Origin: Oscillospiraceae bacterium
Lineage (GTDB): Bacteria; Bacillota; Clostridia; Oscillospirales; Oscillospiraceae
Assembly: GCA_017412765.1 (NCBI GenBank)
Contig: JAFPWN010000040.1
Span: 1-43,049, forward strand
DNA length: 43,049 nucleotides
Direction of reading: 5' to 3'
Part shown: in pieces, positions 1-43,049 of the stretch
Numbering within the stretch: the first letter of the stretch is position 1
How the letters are laid out: each line of letters starts with the position of its first letter
Notes under the pieces: generated by a model
Told to the model about the DNA's origin: nothing
Database searches by the model: none
What the model saw: the letters and a program-made list of their open reading frames with translations, nothing else
Made by a program: the position numbers and the translations under genes

Positions 1-1
1 C

Positions 2-370
2 TATTTCGGCCGTGATCCGGATTATCTTGACCAAAAGCTGCTGCCGTTTATAAAAAAAGGCGGGTATATTTACATTACCGTACCCGGTATGAAAAAAGAC
101 TGCCACGACGATCTGCCTAAAGAATTGCTGCTTTCGTGGACACCCGAGCAGTTGGAGTATCTGCACGACGCAGCTTATTGGCAAAGCATCGTAAGCTGTT
201 GCAGCGGCGCGGAAATCATTACGGTCGAAGAAATGGAATCCAACGAAAATGTCTGGGCCGACTGGCTCGAACAGGAAAACGAGTATGCCGTAGGCGACCG
301 CATGGCTATGGAAGCCGGCGGCGGAAAGTATCTGAATTTCATAAAGATCGTTATGAGAAAGAAAAACTGA
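2..370 (+). CDS. SAM-dependent methyltransferase, C-terminal part (gene enters from left edge)
   Basis: The reading frame is open from the left edge, so the true start lies outside the window; an ATG at 89 is internal. The visible 122 residues read like the last strands of a class I (Rossmann-type) SAM-dependent methyltransferase: a segment 'PFIKKGGYIYITVPGMK' matches the pattern of a loop followed by strand beta-5, and the rest (SWTPEQLEYLHDAAYW, then ENEYAVGDRMAMEAGGGKYLNFIKIV) looks like the C-terminal cap of this family in Clostridia. The SAM-binding glycine motif would be upstream and is not seen. The substrate cannot be named. The next gene follows after 13 bp, so the two are probably co-transcribed. 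Confidence 0.7.
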   Translation, partial: YFGRDPDYLDQKLLPFIKKGGYIYITVPGMKKDCHDDLPKELLLSWTPEQLEYLHDAAYWQSIVSCCSGAEIITVEEMESNENVWADWLEQENEYAVGDRMAMEAGGGKYLNFIKIVMRKKN

Positions 371-383
371 CGGGGAAACAGCT

Positions 384-884
384 ATGTTTGATCTGTCAAA
401 GCTCAGTACACAGTATCGCGCCCGGTATATGGACGATTCCGACGCAGATGCACTTTTGAACTTCTACTTACGGAACGATCAGTACTATCGGTATTGCGGC
501 AAACAGCCGTCCAGGGAGCTGATTCTTCATGACCTGCACATCACGCCGCCGAACACTCCCGCGGAGGCCAAATACTATGTCGGGTTTTATAATGGGGATA
601 TTCTGGTGGCGATCATGGATCTGATCGACGGTTATCCAGACCGTGACGCGGCCTTTATCGGCTTCTTTATGATGAACCGGCAGCTTCAGGGACGCCGGAT
701 CGGAAGTTCTATCATTCAGGATCTGTGCCTGTATTTGAAAGAAACGGGCTTGAAACGGGTCCTCCTGGGGATCGATAAAGAGAATCCGCAGTCCAATGCC
801 TTTTGGGCAAAGAACGGCTTTTCCGTGATCCGGGAAGTGGAGCAGGAGGAGGGCACTATTCTGCTGGCAGAAAAGTGCCTGTGA
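384..884 (+). CDS. GNAT family N-acetyltransferase
   Basis: A 166-residue single-domain GNAT protein, the usual length for the family. The acetyl-CoA binding motif A is visible as LQGRRIGSSII at about residues 102-112 (Q-x-x-G-x-G/A type), followed by a motif-B region ENPQSNAFWAKNGF at about 134-147, where N, A and F are typical. It should transfer acetyl from acetyl-CoA to an amine in the cytoplasm; the acceptor is unknown. The ATG at 384 follows a weak GGGGAAA site. It sits 13 bp after the methyltransferase and 33 bp before another GNAT-containing gene, forming a small accessory cluster of small-molecule or protein modifiers. Confidence 0.8.
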   Translation: MFDLSKLSTQYRARYMDDSDADALLNFYLRNDQYYRYCGKQPSRELILHDLHITPPNTPAEAKYYVGFYNGDILVAIMDLIDGYPDRDAAFIGFFMMNRQLQGRRIGSSIIQDLCLYLKETGLKRVLLGIDKENPQSNAFWAKNGFSVIREVEQEEGTILLAEKCL

Positions 885-917
885 AAAAACCATTTTGATT
901 CAAACTGAGAGGTATCT

Positions 918-2777
918 ATGCTGAACACAAAACGCTTGCGCATCTATCCCGCCTCGCGGGAACAGATGGAAGCCATGATTGCTTCCGAGCAGGATGAAGA
1001 GCTCAAAAAAGCGTATTCCGAAATGCTGGAGGGCTGCCTGCGGCACCCCGATCAATGGGAATGGTATGCCGTCTGGATGATCGAGAAGACGGACGGAACG
1101 CATATCGGGGACTTTTGCTTCAAAGGGCTCCGGGAAGACTGTATCGCGGAGATCGGATACGGGATTCTGGAGGAGCACCAGGGGCAGGGCTATGCCACGG
1201 AAGCGGTACAGGCGGCCTGTCGCTGGGCTTTCCTGCACCCGGATGTAAGGTCGCTGGAAGCGGAAACAGACGCCGGAAACGCCGCGTCTCAGCGGGTCCT
1301 CGAAAAATGCGGCTTTCGTCCCAACGGGACATTCGGAGAGGAAGGGCCTCGCTTTTTCCTTGCCCGTCCGACCATGCTGCGAAGAAACAAGATGAATGAT
1401 ATGGCTATGAACGGCAGTCTTAAGGTAAACGGAAGTTCATACCGGATTATACGCCTGTTGGGGAAAGGCAAGGGAGGATATTCTTATCTCACCGAACGGG
1501 ATGGACAGCGGGTGGTGGTCAAGCAGATCCACCACGAGCCCTGCGATTACTATACCTTCGGAAACAAGATCGAGGCCGAATTGCGGGACTATGAGCGGCT
1601 GCAAAAAGCCGGCATCCGTATCCCCCGGATGCATGCCGTTGACAGGAACGCGGAGCGGATCGTCAAGGACTATATCGATGGGCCGACGGTAATGGAGATA
1701 ATTGAAGCCGGCGAGAGCGCGGCGCCGTATCTGCCGCAGGTGCGCGATATGGCGGCAAAGGCGCTTGCCGCGGGGCTGAACATCGACTATTACCCCACAA
1801 ACTTCGTCGTGCGCGACGGACTTATATGGTATATCGACTACGAGTGCAACGAGTACAGTCCGGAGTGGGATTTTGAGCACTGGGGTATAAAGTACTGGCT
1901 TCCGGAGCCGGTTTTCAAGCCGTACTGCGACTCTGATTACGAGGCTGTCTGCGACTTTCTCATTGAGCTGAACCGCGCCGACAAAACGCATATAAACTGG
2001 AACTGGGCGCGGTTTGAGTGGATGATGGAGCACCCGGAGTTTGACAAGAGCGCAAAGAGCGCCATCGGACTGTGGCGCGTGCAGAGCAGAGTCATCGGCG
2101 CGGCGATCTACGATATGTACTTTGGAGAAGCCTTCTGCGCCGCGCTGCCGGAGTATGAGGCGCTGTACCCGGAGATCCTGGACTATGCCTGCCGGGAGCT
2201 GAAGGATGATTCCGGGCTTGGGATCGCCGTTCATGACGGAAATCAAGCAGAAATCGCGGCAGCAAAGGCGGTCGGGTTTGTCCGGGAAGAGCAGCAGGAA
2301 ACGGTGATGCGCCTGGATCTGGACAACTTGATGATATCCGATCTGCCGGAAGGCTTCTCCCTCTCGGAGCTTGACCCGGTTCGGGAGGCCTACGATTTTC
2401 AATGGCTGCTGTGGCAGGGCTTCGACCATGGGGAAGATCGGGAAGCGTTTGAGCGGGAAGACCCTGTGATCCCGCAAAACCGCAGGCATTTGAATCAGCG
2501 CCTCAGTCTGACCGCGCTTGCGCCGGACGGCGGCAAGACCGCCTATTGCTGCGTATGGTTTCACAAAGACGCCGACTACGCCTATGTGGAGCCAGTCTGT
2601 ACGATTCCCTGCTGCCGCGGGAAAGGCATCGCCTCCGCGCTCCTTTCGGAAGCGCTGAGCCGGGCAAAGATGCTCGGCGCTAAGGAAGCCTATGTGATTT
2701 CCGATCTCCCGTTTTACGAGAAGCTCGGATTTGAAAAAGCGCAGCATTACACATTTTTCGGATTTAACAAAACCTGA
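918..2777 (+). CDS. Three-part fusion: GNAT acetyltransferase - protein-kinase-like domain - tandem GNAT
   Basis: One uninterrupted 619-residue frame carries what are normally separate proteins. Residues 1 to about 152 are a RimJ/RimL-type GNAT (EEHQGQGYATEAV motif A, then NAASQRVLEKCGF). Residues about 172-330 are a small kinase-like fold: glycine loop GKGKGGYSY near 181, probable ATP-site lysine in VVVKQ near 201, NIDYYPTNF near 290 as catalytic loop and IDYECN near 305 in the DFG position. Residues about 340-619 are a tandem GNAT with motif CCRGKGIASALL near 565 and DLPFYEKLGFEKAQ near the end. An ATG at 1391 could give a kinase start, but no ribosome binding site decides for it. The start at 918 follows GAGAGG. 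Codon choice differs between about 1690-2170 (mostly GAG, GCG) and the flanks (more GAA), suggesting a mosaic history. The function is unknown; modification of an antibiotic or small metabolite is only a guess. Confidence 0.75.
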   Translation: MLNTKRLRIYPASREQMEAMIASEQDEELKKAYSEMLEGCLRHPDQWEWYAVWMIEKTDGTHIGDFCFKGLREDCIAEIGYGILEEHQGQGYATEAVQAACRWAFLHPDVRSLEAETDAGNAASQRVLEKCGFRPNGTFGEEGPRFFLARPTMLRRNKMNDMAMNGSLKVNGSSYRIIRLLGKGKGGYSYLTERDGQRVVVKQIHHEPCDYYTFGNKIEAELRDYERLQKAGIRIPRMHAVDRNAERIVKDYIDGPTVMEIIEAGESAAPYLPQVRDMAAKALAAGLNIDYYPTNFVVRDGLIWYIDYECNEYSPEWDFEHWGIKYWLPEPVFKPYCDSDYEAVCDFLIELNRADKTHINWNWARFEWMMEHPEFDKSAKSAIGLWRVQSRVIGAAIYDMYFGEAFCAALPEYEALYPEILDYACRELKDDSGLGIAVHDGNQAEIAAAKAVGFVREEQQETVMRLDLDNLMISDLPEGFSLSELDPVREAYDFQWLLWQGFDHGEDREAFEREDPVIPQNRRHLNQRLSLTALAPDGGKTAYCCVWFHKDADYAYVEPVCTIPCCRGKGIASALLSEALSRAKMLGAKEAYVISDLPFYEKLGFEKAQHYTFFGFNKT

Positions 2778-2887
2778 ACATTTCAAAAACAAATCGCAAA
2801 CACCCGTGAGCCTGGCTGAGGGCGACCGGCAAAAAGGGCATAAGGGTCGTTTCGCTCTCGCCCGGACTTATCGCCACCGATATGGTC

Positions 2888-2930
2888 GCCCCCTGAGCGC
2901 CTCGCTTCCGAGCGCCGCAGGGGGCTTTTC
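2888..2930 (+). terminator. Rho-independent terminator after the GNAT fusion
   Basis: GCCCCCTG at 2888-2895 pairs with CAGGGGGC at 2918-2925 around an inner GCGC-rich section, followed by TTTTCCTTG. It lies 110 bp after the fusion gene and just before the end of the convergent AraC gene. The stretch 2778-2887 before it shows no gene. Confidence 0.75.
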
Positions 2931-2948
2931 CTTGCCGTTTTTAATATG

Positions 2949-4145
2949 TCATATACAGATTTCGCGCCAGCGGGACGGAGTCGCGCCGTATTCGCGCCTG
3001 AACTGCTCCGTAAAATAGCTCTGAGAGCAGAAGCCGAGCCGCTCTCCGATCTCCTTGACGGTGAGCGAATTGTCGCGCAGAAGATCCTTCGCGCGCTCGA
3101 GCTTTTTGAGTCGGATGTACTCCTTTATGCTCTTTCCCGTCTCCTCCTTGAACCTGCGGCTGAGGTAAAAATCGGAATAGCGCAGCCGGGAGGCAAGAGC
3201 GGAGAGCGTAATGTTATCCTCGATATGCAGGTCTATATAGTCGCAGCACTCGCTTATCGGAGAGGAGAGCGCGCGCGTGCGGACGCGATGGACTCTCCGC
3301 ACAAAATCCTCCTGCAGGGTAAACGCCACGTCGCTCAGCTCGGATATAGTCCGCGCCGCTTCGATGGACTGGAGATACTTGTCCGTCAGCGTCAGCGCGA
3401 CCTCGGGCGACAGACCTCCGTCGATCGCCGCGCGCGAGAACAGGATCGTGCAGACGATCACGGCGTTCTTCATCTGGCGCGAGGGATCGCCGTTAGACAT
3501 CCTTCCGATAGCGCCGGTCATGGCGAGGCGCGTCATCTTTTCCTTGTAATTCAGGTCGCCCTCGCGCACGAGGCGGAGCGCTTCACACTCCATTTCGTAA
3601 GTGCCGTGTATGCGGTCGGTTTCCTCGCTCCTGCGCGATTCCGGCGTCGGCTCGCTCTCAAGATAGTGCATATCGCTTACGCCGATAGTCTCGCCGTAGA
3701 TGCAGTAATAGAGCATTATCGCATACTCAAAGGCGCGGCTGAGATTGACGACCGGCAGCTCTCTGAGAAACTGCATCACCTTCAGCTTGACCTCGCCGCT
3801 CATATCGAGCTTGGACGCTGCCTGCTGGATCGAATCCGTACTGATCGAATCCACAAAAAACGGCCCGAGCACGTGTATACGCGAAACGCCCGACCCATCG
3901 CGCTCCGGCACTGCGATCCACATAAGACCGAGCTGATTTGCCATGATTATCGGCTTTCTGTGCTCCTCTGAATAGTGCTTCATACGCTCGCGCCTGCCCT
4001 CAAGGGAAAAGAGCGCGTTGACGAGCTCGGCATCCGGGCAGTTCGTGCCGATGAGCTGCATACCGGCGCCGTAAGTCCACAGATAGAGCTTGTGGCAGGA
4101 GAGAATCATGTTTCCGTAAAGCTCAAGCTTTTCCTGAAGAGTCAT
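2949..4145 (-). CDS. AraC family transcriptional regulator
   Basis: A 398-residue protein. The last ~100 residues are a clear AraC/XylS double helix-turn-helix: NITLSALASRLRYSDFYLSR for the first and SLTVKEIGERLGFCSQSYFT for the second, then FRREYGATPSRWRE. The first ~300 residues are a long sensor part that I do not recognise with certainty; it may hold a ligand-binding fold like those of PocR-type regulators (early LWTYGAGMQLIGTNCP). The start at 4145 is supported by GGAGG 8 bp upstream. It lies 14 bp downstream of the small gene at 4160-4381 on the same strand, so the two form one operon. The target genes are not evident; regulators of this size often control sugar uptake or cell-surface genes. 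Confidence 0.88.
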   Translation of the reverse strand: MTLQEKLELYGNMILSCHKLYLWTYGAGMQLIGTNCPDAELVNALFSLEGRRERMKHYSEEHRKPIIMANQLGLMWIAVPERDGSGVSRIHVLGPFFVDSISTDSIQQAASKLDMSGEVKLKVMQFLRELPVVNLSRAFEYAIMLYYCIYGETIGVSDMHYLESEPTPESRRSEETDRIHGTYEMECEALRLVREGDLNYKEKMTRLAMTGAIGRMSNGDPSRQMKNAVIVCTILFSRAAIDGGLSPEVALTLTDKYLQSIEAARTISELSDVAFTLQEDFVRRVHRVRTRALSSPISECCDYIDLHIEDNITLSALASRLRYSDFYLSRRFKEETGKSIKEYIRLKKLERAKDLLRDNSLTVKEIGERLGFCSQSYFTEQFRREYGATPSRWREICI

Positions 4146-4159
4146 GGCTGTCCTCCGCG

Positions 4160-4381
4160 TCAGACGAGGTATTTTCCGATTATATCGCTGTCCCGCGCCT
4201 CAAAGGTTATGTGATAGTCGAGCGCGTCGAGCTTGTTTATTATGACCGTGAATACGAGCTCGCTCAGCTCGCTTTTCAGATTGAGATGGTCTCCTGCCGA
4301 GGTGTCAAAATAGACCTCACCCGCGCACTTCTGGACTGCGGAGAGAAATTCAGCCGACAGCTGCGTTTCCTTCAGCTTCAA
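4160..4381 (-). CDS. Small conserved protein, 73 residues, function unknown
   Basis: It starts with TTG (4379-4381), chosen because AAAGGAG lies 7 bp upstream and no ATG fits. The 73-residue product (core EVYFDTSAGDHLNLKSELSE) resembles short clostridial proteins of 70-80 residues sometimes mislabelled 'polyA polymerase'; no enzymatic motif is present. The two halves of the sequence suggest a small alpha/beta fold. It is the first gene of an operon with the AraC regulator, which argues for a role as a small partner or sensor of that regulator, but this is inference. Confidence 0.7.
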   Translation of the reverse strand: MKLKETQLSAEFLSAVQKCAGEVYFDTSAGDHLNLKSELSELVFTVIINKLDALDYHITFEARDSDIIGKYLV

Positions 4382-4404
4382 AAATACCAGCTCCTTTCAG
4401 GAGA

Positions 4405-4433
4405 ATAATATCATAAATTATAGAAACTTACAA
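4405..4433 (-). promoter_or_regulatory. Promoter for the small gene and AraC operon
   Basis: On the minus strand TTGTAA (4433-4428), a 17-bp spacer and TATTAT (4410-4405) form a good sigma-A promoter. Transcription would begin about 20 nt before the TTG start, so the leader holds little more than the ribosome binding site. Confidence 0.6.
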
Positions 4434-4511
4434 TAATTTTGCGGTAAAAATAAATGACAACAAAATTATTATAATATTAGCTAATTGATTATAACTGCGT
4501 TTTAAAATTCA

Positions 4512-4520
4512 TGATATAAT
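4512..4520 (+). promoter_or_regulatory. Extended -10 promoter for the lysis cassette
   Basis: TGATATAAT at 4512-4520 is a perfect extended -10 element (TGnTATAAT). No good -35 hexamer sits 17 bp upstream, which fits an extended -10 promoter. Transcription would begin near 4527, only about 12 nt before the GGGAGG ribosome binding site of the holin-like frame. Confidence 0.6.
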
Positions 4521-4552
4521 GCCGCCATAGATAAAAAAGGGAGGAACCCGTT

Positions 4553-4789
4553 ATACAGTACGCTGCGGGGCAGGTAGGGTTTGATCTGACCGGCGTTTAC
4601 TGCTTCGGACTGCTCGTCACGATATGGCTCATATTCAACGAGAGCATTTCGATTCTCGAGAACGTAGCGGAGATAGGCGGACCCGAGGTGCCGTTTCTCG
4701 GCAGACTCCTCAGGCATTTGAAGAATACCACCGAGAAGCAGGCTGAGGAGGCTATACCGGAGGAGGGGAAAAGCGATGACCCCGCTTGA
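4553..4789 (+). pseudogene. Phage holin C-terminal fragment without a canonical start codon
   Basis: The frame 4535-4789 has an upstream stop at 4532 and encodes a holin-like C-terminus: GFDLTGVYCFGLLVTIWLIF is one membrane segment, followed by NESISILENVAEIG and a charged tail ending in KSDDPA. The pattern of a membrane segment, then 'ISILEN', then a basic/acidic tail matches the C-terminal half of the phage_holin_4 group; the first membrane segments (about 60-70 residues) are missing. A strong GGGAGG site at 4539-4544 is correctly spaced, but the codon there is ATA (4553), not ATG/GTG/TTG. So it is either a decayed gene or uses a rare AUA start. It overlaps the endolysin gene by 14 bp, as lysis cassettes often do. 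Confidence 0.55.
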
Positions 4790-5423
4790 AATTGCGATAG
4801 GCGAGATCGGCGTTACAGAGAGCCCGAAAAACTCGAATAACGTGAAATACAACACCTGGTACTACGGGCGAGAGGTCAGCGGCGACGCTTATCCGTGGTG
4901 CATGGCCTTCGTTCAGTGGTGCTTCGACAAGGCGGGGCTTCCGCTGCCGTACAAGACGGCGAGCTGCTCGGCGCTGCTGGGCTGGTACAGGAAGAACGCG
5001 CCGAGCTGCGTTTCCTACGGGGCGCGCAAGGGCGATATTGCAATCTTCGCGTTCGGCCACACCGGGATCGTGGAGAGCGTGACGAGCGACACCGTGACCT
5101 GCATTGAGGGCAACACCTCGGCCTCTGACGCCTCCAACGGCGGCGAGGTAATGCGCGCGACGAGGCCGCTCAGCAAAGTGAGCGCCTTTATCCGTCCATT
5201 TGAGGAGACTGACTACCTCACCGGCGAGGAGATATATAAGAGGCTCAGCGCCTATCTCGCGGACAAGCCCGCGCCGGATTGGGCGAAAGACGAGCTTGAG
5301 GAGGCAAAGCGCCTCGGGATCACCGACGGCACGCGCCCGAACGCCTTCGCTACCCGCGCGGAGGCGGCGATAATGGTAGCAAGAGCTGTAAAGGGAAAAT
5401 ATGTGCCCTATTCGGGCACGTGA
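4776..5423 (+). CDS. Endolysin-like CHAP amidase/peptidase with C-terminal SLH-like repeat
   Basis: 215 residues. The CHAP domain is visible: catalytic Cys42 in DAYPWCMAFVQWC, His95 in AFGHTGIVE and an Asn/Glu region CIEGNTS near 112. This fold cleaves peptidoglycan as amidase or endopeptidase. The last ~45 residues (PDWAKDELEEAKRLGITDG ... TRAEAAIMVARA) look like one SLH-type wall-anchoring repeat. No signal peptide is seen, so export would need a holin, matching the holin fragment directly upstream. The ATG at 4776 lies inside the end of the holin frame and follows GGAGGGGAAAAGCG. No other phage genes are nearby, so this is a prophage remnant or a domesticated lysis cassette beside the tRNA-Arg genes. 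Confidence 0.85.
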   Translation: MTPLEIAIGEIGVTESPKNSNNVKYNTWYYGREVSGDAYPWCMAFVQWCFDKAGLPLPYKTASCSALLGWYRKNAPSCVSYGARKGDIAIFAFGHTGIVESVTSDTVTCIEGNTSASDASNGGEVMRATRPLSKVSAFIRPFEETDYLTGEEIYKRLSAYLADKPAPDWAKDELEEAKRLGITDGTRPNAFATRAEAAIMVARAVKGKYVPYSGT

Positions 5424-5547
5424 TAACTGTTAGCATTCTCGTTAGCAAAAAGTTATCTTTTTAAGCAAAAATCTATCTTCGGAAAGAAAAGAACGGCTAA
5501 AATAAAGATAAGCTTTTCGCACGGAAAACCCGCATAAACAAAGAAAA

Positions 5548-5590
5548 ATACCGGAAGCCTTGTATTTCAAGGTCTCCGGTATTTTCGCTT
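5548..5590. terminator. Bidirectional terminator between endolysin and tRNA-Arg(ACG)
   Basis: ATACCGGA at 5549-5556 pairs with TCCGGTAT at 5575-5582, with an inner CCTTG/CAAGG pair; T-runs flank both sides (TTTTCG on plus, TTTTTCTTTG on minus). It can end the endolysin transcript and, from the other side, the tRNA-Arg transcript. Confidence 0.8.
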
Positions 5591-5593
5591 CGT

Positions 5594-5670
5594 TGGCACG
5601 CCTGGAGGGACTCGAACCCCCGGTCTCGCGGTTCGTAGCCGCGCACTCTATCCGGCTGAGCTACAGGCGC
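5594..5670 (-). tRNA. tRNA-Arg (anticodon ACG)
   Basis: 77-nt cloverleaf on the minus strand: acceptor GCGCCTG/CAGGCGT (first pair G-U), anticodon stem around CTACGAA giving anticodon ACG, T-loop GGTTCGAGTC and encoded CCA (5596-5594). The A34 is normally converted to inosine, decoding CGU/CGC/CGA. Confidence 0.96.
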
Positions 5671-5688
5671 GTATCAGAAAGCTTAAGT

Positions 5689-5717
5689 ATAATAACACCA
5701 TAAGATGAAAAAAGCAA
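5689..5717 (-). promoter_or_regulatory. Promoter of tRNA-Arg(ACG)
   Basis: On the minus strand TTGCTT (5717-5712), 17 bp, TATTAT (5694-5689), ending 18 bp before the tRNA 5' end. Confidence 0.65.
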
Positions 5718-5749
5718 GCATTATTTTTGCTTTTTTAAAATTTTTTTCG

Positions 5750-5778
5750 TTGACACTTTATGCTCTTTGAGTTAAACT
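5750..5778 (+). promoter_or_regulatory. Promoter of tRNA-Arg(CCT)
   Basis: TTGACA (5750-5755), 17 bp, TAAACT (5773-5778), ending 15 bp before the tRNA. The -35 is perfect; the -10 matches four of six bases. Confidence 0.7.
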
Positions 5779-5793
5779 AAGAGCGATGTGCAT

Positions 5794-5870
5794 GCCCTCG
5801 TAGCTCAGCAGGATAGAGCGTTCGCCTCCTAAGCGAAAGGCCACGCGTTCGAATCGCGTCGAGGGTGCCA
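5794..5870 (+). tRNA. tRNA-Arg (anticodon CCT)
   Basis: 77-nt cloverleaf: acceptor GCCCTCG/CGAGGGT, anticodon stem TTCGC/GCGAA around CTCCTAA giving anticodon CCT (reads AGG), T-arm CGCGTTCGAATCGCG and encoded CCA. It is transcribed away from tRNA-Arg(ACG), 123 bp apart. Confidence 0.96.
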
Positions 5871-5876
5871 GATATA

Positions 5877-5910
5877 AGTGCCGGAAATTGCGTATTTTCG
5901 GCACTTTTTA
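5877..5910 (+). terminator. Terminator of tRNA-Arg(CCT)
   Basis: AAGTGCCG (5877-5884) pairs with CGGCACTT (5899-5906) and runs into TTTT. The following HD-GYP gene is 38 bp further on, so that gene needs read-through or its own promoter. Confidence 0.8.
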
Positions 5911-5947
5911 GCAAAGGTATTACTATGTTATTTCAGGGGAGATAGCG

Positions 5948-7315
5948 TTGAAAAGCGAAAAAGGGAAAAGAGAGATCATCGCCTTTGCCGTTATTCTGCT
6001 TGCGATAATCTCAATGCTCGCGGCAAGCTTTATAAAAACGAACGCATATAACAGCGTGCGACATTTTGATGAAGTGCGCGGCGCGGAGCTATTCTCTCCG
6101 GAGGAGAGCGACAAAAAAGGCGTAACTATAGTCGCCGTTCCGAGAAGCAGCACCTGGACGAAGGTTTTTGACTTAGAAAACGAGGGACTGACAGAACACA
6201 ACTATCAGGCTTACACTTATGACTTCACCATCAGCAACGACACGCCCGACGAGGTTAACGAGTTTATCTTCACGCTGACCTTCAGCCGCGAGGTCTACCT
6301 CATGAGCGCGTGGAACGGCGCGCTGGAGATACACCAGAAAACCGGCGACGGTGAGATCGTCGATACCGTTCCCGACCTCAGAGAGTATAACCCCGAGGCG
6401 CATAAGCTCAGGTACGTGACGGTTGACGGCGAGTCGCTCATTCAGATGAACGCCGGCGACTATCTCGTTTATATGCCGAGCTCCACGATGAACGCGCTCG
6501 AGGTGCCGATCGAGCCGCAGGAGGCGACCACTCCGGGCATAATCCTCTACGTTGCCATCGGCGAGAGCATAAAGGATTCGTACCTCTCTCTCGAGTATAC
6601 CTTCAACAGACTCATAACGAGCGAGCCGCTTTTCTGGATATCCATCGGTCTGCTCGCGCTCTGGTTCATGACACTCGTGATCCTGCTGATAATCAACGCC
6701 TCTATCGCAAAGTTTCAGGAGCGCCACGAGAGAGATAACGAGATAATCAATGAGTCGATCGAGACCTTTACCGGATTTATTGATGCGAAGGATCCGTACA
6801 CAAACGGTCACTCAAAGCGCGTCGCCATCTATACAAAGCGACTGGCGAAGGAATTCGGCTACGAGGGCGAGGAGCTTGACAGAGTCTACTACATCGCGCT
6901 TCTGCATGACTGCGGCAAGATCGGCGTGCCGGACAGTATCCTCACTAAGCCCGGAAAGCTCACGGACGAGGAGTATGAAATACTGAAATCCCACTCCGCC
7001 CGCGGCGCTGAGATACTCTCGAGCTTCAAATCGCTCAAGGACGTGGAGGCCGGCGCGCACTATCACCACGAGCGCTACGACGGAAAGGGCTACCCTGACG
7101 GTCTCAAGGGCGAGGAGATACCGTTTATCGCCCGCATGATCTGCGTTGCCGACTCGTTTGACGCGATGAATTCCAACCGCGTTTACCGCAAAAAGCTCCC
7201 GCGCGAGAAGATAATCAGCGAGCTCGAGGAGAATAAGGGCAAGCAGTTTGACCCCGAGGTCGCGGACGTTATGCTCCGCCTCATCCGCGAGGGTCAGATC
7301 CCCATAGGAAAGTAA
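5948..7315 (+). CDS. Membrane-bound HD-GYP domain cyclic-di-GMP phosphodiesterase
   Basis: 455 residues starting at TTG (5948), chosen for the AGGGGAG site upstream. Topology: membrane segment about 8-28, an extracytoplasmic beta-rich region about 30-225, a second membrane segment 228-250, then a cytoplasmic HD-GYP domain about 265-445. The HD motif is HDCGKIGVP near residue 320 and the GYP motif is HHERYDGKGYPDG near 373; all metal ligands expected of active HD-GYP enzymes seem present (also NGHSKRVA near 285). It should hydrolyse cyclic di-GMP in response to an external signal. The outer region carries a pattern (TLTFSREVYLMSAWNGALEI, later MNAGDYLVYMPSST) reminiscent of CBM2-type carbohydrate modules, which would suit sensing polysaccharide; this is inference. 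Confidence 0.92.
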   Translation: MKSEKGKREIIAFAVILLAIISMLAASFIKTNAYNSVRHFDEVRGAELFSPEESDKKGVTIVAVPRSSTWTKVFDLENEGLTEHNYQAYTYDFTISNDTPDEVNEFIFTLTFSREVYLMSAWNGALEIHQKTGDGEIVDTVPDLREYNPEAHKLRYVTVDGESLIQMNAGDYLVYMPSSTMNALEVPIEPQEATTPGIILYVAIGESIKDSYLSLEYTFNRLITSEPLFWISIGLLALWFMTLVILLIINASIAKFQERHERDNEIINESIETFTGFIDAKDPYTNGHSKRVAIYTKRLAKEFGYEGEELDRVYYIALLHDCGKIGVPDSILTKPGKLTDEEYEILKSHSARGAEILSSFKSLKDVEAGAHYHHERYDGKGYPDGLKGEEIPFIARMICVADSFDAMNSNRVYRKKLPREKIISELEENKGKQFDPEVADVMLRLIREGQIPIGK

Positions 7316-7318
7316 TTA

Positions 7319-7348
7319 AAAGGCGCCGTTTCACCGGCGCCTTTTTTA
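7319..7348. terminator. Bidirectional terminator between HD-GYP gene and spoIID-like gene
   Basis: AAAAGGCGCCG and CGGCGCCTTTTTT form an 11-bp stem with a short TTTCAC loop, T-runs on both strands. It overlaps the last codon region of the convergent SpoIID-like gene. Confidence 0.85.
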
Positions 7349-8290
7349 TATCTCGAGGAGCTCCGTTCCGGGATAGTAGGTCGAGAGGATCTCGCGGTAG
7401 TCCGCGCCGCCGGAAGCCATTACGTTAGCTCCGTACTGGCTCATGCCGACCCCGTGACCGTAGCCGACTGAGGTGAGCGTGATTCCGTTCTCACTGACCT
7501 CGAAGCTCAGATCTGCCGAGCGCATACCGAACAGCTCCCGCACCTCGCGCCCCGTCACCCTCTCGCCGCCTATCTCGACAGAGGCGAGCCTGCCGGAGGG
7601 CAGGTACTCCGCGCCCTTTATCCAATCGGAAGCTGCGCCGGAGAAATCGGCGCCCGGGTGCTTCTGAAGGAAAACCTCTGTAAACTCGTCCGGCGAAAAG
7701 GTTGTGCTCCTGATGAAATCAGGCACCGTTTCGGCGCTCTCCGGCGTTTCGACGCTCACAAGATACGGAACTGCCGACGTCCACACGTTTTCGCTCGCCT
7801 CCGTGCGGCCGGGCGAGGAGGAGTGAAAAACCGCGAGCGCCATCTCGTTGTCATAGCTGAGATAGACCCCGCGCGTGCCGTTGACCGCCGCGGTTATCTT
7901 TCCATAATAAAACTCAAAATCGCCGCCCCATTTTTCGCGCAGGGCGCTCTCGCTCTCCCATGCGGCGCAGCAGGCGATATCCGAGCAGACTGTTTCCGCG
8001 TGATTCTGCGATGGTTCAACGTATTTTTTCCGCATGGCGTACGTCCTCAGAGCCACGGCCTGCGCCTTCAGCGCTTCAAGCTCAAATGAGGCGGGCATCT
8101 CGGCGGCGACCGCGCCGACGAGATACTCCTCAAGCGTCATGGAGAGCGTCTCGCCGCTGTCGAGCAGAGTGACGAGCGGGCTCGGAGAGTACCAAAGCGA
8201 GCCGGTTTCCGGCTCTCGGATGGCAAAAGCGGCAGGAAACAGCAGAGTTATTGCCGAAACTATCAGCGAAATGACGATTATTTTCTTCAA
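7346..8290 (-). CDS. spoIID: SpoIID/LytB family sporulation transglycosylase
   Basis: 314 residues with a signal peptide or membrane anchor at 1-23 (KKIIVISLIVSAITLLFPAA). The SpoIID domain fills the rest: EYLVGAVAAEMPASFELEAL at 55-74 contains Glu64, at the place of the catalytic glutamate of Bacillus SpoIID; the cysteine-containing HAETVCSDIACCAAW segment, and near the C-terminus YGHGVGMSQYGA, the family hallmark. SpoIID cleaves glycan strands after stem peptides are removed and drives engulfment in sporulation, so this organism probably can sporulate, although SpoIID-like proteins also occur as LytB in non-sporulating contexts. It starts with TTG (8290-8288) with AAAGGATT upstream; no ATG is available nearby. 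Unlike Bacillus it is not beside spoIIM/P/Q genes here. Confidence 0.9.
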   Translation of the reverse strand: MKKIIVISLIVSAITLLFPAAFAIREPETGSLWYSPSPLVTLLDSGETLSMTLEEYLVGAVAAEMPASFELEALKAQAVALRTYAMRKKYVEPSQNHAETVCSDIACCAAWESESALREKWGGDFEFYYGKITAAVNGTRGVYLSYDNEMALAVFHSSSPGRTEASENVWTSAVPYLVSVETPESAETVPDFIRSTTFSPDEFTEVFLQKHPGADFSGAASDWIKGAEYLPSGRLASVEIGGERVTGREVRELFGMRSADLSFEVSENGITLTSVGYGHGVGMSQYGANVMASGGADYREILSTYYPGTELLEI

Positions 8291-8304
8291 AACGCAATCC
8301 TTTC

Positions 8305-8333
8305 TTGACTAATGGTACAAAAAATAGTAATAT
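8305..8333 (+). promoter_or_regulatory. Promoter for the membrane protein at 8381
   Basis: TTGACT (8305-8310), 17 bp, TAATAT (8328-8333). Confidence 0.65.
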
Positions 8334-8380
8334 GATAAGGTCCAGTTCTTTAGCAATATATGCAGATACGGAAGTGTTTT

Positions 8381-9127
8381 ATGCAGAAAAAGCTTATTCG
8401 GGTCATCGCGCCCCTTGCCCTCGGAATAATTACGGGCGCAGTACATCTATTTGAAATGCAGACCGTTTTTGCCGACGGCGTTTTGCAGAACGAGACTCCT
8501 CTCACCGCAGTAACTATATCGCTGACCGCACTTTCGCTTGCCGTCTTTGCGCTTCTGGCTCTTCGCGAGCGGGGAGGCGTCGAGGCGGGGGTAGACTATT
8601 CCCACAAATACCCCTCGCAGATCGGATTTTTCATAATCGACCTTGCGCTCGGACTGTCGTTTGTCTACGTCGGAGTGTGGATAATCCTTTTCGGCGGCAA
8701 GGATCTGACGGATTTCATCACCGTCGCCCTCTGCGCCCTGACGGGACTCTCGGTCGCGCTGATGGGTTACTCGGGCAAAAGGGGAAAGGACGCTATCCTC
8801 ACGATGAGCGCGTCGCTTCTTCCCGGAGTGCTGTTCGCGTTTCTGATGGCGGTCATCTATCACGATTACGCAGGCAGTCCCAGCGTCCTTCGCTACTGCT
8901 GGGCGGTCTCCGCGTTCGGGCTTACGGCACTCAGCTTTATGGCGTTTGCGGGCTATGCCTTTGACCGGGGCTCGCGCCGCCAGTCTACCTTCTTCCCGAT
9001 GAGCGCGGTCTTCGCGCTCTGCGTGCTTCTTTTCGAGGGCGGCGAGGCGTGGAGAATGGCGGTCGCCTGCTCCGCTCTGATATTTACCGAGCTGAGCCTG
9101 TGGAAAGAGGCTGAAAAAACTTTTTAA
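8381..9127 (+). CDS. Multi-pass membrane protein, unknown function
   Basis: 248 residues counted from ATG 8381, preferred over ATG 8360 because GGAAG sits 6 bp upstream of it and nothing precedes the earlier codon. Seven hydrophobic segments are visible (for example LIRVIAPLALGIITGAVHLF, AVTISLTALSLAVFALLAL, IGFFIIDLALGLSFVYVGVW, FITVALCALTGLSVALMGYS, and three more to the end). No known transporter or enzyme signature was recognised. It has its own promoter and ends 79 bp before glgB, which also has its own promoter, so it need not be part of glycogen metabolism. Confidence 0.75.
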   Translation: MQKKLIRVIAPLALGIITGAVHLFEMQTVFADGVLQNETPLTAVTISLTALSLAVFALLALRERGGVEAGVDYSHKYPSQIGFFIIDLALGLSFVYVGVWIILFGGKDLTDFITVALCALTGLSVALMGYSGKRGKDAILTMSASLLPGVLFAFLMAVIYHDYAGSPSVLRYCWAVSAFGLTALSFMAFAGYAFDRGSRRQSTFFPMSAVFALCVLLFEGGEAWRMAVACSALIFTELSLWKEAEKTF

Positions 9128-9131
9128 TAAG

Positions 9132-9160
9132 TAGACAAAACCGTTTTTATATGGTAAACT
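9132..9160 (+). promoter_or_regulatory. Promoter of the glycogen operon
   Basis: TAGACA (9132-9137), 17 bp, TAAACT (9155-9160). The leader to glgB is about 40 nt and carries AAGGAAG 9 bp before ATG. Confidence 0.6.
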
Positions 9161-9206
9161 GATAAAAGCGTAATCATAAAAATTTATCATAAGGAAGTAG
9201 AATCTT

Positions 9207-11117
9207 ATGACAAATCTTAACGATCTTTACATGACAAAGGACGACGCCTACCTTTTCCATGAGGGAACATGGGCGGGCCTCTATGAGAAGCTCGGTGCGC
9301 ACCCTGCCGTCGTAAACGGGCAGGAGGGCTATTCCTTCGGAGTATGGGCGCCCAAGGTGAAGGCGGTTTCCGTTGTCGGCGATTTCAACAACTGGGACCG
9401 GAATGCGCACCCGATGACGAGCGTTGACGGCGAGATATGGGAGCTTTTCATACCCGGAGCGAAGGAATACGACAACTACAAATTCGCCGTAACCGACGCG
9501 AAGGGCGAAACGAAGCTCAAGTGCGACCCCATCGCCTTCCACGCCGCGACCCCTCCCGAGACTGCCTCAAAGCTATACGATCTCGGCGGCTACGAGTGGC
9601 ACGATAAGGCGTGGATGGATAAGCGCGCGAAGGGCAATCACATGGAGAGACCCCTCAACATCTATGAGGTCAACTTCGGCTCCTGGAAGCGCTATGACGA
9701 CGGCAACTTCTATTCATACCGCGACCTTGCCGAGTCGCTTGTGCCCTACGCTGTCGATATGGGCTATACCCATATCGAGATAATGCCCCTTATGGAGCAC
9801 CCGTTTGACGGCAGCTGGGGCTATCAGATCACCGGCTACTACGCTCCGACGAGCCGCTACGGCACCCCGAAGGATCTTATGTACTTCGTTGACGAGGCGC
9901 ACAAGGCCGGTCTCGGCGTGATCCTCGACTGGGTTCCCGGACACTTCTGCCCGGACGCTCACGGACTTGTCGCCTTCAACGGCGAGAAGCTCTACGAGAA
10001 GGAGCAGCACCCGCAGTGGGGCACCTATAAATTCGATTTCAGAAGGGGAGAAGTCCGCTCCTTCATGAAGTCCAACGCTTTCTACTGGATCGAGCGCTAC
10101 CATGCCGACGGCATCCGCGTGGACGGCGTTACCAGTATGCTGTACTTGAACTTCGGCGTCGATGACGACCGCCTCAAGAAGTTTAACGAAAAGGGCACCG
10201 AGGAGGATCTTGACAACATCAAGTTCATTCAGGTACTCAATAAAGAGATCGGCGCGCGCCACCCCGACGTTATGATGATCGCCGAGGAGTCCACCGCGTG
10301 GCCTCTCGTTACCTATCCGCCCGAGGACGGCGGTCTAGGCTTCAACTACAAGTGGGATATGGGCTGGATGCACGATACTCTTCACTATATGCAGGCCGAC
10401 TTCCCGTATCGCCCCGGCGCTCACCATCTGCTGACCTTCTCGATGATGTACACCTTCAACGAGAACTTCATCCTCGCCCTCAGCCATGACGAGGTCGTTC
10501 ACGGAAAGTGCAGCCTCATCGGCAGAATGCCCGGCGATTACTGGCGCCAGTTTGCCGGTATGAGAGCGCTCGCTTTCTATCAGATCACCCACCCCGGCGC
10601 AAAGCTCAACTTCATGGGCGCGGAGATCGCGGAGTTCATCGAGTGGCGCTACTATGAGGGCCTTGAGTGGTTCCTCCCGAGAGAGCACGAGGCGCACAGA
10701 AAGCATCAGGCTTATATCAAGGCGCTCAACCACCTCTATAAGACAGAGAAGGCGCTCTATGAGCAGGGATACAGCTGGGACGGCTTCGAGTGGCTCGACG
10801 CCGACAACTCCAAGCAGTCCATGATAAGCTTCATCCGCCGCGGCAAGCAGACGAAGGACGAGATAGTCGTTCTCATAAACTTCTGCCCGGAGACGTATCA
10901 GGACTTCCGCCTCGGAGTTCCGAGACCCGGCACTTATAAGGAAATCTTCAACTCCAACGACCCCGAGTTCGGCGGCAGCGGAACGGATATGAACCCCGTT
11001 CCCATCAAGAGCGAGAAGATACCCTTCCACGGACAGAAGCAGTCCATCGCCATCTCCGTTCCTCCCATCGGCGGCGTGATGTTCAAGCGCACCTCACCCG
11101 TAAAGAAGGACAAATAA
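9207..11117 (+). CDS. glgB: 1,4-alpha-glucan branching enzyme (GH13)
   Basis: 636 residues, normal for a GlgB with one CBM48. It moves alpha-1,4 chains onto C6 to form alpha-1,6 branches in glycogen. CBM48 is seen at about 30-125 (YSFGVWAPKVKAVSVVGDFN), the GH13 barrel from about 150 (EVNFGSWKR, MEHPFDGSWGYQITGYYAPT). Catalytic residues: Asp306 in DGIRVDGVTSMLYL, Glu360 in MMIAEESTAW and the Asp of LSHDEVVHGK. A small oddity: the usual MG-x-E-x-x-Q-x-x-EW motif reads MGAEIAEFIEW, with Glu for Gln. First gene of glgB-glgP-glgC-glgD-glgA. Confidence 0.96.
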   Translation: MTNLNDLYMTKDDAYLFHEGTWAGLYEKLGAHPAVVNGQEGYSFGVWAPKVKAVSVVGDFNNWDRNAHPMTSVDGEIWELFIPGAKEYDNYKFAVTDAKGETKLKCDPIAFHAATPPETASKLYDLGGYEWHDKAWMDKRAKGNHMERPLNIYEVNFGSWKRYDDGNFYSYRDLAESLVPYAVDMGYTHIEIMPLMEHPFDGSWGYQITGYYAPTSRYGTPKDLMYFVDEAHKAGLGVILDWVPGHFCPDAHGLVAFNGEKLYEKEQHPQWGTYKFDFRRGEVRSFMKSNAFYWIERYHADGIRVDGVTSMLYLNFGVDDDRLKKFNEKGTEEDLDNIKFIQVLNKEIGARHPDVMMIAEESTAWPLVTYPPEDGGLGFNYKWDMGWMHDTLHYMQADFPYRPGAHHLLTFSMMYTFNENFILALSHDEVVHGKCSLIGRMPGDYWRQFAGMRALAFYQITHPGAKLNFMGAEIAEFIEWRYYEGLEWFLPREHEAHRKHQAYIKALNHLYKTEKALYEQGYSWDGFEWLDADNSKQSMISFIRRGKQTKDEIVVLINFCPETYQDFRLGVPRPGTYKEIFNSNDPEFGGSGTDMNPVPIKSEKIPFHGQKQSIAISVPPIGGVMFKRTSPVKKDK

Positions 11118-11172
11118 TTTCGAAAAAAAGGATTTTTGCCTTTTCTATAAACACACAGTTAGGAGAAACCCA

Positions 11173-13590
11173 ATGTTCAAAGACAAGCAGGATTTTATCT
11201 CGCAGTACAAGGAGCTGTGCAGAACCGCCCTCGGCAGAGATTTTGAGGATTGCGATAAGAATGAGCGCGCTCAGATGCTTATCCGCTTCATCGCAGCCAA
11301 GGCGAGAGTTCAGCGCTCTGAAAGCATGAAGGAAGTCGCTGAGAAGCACAAAAAGCAGGTCTACTACTTCTCCATGGAGTTCCTCATCGGCAAATTGCTT
11401 GAGAACTATCTTATGAATTTCGGCGTCATTGACACCGTTCGCGAGGGCCTTTGCGACCTCGGCGAGAACCTCGACGACCTTCTGAAGTACGAGCCGGATC
11501 CCGGTCTCGGAAACGGCGGTCTCGGCAGACTTGCCGCTTGCTTCATCGACTCTCTCGCATCCCTCGGCTATGCCGGCCACGGCAACGGTATCCGCTATCG
11601 CTACGGCCTCTTCCATCAGGAGATCAAGGACGGCCGCCAGGTCGAGCTTCCGGATAACTGGCTCGAGGATGGCTATGCCTGGGAGCAGAAAAAGCCTGAA
11701 AATTCCGTGGTCGTTCGCTTCGGCGGCTCCGTTGAGTGCCGCATGGAGAACGGCGAATACAAGTATAAATGGGTCGGCGGAGAGCCTATCCTCGCCGTTC
11801 CGTATGACGTCCCCGTAGTCGGCTACGGCGGAAAGACCGTCAACACCCTCCGCCTCTGGCAGGCTGAGCCCTATAAGCAGGATTTCGATATGGACGCCTA
11901 CAACCGCGGCGACTACTCCGGAGCCTTCAAGTTCCGCTCCGACGTCCACGCGATCACCGCCGTCCTTTACCCCTCCGATAACGCGGATCCGGGCAAAAAG
12001 CTCCGCCTCAAGCAGGAGTATATGTTCGTCTGCGCCGGAATAAACAACATCCTCCGCTCCTATGAGAAAGAGTACGGCCCCGACTGGAAGCACCTTTCGG
12101 ATCACGTCGCCATCCAGACTAACGACACGCATCCCTCCCTCTGCGGCGCAGAGCTTATGCGCGTATTCATGGATGAGAAGAACCTCTCCTGGGCTGAGGC
12201 GTGGGAGATAGTGACCCACACCGTGAGCTACACTAACCACACCATTCTCCCCGAGGCGCTCGAGAAGTGGCCGATCGATATGTTCCGCTCCCTTCTTCCG
12301 CGCATCTACGACATCGTCGAGGAAATCGACCGCCGCTACCGCGAGTCCTTCCCGCGCGACAGGGAAAACTGGCAGGATCTTCTCCGCGCAACCGCCATCC
12401 TCTGGGACGGCCAGGTGCGCACGGCAAACCTCTCCGTCATCTGCGGCCACGCCGTCAACGGCGTTGCTGCGCTCCATACCGAGATCCTCAAGGCGAACGT
12501 CCTCAAGGAGTTCTATCAGCTCACTCCCGAGAAGTTCAACAACAAGACTAACGGCATAACCCACCGCCGCTTCCTCGCTCAGGCGAATCCCAGCCTCGCA
12601 AAGCTCATCACCGACTCCATCGGCGATAAGTGGTACACCGACTGCGACGAGCTTGAGAAGCTTCTCCAGTTCAAGGGCGACAGATCCTTTATGCTCGAGA
12701 TGGAGAAGTCAAAGAAGGAGAACAAGGTCCGCCTCGCAAACTACATTTACGATACGACCGGCGTCGCCGTTGACACAAACAGCATCTTCGACGTTCAGGT
12801 AAAGCGCTTCCACGCTTACAAGCGTCAGCTTCTGAACGTTCTCAAGATAATGGATCTCTATAACCGACTGCTGAACGACCCGAGCTTCGATATGTACCCG
12901 ACCACCTTCGTCTTTGCGGGCAAGGCGGCTCAGGGCTACGAGTTTGCGAAGGACGTAATCCGCCTTGTCAACTCCGTTGCCGACGTTGTCAACAACGACA
13001 AGCGCGTCAGAGGCAGAATAAAGGTCGCGTTCGTCCCGAACTTCTCCGTTTCCAACGCTCAGTATATCTATCCGGCGTCCGACATCTCCGAGCAGATCTC
13101 CACCGCCGGTATGGAGGCGAGCGGCACCGGCAACATGAAGTTCATGATGAACGGCGCCATCACCCTCGGCACGCTCGACGGCGCTAATGTCGAGATCGCA
13201 AACGTCGTATGCGATGAGAACATCGAGATCTTCGGCCTCAGGACCGAGGAGGTCTATCGCATGAAGCGCGAGCACAGCTACTTCGCGTGGGATCTCTACA
13301 ACGCTGACGGACGCATCAAGCGCATTGTCGATCAGCTCATTGACGGAACCTACTCCGGACTCTCCGGCGGCTTCAACGGCATTTACGATGAGCTGCTGCG
13401 CGCAAACGACTTCTTCTTCGTCCTTCCGGACTTCCACTCCTACGTGGACGGCTGGCAGAAGCTCGAAAGACTTTACGCGACCGACAAGAAGCGCTGGAAT
13501 GAGATCAGCCTCACGAACATCGCAAAATCCGGCTTCTTCTCCTCCGACCGCACGATCAGACAGTACGCCGAGGAGATCTGGGGGCTCTGA
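11173..13590 (+). CDS. glgP: Glycogen/starch/alpha-glucan phosphorylase
   Basis: 805 residues, typical of GT35 phosphorylases. It releases glucose-1-phosphate from alpha-1,4-glucan ends with inorganic phosphate, using pyridoxal phosphate. Seen: YYFSMEFLIGKLLENYLMN near the N-terminus, EPDPGLGNGGLGRLAACFID near 111-130, NDTHPSLCGAELMR, and the PLP lysine Lys656 within EASGTGNMKFMMNGAITLG. No allosteric N-terminal extension of the animal type. It follows glgB after 55 bp with TTAGGAGAA as ribosome site. Being inside the synthesis operon means synthesis and breakdown genes are expressed together, as is common in Bacillota. Confidence 0.97.
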   Translation: MFKDKQDFISQYKELCRTALGRDFEDCDKNERAQMLIRFIAAKARVQRSESMKEVAEKHKKQVYYFSMEFLIGKLLENYLMNFGVIDTVREGLCDLGENLDDLLKYEPDPGLGNGGLGRLAACFIDSLASLGYAGHGNGIRYRYGLFHQEIKDGRQVELPDNWLEDGYAWEQKKPENSVVVRFGGSVECRMENGEYKYKWVGGEPILAVPYDVPVVGYGGKTVNTLRLWQAEPYKQDFDMDAYNRGDYSGAFKFRSDVHAITAVLYPSDNADPGKKLRLKQEYMFVCAGINNILRSYEKEYGPDWKHLSDHVAIQTNDTHPSLCGAELMRVFMDEKNLSWAEAWEIVTHTVSYTNHTILPEALEKWPIDMFRSLLPRIYDIVEEIDRRYRESFPRDRENWQDLLRATAILWDGQVRTANLSVICGHAVNGVAALHTEILKANVLKEFYQLTPEKFNNKTNGITHRRFLAQANPSLAKLITDSIGDKWYTDCDELEKLLQFKGDRSFMLEMEKSKKENKVRLANYIYDTTGVAVDTNSIFDVQVKRFHAYKRQLLNVLKIMDLYNRLLNDPSFDMYPTTFVFAGKAAQGYEFAKDVIRLVNSVADVVNNDKRVRGRIKVAFVPNFSVSNAQYIYPASDISEQISTAGMEASGTGNMKFMMNGAITLGTLDGANVEIANVVCDENIEIFGLRTEEVYRMKREHSYFAWDLYNADGRIKRIVDQLIDGTYSGLSGGFNGIYDELLRANDFFFVLPDFHSYVDGWQKLERLYATDKKRWNEISLTNIAKSGFFSSDRTIRQYAEEIWGL

Positions 13591-13679
13591 TACCCCGAAA
13601 AACCCGCCCGCGGGGCGACACAAAACCGTGTTCAAAATAATTAACATAACCTAACTATTCTGAAAGAAGGTGCGCGAAA

Positions 13680-14834
13680 ATGGCAAAGAAAAAAGAGTTC
13701 ATCGCGATGCTCCTTGCCGGTGGTCAGGGATCGCGTCTCGGTGCGCTGACAAAGAGCGTCGCAAAACCCGCCGTCAGCTTCGGCGGCAAGTACAGGATCA
13801 TCGACTTCCCCCTTTCAAACTGCGCCAATTCCCATATCGACACGGTGGGCGTGCTTACACAGTACCGTCCTCTGCGTCTTAACGCGTATCTCGGCACGGG
13901 TCACGCCTGGGATATGAACGGCCGCGACGGCGGCGTATTCATCCTCCCGCCCTACGCGACCGAGTCCGGCGCCGAGTGGTACAAGGGTACCGCCGACGCT
14001 ATCTACCAGAACCTCGACTTCATCGACCTCTACGATCCCGAGTACGTCATAATCCTCTCCGCGGATCAGATCTACCGCATGGACTATCAGGATATGCTCG
14101 CAACTCACAAGAAGCACAATGCCGATCTCTCCGTCGCCGTCATGCAGGTGCCCTGGGAGGACGCTTCCCGCTTCGGCATCATGACCGCCAAGGAGACCGG
14201 CGAGATCGTAAAGTTCACCGAGAAGCCGAAGAACCCCGATTCCAACCTCGCCTCCATGGGCATCTACATCTTCACAAAGAGCGTTCTTAAGAAGGCTCTT
14301 ATGGAGGACGCCGCCGATCCCAACTCCGAGCATGACTTCGGCAACAACATCATTCCGAAGCTCCTCGCGGAGGGCAAGCGCCTCTTCACCTATGAGTTTG
14401 CCGGCTATTGGAAGGACGTCGGAACTTTCGGAAGCTATCATCAGACCAGCATGGAGCTTCTTGACGAGAATCCCGAGTTCGATCTCTACGATCAGGAGAA
14501 CCCGATCCTCTCCAACACCAACTCTCAGCCGCCTCAGTACATCGGCGCAAACGGCTGCATCAGACAGTCCATCGCCGCTAACGGCACCCGCATCTTCGGC
14601 ACCGTCGAGCATTCCGTTCTCGGAGCCGACGCCTTTGTAGGCGAGGGCGCTTTCGTCAAGGATTCCGTCATTCTGCCCGGCGCCCGCGTCGAGGCAGGTG
14701 CAAAGGTCGTCCGCGCCATCCTCGGCGACGGTGCGATCGTAAAGGAGAACAGCGTTTTCGGCTCCGAGGATGAGTCCGTAGCCATCGCAGTTCTCGGAAA
14801 TGAAGCCGTTTACGGCGTGGGAGGTAACGAGTAA
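13680..14834 (+). CDS. glgC: Glucose-1-phosphate adenylyltransferase (ADP-glucose synthase), catalytic subunit
   Basis: 384 residues. Makes ADP-glucose from ATP and glucose-1-phosphate, the committed step of glycogen synthesis. Visible: nucleotide loop [15 protein letters not shown] at 10-24, [20 protein letters not shown], sugar-phosphate residues in [13 protein letters not shown] and [18 protein letters not shown], and a C-terminal left-handed beta-helix of hexapeptide repeats from about 290. The segment usually read LSGDHIYKMDY is [11 protein letters not shown]; the metal-binding Asp is kept. Start ATG with AGAAGGTG upstream. Its stop overlaps the glgD start by one base (TAATG), so the two are translationally coupled. 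Confidence 0.96.
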
Positions 14835-15937
14835 TGGATAGAGCAATCGGTATAATCACTACGAACTATGAAACTCCCGACCTCAAGGAGCTCATAAACG
14901 GCCGTACCGCCGCTTCCGTCCCCTATGGCGGACGCTATCGCATGATCGACTTCTCCCTCTCCAACATGGAGAACGCTGACATCACCACCGTCGGCATCGT
15001 CACTCCGTACAAGTACCGCAGCCTTATCGACCACTTCGGCGCGGGCAGCGAGTGGAATCTCGACCGCAAGATCGGCGGACTTTTCGTCCTGCCCGGCTCC
15101 GTTTTCGGTATCTCCACCAAGGGCAGCCGCTTCCTTCTCCGAGACTTCCGCCGCAATATGGTATTCCTAAGCCGCGCGAGCGCGAAGTACGTCGTAGTCA
15201 CAACCGCGAACATCGTCGCTAACCTCGATTACAACAAGATGATCGACCAGCACGAGAAGAGCGGCGCGGACATCACCCTCGCCTACGTTGAGGGCGTGCG
15301 CGATGATAACGACATCTCCACCATCGTCACCGACGAAAGCGGCAAGGTAAAGGACATTCTCCGCGGCGTAAAGAAGGGCGACAAGGCGTTCGTTGACTCC
15401 TTCGTCATCAGCTACGAGCTGCTTCTCAAGATCCTCGACTGGTATGCCGCCATCGACTACCTCGATCTCTTCGAGGCTCTCGCCGCCGACTTTGACAAGA
15501 TGGACATCCGTCTGTTCAAGGTCGAGGGCTACCTCAGAAGCATCTATTCCGCCGGAAACTACTTCCGCAATTCTATGGATCTTCTCAGACCCGAGGTCTC
15601 CGACGAGCTCTTCCGCCGCGACCGTCCCATCGCCACCAAGATCACCGACGCGCCTCCCACAAAATACGGCGCAGAGTGCGTTGTCAAGAACAGCCTTATC
15701 CCCGCCGGCTGCATTATCGAGGGTACCGTTGAGAACTCCATCCTCTTCCGCGGCGTTACCGTCGGCAAGGGCGCGGTAGTCCGCAACGCGATCGTAATGC
15801 AGTCCTGCAAGATCGGCGACGGCGCTGTTGTTGAGAACGCGATCATCGACCGCTCCAACAAGATCGAGGCAGGCTCTGTTCTCAAGGGAACTCCCGAGAA
15901 CATTCTCATCAAGGAGAAGAACGAGCTCGGCAACTGA
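14834..15937 (+). CDS. glgD: GlgD, regulatory/non-catalytic partner of ADP-glucose synthase
   Basis: 367 residues, a GlgC paralogue. The N-terminal nucleotide loop GGxGxRL is replaced by ITTNYETPDLKELI, so it is unlikely to be catalytic alone; in Bacillota GlgD forms a heteromer with GlgC and alters its activity and control. The C-terminal beta-helix repeats (ENSILFRGVTVGKGAVVRNAI) are clear. The pair glgC-glgD is a Bacillota signature. Coupled to glgC by TAATG. Confidence 0.95.
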   Translation: MDRAIGIITTNYETPDLKELINGRTAASVPYGGRYRMIDFSLSNMENADITTVGIVTPYKYRSLIDHFGAGSEWNLDRKIGGLFVLPGSVFGISTKGSRFLLRDFRRNMVFLSRASAKYVVVTTANIVANLDYNKMIDQHEKSGADITLAYVEGVRDDNDISTIVTDESGKVKDILRGVKKGDKAFVDSFVISYELLLKILDWYAAIDYLDLFEALAADFDKMDIRLFKVEGYLRSIYSAGNYFRNSMDLLRPEVSDELFRRDRPIATKITDAPPTKYGAECVVKNSLIPAGCIIEGTVENSILFRGVTVGKGAVVRNAIVMQSCKIGDGAVVENAIIDRSNKIEAGSVLKGTPENILIKEKNELGN

Positions 15938-15948
15938 AAAACGCGCAT

Positions 15949-15978
15949 CATAGGGAGGGGGAAATTCCCCTCCCTTAT
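15949..15978 (+). terminator. Hairpin between glgD and glgA, no T-run
   Basis: GGGAGGGG (15953-15960) pairs perfectly with CCCCTCCC (15967-15974) around a GAAATT loop, extended by CATA/TTATG. Without a T-run it is more likely an RNA-stabilising or processing hairpin than a terminator inside the operon. Confidence 0.5.
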
Positions 15979-16014
15979 GAGAATACCCCACCCTTTTCAA
16001 GAGGTGAAAGTACT

Positions 16015-17661
16015 ATGAAAAGAAGAATGAATGTCCTTTTTGCCGCTTTTGAGGCTGTACCGTTCATGAAAACGGGCGGTCTCGGCGACGTTGCGGGCTC
16101 TCTGCCCGAGGCGCTGAACGGCGCCGGCTGCGACGCAAGGGTCATCATGCCCAACTTCTCCGGAATTCCGCAGGAATACCGCGATGAGATGACGCACCTC
16201 TGCGACTTTTATGTGCCGCTTGCGTGGCGCAACCTCTACTGCGGCATCGAGACTCTTACAAGGCGCGGCGTGACGTATTACTTCGTCGATAACGAGTATT
16301 ATTTCAACCGCGGCTCAGCCTACGGCTACTTTGACGACGGCGAGCGCATCGCCTTCTTCTCAAAAGCAGTCGTCGAGGCGATACAGTATCTGCCGGATTT
16401 CCCGGTGGATATCCTCCACGCCAATGACTGGCACACTGCGCTCAGCCCCGTTTTCCTCCGCGAGTTCTACCGCGGCATCGAGGCTTATGACCGCATAAAG
16501 ACTGTTTTCACAGTCCATAATCTTAAGTTCCAGGGTCAGATGTCCGATTACGTCCTTGCGGACGTTCTCGGTCTTGCCGGGATCCCGGCTGCCGCCGATC
16601 AGCTCAGAATGGACAAGGACAGCATTGACTTCATGAAGGGCGCGCTGTGTTACTCCGACGTTCTGACGACGGTATCGCCCACCTATACCGAGGAGGTTCA
16701 GCGCCCGTTCTTCGGCGAGCATCTCGACGGCATCTTCCGCCGCCGCTCCAACGTCCTCTACGGCGTTATGAACGGAATCGACTATTCCGAATGGGATCCT
16801 TCGACCGATCCTTATCTCGTAAACCACTTCTCGAAGGACGATCTTTCCGGCAAAGCTGCGCAGAAGAGAGCGCTCCAGGAGGAGCTCGGCCTTGACGTTG
16901 ACGAGAATATCCCGCTTATCGTCATGATCGGCAGACTCACCGAGCAGAAGGGTCTTGACCTTGTAGCGCGCGTGATCGAGGAGATGCTTTATAAGCCCGT
17001 GCAGCTCGCGGTGCTCGGCACCGGCGACGCGAAGTACGAGGATATGCTGCGCTACTATGCGTGGAAGTTCCCGGGCCGCATGAGCGCGTGCGTCACCTTT
17101 GATAACTCCCTCAGCCACCGTATGTACGCCGGCGCAGATATGCTGCTCATGCCGAGCCTCTTCGAGCCGTGCGGACTGAGTCAGATGATCGCCATGCGTT
17201 ACGGTACGCTGCCCGTAGTACGCGAGACCGGAGGCCTCAAGGACTCCGTAATTCCTTACAACCAGTACACTGGCGAGGGTACCGGATTCTCCTTTGCCAA
17301 CTACAATGCCCACGAGATGCTCTACACCGTTCAGCACGCCGCGGATCTGTTCCGCAGCGATAAGGACGTTTGGAAAAAGCTCCAGACGCAGGCGATGGAG
17401 GCGGATTTCAGCTGGGCAAAGGCCGCGAAGCAGTACGTGGATATCTACGTCGGACTTCAGCCTGACGTCGAGCCGGGCGACCCGGAGCCGGTAAAGACTG
17501 AGGAAAAGCCGAAGAAGGCTCCCGCGAAAAAGCCTGCTGCCGAGAAGAAGCCGACTGCTGAGAAAAAGGCGGCTACTCCGAAAAAGACCGCCGCTGAGAA
17601 AAAGCCGGCGGCAAAAAAGCCCGCAGCCAGGAAAAAGGCAGAGCCAAAAGAGGAAAAATGA
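16015..17661 (+). CDS. glgA: Glycogen synthase (ADP-glucose type, GT5) with lysine/alanine-rich C-terminal tail
   Basis: 548 residues. The GT5 core (about 1-480) extends alpha-1,4-glucan from ADP-glucose: MKTGGLGDVAGSLPEAL at 18-34 holds the KTGGL motif, HANDWHTAL near 136, TVHNLKFQG, and PSLFEPCGLSQMIAMRYGTL as the C-terminal donor-site motif. From about residue 483 an extra ~65-residue tail follows, built from Lys, Ala, Pro and Glu in repeats such as KKPAAEKKPTAEKKAATPKK, resembling histone H1-type disordered tails. Bacterial GlgA normally ends at about 480, so this is an appended element with unknown role (see findings). Last gene of the glycogen operon. Confidence 0.95.
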   Translation: MKRRMNVLFAAFEAVPFMKTGGLGDVAGSLPEALNGAGCDARVIMPNFSGIPQEYRDEMTHLCDFYVPLAWRNLYCGIETLTRRGVTYYFVDNEYYFNRGSAYGYFDDGERIAFFSKAVVEAIQYLPDFPVDILHANDWHTALSPVFLREFYRGIEAYDRIKTVFTVHNLKFQGQMSDYVLADVLGLAGIPAAADQLRMDKDSIDFMKGALCYSDVLTTVSPTYTEEVQRPFFGEHLDGIFRRRSNVLYGVMNGIDYSEWDPSTDPYLVNHFSKDDLSGKAAQKRALQEELGLDVDENIPLIVMIGRLTEQKGLDLVARVIEEMLYKPVQLAVLGTGDAKYEDMLRYYAWKFPGRMSACVTFDNSLSHRMYAGADMLLMPSLFEPCGLSQMIAMRYGTLPVVRETGGLKDSVIPYNQYTGEGTGFSFANYNAHEMLYTVQHAADLFRSDKDVWKKLQTQAMEADFSWAKAAKQYVDIYVGLQPDVEPGDPEPVKTEEKPKKAPAKKPAAEKKPTAEKKAATPKKTAAEKKPAAKKPAARKKAEPKEEK

Positions 17662-17664
17662 TAA

Positions 17665-17699
17665 AAAAGAGCTGTGAGTCAATTCACAGCTCTTTTATT
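17665..17699. terminator. Terminator of the glycogen operon, shared with the convergent gene
   Basis: AAAAGAGCTGTGA (17665-17677) pairs perfectly with TCACAGCTCTTTT (17684-17696), loop GTCAAT. The right arm holds the stop codon and last codons of the flavodoxin-like gene on the other strand. Confidence 0.92.
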
Positions 17700-18241
17700 T
17701 CGTTCTGCGCCGCGAGCAGTATCGCCTCGGGGTCGGCGCCGTCAATGTCGAGCCCGAGCGCCTTTATGAGCTTTACCTCACTGATGCCGTAATAGCCCTG
17801 CGCGAGCGCCCTGACGTAGCCGAAGCCGAACTCCTCGGGGAAGTAGAAGCCGCCGGCGGTCGTGACGTAGGTGAGCTTTTTGGCGCGGCACAGCCCCTGC
17901 GGGATCCCCTCGGGCGTGTAGACGAAGGTCACGCCGAGGACGTTTACCTGCTCAAAATACTGCTTGAGCGCGGCGGGAAAGGACAGATCCCAGAAAGGCG
18001 CGGCGATAACGATCTCGTCAGCCGCGGCAAACTGCCTCGCAAGACTGAAAGCCGGAGCGTCGAAGTCGCGCGCGGCGATGAGAGCGTCGCGCCCGGCTAA
18101 AAACTGCGCGTCCGCGGTCGGAAATGAGATCGTATCGAGCCGGACTTCCTCGATTATGTCATTCAAGGTCGAGAGATAGGTTTCCGCAAGGCGCCTCGTG
18201 CGGGACTCCGCGCGGACGCAGGCATTTATAAACAGCGTCAT
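17684..18241 (-). CDS. Flavodoxin-fold NAD(P)H-dependent oxidoreductase (azoreductase/quinone reductase-like)
   Basis: 185 residues with the flavodoxin-like fold of the AzoR/NQO1 group: early strand MTLFINACVRAESRTRRLAE with the FMN phosphate loop (ACVRAESRTRRL), AADEIVIAAPFWDLSFPAAL carrying the typical 'aPmwnfs.P..LK' pattern, and VTTAGGFYFPEEFGFGYV near the isoalloxazine site. It probably binds FMN and performs two-electron reduction of quinones or azo compounds. No operon partner; it ends inside the shared terminator. Confidence 0.85.
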   Translation of the reverse strand: MTLFINACVRAESRTRRLAETYLSTLNDIIEEVRLDTISFPTADAQFLAGRDALIAARDFDAPAFSLARQFAAADEIVIAAPFWDLSFPAALKQYFEQVNVLGVTFVYTPEGIPQGLCRAKKLTYVTTAGGFYFPEEFGFGYVRALAQGYYGISEVKLIKALGLDIDGADPEAILLAAQNEIKEL

Positions 18242-18379
18242 CTGAACACCTCCGTTTTGAAGAGTATAGCATATTTTGCGAGGAAAGAGAAGGAGAAATT
18301 CAAAGAGAAAGCTTTTCGGAAAGAGCCGCCTTGTCTGACCGAATTTTGCTGCGGCTGGGCAAGCTTTGCATTGAAAACC

Positions 18380-18408
18380 TTGTGCAGAAGCCTTAAAAGT
18401 GTTATAAT
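18380..18408 (+). promoter_or_regulatory. Promoter upstream of the structured leader and GH88 gene
   Basis: TTGTGC (18380-18385), 17 bp, TATAAT (18403-18408). Predicted start near 18415. Confidence 0.6.
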
Positions 18409-18414
18409 ATAAAA

Positions 18415-18553
18415 CTCCGGCAAAGGGATTGACAAACTATGAAAACTGCGGCTAAGCTCATACATACAGGATAAGTCTGCGCAGTTTAATCGAATAATGT
18501 AAATAACGCACTGATACGGACGGACAAGCGCTCGTCTGCGTCGGTGCGTTTTT
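18415..18553 (+). ncRNA. Candidate structured leader or small RNA ending in a terminator
   Basis: Between the promoter and the GH88 gene lie two hairpins. The first pairs AAACTGCG (18443-18450) with CGCAGTTT (18480-18487) around about 29 nt. The second pairs ACGCAC (18506-18511) with GTGCGT (18544-18549), with an imperfect inner GACGGAC/GTCTGCGTC stem, and runs into TTTTT: a terminator. A tiny frame at 18439-18474 (M-K-T-A-A-K-L-I-H-T-G, after AAAGGGA) could be a leader peptide. I recognise no known riboswitch class. It could attenuate the GH88/DUF2264 operon or be an independent small RNA. Apart from this and the promoter, 18242-18593 shows no gene. Confidence 0.4.
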
Positions 18554-18593
18554 AGTATATATAAAAGCCGGAAACGGCGTGAAAGGAGAAAAA

Positions 18594-19694
18594 ATGGATT
18601 GGCAAACGCTTCTTGACAGGCTGCACGATAAAGGTCTTACCGTGACCGCCCGCAGTATGCATAAGATCCCTTACACAACGGAAAAGGGCGTTTTTGATGA
18701 TCTCTCGGAGAGCAATATCTCGTGGTGGACGAACGGCTTTTGGGCAGGTCTGCTGTGGCAGTTCTACGGCGCTTACGGAGGCGAGATCCTCCGGAAGGCG
18801 GCCGAAGAGGTGGAAGAAAAGCTGGACAAGGTGTTTCTTCTACCCCAGGGGATGGACCATGACAGCGGCTTTCGATGGCTGCCGACCGCCGGCGCAAATT
18901 ACACGCTGACCGGCTCGGAGGATTCGAGGAGACGGCTGCAGCTTGCGGCGAACGATCTTGCCGGGCGCTTTAACCCGGCGGGAAACTTTATCCGAGCCTG
19001 GAATGACAGCGGCGACGGTAAGACCGCGGGCTGGGCGATCATCGACTGCATGATGAACCTGCCGCTTCTGTACAGGGCAAGCGAGCTGCTGAACGACCCG
19101 CGCTTTCGGCTGATCGCCGTGCGCCACGCGTCTACTGCCGGGAAAGCCTTTGTTCGCGCGGATGGCTCGGTCTGCCACATCGTCGCCTTTGACCCGAACA
19201 CAGGCGAGCGCCTTTGCAGTCTCGGCAGGCAGGGCTTCGGCCACGGTTCCTCCTGGACACGGGGCCAGGCCTGGGCGCTTTACGGCTTTACGCTTTCCTA
19301 TCTGCACACCGGCGAGAGAGACTATCTGCTGACCGCGGTCAAAGTCGCTGACCGCTTCCTCCAGCGTATTCCCGGCAGCGGTCTGATCCCCGTGGATTTC
19401 GACCAGCCCGCGGCGACGGCTTATGAGGACTCCACCGCGGCAGCCATCGCGGCCTGCGGTCTGATCGAGCTTGCCGAAGCGGCGCGGGATCCCGGCTATC
19501 GGGAAGCCACGCTCAGGCTGCTCACGGCGCTTGCGGAAAAGCGCCTCAACCTGGACGAAGACTGCGACCATCTGCTGGAAAAATGCACGGCGGCTTATCA
19601 TGACGCCAGGCATGAATTTGCGATCATCTACGGCGACTATTATTTCACGGAAGCTGTGATGAAGCTCTGCGGAAAGGAGACCTTCCTTTGGTAA
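18594..19694 (+). CDS. GH88 unsaturated glucuronyl/rhamnogalacturonyl hydrolase
   Basis: 366 residues from ATG 18594, chosen because AAAGGAG lies just upstream; a GTG at 18579 would sit on the ribosome site itself. GH88 enzymes remove the unsaturated 4,5-uronic acid left on oligosaccharides after lyase attack on pectin or glycosaminoglycans, by hydration of the double bond. Seen: WWTNGFWAGLLWQFYGA at 44-60, Asp88 in QGMDHDSGFR, Asp151 in WAIIDCMMNLPLLY (positions equal to the catalytic pair of known GH88 enzymes) and GHGSSWTRGQAWALYG. No signal peptide, so cytoplasmic. The stop overlaps the next gene by 7 bp. Confidence 0.93.
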   Translation: MDWQTLLDRLHDKGLTVTARSMHKIPYTTEKGVFDDLSESNISWWTNGFWAGLLWQFYGAYGGEILRKAAEEVEEKLDKVFLLPQGMDHDSGFRWLPTAGANYTLTGSEDSRRRLQLAANDLAGRFNPAGNFIRAWNDSGDGKTAGWAIIDCMMNLPLLYRASELLNDPRFRLIAVRHASTAGKAFVRADGSVCHIVAFDPNTGERLCSLGRQGFGHGSSWTRGQAWALYGFTLSYLHTGERDYLLTAVKVADRFLQRIPGSGLIPVDFDQPAATAYEDSTAAAIAACGLIELAEAARDPGYREATLRLLTALAEKRLNLDEDCDHLLEKCTAAYHDARHEFAIIYGDYYFTEAVMKLCGKETFLW

Positions 19695-20811
19695 GACAAG
19701 ACTGGCTCACCCTGATGCTGAAAATCGCCGATCCCGTTCTGCACGACCTGGCGGCGCGCAGACTGCACGAAACCCTTCCGGTGGAAAAGCCGGATCGGAG
19801 CATGTACGCCCATCTGGAGGCCTTTGGAAGAACGATGACGGGCATTTCTCCCTGGCTTGCCCTGGAGGGGCTGACCGGGGAAGAGGCTGAACTGCAAAAA
19901 CGCTACCGCGCCCTTGCGGCGGCGTGTATGGATGCTGCAACAGACCCGGAGTCTCCGGATCATATGAACTTCTCCGAAGGTTACGGACAGTCGCTTGTGG
20001 ACACGGCTTTCCTCGCGCATGTGATCCTTCGCGCGCCGGACGCGCTGTACCGAACGCTGGACAAGCGCGTGCGGCATAACATCGCCGAGGCGCTGCGTGC
20101 GGCAGACGCTTTGAGCCCTTCCCGTCGAATTGGCTTTTTTTCTCCGCGATGATCGAGGCGGCGCTTCTTATCATGGGCGAGGCATATGACCCCGCTCCTG
20201 TGGACCGGGCCATCGACGCCTTTGAGAAGTGGTATGTAGGGGACGGCGCCTATGGAGACGGGGAGCGTTTTCATTTCGACTATTACAACAGCTTTGTCAT
20301 CCACCCGATGTACGTGGATGTGCTGGAGGCCTTTTCCGAATGCGGAGCGCGATACGCGGCGCTGCTGCCCACCGTGAAGAAGCGCGCCTCCCGCTATGCC
20401 GAGATCCTGGAACGCATGATCGCGCCGGACGGGACATATCCGATCCTCGGGCGCTCGATCAGCTATCGCTTCGGCGCGTTTCACGGCCTCGCCCATGCCG
20501 CGCTGACCGACAATCTGCCGGAGAAACTGCTGCCCGCCCAGGTGCGCTGCGCTCTGTCGGCCGTCCTCGCAAGGACAAGCGCAGAGGGAATGTTCGACGA
20601 AAAAGGATTTCTGAGGACAGGCGTCAGCGGCAGCCAGCCCTCTCTCGGCGAGGGCTATATCTGCACGGGAAGCCTCTATCTGTGCCAGGCCGTGTTTCTG
20701 CCGCTGGGGCTTGCCCCGCAGCACCCCTTCTGGAGTGCGCCCGAAGAAGCCTGGACAAGCAAAAAAATCTGGTCCGGTCTCGACCTGCCCTTCGATTGCG
20801 CGGTGGACTGA
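19688..20811 (+). pseudogene. DUF2264 family protein, split by a single-base frameshift
   Basis: Start TTG at 19688 (AAAGGAG 8 bp upstream), overlapping the GH88 gene. The first frame runs 19688-20152 and leaves the family sequence after ALRAADALSP; the continuation NWLFFSAMIEAALLIMGEAY lies in the -1 frame and runs to the stop at 20811. The whole span is one base short of 375 codons, so losing one C in the AGCCCTTCCC region near 20117-20125 explains the break. Together the halves cover a near full-length DUF2264 protein (about 370 residues; HMNFSEGYGQSLVDTAFLAH, GDGERFHFDYYNSFVIHPMY, GRSISYRFGAFHGLAHAAL). Its fold resembles alpha-barrel sugar hydrolases, and it is often near pectin-related genes. 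It may be a real pseudogene, a sequencing error in a C-run, or less likely recoding. Confidence 0.8.
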
Positions 20812-20880
20812 AGACCGGCACGGGACGATCCGAAATCGAGAAATTGGAAAAACTGCTGTTCTGAACACGGGAAAGGACAG

Positions 20881-20983
20881 AAAAGGGTCACAGGTTCGAG
20901 TCGCTCAAGCTTACAAAAAAGAAAACCGGGAACAATCTGTTCCCGGTAAACTGTTGGTGGACGATACAGGACTCGAACCTGTG
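20881..20983. repeat. 103-bp direct repeat, copy 1 (tRNA 3' half plus terminator)
   Basis: Repeats 21026-21128 with four mismatches (in 20901-20908 and at 20935). It includes GGGTCACAGGTTCGAG (plus strand copy of a T-arm), an inverted-repeat terminator ACCGGGAACA...TGTTCCCGGT and the reverse complement of the last 29 nt of tRNA-Val. No protein-coding gene is seen in 20812-21099. Confidence 0.85.
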
Positions 20984-21013
20984 GCGACGGATGCGAAGCA
21001 TCCTGCACGCCGC
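20955..21013 (-). pseudogene. tRNA remnant: 3' half of a tRNA sharing T-arm and acceptor with tRNA-Val
   Basis: On the minus strand 20983-20955 is identical to the T-arm and acceptor end (including CCA) of tRNA-Val at 21128-21100. Upstream of it a hairpin GGATGCTTCGCATCC stands where the anticodon arm would be, but no D-arm or 5' acceptor follows (the sequence turns AT-rich near 21015). So this is a broken tRNA gene or the footprint of a past recombination at the tRNA. Confidence 0.65.
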
Positions 21014-21025
21014 AATAATTAAAAT

Positions 21026-21128
21026 AAAAGGGTCACAGGTTCGAGCCGCCCAAACTTACAAAAAAGAAAACCGGGAACAGTCTGTTCCCGGTAAACTGTT
21101 GGTGGACGATACAGGACTCGAACCTGTG
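21026..21128. repeat. 103-bp direct repeat, copy 2, ending inside tRNA-Val
   Basis: Second copy of 20881-20983, offset 145 bp, overlapping the 3' third of the intact tRNA-Val. Confidence 0.85.
21070..21092 (-). terminator. Terminator of tRNA-Val
   Basis: Perfect 10-bp stem ACCGGGAACA/TGTTCCCGGT with a 3-nt loop; on the minus strand it is followed by TTTCTTTTTT. A near-copy sits at 20925-20947 in repeat copy 1. Confidence 0.9.
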
Positions 21129-21176
21129 ACCCTCCGCACGTCAAGCGGATGCTCATACCAGCTGAGCTAATCGTCC
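21100..21176 (-). tRNA. tRNA-Val (anticodon GAC)
   Basis: 77-nt cloverleaf on the minus strand: acceptor GGACGAT/ATCGTCC, D-arm GCTCAGCTGGTATGAGC, anticodon stem TCCGC/GCGGA with loop TTGACGT giving GAC, T-arm ACAGGTTCGAGTCCTGT and encoded CCA. Confidence 0.96.
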
Positions 21177-21188
21177 GAAAGCTTATAT

Positions 21189-21217
21189 ATAATAGCAGAA
21201 AAAGCGCGGTGTGTCAA
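21189..21217 (-). promoter_or_regulatory. Promoter of tRNA-Val
   Basis: On the minus strand TTGACA (21217-21212), 17 bp, TATTAT (21194-21189): close to consensus. Confidence 0.8.
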
Positions 21218-21229
21218 TACCCTGATCAA

Positions 21230-21264
21230 AAAAATTTTGGGTCTGCCGAAGCAGACCCAAAAAC
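21230..21264 (-). terminator. Terminator of the RNase Y gene
   Basis: TTTTGGGTCTGC/GCAGACCCAAAA with a TTCG tetraloop on the minus strand, followed by seven T. It separates rny from the tRNA-Val promoter. Confidence 0.92.
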
Positions 21265-21265
21265 C

Positions 21266-22807
21266 TTATTTTGCGTATTCAACTGCCTTTGTCTCGCGGA
21301 AAAGATTGACCTTGATCTGACCGGGATATTCAAGCTCGGACTCGATCTTGTTTGCGATATCGCGGGCGAGAATGACCATATCGTCCTCGCTGACCTCCTC
21401 GGGCTTGACCATGATGCGGATCTCACGGCCGGCCTGAATCGCGTAGCAGCTATCGACGCCCTTGAAGCCCTTTGTGAGCTCCTCAAGCTGGGTAAGACGC
21501 TTGATGTAGTTCTCGATGTTCTCGCGTCTTGCGCCGGGACGAGCGGCGCTGATGGTGTCTGCCGCCTGAACGAGGACAGCAATGAAGGAGTGGGGCTCGA
21601 CGTCACCGTGGTGAGCCTCTATCGCGTGGATGACCTCTTCCGATTCCTTGTAGCGGCGAGCAAGCTCGACACCGAGCTGGACGTGGCTGCCCTCCATCTC
21701 GTGATCGACAGCCTTGCCGAGATCGTGGAGAAGTCCGGCGCGCTTGGCGAGCTGAACGTCAATGCCGAGCTCGGAAGCGAGCAGACCGCAAATATATGCG
21801 ACCTCTTTTGAGTGATTGAGGACGTTCTGACCGTAGCTTGTGCGGTACTTCATACGGCCGAGGAGCTTTATAAGCTCCGGATGGAGATTGCGGACGCCGG
21901 TCTCAAAGACCGCCTTCTCGCCCTCCTGCTTAATGGTGGCGTCAACCTCGTTTTTCGCCTTCTGTACCATCTCCTCGATGCGGGCGGGATGGATTCTGCC
22001 GTCAAGAATGAGCTTTTCAAGCGCAATGCGCGCAATTTCACGGCGAACGGGGTCAAAGGAGCTGATCGTTATCGCCTCCGGAGTATCGTCGATGATAAGA
22101 TCAACGCCGGTGAGCTGCTCGATAGAACGGATGTTGCGGCCCTCGCGGCCGATGATGCGGCCCTTCATCTCATCATTCGGAAGGGCGACTACGGAAACTG
22201 TGCTCTCTGCGACGAGATCCGCGCTGAGACGCTGGATCGCAAGCGTGATGTACTCTCTTGCCTTGGAGTCGGCTTCGTCCTTAAGATTCTGCTCGATCTC
22301 CTTGATCTTCATGGCAGCCTCGTGCGTGACCTCGCTCTCGACGGAGGAGATGAGGTACTGCTTAGCCTCTTCTACGGTGTAGCCGGAGATGCGCTCGAGA
22401 ACCTCAAGCTCGCTCTTCTTGAGGAGGTTCAGCTCTTCACGCTGCTGGTCAAGACCTGCAAGCTTCTGGGAAATCTGATCGTTTTTCTTTTCAAGGTTTT
22501 CGGTTTTCTTATCAAGGGCTTCTTCTTTTTGCTGAAGACGGCGCTCCTGCTTGGAGAGCTCGCTTCTGCGCTCTTTTACCTCCCGCTCGTATTCGGTGCG
22601 GGATGCGTGTATCTCTTCACGTGCCTCAACTATCGCCTCGCGCTTTTTGGCTTCGGCGGACTTGATAGCCTCGTTGATGATCTTTTTGGCTTCGTCCTCG
22701 GCAGAGCCGATTTCCTTCTCAGCGATGCTCTTGCGGTAGGCAAAACCGCCGAAGAAGCACGCTGCGCCGACAAGGACGGTGACGATGCTCATAATGATCC
22801 ATGGCAT
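21266..22807 (-). CDS. rny: Ribonuclease Y
   Basis: 513 residues from ATG 22807; an upstream GTG at 22816 is only 1 nt from GGAGG and is rejected. RNase Y is the membrane-bound endonuclease that starts mRNA decay in many Bacillota. Order: N-terminal membrane segment ([20 protein letters not shown]), a long Lys/Glu-rich coiled coil to about 185, a KH domain ([20 protein letters not shown]), then an HD domain ([26 protein letters not shown]) and the C-terminal domain. Length is that of the family (about 515-520). Single-gene transcription unit with its own promoter and terminator. Confidence 0.97.
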
Positions 22808-22907
22808 GAAATACACACCTCCTTCTTATTAAATTGTGCTATTATCAAGGATTAAGATGAACAATCCGCATAATTGTGTACAAAATCCCACTAATACCAT
22901 CCTAATT

Positions 22908-22936
22908 ATTTTATACTTTGGCGGTAATTATGTCAA
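22908..22936 (-). promoter_or_regulatory. Promoter of rny
   Basis: On the minus strand TTGACA (22936-22931), 17 bp, TAAAAT (22913-22908). It stands back to back with the plus-strand promoter at 22944. Confidence 0.75.
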
Positions 22937-22943
22937 GAAGAAA

Positions 22944-22973
22944 TTGCGCGGACGCAATATATTGTGGTAGAAT
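22944..22973 (+). promoter_or_regulatory. Promoter of the HD-domain gene
   Basis: TTGCGC (22944-22949), 18 bp, TAGAAT (22968-22973), 26 bp before the ATG. Confidence 0.55.
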
Positions 22974-22999
22974 AGTAAAAAAAACCACGGAGGCGAAAA

Positions 23000-23590
23000 A
23001 TGAGACCGACTGAATTTCTCGAAATAATGCACCTGACAGAGCGCCTGAAGGACACTATCCGCCACTGCACGACCTCAAAGGGGCGCCCTGAGAGCGTGGC
23101 CGAGCACTCATGGCGCATATCGCTTATGGCGATGCTGCTGCGCGACGAATTTCCCGAGGCGGACATGGCGAAGGTCACGGAGATGTGCCTCATCCACGAC
23201 CTCGGAGAGTGCTTTACGGGCGACATACCGACTTTTCTGAAAACGAAGTCGGACGAAAAACTAGAAGCAAGGCTCCTTTCCGATTGGGTGGACTCGCTTC
23301 CGCCGGAGCTGTCGGCGCGTATGCGGGCGCTCTACGCAGAGATGGACGCGATGGAGAGCGCCGAGGCGAAAATATACAAGGCGCTCGACCGCTTCGAGGC
23401 GGTCATACAGCACAACGAGTCCCCGATCTCGACGTGGGCTGAGAACGAATACACGCTGAACCGGGTCTATGGGAATGAAAACGCAGAGTTTCACCCGTGG
23501 CTGAAGGCTTTGCGCACGGAAATGCTCAGAGAAACGGACGAGAAGATCGCCCTATCCCGCGATGCCGAGGGTAATGTACAGAACGCCTAA
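23000..23590 (+). CDS. HD domain protein, YfbR/HDDC2-like 5'-deoxynucleotidase
   Basis: 196 residues. An HD fold with metal ligands in VAEHSWRISLMAMLL (His), CLIHDLGECFTGD (His-Asp) and a later Asp (YKALDRFEAVIQHNE). The spacing fits the HD_3 group (bacterial YfbR, human HDDC2), which removes phosphate from deoxynucleoside monophosphates in the cytoplasm. The substrate is inferred from the family. The 3' end overlaps the convergent YhhN gene by 39 bp. Confidence 0.82.
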   Translation: MRPTEFLEIMHLTERLKDTIRHCTTSKGRPESVAEHSWRISLMAMLLRDEFPEADMAKVTEMCLIHDLGECFTGDIPTFLKTKSDEKLEARLLSDWVDSLPPELSARMRALYAEMDAMESAEAKIYKALDRFEAVIQHNESPISTWAENEYTLNRVYGNENAEFHPWLKALRTEMLRETDEKIALSRDAEGNVQNA

Positions 23591-24214
23591 GAGATAGGCG
23601 AGCATGACCGTAAAATGGCGCTTCGGCACGATATCGCGCCGGGAGTGGTAGCGCACGATGAACAGGGCGCAGTCGGAGAGAAAGAACAGCGCCGCGCCGA
23701 CGTAGGCGATAACGGCGCCCTTTTCGGCTCCGGACAGTGCGAGCATGAGCGCAAAGACGTTCATAGTCGCGTTAGCTATGAGGTAGAGGTACATCGGAAC
23801 GACCATCGGCTTCGGCGTAGTGTCTTTTATCGCGCGGATGACCCACAGCCCCGCGGCGTAATAAATAAGCGCGACCGGCACGATGACGAAGTATGGCACC
23901 GAGGCAAAATCGACCCTCTCCGCGTAGACGAGAATGAAAAGAATGTGCGCGATGGCGAAGGATACGCCGCCGGCGGTAAACCAGCCGTGTCCCTTCGGTA
24001 TGAGCAGAACGTCCCCGAGCCAGCAGGCGATGAGAGCGAGCGAAAGCCAGCTTACGCGAAAATCGGACGAAACGAGCGAATATGCCGCGAGAAAAGCGAG
24101 AAGAAAAGGCTTTGTTATACCCCGCAGACGCTTATCATCGCGCCAGGAGGCGTAAAGGTGAAGAACTGAGGTAAGGACGAAAATGGTGAGCAGCAGTGTT
24201 TTAATATCCGGCAT
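23552..24214 (-). CDS. YhhN family membrane protein (TMEM86/lysoplasmalogenase-like)
   Basis: 220 residues from ATG 24214, preceded by AGAGGTGA; the GTG at 24223 overlaps that site. Eight hydrophobic segments cover nearly the whole protein. SLALIACWLGDVLLI and LFFLSDCALFIVRYH carry the two conserved acidic positions (GD and SD) of the YhhN/TMEM86 family, whose animal members hydrolyse the vinyl ether of lysoplasmalogens. Plasmalogens do occur in anaerobic clostridia, so a lipid role is plausible but unproven. Confidence 0.85.
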   Translation of the reverse strand: MPDIKTLLLTIFVLTSVLHLYASWRDDKRLRGITKPFLLAFLAAYSLVSSDFRVSWLSLALIACWLGDVLLIPKGHGWFTAGGVSFAIAHILFILVYAERVDFASVPYFVIVPVALIYYAAGLWVIRAIKDTTPKPMVVPMYLYLIANATMNVFALMLALSGAEKGAVIAYVGAALFFLSDCALFIVRYHSRRDIVPKRHFTVMLAYLLGVLYITLGIAG

Positions 24215-24302
24215 TATTATCACCTCTTGAACATTATAACAGAAAATGTCTGTTTTTCATAGATATATTTCTTCCTTTTGCACAAAAAATACGAAAAAAC
24301 TG

Positions 24303-24331
24303 TTGTCAATTCCGAAACTATAATCTATAAT
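24303..24331 (+). promoter_or_regulatory. Promoter of the GH3 gene
   Basis: TTGTCA (24303-24308), 17 bp, TATAAT (24326-24331): strong match. Confidence 0.78.
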
Positions 24332-24368
24332 ATAATTTAGTGTGATTATATTCATTGGAGGGATACGA

Positions 24369-26795
24369 ATGAAGCATCAGGATCTAATAAAGCAGATGAC
24401 TCTTGATGAAAAGTGCGAGATGCTTTCGGGCAAGGACTTCTGGCAGACCGTCAGCGTCAAGCGCCTCGGCATCGAGAGCGTCATGCTTTCCGACGGACCT
24501 CACGGCATCCGCAAGCAGGAGGGTGCCGGCGACCAGCTCGGTCTTAACGGCTCCGTTCCCGCGACCTGCTACCCCACGGCGGCGACTATGGCAAACTCCT
24601 GGGACCCCGAGCTCGGCGAGGAGCTTGGCCGTCACCTCGGAACCGAGGCGGCAAGTCAGGACGTCTCCGTTCTTCTCGGCCCCGGACTCAATATAAAGCG
24701 CAACCCGTTCTGCGGCAGAAACTTTGAGTACTTCTCCGAGGACCCGTATCTTGCCGGAAAGATGGCGGCCGGCTACATACGCGGTATTCAGGAGAAGGGC
24801 ATTTCCGCCTGCCCGAAGCACTTTGCTGCGAATAATACGGAGCTGAGACGAATGGCGTCCAACTCCGTTATGGACGAGCGCACTCTCCGCGAGATCTATC
24901 TCACAAACTTTGAGATAGCGGTCCGCGAGGGTCATCCGAAGAGCATAATGAGCTCCTACAATATGGTAAACGGCGTTTACGCGAACGAGAACGAGCATCT
25001 ACTGCAGCACATTCTCCGCAATACGTGGGGCTTTGACGGCTTCGTAGTATCCGACTGGGGCGCCTGCAACGACTTTACTGACGGCGTCCGCGCCGGAAGC
25101 CACCTTGAGATGCCGACAACCGGCGGCGACAGCCCAAATCAGCTCAAGGCTGCTATCTATGAGGGACGCATTTCCGAGGAAGAGGTCGACAAGCGCGTTG
25201 ACGAGCTGCTGGACGTAGTTCTTGCAGTCCGCGCCGCAGCGGATAAGTACAAGGGCAAGCCCTTTAACGTTGAGGAGCACCATAAGTTCGCCGAGAAGGC
25301 ATCAGAGCAGTCCATCGTCCTCCTCCGCAACGAGGATAACATCCTTCCGCTCAAAAAGGGGTCGAAGGTCGCCGTTATCGGCGAGTTTGCGCAGAAGGCG
25401 CGCTACCAGGGCGCAGGCTCCTCCGTAGTAAACTGCACGAAGCTCGACCACACGATGGACGTTATAAAGAACTTCGACTTCAATGTAGTCGGCTTCGAGC
25501 CGGGCTACCCGCGCCACGGCGCGACCGATCAGACCATGATCGGCAAGGCTGTCGAGCTTGCCAAGAAGGCGGAGTACGTCCTTCTCTATATGGGACTCGA
25601 CGAGATAAGCGAGTCCGAGGGTCTTGACAGAAGCACGCTTAAGATTCCGCAGTGCCAGGTAGACCTGCTCAACGCCGTCGCGGGAGTAAACAAGAACGTC
25701 ATAATCGTTATGAGCGCTGGCTCCTCCGTTGAGATGCCGTGGCTCGATAAGTGCAAGGCGCTCGTACACGGCTACCTCTGCGGTCAGGCAGGCGCCGGCG
25801 CGGTGCTCAAGGTCATTCTCGGCGATGTCAACCCCTCCGGAAAGCTCTCTGAGAGCTATCCCATCAAGTACGAGGATTGCTCAAGCGCGCCGTACTTCCC
25901 GGCAAAGGAGCGAAGTGTAGAGTACCGCGAGGGACTTTACGTCGGCTATCGCTACTATGACAGCGCGAATGTGCCCGTTCTCTTCCCGTTCGGCTTCGGC
26001 ATGAGCTACACTACCTTTGAGTATTCCGACATCAAGGCGGACGAGAAGAAGGTCACCTTCAAGCTCACAAACACTGGCAAGATGGACGGCGCCGAGGTCG
26101 CCGAGCTTTACGTTCACGCTGTTAATCCGAGTGTCTACCGCCCGAAGAAGGAGCTCAAGGGCTTCAAAAAGGTCTTCCTCAAGGCAGGCGAGACGAAGGA
26201 GGTCACCATCGAGCTTGACGATAAGGCGTACAGATACTGGAACGACGTATCAAAGAAGTTTGAGATCGACGGCGGCGAGTACGAGCTTATGGTCGGCGCC
26301 TCCGTTGAGGACATCAAGCTCACGGCGAAGGTGCAGGTAAAGGGCACCGACGCGCCGAAGTGCGAGGACGCGGCGAAGCTTCCGAGCTATTATTCTGCCA
26401 ACATCAAGAACGTCTCCGACGCTGAGTTTGAGCAGCTTCTCGGACACGATATTCCCGACGGCAAGTGGGCGGGAACGATCCAGGCAAACGACGCCATCGC
26501 CCAGCTCTATTACGCAAAGAGCCTCAAGACCCGCTTTGTCTGGTGGGTAATGGACGCGATGCTCAAAAAGAGCATCGAAAAGGGCGAGCCGGACCTCAAC
26601 ATCACGTTCATCTACAATATGCCCATCCGCGCGATTGGAAAGATGGCGGGCGGCATGATGAGCCAGAAGATGTGCGACGGTATTCTCGACATCGTAAACG
26701 GCCACGGAATCGCGTTCTGCAAGGGTCTCGGCAAGATAATCGGCGGCTTCATCAGCCAGTCCGGCGTGCTCAAAAAGCACAATTCGATGGAATAA
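24369..26795 (+). CDS. GH3 beta-glucosidase
   Basis: 808 residues from ATG 24369 (GGAGGG upstream). Cleaves terminal beta-D-glucosyl or related units of short oligosaccharides, by retention. Domains: TIM barrel about 1-300 with the nucleophile Asp229 in GFVVSDWGAC and KHFAANN at 150-156; the alpha/beta sandwich with acid/base Glu417 in SESEGLDRSTL; a fibronectin-III-like domain about 560-660; then an extra C-terminal part of about 145 residues with amphipathic helices (NMPIRAIGKMAGGMMSQKM), seen in some clostridial GH3 enzymes. No signal peptide, so it probably acts on imported oligosaccharides in the cytoplasm. A small membrane-protein gene follows directly. Confidence 0.94.
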   Translation: MKHQDLIKQMTLDEKCEMLSGKDFWQTVSVKRLGIESVMLSDGPHGIRKQEGAGDQLGLNGSVPATCYPTAATMANSWDPELGEELGRHLGTEAASQDVSVLLGPGLNIKRNPFCGRNFEYFSEDPYLAGKMAAGYIRGIQEKGISACPKHFAANNTELRRMASNSVMDERTLREIYLTNFEIAVREGHPKSIMSSYNMVNGVYANENEHLLQHILRNTWGFDGFVVSDWGACNDFTDGVRAGSHLEMPTTGGDSPNQLKAAIYEGRISEEEVDKRVDELLDVVLAVRAAADKYKGKPFNVEEHHKFAEKASEQSIVLLRNEDNILPLKKGSKVAVIGEFAQKARYQGAGSSVVNCTKLDHTMDVIKNFDFNVVGFEPGYPRHGATDQTMIGKAVELAKKAEYVLLYMGLDEISESEGLDRSTLKIPQCQVDLLNAVAGVNKNVIIVMSAGSSVEMPWLDKCKALVHGYLCGQAGAGAVLKVILGDVNPSGKLSESYPIKYEDCSSAPYFPAKERSVEYREGLYVGYRYYDSANVPVLFPFGFGMSYTTFEYSDIKADEKKVTFKLTNTGKMDGAEVAELYVHAVNPSVYRPKKELKGFKKVFLKAGETKEVTIELDDKAYRYWNDVSKKFEIDGGEYELMVGASVEDIKLTAKVQVKGTDAPKCEDAAKLPSYYSANIKNVSDAEFEQLLGHDIPDGKWAGTIQANDAIAQLYYAKSLKTRFVWWVMDAMLKKSIEKGEPDLNITFIYNMPIRAIGKMAGGMMSQKMCDGILDIVNGHGIAFCKGLGKIIGGFISQSGVLKKHNSME

Positions 26796-26808
26796 GGAGG
26801 GCGCAGAA

Positions 26809-26982
26809 ATGAAAAACGCAAACGGAATCAACCCCATCATCGCAATTCTTCTGACGCTCTGCGTCTGCGCGCTGTGCGTAGTGTTCTTCATCACCCGCCA
26901 CCCGGTATGGGGCACGATCTTCGCCCTCATTACCCTTGACTTCGCGGCTGACGTGGTGCTGAGCCTCACGCCGAGAAAGTAA
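26809..26982 (+). CDS. Small membrane protein, 57 residues
   Basis: ATG 26809 follows AAGGAGG by 9 bp and lies 13 bp after the GH3 stop, so it is co-transcribed. The product has two hydrophobic segments (PIIAILLTLCVCALCVVFFI and GTIFALITLDFAADVVL) linked by TRHPVW, with a short basic C-terminus TPRK. It is too short for many gene callers. Codon use is like the neighbours. No family recognised. Confidence 0.7.
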   Translation: MKNANGINPIIAILLTLCVCALCVVFFITRHPVWGTIFALITLDFAADVVLSLTPRK

Positions 26983-26992
26983 AAAATCGTAC

Positions 26993-27034
26993 AAAAATCC
27001 CACGGCTTTCATTTCGCGCCGTGGGATTTTTTTA
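26993..27034. terminator. Bidirectional terminator between GH3 operon and deacetylase gene
   Basis: AAAAATCCCACGGC (26993-27006) pairs with GCCGTGGGATTTTT (27018-27031), 14 bp, T-run on both strands. Confidence 0.93.
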
Positions 27035-28936
27035 TTGCGGTTTGAAGCTGTAATAAACCGTTCCGTTTTCAAGCTCGTAGCCCCGGCACTCTGCCATTTC
27101 ACTGACGGTGACGAGCTGATAGCCGTTTTCAATGAGCCACGGGATAGCCTTCACGCAGGCGCGGTAGGTCGGCTCGTGGATAGAGTGCATAAGCACTATC
27201 GCGCCGTCAAAGGAGCCGTCGACTATCTTTTTGTAAACCGCGTCGGCGTTGCGGCTCTGCCAGTCGAGTGTATCGATAGTCCAGTAGATGAGCGGTCTGT
27301 CTACTGCCTCTCGCACCTTAGCGTTTGAGTTGCCGTATGGCGCGCGGACGACAGTCGCCTTGTGACCGAGCTTTTCTTCAATAATCGCGTCGGTGTCGGA
27401 AATCTGAGCTTTCACCTTCTCCTGAGAGAGAGAGTTGAGATTCGGGTGACTGTAAGTGTGATTTCCCACCTCGCAGCCAAGCTCTTCCATGCGCTCGAGA
27501 AACTGCGGATTTGCCTTCAGCATATTGCCGCACTCGAAGAAGGTCGCAACCGCGCCGTACTGCTCAAGGAGATCGAGGAATTTCGGCGTGAGCGAGCGGC
27601 TCGGGCCGTCGTCAAAGGTGATGGCGATCATCTTCTTGGTGGGGTCAAGACCGCGCGGATAGAGAAGCTCAGGCCAGTGCTCTGCGCCGAAGTCGCGCAG
27701 GCTGACTGTGCCGCTCCAATACCAGTCGAAAACCGTTTTGAGCGAGCTTGAGCCGCGCTGAGTCAGACCGACAAAATTGCCCATCGCGTCCACAACGGGT
27801 CTTGCGGCTCTGACGGAGTAGGGGAAAGCGCCGTCGTATTCCTCGCTTGATGCGATGGAGGAGAGGATATAGACGTTTTCGGTCTCCGGTTCGACCGGCT
27901 CCTCAAAATGCGGATGGACTTCTTCAGTATAGTAGGAAAGGCAAACTATGCCGCTCGGCTCATCGTAGAAGTTAATACCGTAGACTTCGGTCTCCGCGCC
28001 TCCGTAGGTGAACGTGATCCTCGCGGCGCCGTAAATATCGTCATACGCTGCAAGTGCGACGTTGTCGCCGGTAAAAACACCGTGGACCGTTCGCAGAAGC
28101 TCACCTGCGCGGTCATATACGTTGACCGCAAAGAGCTTGTCGCAGTTCTGCTCGTATACCTCGTCGGCGGTGAGAAGCGACTCGTCGGCAGAGCCGACAA
28201 TCTCACTGAGACCGGCGGTTTCGACAGCCTCGGCTGTGACCTTTCCGGTGATGAGAAGACTCTCTACGATAGGCTCCTCACTGCCCTTGACAGAGCCGCC
28301 GAGAAGCGCGTATATCGCCTGCGCCGCGTCGCCGCGGGTGATGCTCTCACCCTCGACCTCGCTTATTACGCCCTTTTCGAGGGCAAAATCGTAAGCGTCA
28401 GCGAAGTAAAAGTCGCCCTCGTAGCCGAGCGCGCGCAGAAGCATAGTAGCGTATTCGCCGGTAGTGATATTATAGATTGAGCCGAGCTTATCCGAGGAAA
28501 CGCCCTTCGTTATCCCTCGCGCATAAGCGTAGTTTACGGCGCCCTCCGCCCACGGATCCACGTCGGTAAACGGAGAAACGGGGTACGCCTCGTCGCCTGC
28601 GTCGTCGTGACCGAGGGCGCGGACGATGAGCACGAGCGCGGTCTCACGGCTGAGCGGCTCGTCGAGCAGGTAATCCACTGTGCCGTCGTCAAGCAGCGCG
28701 CCCTTCATGATACCGAGAGCGTTCAGCTTCTCAGCTGCATCGGACTTCGTTATCACGCGCTTGAGAGGCGCTGACGCGGTGTTTGCGAGGCTCTGAGCCC
28801 CTATGGGAGGCGCGGTCTCCCGTACTATCTCCGGCACAGGCTGGGGCGCTGGCTCCTCCGGCGTTTCGGCGGTGCCGACAGCACAGCCGGAGAGGAGAAG
28901 CGCGGTTATAAGGATAAAAAGAAAAAGCTTTTTCAT
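27032..28936 (-). CDS. Lipoprotein with SLH repeats and a NodB polysaccharide deacetylase domain
   Basis: 634 residues from ATG 28936 (nine codons inside the longest frame; GGAG 7 bp upstream). Lipoprotein signal MKKLFLFILITALLLSGC with Cys18. Residues about 55-235 hold SLH-type repeats (KLNALGIMKGALLDDG, SPFTDVDPWAEGAVNYAYAR, YATMLLRALGYEG). About 240-425 is an unrecognised middle region. From about 430 a NodB/CE4 domain: ITFDDGPS with the metal-binding and catalytic Asp pair, GNHTYSHPNL with the two metal His, RAPYGNSNAK and VLMHSI. It should de-N-acetylate a surface polysaccharide or peptidoglycan outside the cell. Lipid anchor plus SLH repeats is an unusual double attachment. Confidence 0.9.
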   Translation of the reverse strand: MKKLFLFILITALLLSGCAVGTAETPEEPAPQPVPEIVRETAPPIGAQSLANTASAPLKRVITKSDAAEKLNALGIMKGALLDDGTVDYLLDEPLSRETALVLIVRALGHDDAGDEAYPVSPFTDVDPWAEGAVNYAYARGITKGVSSDKLGSIYNITTGEYATMLLRALGYEGDFYFADAYDFALEKGVISEVEGESITRGDAAQAIYALLGGSVKGSEEPIVESLLITGKVTAEAVETAGLSEIVGSADESLLTADEVYEQNCDKLFAVNVYDRAGELLRTVHGVFTGDNVALAAYDDIYGAARITFTYGGAETEVYGINFYDEPSGIVCLSYYTEEVHPHFEEPVEPETENVYILSSIASSEEYDGAFPYSVRAARPVVDAMGNFVGLTQRGSSSLKTVFDWYWSGTVSLRDFGAEHWPELLYPRGLDPTKKMIAITFDDGPSRSLTPKFLDLLEQYGAVATFFECGNMLKANPQFLERMEELGCEVGNHTYSHPNLNSLSQEKVKAQISDTDAIIEEKLGHKATVVRAPYGNSNAKVREAVDRPLIYWTIDTLDWQSRNADAVYKKIVDGSFDGAIVLMHSIHEPTYRACVKAIPWLIENGYQLVTVSEMAECRGYELENGTVYYSFKPQ

Positions 28937-28969
28937 TTCATGGCTCCAAAAAGTTGATCTCAACTCTCT

Positions 28970-28997
28970 ATTCTAACATAAAATTCATTTTTTTCAA
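28970..28997 (-). promoter_or_regulatory. Promoter of the deacetylase gene
   Basis: On the minus strand TTGAAA (28997-28992), 16 bp, TAGAAT (28975-28970). Confidence 0.55.
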
Positions 28998-29176
28998 TCA
29001 TTTATGCTGTTTTTCTCGCTTTTTATATGTTATACTGATCTCTGAATAAAAGCATTAACCGAGCGCGCCGTTTTTTTCGCGTCAGACGAGACGTCCGGCG
29101 CAGACAAAAGGCAAGTGCGAACAAATGATTTTGATTAGGGATCAGTATTATAATCCACTGGTAGAGAAGGTGAAAA

Positions 29177-30277
29177 ATGAAAAACAAAGGTTTTCTTTCA
29201 AGATACGTGACTATGGCGATGGTGCCCATCGCGTTTGCGGCGCTCTACTGGCTCTTCTCGCGCTCGACCGAAATGGCGGAGAAGGGAGTGGCGCTGTTCT
29301 CACGTCCGGCGCGCGATTTTCTCGGAACGCTGTCATCACTGATACCGATTTCGGCGGCTGAGATACTGTGCGCCGCGGGTATATTATATGTAGCTGTATT
29401 TCTCGTTCGCACAGTGGTGCAGATTTTTCGCGGAAAATTCGTCGAGATCCTCAAGCGCGCGCTGATACTTGTTCTTATCTGCGCATACCTCGGCGCGGGG
29501 TACCTTTGCCTTTGGGGAATAGACTATCGCACGCGCTCTTTTCGGGAGCGCGAGGCGCTCGGGGGCGGCATAAGCAAGGAGGAGCTGTATAAGGCGGCGG
29601 AGATTTTCGTCGACAGGGCGAATGCGCTTGCCGACTCTGTCGAGCGCGGCGAGTCCGGCTCGTTTTCAGGCAGCGCGGAGGAGATACTCAGACTCGCGCC
29701 GGACGTTTACGGCGCGGTGCAGGCGAGGTTTTCTTCTCTCTCAGGCGCTCTCAGAGCGCCGAAAGCGATGATGTTCTCCGATTTTATGAGCGCGACGGGC
29801 TTTACCGGCATATTCTTCCCGTACACTGGCGAGTCTAACGTGAACGTCGCCCAGCCGGCGATCTTCGTGCCGATGACAGCCGCGCATGAGCTTGCGCACC
29901 AGCTCGGCGTTACCGATGAGGACGCCTGCAACGCGATCGGCGTCAGCGCCTGCGTTACAAGCGGCGACGATACCTACCGGTATTCCGGATACTTAAACGG
30001 CAGCATCTATCTTCTGAACGCGCTTTACGCAGCGGACAGCGAGAAGTATGCCGAGCTTCGCGGCAGAGTGACCGGCTCGATGGCGCGCGATTTTGCGGAG
30101 AACAGCGCATATTGGGACTCCGTGCGCTCCTCAAAGCCGGCGCAGATAGCCACCGACGCGATGGAGCAGGTCTACGACGCCTATCTCAAGGCAAACGGCG
30201 TTGAGAGCGGCTTCAAGAGCTACGGCGAGTGCGTGGACATCATCGTGAAGCTCTATAACGAGGGATTTTATAAATAA
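29177..30277 (+). CDS. DUF3810 membrane protein with HExxH metalloprotease motif
   Basis: 366 residues. Three hydrophobic segments in the first ~115 residues (MAMVPIAFAALYWLF, SAAEILCAAGILYVAVFLV, ALILVLICAYLGAGYLCLW), then an outer or cytoplasmic domain with HELAHQ at 237-242 (His237, Glu238, His241), the zinc-protease signature, and a third-ligand candidate Glu in VTDEDACNAIG. This architecture is that of DUF3810, a group of uncharacterised membrane peptidases. AGAAGGTG precedes the ATG. The substrate is unknown. The upstream 28998-29176 holds weak promoter-like elements (TGTTATACT at 29028-29036) and a GC-rich inverted repeat, otherwise nothing. Confidence 0.85.
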   Translation: MKNKGFLSRYVTMAMVPIAFAALYWLFSRSTEMAEKGVALFSRPARDFLGTLSSLIPISAAEILCAAGILYVAVFLVRTVVQIFRGKFVEILKRALILVLICAYLGAGYLCLWGIDYRTRSFREREALGGGISKEELYKAAEIFVDRANALADSVERGESGSFSGSAEEILRLAPDVYGAVQARFSSLSGALRAPKAMMFSDFMSATGFTGIFFPYTGESNVNVAQPAIFVPMTAAHELAHQLGVTDEDACNAIGVSACVTSGDDTYRYSGYLNGSIYLLNALYAADSEKYAELRGRVTGSMARDFAENSAYWDSVRSSKPAQIATDAMEQVYDAYLKANGVESGFKSYGECVDIIVKLYNEGFYK

Positions 30278-30303
30278 AAAGGAGAGGGGCGCCTCTCCTT
30301 TAT
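30278..30303. terminator. Bidirectional terminator after the DUF3810 gene
   Basis: AAAGGAGAGG/CCTCTCCTTT with a GGCG loop (30278-30301); the right arm includes the stop of the phosphoesterase gene on the minus strand. Confidence 0.8.
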
Positions 30304-30845
30304 ATTATATAGGTGTTGTACTCCTCGCCTCCGAGAGTTCTGAAATGAAAAACTCCGCTCTCAAAAACGATGTATCCCCGGGGCGAGCCGGATTTCGGAA
30401 TAGATACGGAGCCGGGATTTATGTAAACTGCACCGCAGCCGAGCTTTTCGCAGGCGGATATATGCGTGTGTCCGCAGAGGAGAACGTCGCCGGGCTTCAG
30501 AGGGGGCAGCTTTTCTCTGCTCCAGAGATGGCCGTGCGTTGCGAAAATCGTTCTGTTTCCCTCAAAAATCAGGGCATATTCCGCCATAACCGGGAAATTA
30601 AGCACCATCTGATCGACCTCGGCTTCGCAGTTTCCGCGCACAGAGGAAATGATATCGGCTCTCTCGTTCAAAAGCGCGATGACCTCCTTCGGGGCATATC
30701 CCTCGGGCAGATCGTTGCGCGGGCCGTGGTAGATTATGTCACCCAACAGCAGCATCCTGTCCGCCTCTTCGCGGTCGAAGGCGGAGAGCAGCTCGCGGCA
30801 GTATTTTGCCGAGCCGTGGATATCTGAGGCGATAAAAAGCTTCAT
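30300..30845 (-). CDS. YfcE-type metallophosphoesterase
   Basis: 181 residues. Start ATG 30845 chosen because it overlaps the stop of the upstream gene as ATGA; the frame is open further upstream but that part is read in another frame by the aminotransferase gene. Metal-binding motifs of calcineurin-like phosphoesterases: FIASDIHGS (DxH) at 4-12, LLGDIIYHGP (GD), VRGNCEAE (GNC/H), ATHGH and CGHTH. YfcE-type enzymes hydrolyse phosphodiesters, with unsettled natural substrates. Confidence 0.9.
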   Translation of the reverse strand: MKLFIASDIHGSAKYCRELLSAFDREEADRMLLLGDIIYHGPRNDLPEGYAPKEVIALLNERADIISSVRGNCEAEVDQMVLNFPVMAEYALIFEGNRTIFATHGHLWSREKLPPLKPGDVLLCGHTHISACEKLGCGAVYINPGSVSIPKSGSPRGYIVFESGVFHFRTLGGEEYNTYII

Positions 30846-32014
30846 CCCCGCACCGCCCTTCTGAGCCTCTCGAGCGCCTCGGCGAGCGTTTTTCTCGTGC
30901 AGGCGAGCACTACGCGCTGATACTGCCCGCCGCACTCTCCGAAGATACTGCCCGCGTCGAGCCACAGCTTCGCCCTGTTCAGAACGAGCGCGTCGAGCTC
31001 TTTGGGGGAAAGACCGAGCGCGGAGAAGTCGAGCCAGGCAAAATACGTCCCCTCCGGCTCGACGAGCCGAACTTCGGGGAGGTATTCCCTGAGGTAATCG
31101 CGGAGAAAATCGAGGTTTGCGCGCATATAAGTCTTGACCTCACGGAGCCATTCCTCGCCGCCGGTGTAAGCCGCCTGTGCGGCGACGAGCCCCATTTTGT
31201 TGACTCCGCCGAAGCCGTTTTTGCTCAGCTCGCGCTCAAAGCTCTCTCTCGCGCTTTTATCGGGAATGAAGATGTTTGAGCAGCCCAGACCCGCGAGGTT
31301 GAAGCTCTTGGACGGAGCGGTGCATATCATAACGCGCTCGCGGTTTTCGGGGCAGACCGAGTCGAAAATCCGGTGAGTATGCCCGGGAAGCGTAAAGTCG
31401 CAGTGTATCTCGTCGGAAACCACGAAAACGCCGCGGCTGCGGCAAATACTTCCGAGAGTGCGGATCTCGTCCTTCGTCCAGACCCTGCCGACGGGATTGT
31501 GCGGCGAGCAGAAAATGAACATTTTTACGTTATTATCGACGATCTTACGCTCAATATCGCAAAAATCCATACGATAGCGCCCGTTTTCAATCACTAACTC
31601 GCTCTCAATCACGCGCCTGCCGTTTGCTTCCGCGACGTTTTTGAACGGATAATAAACCGGCGGGGTGATCATTACGGCGTCGCCGGCTTCGGTGAACGCG
31701 CGGACAGCGTTTGCTATGGCAAAAACGACGCCCGGGGTCTTTACGAGCCACTCGCGCTCCGCTTTCCACCCGAAAAAGCGCGAAAACCAGCCGATCACAG
31801 CGTCGGCGTAATCTTCCTTCACGTCGGAGTAGCCGTAGATCCCGTGATCTGCGGCGGCGCGCAGCGCGGCGTTCACGCAGTCAGGCGCGGGAAAATCCAT
31901 ATCCGCGACCCAGAGCGGGAGAACGCCCTCGGGCTTGCCGAACTCGCGGGCAAAGTCCCACTTTATGCTGAGAGTGCCGCGCCGGTCGATCTCTCTGTCA
32001 AAATCATAAGTCAT
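30842..32014 (-). CDS. MalY/PatB family PLP-dependent C-S beta-lyase (aminotransferase fold)
   Basis: 390 residues from ATG 32014 (AGGGTGAT upstream; the GTG at 32023 lies within that site). Fold-type I PLP enzyme: PLWVADMDFPAP near 33-44 as in MalY, SPHNPVGRVW near 170, SDEIHCDF near 200 (PLP-pyridine Asp) and Lys236 in TAPSKSFNLAGL. MalY/PatB proteins cleave cystathionine or other cysteine conjugates to thiol, pyruvate and ammonia. Translationally coupled (4-bp overlap) to the phosphoesterase. It has a strong promoter that shares its -35 hexamer with the divergent GT4 gene. Confidence 0.92.
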   Translation of the reverse strand: MTYDFDREIDRRGTLSIKWDFAREFGKPEGVLPLWVADMDFPAPDCVNAALRAAADHGIYGYSDVKEDYADAVIGWFSRFFGWKAEREWLVKTPGVVFAIANAVRAFTEAGDAVMITPPVYYPFKNVAEANGRRVIESELVIENGRYRMDFCDIERKIVDNNVKMFIFCSPHNPVGRVWTKDEIRTLGSICRSRGVFVVSDEIHCDFTLPGHTHRIFDSVCPENRERVMICTAPSKSFNLAGLGCSNIFIPDKSARESFERELSKNGFGGVNKMGLVAAQAAYTGGEEWLREVKTYMRANLDFLRDYLREYLPEVRLVEPEGTYFAWLDFSALGLSPKELDALVLNRAKLWLDAGSIFGECGGQYQRVVLACTRKTLAEALERLRRAVRG

Positions 32015-32031
32015 AGTTATCACCCTGAGAT

Positions 32032-32083
32032 ATTATACATTGTTTTAAGCGAAGTTGCAAATATTATCAATCTGTGGTACAAT
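32032..32083. promoter_or_regulatory. Two divergent promoters sharing one palindromic -35 hexamer
   Basis: TTGCAA at 32055-32060 is its own reverse complement. To the right, 17 bp then TACAAT (32078-32083) forms the GT4 promoter. To the left, on the minus strand, 17 bp then TATAAT (32037-32032) forms the MalY-type gene promoter. Polymerases on the two sides should exclude each other. Confidence 0.75.
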
Positions 32084-32114
32084 AAAATCGCAAATACTTT
32101 GGAGGTTTCGTAAA

Positions 32115-33473
32115 ATGAAAGTCCTGTTATTAAACGATTCTTTCCCGCCGGTGCTCGACGGCGTCGCCAACGTGCTCCTGAACTACGCCCACTACCTCAC
32201 CGAAGACTACGGCGCGGAGGTGATGGTCGGCACTCCGTACTACCCGGACGCTGATTATTCTTCCTATCCTTATAAAGTGGTCACATATCAGTCCTTCGAC
32301 ACCTCGTCCATCACGAACGGCTACCGCGCCGGCAACCCCTTTGCCTCGAAGGCGATCGCGGAGATGGCGGAATTCAAGCCGGACATTATCCACGTCCACT
32401 GTCCCGCGTCCGCGGCGGTCATCGCCCGCATACTGCGCGAGACCACCGGCGCTCCGCTCATTTTCACATATCACACGAAGTACGACATCGATATCCGCCG
32501 CGTTGTCAAGAACAAGCTCGTCGCAAACGAAACGATAAAGGCGATGGTCGGCGTTGTCGAGGCGGCAAACGAGGTCTGGGCTGTATCTGAGGGCGCCGGA
32601 AAGAGCCTTGAGGAGCTCGGCTTTGAGGGCGAATGGAGCGTCATGCCGAACGGCGTGGACTTCGAGCGCGGCAGGGTCGAGCCGGAGAAGGTCGCGGAGG
32701 CTACGCGCGATTACGATCTCGGAGAGAATATCCCGGTGTTCCTCTTTGTCGGCAGAATGATGACCTACAAGAATATCCCGCTTATCCTCGACGCGCTTAA
32801 AATGCTCGCCGACAGCGGGCGCGACTTCCGCGCGGTGTTCATCGGAAAAGGCCCCGACAAGGAGCTGATGGAGGAGAAGGCGAAGGACCTCGGCATCGCG
32901 GACAAGACGATCTTCACCGGCGCGATCTACGACCGCGACACGCTCCGCGCATGGAACACGAGAGCGGATCTCTTCCTGTTTCCCTCGACCTTTGACACGA
33001 ACGGGCTCGTGGTCCGCGAGGCTGCGGCGTGCGGACTCGGAAGCGTGCTCGTCAGAGGCTCCTGCGCTGCCGAGGGAGTTACGGACTATCGAAACGGCTT
33101 TCTTATCGACGAGAGCGCAGAATCGCTCTTCGAGCTTCTCAAAAAAGTCTCGGGCGACTTCGAGCTTATGCACAGCGTAGGCGAAAACGCCATGAACGAG
33201 CTTTATATGTCCTGGCGCGACTGCGTCGGCATAGCTTATCACCGCTATGAGAAGATCCTCACCGAAAAGAAGCTCGGAACGCTGCCGGTAAAGAAAAAGG
33301 ACGCCTCCGATCTTCTCCTTTTAATGACGGCTAAGACCATGGAGGAGCAGGAAAAGATGCGAAAATTCTTCATCGAGGTCAAGGACTTCTCTCTCGGCAT
33401 GATGGACAACCGGGCAGAGGAGATTTTTCCGAACGCCGAGCCATTCTGGAGAGATACGATAAGAAAAGAGTGA
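32115..33473 (+). CDS. Glycosyltransferase family 4
   Basis: 452 residues from ATG 32115 (GGAGG at 32101-32105). GT-B fold: N-terminal KVLLLNDSFPPVLDGVANVL, IIHVHCPASA and FTYHTKYDIDIRR; C-terminal SVMPNGVDFERG, FLFVGRMMTYKNIPLIL and the donor-site motif PSTFDTNGLVVREAAACG (E-x7-E type). It resembles glucosyltransferases that act on diacylglycerol, but the acceptor cannot be fixed. The last ~70 residues form an extra helical tail. It is followed after 4 bp by a GH13 glucosidase, so the pair likely acts on the same alpha-glucoside or is regulated together. Confidence 0.9.
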   Translation: MKVLLLNDSFPPVLDGVANVLLNYAHYLTEDYGAEVMVGTPYYPDADYSSYPYKVVTYQSFDTSSITNGYRAGNPFASKAIAEMAEFKPDIIHVHCPASAAVIARILRETTGAPLIFTYHTKYDIDIRRVVKNKLVANETIKAMVGVVEAANEVWAVSEGAGKSLEELGFEGEWSVMPNGVDFERGRVEPEKVAEATRDYDLGENIPVFLFVGRMMTYKNIPLILDALKMLADSGRDFRAVFIGKGPDKELMEEKAKDLGIADKTIFTGAIYDRDTLRAWNTRADLFLFPSTFDTNGLVVREAAACGLGSVLVRGSCAAEGVTDYRNGFLIDESAESLFELLKKVSGDFELMHSVGENAMNELYMSWRDCVGIAYHRYEKILTEKKLGTLPVKKKDASDLLLLMTAKTMEEQEKMRKFFIEVKDFSLGMMDNRAEEIFPNAEPFWRDTIRKE

Positions 33474-33477
33474 GAAT

Positions 33478-35136
33478 ATGTATGAGCCGGATTTTCGCGC
33501 GCTCAGCCTGTATCAGATATGGATCCGCTCATTCTGCGACGGCAACGGCGACGGGATCGGCGACCTTATCGGCGTAGAATCAAAGCTTGAATATATAAAG
33601 AGTCTCGGCGTGGACGGAATATGGTTCAGCCCCATCTACCCCTCGCCGAACGCCGACTACGGCTACGACATCTCCGACTACCGCGCGATCCACCCGGATT
33701 ACGGCACGATGGAGGACTTCAGGCGCCTGCTCGACAAGGCTCACGCGCTCGGACTGAAGGTCATTCTCGACCTCGTCGTCAACCACACCTCCGACGAGCA
33801 CAGGTGGTTTCTCGAGAGCCGCAAAAGCCGCGATAACCCGTATTCCGACTACTATATCTGGCGCGATCCGCGCTTCAGGGGCGAGGAGAGACTGCCGCCG
33901 AACAACTGGTTTTCACAGTTCGAGGGGCTCGCGTGGGAGTACGCTCCGGAGCGTGGGCAGTATTATCTCCACGTCTTCGCGAAAAAGCAGCCCGACCTCA
34001 ATATGGACAATCCCCGCGTGCGCGAGGAGGTCAAGGGGATAATGCGCTTCTGGCTCGACATGGGCGTGGACGGCTTCCGCGAGGACGTCATAACCTACAT
34101 CTCAAAGCACCACGATCTGCCGGACGGCATACCGTTTCTGCCGGCGATAAACGGTCTGCGCTTCTATAAGGACGGGCCGAATCTCGTGAAGTACCTCAGA
34201 GAGTTCCGAGAGGTCGCAAGAGAGTACGGCGCCCTTCAGATAGGCGAAGCGCCGATGACGCCGGTCGATACAGCTCTGACGTACATTTCGGGCGATGACC
34301 GCGTGCTCGATATGATGATAGAGTTCGACACGATGTACGCCGACTGCCTCTTTACAGAGTACGTCCGTCTGCCGTTTTCGCTCCGCAGACTGAAGCGCGC
34401 CTTTTCTAAGTGGCAGTATAAGCTCCAGGGCAGGGCGTGGAACACGCTCTACCTTGAAAATCACGACCACCCGCGCGTGATCAGCCGCTACGGAAGCGAG
34501 AAAATGCGCCGCGAGAGCGGAAAGGCGCTCGCCGCGGCGTACATATTCCAGCAGGGCGTGCCCTTTATATATCAGGGGCAGGAGATAGGTATGCTGAACA
34601 TCGCGTTGCCGAGCATCGACGACTATATCGACGTCGCCTCGAAGAACAGCTACAACTCCATCTTTGCCTTCGAGTCTCCGGCGCGAAGACTCAGAAGGGT
34701 GCAGTACGGCTCGCGCGACTCCGCGAGAACGCCTATGCAGTGGACCTCGGGCGAAAACGCGGGCTTTACGACCGGCAAGCCGTGGTTTTATGTAAACCCG
34801 AACTACAAGGAGATAAACGCCGAGGAGGAGGAGCGCGACGAGGGCAGTATTCTGAACTTCTACCGCGCGTGCCTCGCGCTAAGAAAGGTCACTCCGGCGC
34901 TCCTCTACGGCGAGTACCGCGAGTACAAGCGGCTCTCCGGCAGAATATTTATGTACACGCGCTCTTACGAGGGCGAGCGTGTGCTTATAGTCGTGAGCTT
35001 TTCGGAAAAGAGGGTAAAGTACCGCCTGCCCCGCGCACTCAGAGGGGGAGAGGCTAAGCTCCTTCTCGGCTCCTATCGCGGCCGAGAAGCTCTGTGCGCT
35101 CTCAGACCCTACGAGGCGCAGGTGTGGAAATTGTAA
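33478..35136 (+). CDS. GH13 alpha-glucosidase, probably oligo-1,6-glucosidase type (GH13_31)
   Basis: 552 residues. Releases glucose from the non-reducing end of short alpha-glucosides. Seen: YQIWIRSFCDGNGDGIGDL at 12-30, DLVVNHTSDEH, QPDLNMDNP, nucleophile Asp203 in DGFREDVITYIS, acid/base Glu257 in LQIGEAPM, Asp330 in LENHDHPR and RTPMQW. Val204 after the nucleophile is the residue found in alpha-1,6-acting members, where maltases carry Ala or Thr, so isomaltose or panose is a likely substrate. Glu202 replaces the usual Met. No signal peptide. Start ATG 33478 has a weak ribosome site, suggesting coupling to the GT4 gene 4 bp upstream. Confidence 0.92.
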   Translation: MYEPDFRALSLYQIWIRSFCDGNGDGIGDLIGVESKLEYIKSLGVDGIWFSPIYPSPNADYGYDISDYRAIHPDYGTMEDFRRLLDKAHALGLKVILDLVVNHTSDEHRWFLESRKSRDNPYSDYYIWRDPRFRGEERLPPNNWFSQFEGLAWEYAPERGQYYLHVFAKKQPDLNMDNPRVREEVKGIMRFWLDMGVDGFREDVITYISKHHDLPDGIPFLPAINGLRFYKDGPNLVKYLREFREVAREYGALQIGEAPMTPVDTALTYISGDDRVLDMMIEFDTMYADCLFTEYVRLPFSLRRLKRAFSKWQYKLQGRAWNTLYLENHDHPRVISRYGSEKMRRESGKALAAAYIFQQGVPFIYQGQEIGMLNIALPSIDDYIDVASKNSYNSIFAFESPARRLRRVQYGSRDSARTPMQWTSGENAGFTTGKPWFYVNPNYKEINAEEEERDEGSILNFYRACLALRKVTPALLYGEYREYKRLSGRIFMYTRSYEGERVLIVVSFSEKRVKYRLPRALRGGEAKLLLGSYRGREALCALRPYEAQVWKL

Positions 35137-35252
35137 ACTGCGCCGCAATTGTCACACATAATTTGTTATATTGTACATTTATGACTAAAATAACATAACT
35201 CTGACTTGCAAATTGCACAAAACACCGCGTTTTTCTTTGGACACTATGTGCA

Positions 35253-35281
35253 TTGAAAAGTCGGCGCGTTGATGCTATAAT
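35253..35281 (+). promoter_or_regulatory. Promoter of the amylosucrase-PTS operon
   Basis: TTGAAA (35253-35258), 17 bp, TATAAT (35276-35281). A second possible promoter is TTGTTA (35163-35168), 17 bp, TAAAAT (35186-35191). The gap 35137-35357 is otherwise noncoding. Confidence 0.75.
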
Positions 35282-35301
35282 TTAATAAATTCCAAGAAAA
35301 G

Positions 35302-35336
35302 GCAAAGCCCGTTAATAGATGGTCTTTGCTTTTTTT
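35302..35336 (+). terminator. Leader terminator (attenuator) before the amylosucrase gene
   Basis: GCAAAG (35302-35307) pairs with CTTTGC (35324-35329), extended by CC/GG past a one-base bulge, followed by seven T (35330-35336). It lies between the promoter and the ribosome site AAAGGAG (35344-35350), the position of a transcription attenuator. No clear BglG/SacY-type antiterminator sequence was recognised. Confidence 0.6.
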
Positions 35337-35357
35337 GTGTCTGAAAGGAGAATTACC

Positions 35358-37202
35358 ATGCCTGATAAGACAAATTGGAGCGATGAGTTCCGTAAGAGAT
35401 TTGACCGCCATGAGGATGAGCTCAGATGGCTTTATTTTGAGCTTTACGGTGAAGACACCGAGGCTTACGAGTATTTCTGCAAGGTGCTGCGGGAGGCTTA
35501 TGAGGCTCGCCCCGACAGCCTTAAAAAGCTTGATCGTGACAGAGAGAAGCACCCGGACTGGTATCGCGGCCACGATCTTGTCGGTATGCTCGCTTACGTC
35601 AAGGCGTTTGCCGGAACGCTGAACGGCGTGCGGTCCAAGCTCGACTATATCGAGGAGGCGGGGGTGAATTACCTGCACCTGATGCCGCTTCTGGAGAGTC
35701 CCGAGGGCAGATCTGACGGCGGCTATGCCGTTTCGGACTTCCGCAAGGTGCAGCCCGAGCTTGGCACGATGGAGGATCTCTCGGCTCTCAGCGAGGACTG
35801 CCATAAGCGCGGCATTTCCGTCTGCCTCGACTTCGTTATGAACCACACCTCCGAGGATCACGAGTGGGCAAGGAGGGCAAGAGCGGGAGAAAAGGAGTAT
35901 CAGGACAGATATTTCTTCTTCGACGACTGGCGCATACCGAATGAGTATGAAAAGACCGTTCCGCAGGTGTTCCCGACCACGGCGCCCGGCAATTTCACGT
36001 GGTGCGACGAGGCAAAAAAGGTCGTAATGACCTGCTTCTATCCGTATCAGTGGGATCTGAACTATAAAAATCCCACCGTTATGAACGATATGACGGACAA
36101 TATGCTGAACCTCGCAAACCACGGCATCGACATTATCCGCCTCGACGCCGTTCCGTACATCTGGAAGGAGCTCGGCACCTCCTGCCGCAATCTTAAAGAG
36201 GTGCATTCGCTCGTCCGCATCATGCGAATGACCTGCGAGATCGTCTGCCCCGGAACGCTTCTTCTCGGCGAGGTAGTAATGGAGCCGTCGAAGGTAGTGC
36301 CGTATTTCGGCACGGTGGAAAAGCCGGAGTGCCACATGCTCTACAACGTAACAACGATGGCTACGACCTGGCACACGGTCGCAACGAAGGACGTTTCGCT
36401 TCTTAAGCACCAGCTCGCGCAGGTGTTCGCGCTTCCGAAGGACTACGTTTTTCTGAATTATCTCCGCTGCCACGACGATATCGGCTGGGGTCTTGACTAT
36501 CCGTATCTATGGCAGTTCGGAATGGAAGAGGTCAGCCACAAGCGTTTTCTGAACGATTACTTCACCGGCAAGTGGCAGGGCTCTGACTCCCGCGGCGAGC
36601 TGTATAACGACGACCCGAGGCTCGGAGACGCGCGTCTGTGCGGCACGACAGCCTCGCTCTGCGGCCTTGAGACCGCGAGAGCCGAGAAGGACGACGTCAA
36701 GGAGGAGTTTGCCGCGCGCTACGATATAATGCTCCACGCCTATATGTTCACGCTCTCGGGACTTCCCGTGCTCTACTCCGGCGACGAGATCGCAGAGACG
36801 AACGACTACGGCTACCACAACGAGCCCTTCAAGTGCGAGGACAGCCGCTGGCTGCACCGCGGCGATATGGATTGGAAGGCCGCCGAAAACCGCACCAAGC
36901 GCGGCACGGTCGAGAATACGGTTTTCGCCTCGCTCAGAAAGCTTGAAAAGCTCAGAGCAAGGCACAGCGTGTTCGACGGCTCCGCCGATACGTGGGTCGT
37001 GGAGACCGGCGACCCCGCCGTTCTCGGGATAGGCAGATGGAAGGATGGGCAGAAGCTCATCGCGCTCTTCAATTTTTCAAAGAGCCTCAAGACTGTGAAG
37101 ATAGGCGAGCGCGGCGAGTTTACCGACCTTATGACGAATAAAAAGCGCGGCGCCATGAGCGTTACGCTCAGACCCGGCGACTTCGCGTGGCTTCTGGGGT
37201 GA
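35358..37202 (+). CDS. Amylosucrase-like GH13_4 enzyme
   Basis: 614 residues from ATG 35358 (AAAGGAG upstream), close to Neisseria amylosucrase (636). Amylosucrase uses sucrose to add glucosyl units to an alpha-1,4-glucan and frees fructose. The amylosucrase N-terminal helical domain is present (residues 1-85), then LHLMPLLESPEGRSDGGYAV, DFVMNHTSEDHEWA, FYPYQWDLNYKNP, nucleophile Asp263 in IDIIRLDAVPYIWK, GTSCRNLKEVHSL, acid/base Glu305 in LLLGEVVMEP and RCHDDIGWG at 370-378 with the third carboxylate. These motifs follow amylosucrase rather than sucrose phosphorylase or alpha-glucosidase. No signal peptide: intracellular. It heads an operon with HAD, PTS, HPr, EI and fructokinase genes; the partner enzymes support sucrose as substrate. 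Sucrose hydrolase activity (GH13_4 relatives) is the main alternative. Confidence 0.88.
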   Translation: MPDKTNWSDEFRKRFDRHEDELRWLYFELYGEDTEAYEYFCKVLREAYEARPDSLKKLDRDREKHPDWYRGHDLVGMLAYVKAFAGTLNGVRSKLDYIEEAGVNYLHLMPLLESPEGRSDGGYAVSDFRKVQPELGTMEDLSALSEDCHKRGISVCLDFVMNHTSEDHEWARRARAGEKEYQDRYFFFDDWRIPNEYEKTVPQVFPTTAPGNFTWCDEAKKVVMTCFYPYQWDLNYKNPTVMNDMTDNMLNLANHGIDIIRLDAVPYIWKELGTSCRNLKEVHSLVRIMRMTCEIVCPGTLLLGEVVMEPSKVVPYFGTVEKPECHMLYNVTTMATTWHTVATKDVSLLKHQLAQVFALPKDYVFLNYLRCHDDIGWGLDYPYLWQFGMEEVSHKRFLNDYFTGKWQGSDSRGELYNDDPRLGDARLCGTTASLCGLETARAEKDDVKEEFAARYDIMLHAYMFTLSGLPVLYSGDEIAETNDYGYHNEPFKCEDSRWLHRGDMDWKAAENRTKRGTVENTVFASLRKLEKLRARHSVFDGSADTWVVETGDPAVLGIGRWKDGQKLIALFNFSKSLKTVKIGERGEFTDLMTNKKRGAMSVTLRPGDFAWLLG

Positions 37203-37206
37203 TGGG

Positions 37207-38031
37207 ATGGAGAAAAAACTAATTTTCCTCGACATCGACGGCACGCTGACCGTTGCGGGCTCGAATGACCCGCCGGAGAGCGCTGTTCGCGCGATAAAGA
37301 AAGCGCAGCAAAACGGACACAAGGTCTTTCTCTGCACCGGGCGCAACCTCGACATGCTCTCTCCGCTCCTGCGCTTCGGCTTTGACGGCGTGGTCGCCTC
37401 GGCGGGAGGCTACGTCACCGCCGGCGACGAGGTGCTGTTCGACTGCCCGATGACGGACGTTCAGCTCGAAAAAGCCATGCGCCTACTCGGTGAGAACGGC
37501 GTTTTCAGAACGATCGAGGCAAAGGACGCCACCTTCGGTGACGAAAACCTCGGCGATTTTCTTGCAAACGCCGGCGAGGGCAACAGCGAGCTCATGCGCT
37601 GGAGAAGGACTCTCGCGCAGGAGCTGAATATCAGGCCGATGGCGGAATACGACGGCAGACCGATATACAAGGTTGTTATCATGTGCCTCGAGTGGAGCCA
37701 GCTCGAGCCTGCCAAGCGCGAGCTTGAGGGGGAGTTTGACTTCTGTATTCAGGATCTTGCCGCCCGCGGCTGCCTCAACGGCGAGCTGATAAACCGCCGC
37801 TTCAGCAAGGGCACAGGAGTTCGCCTCGCCGCTGATAAGCTCGGCTTCGATATTGCCGACACCGTCGGCTTCGGCGACAGTATGAACGACCTCGAGATGA
37901 TAAAGTCGGTCGGCACGAGTGTGTGCATGGCAAACGGCTCGCCGCAGCTCAAGGAAATTTCGGATATCGTCTGTCCCTCCGTTGAGGAGGACGGATTATA
38001 TAAAGCGTTTACCGACCTGAAATTAATTTAA
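37207..38031 (+). CDS. HAD-superfamily phosphatase (Cof type), candidate sucrose-6-phosphate phosphatase
   Basis: 274 residues, HAD subfamily IIB. Motif I FLDIDGTL with Asp9 and Asp11, motif II CTGR, lysine of motif III in RFSKGTGV and motif IV GFGDSMNDLEM. Cof-type enzymes dephosphorylate sugar phosphates in the cytoplasm. It sits 4 bp after the amylosucrase and 20 bp before the sucrose-type PTS permease. Because PTS uptake yields sucrose-6-phosphate and amylosucrase needs free sucrose, the simplest role is removal of that phosphate; this is inference from context. It could instead be a general sugar-phosphate phosphatase. Confidence 0.9.
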   Translation: MEKKLIFLDIDGTLTVAGSNDPPESAVRAIKKAQQNGHKVFLCTGRNLDMLSPLLRFGFDGVVASAGGYVTAGDEVLFDCPMTDVQLEKAMRLLGENGVFRTIEAKDATFGDENLGDFLANAGEGNSELMRWRRTLAQELNIRPMAEYDGRPIYKVVIMCLEWSQLEPAKRELEGEFDFCIQDLAARGCLNGELINRRFSKGTGVRLAADKLGFDIADTVGFGDSMNDLEMIKSVGTSVCMANGSPQLKEISDIVCPSVEEDGLYKAFTDLKLI

Positions 38032-38051
38032 AAAAGGAGATATAAGTAAGT

Positions 38052-39935
38052 ATGGCACTCGACTACCGCAAATGCGCCGAGGAGATTTTTTCTCACCTCG
38101 GCGGGCGCGACAACATCATCAGCGCGGCACACTGCGCCACGCGCCTGCGCCTTGTTATCGCGGATAATTCCAAGATCGACAAGGAAGCCCTCGAAAACGT
38201 AGAGGGCGTAAAGGGACTGTTCGATTCCAACGGTCAGCTCCAGCTCATCATCGGCACCGGCACCGTAAACAAGGTCTACGACGAATTTCTCGCCGTCACC
38301 GGCATGACCGCCGCCACGAAGGACGAGGTAAAGCAGGCCGCCGCTTCCAAGATGCCGCTCTGGAAGAAGATCCTCAAGACGCCCGGCGACGTTTTCGTAC
38401 CTATTCTCCCCGCGATCGTAGCCTCCGGCCTTATGATGGGCATCGTCGAGGCTATCCCGAAGTTCGCTCCCGCGTTCGGTCAGACCGACTGGTTCTCTTT
38501 CCTTGACCTCGTAGCAAACACCGCGTTCGCGCTCCTTCCCGTGCTTGTAGCTATCTCCGCCGCGAGAGTTTTCGGCGGCAATATCTTCCTCGGCGCCGTT
38601 ATCGGTTTGATGATGGTTCACCCTGCGCTCATAAACGCCTGGACGGTCAGCAGTTATGTCGGCGAAATTCCGACCTGGTCGATCTTCTTCTATCCGATAC
38701 AGCAGGTCGGCTATCAGGGTCACGTTATCCCGGTAATATTGGCGGTTCTCCTGATGAGCACCATCGAAAAGTGGCTGCATAAGCACGTTCCCGAGATGAT
38801 CGACCTCTTCGTTACTCCGCTCGTCACCGTAGTCTGCACCGCTTACCTCACCTTCACCGTTATCGGCCCCGTGTTCTCCGTGTTTGAGAACTGGGTGCTC
38901 GCCGGCGCTCAGGCGCTGATCACAGTCGGCTTCGGCCTCGGCGCCGCGGTCATGGGCGCGATCTATCCGCTTACCGTCGTCATGGGACTTCACCACATGT
39001 ACAACGTCATCGAGGCGGGCATGATCTCCTCCACCGGCGTAAATACGTGGATGCCCATCGCCACCGCTGCGAATATCGCGCAGTTCGGCGCCTGCCTCGC
39101 GGTCGCGCTCAAGTGCAGGAATCAGAAGACGAAGTCCGTAGCGCTCCCGTCCTCGCTCTCCGCCTCTCTCGGCATCACCGAGCCTGCCATTTTCGGTATC
39201 AATTTCCGCTTCATGAAGCCCTTTATCGCCGGTATGATCGGCGGCGCCGTCGGCTCCCTCTTTGCCTCGTGGATGACCGGTACCGATATGAACGGTAACG
39301 TAGTCAAGTTCGGCGCCACCACTTACGGCGTGACCGGTATCCCCGGCATACCCGCTATCAACAATATCCCGATGTATCTTCTCCTTATGCTCATCTCCGC
39401 CGGCGTTGCGTTTGCAATCACCTGGTTCATCTGGAACGAGGATGAGCCGAAAAAGCAGACTGCAAACGGCGCGCCCGCAGCAAAGACCGAAGCCAAGGCG
39501 CCGGCCGCGAGCGTTATCCGCTGCGCCGCAGGCGAGCTTATCCAGCCCACTCCAGGCAAGGTCATCGCGCGCGAGAATATCCCCGACGCGACCTTTGCTG
39601 ACGGCATCCTCGGCGACGGAGTCGGCATAGAGCCGTCTGAGGGCGTCGTCTATGCCCCGTTTGACGGCGAGGTCACGAGCGTTTTCGACACGAAGCACGC
39701 CATTACCCTCGAAAAGAACGGCATGGAGGTCCTCATCCACGTCGGTGTCAACACCGTCAACATGAACGGCGAAGGCTTTGAGGCGTTCGTTAAGGAGGGA
39801 GACACCGTCAAGGCGGGACAGAAGCTACTCACCTTCGATTCCGCGAAGATCAAGGCCGCCGGTTATTCCGACTGCGTGGTCGTTCTTCTCACAAACGCGG
39901 AAGAGCTCGAAAAAGTAGAATGCGGTATTAAATAA
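38052..39935 (+). CDS. PTS EIIBCA permease, sucrose/beta-glucoside family, probably sucrose-specific
   Basis: 627 residues in the order B-C-A. EIIB at 1-85 with phosphorylated Cys28 in AAHCATRLRLV; EIIC about 105-450 with ~10 membrane segments, including GLHHMYNVIEAGMI and SLGITEPAIFGINFRF; a Pro/Ala-rich linker, then EIIA of the glucose type from about 495 with His563 in EVLIHVGVNTV (phosphate-carrying) and His549 in TKHAITL. It imports and phosphorylates a disaccharide using phosphate from HPr. Closest in pattern to ScrA/SacP sucrose permeases; trehalose-type is the alternative. Amylosucrase and fructokinase in the same operon favour sucrose. Confidence 0.9.
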   Translation: MALDYRKCAEEIFSHLGGRDNIISAAHCATRLRLVIADNSKIDKEALENVEGVKGLFDSNGQLQLIIGTGTVNKVYDEFLAVTGMTAATKDEVKQAAASKMPLWKKILKTPGDVFVPILPAIVASGLMMGIVEAIPKFAPAFGQTDWFSFLDLVANTAFALLPVLVAISAARVFGGNIFLGAVIGLMMVHPALINAWTVSSYVGEIPTWSIFFYPIQQVGYQGHVIPVILAVLLMSTIEKWLHKHVPEMIDLFVTPLVTVVCTAYLTFTVIGPVFSVFENWVLAGAQALITVGFGLGAAVMGAIYPLTVVMGLHHMYNVIEAGMISSTGVNTWMPIATAANIAQFGACLAVALKCRNQKTKSVALPSSLSASLGITEPAIFGINFRFMKPFIAGMIGGAVGSLFASWMTGTDMNGNVVKFGATTYGVTGIPGIPAINNIPMYLLLMLISAGVAFAITWFIWNEDEPKKQTANGAPAAKTEAKAPAASVIRCAAGELIQPTPGKVIARENIPDATFADGILGDGVGIEPSEGVVYAPFDGEVTSVFDTKHAITLEKNGMEVLIHVGVNTVNMNGEGFEAFVKEGDTVKAGQKLLTFDSAKIKAAGYSDCVVVLLTNAEELEKVECGIK

Positions 39936-39953
39936 TCCAAAGGAGATAATAAT

Positions 39954-40214
39954 ATGAAATCATTTGAGTACACCATCACCGATCCCGTCGGCATCCACGC
40001 CCGCCCCGCAGGAATACTCGTCAAGGAAGTAAAGGGATTTGCCGGCTCCACCGTCACCATTCAGAAGGGCGAGAAGAGCGTCAACGCGCTCAAGCTCATG
40101 GCTCTCATGCAGATGGGCATAAAGCAGGGCGACACCGTCACCGTTTCCGTCGAGGGCGGCGATGAGGAGGCTGTCTGCGCCGCGCTCGAGAGCTTCTTCA
40201 AGGCAAATCTGTAA
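39954..40214 (+). CDS. ptsH: HPr phosphocarrier protein, without regulatory Ser46
   Basis: 86 residues. Active-site His15 in VGIHARPAG is present, so it can pass phosphate from Enzyme I to the EIIA domain. The site that in Gram-positive HPr reads N-L-K-S-I-M, with Ser46 phosphorylated by HPr kinase, here reads N-A-L-K-L-M: lysine stands in place of Ser46. It therefore probably cannot take part in CcpA/HprK catabolite repression through that residue. AAAGGAGA upstream, 18 bp after the EII gene. Confidence 0.95.
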   Translation: MKSFEYTITDPVGIHARPAGILVKEVKGFAGSTVTIQKGEKSVNALKLMALMQMGIKQGDTVTVSVEGGDEEAVCAALESFFKANL

Positions 40215-40226
40215 CTAAAACCGCAT

Positions 40227-40259
40227 ACAAAACGGCTGCCGTAATGACAGCCGTTTTGT
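40227..40259 (+). terminator. Intercistronic hairpin between ptsH and ptsI
   Basis: ACAAAACGGCTG and CAGCCGTTTTGT form a perfect 12-bp stem with a 9-nt loop; the right arm ends in TTTTGT. It probably acts as a partial terminator or 3'-end stabiliser, giving more HPr than Enzyme I. Confidence 0.75.
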
Positions 40260-40283
40260 CGATTGATGAAAGGAGAAAAACCC

Positions 40284-41963
40284 ATGATTTCCATTCAGGG
40301 AAAGGGCGTTTCCACCGGCGTGGCAGTCGGCCCTCTGTACTTCTACCGCCGCGCAAAGAGTGAGATCACCCGCGCCGCCGTATCTGATACCGAAGCGGAG
40401 TGGGCGCGCTTCAAGGCTGCCCAGGAGAAGGCAATAGCCGAGCTTAACGCTCTCGCTGAGAAGGCGAGAGCAGAGGCGGGCGACGAGGCCGAGATGCTCT
40501 TCGAGACCCACGCGATGATGGTCGAGGATATGGACTATGAGGAGGCTATCGAGGCGGGCATTAAGGAGTCCGCGCTCAATGCCGAGGCTGCGGTCTCCGA
40601 CGCCGGCGAAATGCAGGCTGCCGCCTTCTCCGCTATGGACGACGATTATTTCAGGGCTCGCGCAGCCGACGTCAAGGACATCTCCGCCCGCCTTATCGGA
40701 ATACTCTCCGGCGCGGTCGAAGGAGGCATCGACTCCGACGTACCGGTAGTCCTCGCGTCCGACGATCTTGCGCCGAGCGAGACCGTTCAGCTCGATAAAT
40801 CCAAAATCCTCGGCTTCGTGACAAGCGGCGGCTCCGGCTCGAGCCACACCGCCATTCTCGCCCGCACGATGGGAATTCCCGCCATCATCGGAGTCGGCGA
40901 TAAGCTGAAAGCTGAATACGAGGGGCGCGAGGTCGCCATTGACGGCGGCACCGGCGCCGTTGTCATAGAGCCGGACGAGGCTACAAGAGCGCAGATGATA
41001 GCAAAGCGCACAGAGCTTCTGAAGCGCCAGGCGCTATTGAACGAGCTGAAGGGCAAGCCCAACGAAACGAAGGACGGCCAGCGTATCCGCGTCTACTGCA
41101 ACATCGGCTCTCCGGAGGACGTTCACGCCGTTCTCGAAAACGACGGCGGCGGAATCGGACTCTTCCGAAGTGAGTTCCTCTACCTCGAGTGCGACGATTA
41201 TCCCACCGAGGACTATCAGTTCGAGGCGTACAAAAAGGTGCTCTCCGATATGGGCGACAAGGAGGTCGTCATCCGCACGCTCGACATCGGCGCCGACAAG
41301 CAGATAGGCTACTTCAATCTCCCGAAGGAGGAGAATCCGGCGCTCGGCAACCGCGCCCTGCGAATCTGCCTCAACCGCCCGGAGATATTCAAGACACAGC
41401 TCCGCGCGCTTTACAGAGCCTCGGCATACGGCCACCTCTGCATAATGTTCCCGATGGTCACCTCCGTCTGGGAGGTCAGAGAGGCGAAGAAGCTCATCGA
41501 GGTCGTCAAAAAGGAGCTGACCGCCGAGGGGATCCCCTACGCCGAGGACGTTCAGGTCGGCATCATGATCGAAACGCCCGCCGCCGCCGTCATCTCCGAC
41601 AGGCTTGCCAGGGAGGTAGACTTCTTCTCCTGCGGCACAAATGACCTCACGCAGTACACTCTCGCCTGCGATAGACAGAATAACGATCTCGGCCGCTTCT
41701 TCAACCCCCACCATCCGGCTGTCATCAGGCTTCTCAAGATGGTCTGCGACAACGCGCATAAGAACGGGATCTGGGTCGGAATCTGCGGCGAGCTCGGCGC
41801 TGACCTCGAGCTTACGGAGACCTTCCTCTCCATCGGCATCGACGAGCTTTCCGTATCCCCGAGAAGCGTTCTTCCGCTCCGCCGGAAGATACGCGAGACC
41901 GACGTGCGCGCCGTGCGAGAGAAGTGCATAGCAGACCTCATGAGCGACGAGTACAGACTATGA
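40284..41963 (+). CDS. ptsI: PTS Enzyme I (PEP-protein phosphotransferase)
   Basis: 559 residues from ATG 40284 (AAAGGAG upstream; an earlier in-frame ATG at 40263 lies before that site). Takes phosphate from PEP to its own His and passes it to HPr. Active His188 in TSGGSGSSHTAILARTMGIP, then the PEP barrel with GIGLFRSEFLYL, GADKQIGYFNLPKEENPALG, FSCGTNDLTQYTLACDR and GICGELGAD. Slightly shorter than the usual ~570. Its stop overlaps the fructokinase start (ATGA). General PTS genes inside a sugar-specific operon suggest a PTS that serves mainly this sugar. Confidence 0.97.
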   Translation: MISIQGKGVSTGVAVGPLYFYRRAKSEITRAAVSDTEAEWARFKAAQEKAIAELNALAEKARAEAGDEAEMLFETHAMMVEDMDYEEAIEAGIKESALNAEAAVSDAGEMQAAAFSAMDDDYFRARAADVKDISARLIGILSGAVEGGIDSDVPVVLASDDLAPSETVQLDKSKILGFVTSGGSGSSHTAILARTMGIPAIIGVGDKLKAEYEGREVAIDGGTGAVVIEPDEATRAQMIAKRTELLKRQALLNELKGKPNETKDGQRIRVYCNIGSPEDVHAVLENDGGGIGLFRSEFLYLECDDYPTEDYQFEAYKKVLSDMGDKEVVIRTLDIGADKQIGYFNLPKEENPALGNRALRICLNRPEIFKTQLRALYRASAYGHLCIMFPMVTSVWEVREAKKLIEVVKKELTAEGIPYAEDVQVGIMIETPAAAVISDRLAREVDFFSCGTNDLTQYTLACDRQNNDLGRFFNPHHPAVIRLLKMVCDNAHKNGIWVGICGELGADLELTETFLSIGIDELSVSPRSVLPLRRKIRETDVRAVREKCIADLMSDEYRL

Positions 41964-42892
41964 GCAAGGTATACGACGCAGCCGCCATCGGCGAGATACT
42001 CATAGACTTCACGGAGGAGGGCGGCAGATTTACTCCGAATCCCGGCGGCGCTCCGGCAAACGTGCTTGCGATGCTCCGCAGGCTCGGCAAAAGCTGCGCC
42101 TTTATCGGCAAGGTCGGGCAGGATTATTTCGGCGATTCTCTCGCCGGCGCGCTCGACTCTCTCGGCATAGATACCGGCGGACTGATGCGCGACGCGAGGG
42201 TGAAAACGACGCTTGCCTTCGTCCACACGCTTCCGGACGGCGACAGAGCCTTCAGCTTTTACCGCGACCCCGGCGCCGATATGATGCTCAGAGCCGGTGA
42301 GGTAAGCGGCGAGATAGTCGATTCCTGCCGCATATTCCATTTCGGAACCGTCTCCATGACGGCAGAGCCTGCAAAAACCGCCACTATCGAAGCGGTGGAG
42401 CGGGCGAAACGCGCCGGAGCGATCATCAGCTTCGACCCAAATCTGAGGCTGAACCTCTGGCGGAGCCACGAGGAGGCGAGAGAGGCGATGGAATACGGCC
42501 TTTCCGTCGCGGATATTGCGAAGATAAGCGATAACGAGGTCGAATTTCTCATCGGAGAGCGCGATTGCGACTACGCCGGCAGAAAGCTGCAGACGGTCTA
42601 CCCGAACCTGCGGCTGTTTACCGTCACGGCCGGCGCGAACGGAAGCTACGCGTTCCGCGGCGCGGCGTCCGCATTTGAGCCTGCCTGCAAAAAGGGAGGC
42701 GTGATCGAGACCACCGGCGCGGGCGATACCTTCTGCGGATGTATGCTGAACGCAGTTCTGGAGCATGGCTTTGATTTTGACCTGCACGAAGCCATGCGCT
42801 TTGCAAATCACGCGGCGTATCTCGTTACGACCCGCCGCGGCGCGCTTATGCAGATGCCGGAAAAGAGCGAGGTCGAGGAGCTTTGCGCCTGA
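41960..42892 (+). CDS. Fructokinase (PfkB family)
   Basis: 310 residues from ATG 41960, overlapping the Enzyme I stop by 4 bp; the earlier in-frame codon at 41924 lies well inside ptsI. PfkB sugar kinase: NPGGAPANVLAMLRRLG at 27-43 (PfkB signature 1 with GG), FHFGTVSM, SFDPNLRLNLW as in fructokinases, and GVIETTGAGDTFCG with catalytic Asp256. Converts fructose plus ATP to fructose-6-phosphate. In this operon it would use the fructose freed by amylosucrase. Confidence 0.93.
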   Translation: MSKVYDAAAIGEILIDFTEEGGRFTPNPGGAPANVLAMLRRLGKSCAFIGKVGQDYFGDSLAGALDSLGIDTGGLMRDARVKTTLAFVHTLPDGDRAFSFYRDPGADMMLRAGEVSGEIVDSCRIFHFGTVSMTAEPAKTATIEAVERAKRAGAIISFDPNLRLNLWRSHEEAREAMEYGLSVADIAKISDNEVEFLIGERDCDYAGRKLQTVYPNLRLFTVTAGANGSYAFRGAASAFEPACKKGGVIETTGAGDTFCGCMLNAVLEHGFDFDLHEAMRFANHAAYLVTTRRGALMQMPEKSEVEELCA

Positions 42893-42966
42893 ATATAAAA
42901 GAGGTGCCTTAGGGACGCTCTCCGCAAGGAAGTCGCCTTGAGGCGGACAAAACCATACTAAAGATA

Positions 42967-43001
42967 GAAACGGTCGTGACTAAGATGGTCACGACCGTTT
43001 C
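42967..43001 (+). terminator. Hairpin after the PTS operon
   Basis: GAAACGGTCGTGAC (42967-42980) pairs perfectly with GTCACGACCGTTTC (42988-43001), 14 bp, loop TAAGATG. There is no T-run, so termination is not certain. A smaller GTCGCC/GGCGGAC hairpin precedes it near 42939-42955. Confidence 0.6.
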
Positions 43002-43013
43002 AGACTGTAGACA

Positions 43014-43049
43014 AAAAGGAAAAAGCGTTGGATAAAGGAGGCGGGGATC
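43014..43049 (+). other. Probable start region of the next gene
   Basis: Two ribosome-site-like motifs are visible: AAAAAGGA at 43013-43020 followed by TTG at 43028, and AAAGGAGG at 43034-43041 close to the right edge. A gene probably starts at TTG 43028 (reading D-K-G-G-G-D) or just outside the window; too little sequence remains to tell. Confidence 0.3.

Follow-up and report, generated by a model that had tools for sequence, protein, structure and literature searches.

The six-gene operon at 35358..42892 is likely to encode a self-contained pathway from sucrose to alpha-glucan. The DNA studied, here called the window, comprises contig C30 (JAFPWN010000040.1, 43,049 nt) in full and comes from a gut bacterium (Oscillospiraceae bacterium, assembly GCA_017412765.1). 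The sequence-only reading placed genes for an amylosucrase, a HAD phosphatase, a PTS permease (EIIBCA), HPr, Enzyme I (EI) and a fructokinase in this order on the + strand with spacings of 4, 20, 18, 69 and -4 bp, and the coordinates confirm this. The gene content and order, the intact catalytic residues and the co-occurrence of HAD and permease are seen directly. The recurrence of EII and HAD at amylosucrase loci rejects a chance row of six genes. The features of the window are:

9207..17661, + strand: glgB-glgP-glgC-glgD-glgA, the store that the route would feed (profile cut-offs)
35253..35281, + strand: promoter-like site TTGAAA-17-TATAAT with TG ahead of the -10, an 11/12 consensus match (consensus only)
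35295..35336, + strand: leader hairpin followed by a U-run, a candidate attenuator or operon 5' stem (folding)
35358..37202, + strand: GH13_4 amylosucrase, 614 aa, with its ATG at 35358 behind AAAGGAG (homology, intact residues)
37207..38031, + strand: HAD-IIB (Cof-type) phosphatase, proposed substrate sucrose-6-phosphate (glucosyl C6) (Hydrolase_3, 159.7 bits)
38052..39935, + strand: PTS EIIBCA of the glucose/sucrose superfamily, presumably sucrose-specific (best BC model TIGR01996, sucrose IIBC)
39954..40214, + strand: HPr (TIGR01003, 86.3 bits, cut-off 47.9)
40284..41963, + strand: Enzyme I (TIGR01417, 603.6 bits, cut-off 341.7)
41960..42892, + strand: putative PfkB-type fructokinase (PfkB, 166.8 bits)
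42967..43001, no strand assigned: 14-bp inverted repeat 3' of the last gene, which scores terminator-like on the - strand only

We infer every substrate and direction of flow in the proposed route. EI and HPr would relay phosphate from PEP to EIIBCA, which would bring in sucrose as sucrose-6-phosphate, phosphorylated at C6 of its glucosyl half. Inside the cell, this phosphate would be stripped off by the HAD. From the resulting free sucrose, the amylosucrase would pass the glucosyl moiety on to glycogen at its non-reducing ends; glycogen is the presumed acceptor rather than short maltodextrins. The freed fructose would be converted to fructose-6-phosphate by the fructokinase, while GlgB would branch the polymer and GlgP would mobilise it. 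The ATP that GlgC uses per glucosyl unit would be saved at the cost of the phosphate brought in via the PTS. The import-linked phosphate is seemingly discarded so that the sucrose bond builds glycogen without ADP-glucose. The enzymes are known, and the wiring is apparently new.

The operon start given in the sequence-only reading, 35253, is the -35 box of the promoter-like site; 6 sites of this kind are seen in the region against 2.8 expected. The leader hairpin folds at -19.1 kcal/mol (z -4.15), which is equalled by 0/200 shuffles, and it also folds in the same-genus leaders of loci L004 (z -4.70) and L008 (z -2.89). The leaders of L005, L006 and L007 show no unusual fold (z 0.43, 0.43 and -1.06). 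A hairpin common to the L004-L008 leaders is therefore rejected, since folding held only for the two same-genus leaders. The leader has no Rfam match at the gathering threshold. The region has 9 terminator-like sites against 8.7 expected, and the nucleotide composition of the 43,049-nt contig gives no clear sign of foreign origin.

The amylosucrase is assigned by homology rather than by a GH13_4 profile, as the nearest solved relatives, which align across almost its whole length, are amylosucrases. All 18 solved-sequence matches at E <= 1e-125 (E 9e-126 to 1e-142) are labelled amylosucrase or sucrose hydrolase, one of them as 'amylosucrase or alpha amylase'. The next-best family is trehalose synthase (E 4e-58), and this ranking rejects a trehalose synthase or oligo-glucosidase identity. 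D263, E305 and D373, which we take to be the catalytic Asp, Glu and Asp, and D120 and R497, presumably the Asp/Arg pair closing subsite -1, are conserved in 108 or 109 of 109 aligned amylosucrases. The homology and residue comparisons were run with the start one codon late (35361).

The EIIBCA scores 525.4 bits with the sucrose-specific IIBC model TIGR01996, below the curated cut-off of 559.3, so its score does not place it in this family; the cut-off is also missed by 7/7 relatives scanned (501.4 to 522.4 bits). Cys28 and His563, presumably the active-site residues, are invariant (20/20). In the tree, branches from GH32-containing sucrose operons bracket the permease clade, which supports the sucrose-type permease proposed earlier. 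GH32 accompanies the EII in L151, L154, L177, L178 and L180, and fructokinase does so in L151, L154 and L178. The EIIs of L177, L178 and L180 are in the sister clade (midpoint root), where L178 also has HPr and EI. Those of L151 and L154 adjoin GH32 genes scoring over the cut-off and nest inside the HAD-linked clade. The GH32 operon of L154 also contains a distant HAD (24%, 52.8 bits), so GH32 and a HAD can coexist in one operon.

The HAD protein belongs to HAD-IIB according to TIGR01484 (64 bits, cut-off 41.8), its motifs and its fold (HAD motifs, type IIB cap). The motifs DxDGT, K201 and GDSxND are invariant in 24/24 aligned operon homologues. The AlphaFold model has a pLDDT of 89.8, and its nearest structures are of HAD-IIB type, for example 3fzq, 2pq0 and 1ymq (BT4131). 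The score is just below the cut-off of the Cof subfamily TIGR00099 (136.9 vs 137). A plant/cyanobacterial-type sucrose-phosphate phosphatase is rejected, since the protein is below the cut-off of the SPP subfamily TIGR01482 (sucrose-6F-phosphate phosphatase; 68.8 bits vs 107.15) and the SPP structure 1s2o ranks 42nd against the model (TM 0.56). The protein does exceed the cut-off of the Pfam S6PP model (35.7 vs 20.3), but over residues 195-248 only. Relatives with 53-56% identity occur in G573 and G628, genomes without an amylosucrase or EII match, so the wider HAD family is not tied to the proposed route. That HAD and EII miss or barely miss specific curated models is a pitfall for annotation.

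EI has a single match in its own genome (G000) at E <= 1e-80 and is the only one found there, and amylosucrase and EI are both missing from four genus relatives. Therefore, the PTS was probably gained or lost together with the operon cassette. The best NCBIfam model for the fructokinase, NF006957, gives 192.4 bits, below its cut-off of 450, so the score does not make it a member.

The HAD follows the permease across amylosucrase genomes. Patterns derived from the contig's own enzyme found 64 amylosucrase loci, and whole-genome searches took in 50 of these 64 genomes, for which completeness is not stated. HAD is present in 23/29 genomes with EII (in 3 of the 29 the EII is a fragment at a contig end) and in 0/21 without EII; the orthologues are a separate class in these 50 genomes, with 455 to 513 bits vs under 178. 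Among the 14 genomes outside this search, the L007, L008 and L012 loci have EII and HAD, and 11 have neither. The co-occurrence check proposed by the sequence-only reading was made for EII and HAD on 102 non-redundant loci with enough flank, the contig's own included and 7 short-flank rows dropped. HAD lies at 28/40 loci with EII nearby vs 2/62 without (EII only 12, neither 60). L086, one of the 40, was assigned by hand because its EII runs off the contig.

In the amylosucrase tree, a quick build with long-branch warnings, EII changes at least 16 times; its 109 rows exclude 5 broken-match loci, copies redundant at 97% or more and those below 560 aa. Supported branches gave 10 independent pairs, of which HAD went with EII in 4.7 on average and against it in 0.2, with no difference in 5.2. 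This tree-aware test of HAD alone falls short of significance (median p 0.0625, range 0.031 to 1). Of 27 loci that lack EII but have ABC permease genes on the same strand no more than 9 kb away, none has HAD; the ABC label is a rough one based on similarity within that distance. Since HAD tracks EII and is absent from these ABC-fed loci, the sucrose-to-alpha-glucan scheme of the earlier reading is supported. L019, an EII and HAD locus, also has ABC-importer genes 7 kb away. A 300-genome family sample took in 60 of the 64 amylosucrase matches other than the contig's own. All 19 of its genomes with EII of at least 915 bits and all 10 with HAD of at least 440 bits are among the 63 with amylosucrase, at thresholds chosen after the scores were seen. 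G599, with an EII of 763 bits just under the threshold, is without amylosucrase. Two relatives, G522 (100% complete) and G553 (79%), carry HAD but no EII.

The route predicts a GH32 from the sucrose-6-phosphate hydrolase family in genomes that have the permease but not the phosphatase, and this is borne out. GH32 over the TIGR01322 cut-off for that family is found in 10/10 EII genomes without HAD or a metallo-beta-lactamase-fold (MBL) protein vs 15/33 HAD genomes (Fisher p 0.0024, relatedness ignored). The genome record of Lachnospiraceae AD3010 (G026) shows no GH32 match. At least one of HAD, MBL protein or GH32 is present in 47/47 EII genomes; G716 and G560 are scored as HAD in this pool despite 408 and 390 bits, and the MBL search covers the retrieved loci. 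The MBL protein occupies the HAD slot in L125, L126, L135 and L136, whose EIIs are one clade, so this substitution counts as one event. A role as replacement phosphatase, suggested by this position, is not upheld, since a 75% identical copy adjoins GH32 and EII in L180.

It is very unlikely that the GH13_4 enzyme uses sucrose-6-phosphate directly, as a hydrolase or as a transferase producing phosphorylated glucan, with the HAD clearing the phosphorylated product or surplus glucose-6-phosphate. Such use would fit the seven loci where amylosucrase adjoins EII with no HAD, MBL protein or same-strand GH32 nearby (L022, L023, L025, L030, L037, L064 and L116). Broad sugar phosphatase activity is common among HAD-IIB enzymes, and several structural matches of the HAD model bear sugar phosphatase names. 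However, all seven of these genomes carry an over-cut-off GH32 elsewhere, and the glucosyl-site residues are identical in PTS-linked and other copies (109 compared), which argues against a substrate switch. The 40 PTS-linked amylosucrases keep these residues except for one R-to-H at the subsite -1 Arg.

A permease for another disaccharide or glucoside, with the amylosucrase as a neighbour serving sucrose from elsewhere, is most improbable. The missed sucrose cut-off and the about equal score with the beta-glucoside IIABC model (531.2 vs 525.4 bits) would allow it, but the GH32 genes beside the sister-clade and nested EIIs and the amylosucrase in every high-scoring EII genome of the family sample argue for sucrose. 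The chance that GH13_4 mainly hydrolyses intracellular sucrose in a purely catabolic operon is also low. Amylosucrases hydrolyse part of their sucrose, and the contig's enzyme has local motifs such as FYPYQWDLN in common with the Xanthomonas sucrose hydrolase (CFYPYQWDLN vs TFYPYQWDLN). Nevertheless, it scores higher with amylosucrases (479.7 vs 441.8 bits). The acceptor-side R426 is kept in 109/109 and aligned to Gly, in a differing segment, in the Xanthomonas enzyme, the one hydrolase compared residue by residue. MalQ and GlgP adjoin the amylosucrase in some ABC-linked relatives, which also speaks against hydrolysis. As far as sequence can tell, the kept sucrose-site residues and acceptor-side Arg favor the transglucosylase type claimed earlier, and the Arg is suggestive of transfer to alpha-1,4-glucan.

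The sequence-only reading noted that no GH32 gene is present. This holds for the operon, which thus lacks the GH32 of a classical sucrose PTS operon, and for the 43,049-nt window, but the genome's only GH32 match is on contig C36. A sucrose-induced GH32 sucrose-6-phosphate hydrolase elsewhere had been named as evidence that would refute the scheme, and the one found goes part of the way: with 353.5 it stays under the hydrolase-family cut-off of 356.4, and its cluster also holds a LacI gene and genes for ABC permeases. The glg operon reported 18 kb away is confirmed, with GlgB, GlgC, GlgD and GlgA over curated cut-offs and GlgP over a subfamily cut-off. With GH32 and a full ADP-glucose pathway, the genome does not depend on the proposed route alone.

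Hydrolysis of sucrose-6-phosphate is the generally assumed end point of sucrose PTS systems, whose classical operons are scrA-scrB-scrK and sacPA. The operon resembles these in its same-superfamily EII and its fructokinase, here with HPr and EI as well; L178 from the same family reads LacI-EII-GH32-fructokinase-HPr-EI. It differs in that phosphatase and amylosucrase replace GH32 and the glycosidic bond would be kept for glucan. Enterococcus faecalis combines a maltose PTS with the maltose-6'-phosphate phosphatase MapP, whose fold is unrelated to HAD, and maltose phosphorylase. There too the imported PTS product loses its phosphate in the cell and the bond energy becomes usable by an enzyme for unphosphorylated sugar, although the sugar is another and the enzyme is a phosphorylase rather than a glucan-forming transferase.

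Methanotrophs have a set resembling spsA-sppA-frkA-amsA, and in the Synechococcus PCC7002 route the phosphate is on fructose (6F). In PCC7002, spsA-sppA-frkA-amsA is a sucrose-synthesis operon, which like the present one has a phosphatase, a fructokinase and an amylosucrase acting on sucrose-phosphate with glycogen as sink (PMC11046441). There the cell itself makes the sucrose, whereas here it would be imported with the phosphate on glucose. The Faecalibacterium prausnitzii cluster has an ABC transporter, LacI, beta-fructosidase, fructokinase and amylosucrase, and E. coli carrying the ams gene degrades sucrose (PMC8894670). It likewise places amylosucrase within a gut Firmicute sucrose/fructan cluster, but as listed it has ABC import without PTS or phosphatase (PMC8894670). 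In that listing it matches the alternative ABC context also seen among the amylosucrase loci here. The combination of PTS, phosphatase and amylosucrase, which the earlier reading did not know as described, has no account in the open-licence literature searched (mostly titles and abstract openings).

A broader reading is tentative and somewhat doubtful: a horizontally moving cassette with its own EI, HPr and permease may turn PTS-less gut bacteria into sucrose hoarders in which the imported sucrose-6-phosphate immediately loses its phosphate and the sucrose bond, not ATP, pays for glycogen, and an exchangeable HAD/MBL-fold/GH32 module situated between amylosucrase and permease may route sucrose to storage or glycolysis. 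Because rumen microbes rapidly store soluble sugar as glycogen, the route would be relevant to rumen fermentation models. Records that hold amylosucrase, HAD and EII together bear the titles Lachnospiraceae, Erysipelotrichaceae and Oscillospiraceae; many come from ruminants, and the carriers include the isolate-named strains Oribacterium sp. C9 and Lachnospiraceae AD3010.

The window is one entire contig (C30) of a draft genome of 2.28 Mb in 74 contigs, 98% complete. Six head-to-tail genes span 35358 to 42892, and the gene content, order and gaps (4, 20, 18, 69 and -4 bp) described in the sequence-only reading are all confirmed, as is the glg operon. The features are:

9207-17661, glg operon
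35253-35281, promoter-like site, good match
35295-35336, strong U-tailed hairpin between the promoter-like site and the amylosucrase start
35358 (start), operon gene 1, GH13_4 amylosucrase, same direction as the other five
operon gene 2, HAD-IIB phosphatase (HAD)
operon gene 3, PTS permease EIIBCA (EII)
operon gene 4, HPr
40284-41963, operon gene 5, Enzyme I
42892 (end), operon gene 6, PfkB-type fructokinase

The leader hairpin is also found in the same-genus loci L004 and L008 (L numbers denote loci of relatives, G numbers genomes) and is absent from the more distant L005-L007. It is a possible attenuator, for which sucrose operons regulated by antitermination provide a precedent. Only 157 bp of contig are left beyond the fructokinase gene; since the next shared downstream gene in L004 is on the opposite strand, the operon probably stops at fructokinase. 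A GH13 alpha-glucosidase-like gene lies upstream (33478-35136), scores best against phosphotrehalase models, under cut-off, and is also immediately 5' of the amylosucrase in L004 and L008.

The proposed route, in which HAD would dephosphorylate PTS-derived sucrose-6-phosphate and amylosucrase would build glycogen from the sucrose, leaving fructose for fructokinase, is well supported by comparative evidence. An ABC importer delivers its sugar unphosphorylated; therefore, a phosphatase whose sole use is on sugar brought in by a PTS is expected to be missing at ABC loci. A search with the window enzyme across contigs of bacterial and archaeal genomes gave 64 loci with two clear neighbourhood types, and many loci that fit neither. 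In the PTS type, HAD and EII come after amylosucrase, often with HPr and Enzyme I as well, and a LacI regulator is sometimes interposed. In the ABC type the neighbours are LacI, a solute-binding protein and a pair of ABC permease genes, joined in some loci by fructokinase, MalQ or GlgP. EII is within the flank of 30 of the 64 loci, and HAD occurs in 24 of these 30 and in none of the other 34. A whole-genome search covering 50 of the 64 loci found HAD orthologues in 23 genomes (455 to 513 bits, no scores between 178 and 455), all among the 29 with EII orthologues. The predicted HAD-PTS pairing thus holds in both loci and genomes. Three ABC-type clusters (L046, L049, L050) include fructokinase and MalQ, and two of them (L046, L049) GlgP too; they may form a complete loop inside the cell that makes glucan from sucrose and uses it.

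Because the first search patterns came from the window's own gene and could bias the result, a second sample, 300 genomes of the window's family, was searched as well. Amylosucrase is present in 63 (E <= 1e-120), and these include all 10 genomes with HAD (>= 440 bits) and all 19 with EII (>= 915 bits), both thresholds having been chosen after the scores were seen. The next HAD scores belong to G716 (408), G560 (390) and G553 (353) with amylosucrase, and to G573 (398) and G628 (388) without. The next EII scores are G622 (862) and G722 (827) with amylosucrase and G599 (763) without; below these come three scores from 629 to 621, with amylosucrase in one of the three genomes. Loci were retrieved for 60 of the 64 amylosucrase hits and added to the first set, giving 114 non-redundant copies, 109 full-length and 102 with enough flank. 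Among the 102, 28 have both EII and HAD, 12 EII only, 2 HAD only and 60 neither. HAD thus accompanies EII in 28 of 40 EII loci and occurs in 2 of 62 without EII. The 12 EII-only loci comprise 4 with a metallo-beta-lactamase-fold (MBL-fold) protein, 2 with GH32 and 6 with none nearby. None of the 27 loci that lack EII and carry ABC permease genes on the same strand within 9 kb has HAD; L019 has EII and HAD plus ABC permease genes of this kind 7 kb away. The amylosucrase-HAD-EII order is on one strand in 26 of the 28; HAD and EII are upstream in one of the others, and EII is off the contig end in the last.

On the amylosucrase tree, EII has at least 16 state changes and HAD 13. In 10 independent pairs taken from supported branches, the average number in which HAD moves together with EII is 4.7, and the number in which it moves the opposite way is 0.2; the test for HAD alone misses significance (median p 0.0625). 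Counting HAD or the MBL-fold protein gives 7.1 with versus 0.1 against (median p 0.016). The MBL-fold proteins (PF12706, PhnP-like) are:

L125 10893-11726, in the HAD slot
L126 10854-11687, in the HAD slot
L135 2922-3755, in the HAD slot
L136 10852-11688, in the HAD slot
L180 5601-6431, - strand, beside GH32

Since it accompanies GH32 in L180, its role as a stand-in for HAD is left in doubt. Both sets together hold 47 genomes with an EII orthologue (G001 and G708 taken as one). Of these, 33 carry HAD, and in 15 of the 33 a GH32 also exceeds the TIGR01322 cut-off (sucrose-6-phosphate hydrolase family, 356.4 bits). The MBL-fold protein takes the slot in 4, with GH32 over cut-off in none (G684 is short by 0.4 bits), and all 10 genomes with neither have such a GH32. 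HAD is thus absent only where there is a hydrolase or MBL-fold protein, and 0 of 47 lack all three, counts that ignore relatedness; therefore, each EII genome has a plausible way to handle sucrose-6-phosphate.

The profile nearest to the window's EII is the sucrose IIBC model, yet the score is under its cut-off. The sister clade (L177, L178, L180; midpoint root, L178 a long branch) is in GH32 operons. The L178 order, LacI-EII-GH32-fructokinase-HPr-Enzyme I, is the window operon with GH32 (400 bits vs the 356 cut-off) replacing HAD and amylosucrase. L151 and L154 have an over-cut-off GH32 between amylosucrase and EII, with both EIIs inside the HAD-linked clade; in L154 a distant HAD (24%, 52.8 bits) sits between GH32 and EII. 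With sucrose permeases flanking the window's branch, sucrose is the natural inference for its substrate.

The 18 solved sequences nearest to the window enzyme carry the label amylosucrase or, in two cases, both from Xanthomonas, sucrose hydrolase. With numbering starting at MPDK, the window enzyme has the nucleophile D263, the acid/base E305, the stabiliser D373 and the sucrose-site residues D120, H163, R261, H372 and R497, each conserved in all, or all but one, of 109 relatives. Its R426 segment, DPRLGDARLCGT, carries an acceptor-site arginine of amylosucrases. Since this arginine is in 109 of 109 relatives and the position is glycine in the one sucrose hydrolase aligned with them, conservation favours a glucan-forming enzyme.

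Several genomes depart from the pattern. G522 (100% complete) has amylosucrase-HAD-fructokinase, yet no EII match at 1e-170; G553 also lacks EII, and its HAD is divergent. In G006, G444, G560 and G716, HAD and EII are on contigs other than that of the amylosucrase found, and the stretches fetched hold no amylosucrase beside them. The HAD relatives of G573 and G628 (53-56% identity), genomes without an amylosucrase or EII match, neighbour a pyridoxal-phosphate enzyme, acetyltransferase or fructokinase-like gene. In L174 a HAD relative (52%) has a GH36 alpha-galactosidase gene, an EII and a GH32 as neighbours; this may be the same dephosphorylation scheme applied to another sugar.

The absence of GH32 noted for the operon stands but does not extend to the genome, where a single GH32 gene was found (C36:24699-26048, 353.5 bits vs the 356.4 cut-off). 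Its position downstream of same-strand ABC permease genes and opposite a LacI gene that it faces suggests a separate route for beta-fructosides fed by ABC import. This gene does not refute the operon's route; given its presence, the cell may not need to depend on that route.

PTS import costs one PEP. GH32 hydrolysis would give the phosphate back as glucose-6-phosphate, and storage through GlgC then costs one ATP. The HAD step would forfeit the phosphate and amylosucrase would then store the glucosyl unit without additional expenditure; since no ATP is spent at amylosucrase, storage by the proposed route is one ATP cheaper than import, hydrolysis and ADP-glucose synthesis. In Enterococcus faecalis, MapP is a precedent for dephosphorylating a PTS-imported sugar, maltose, so that its bond can be used. 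In Synechococcus PCC7002, amylosucrase shares an operon with genes for sucrose synthesis, sucrose-phosphate phosphatase and fructokinase (PMC11046441). A Faecalibacterium prausnitzii cluster combines ABC, beta-fructosidase, fructokinase and amylosucrase, and its ams gene let E. coli degrade sucrose (PMC8894670). The literature searched held no description of PTS, phosphatase and amylosucrase combined, in line with the earlier claim; the enzymes are of known kinds and their wiring appears new.

The base composition of the window is not clearly unusual. No Enzyme I other than that of the operon was found in the genome. Enzyme I likewise gives no match at 1e-80 in four genus relatives (G366, G555, G619, G669; 96-100% complete) that lack an amylosucrase match, while G708, the one other genus carrier seen, has Enzyme I, and the other 19 genomes searched have one or two each. 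Therefore, the phosphotransfer chain of the genus seems to have come or gone together with the cassette.
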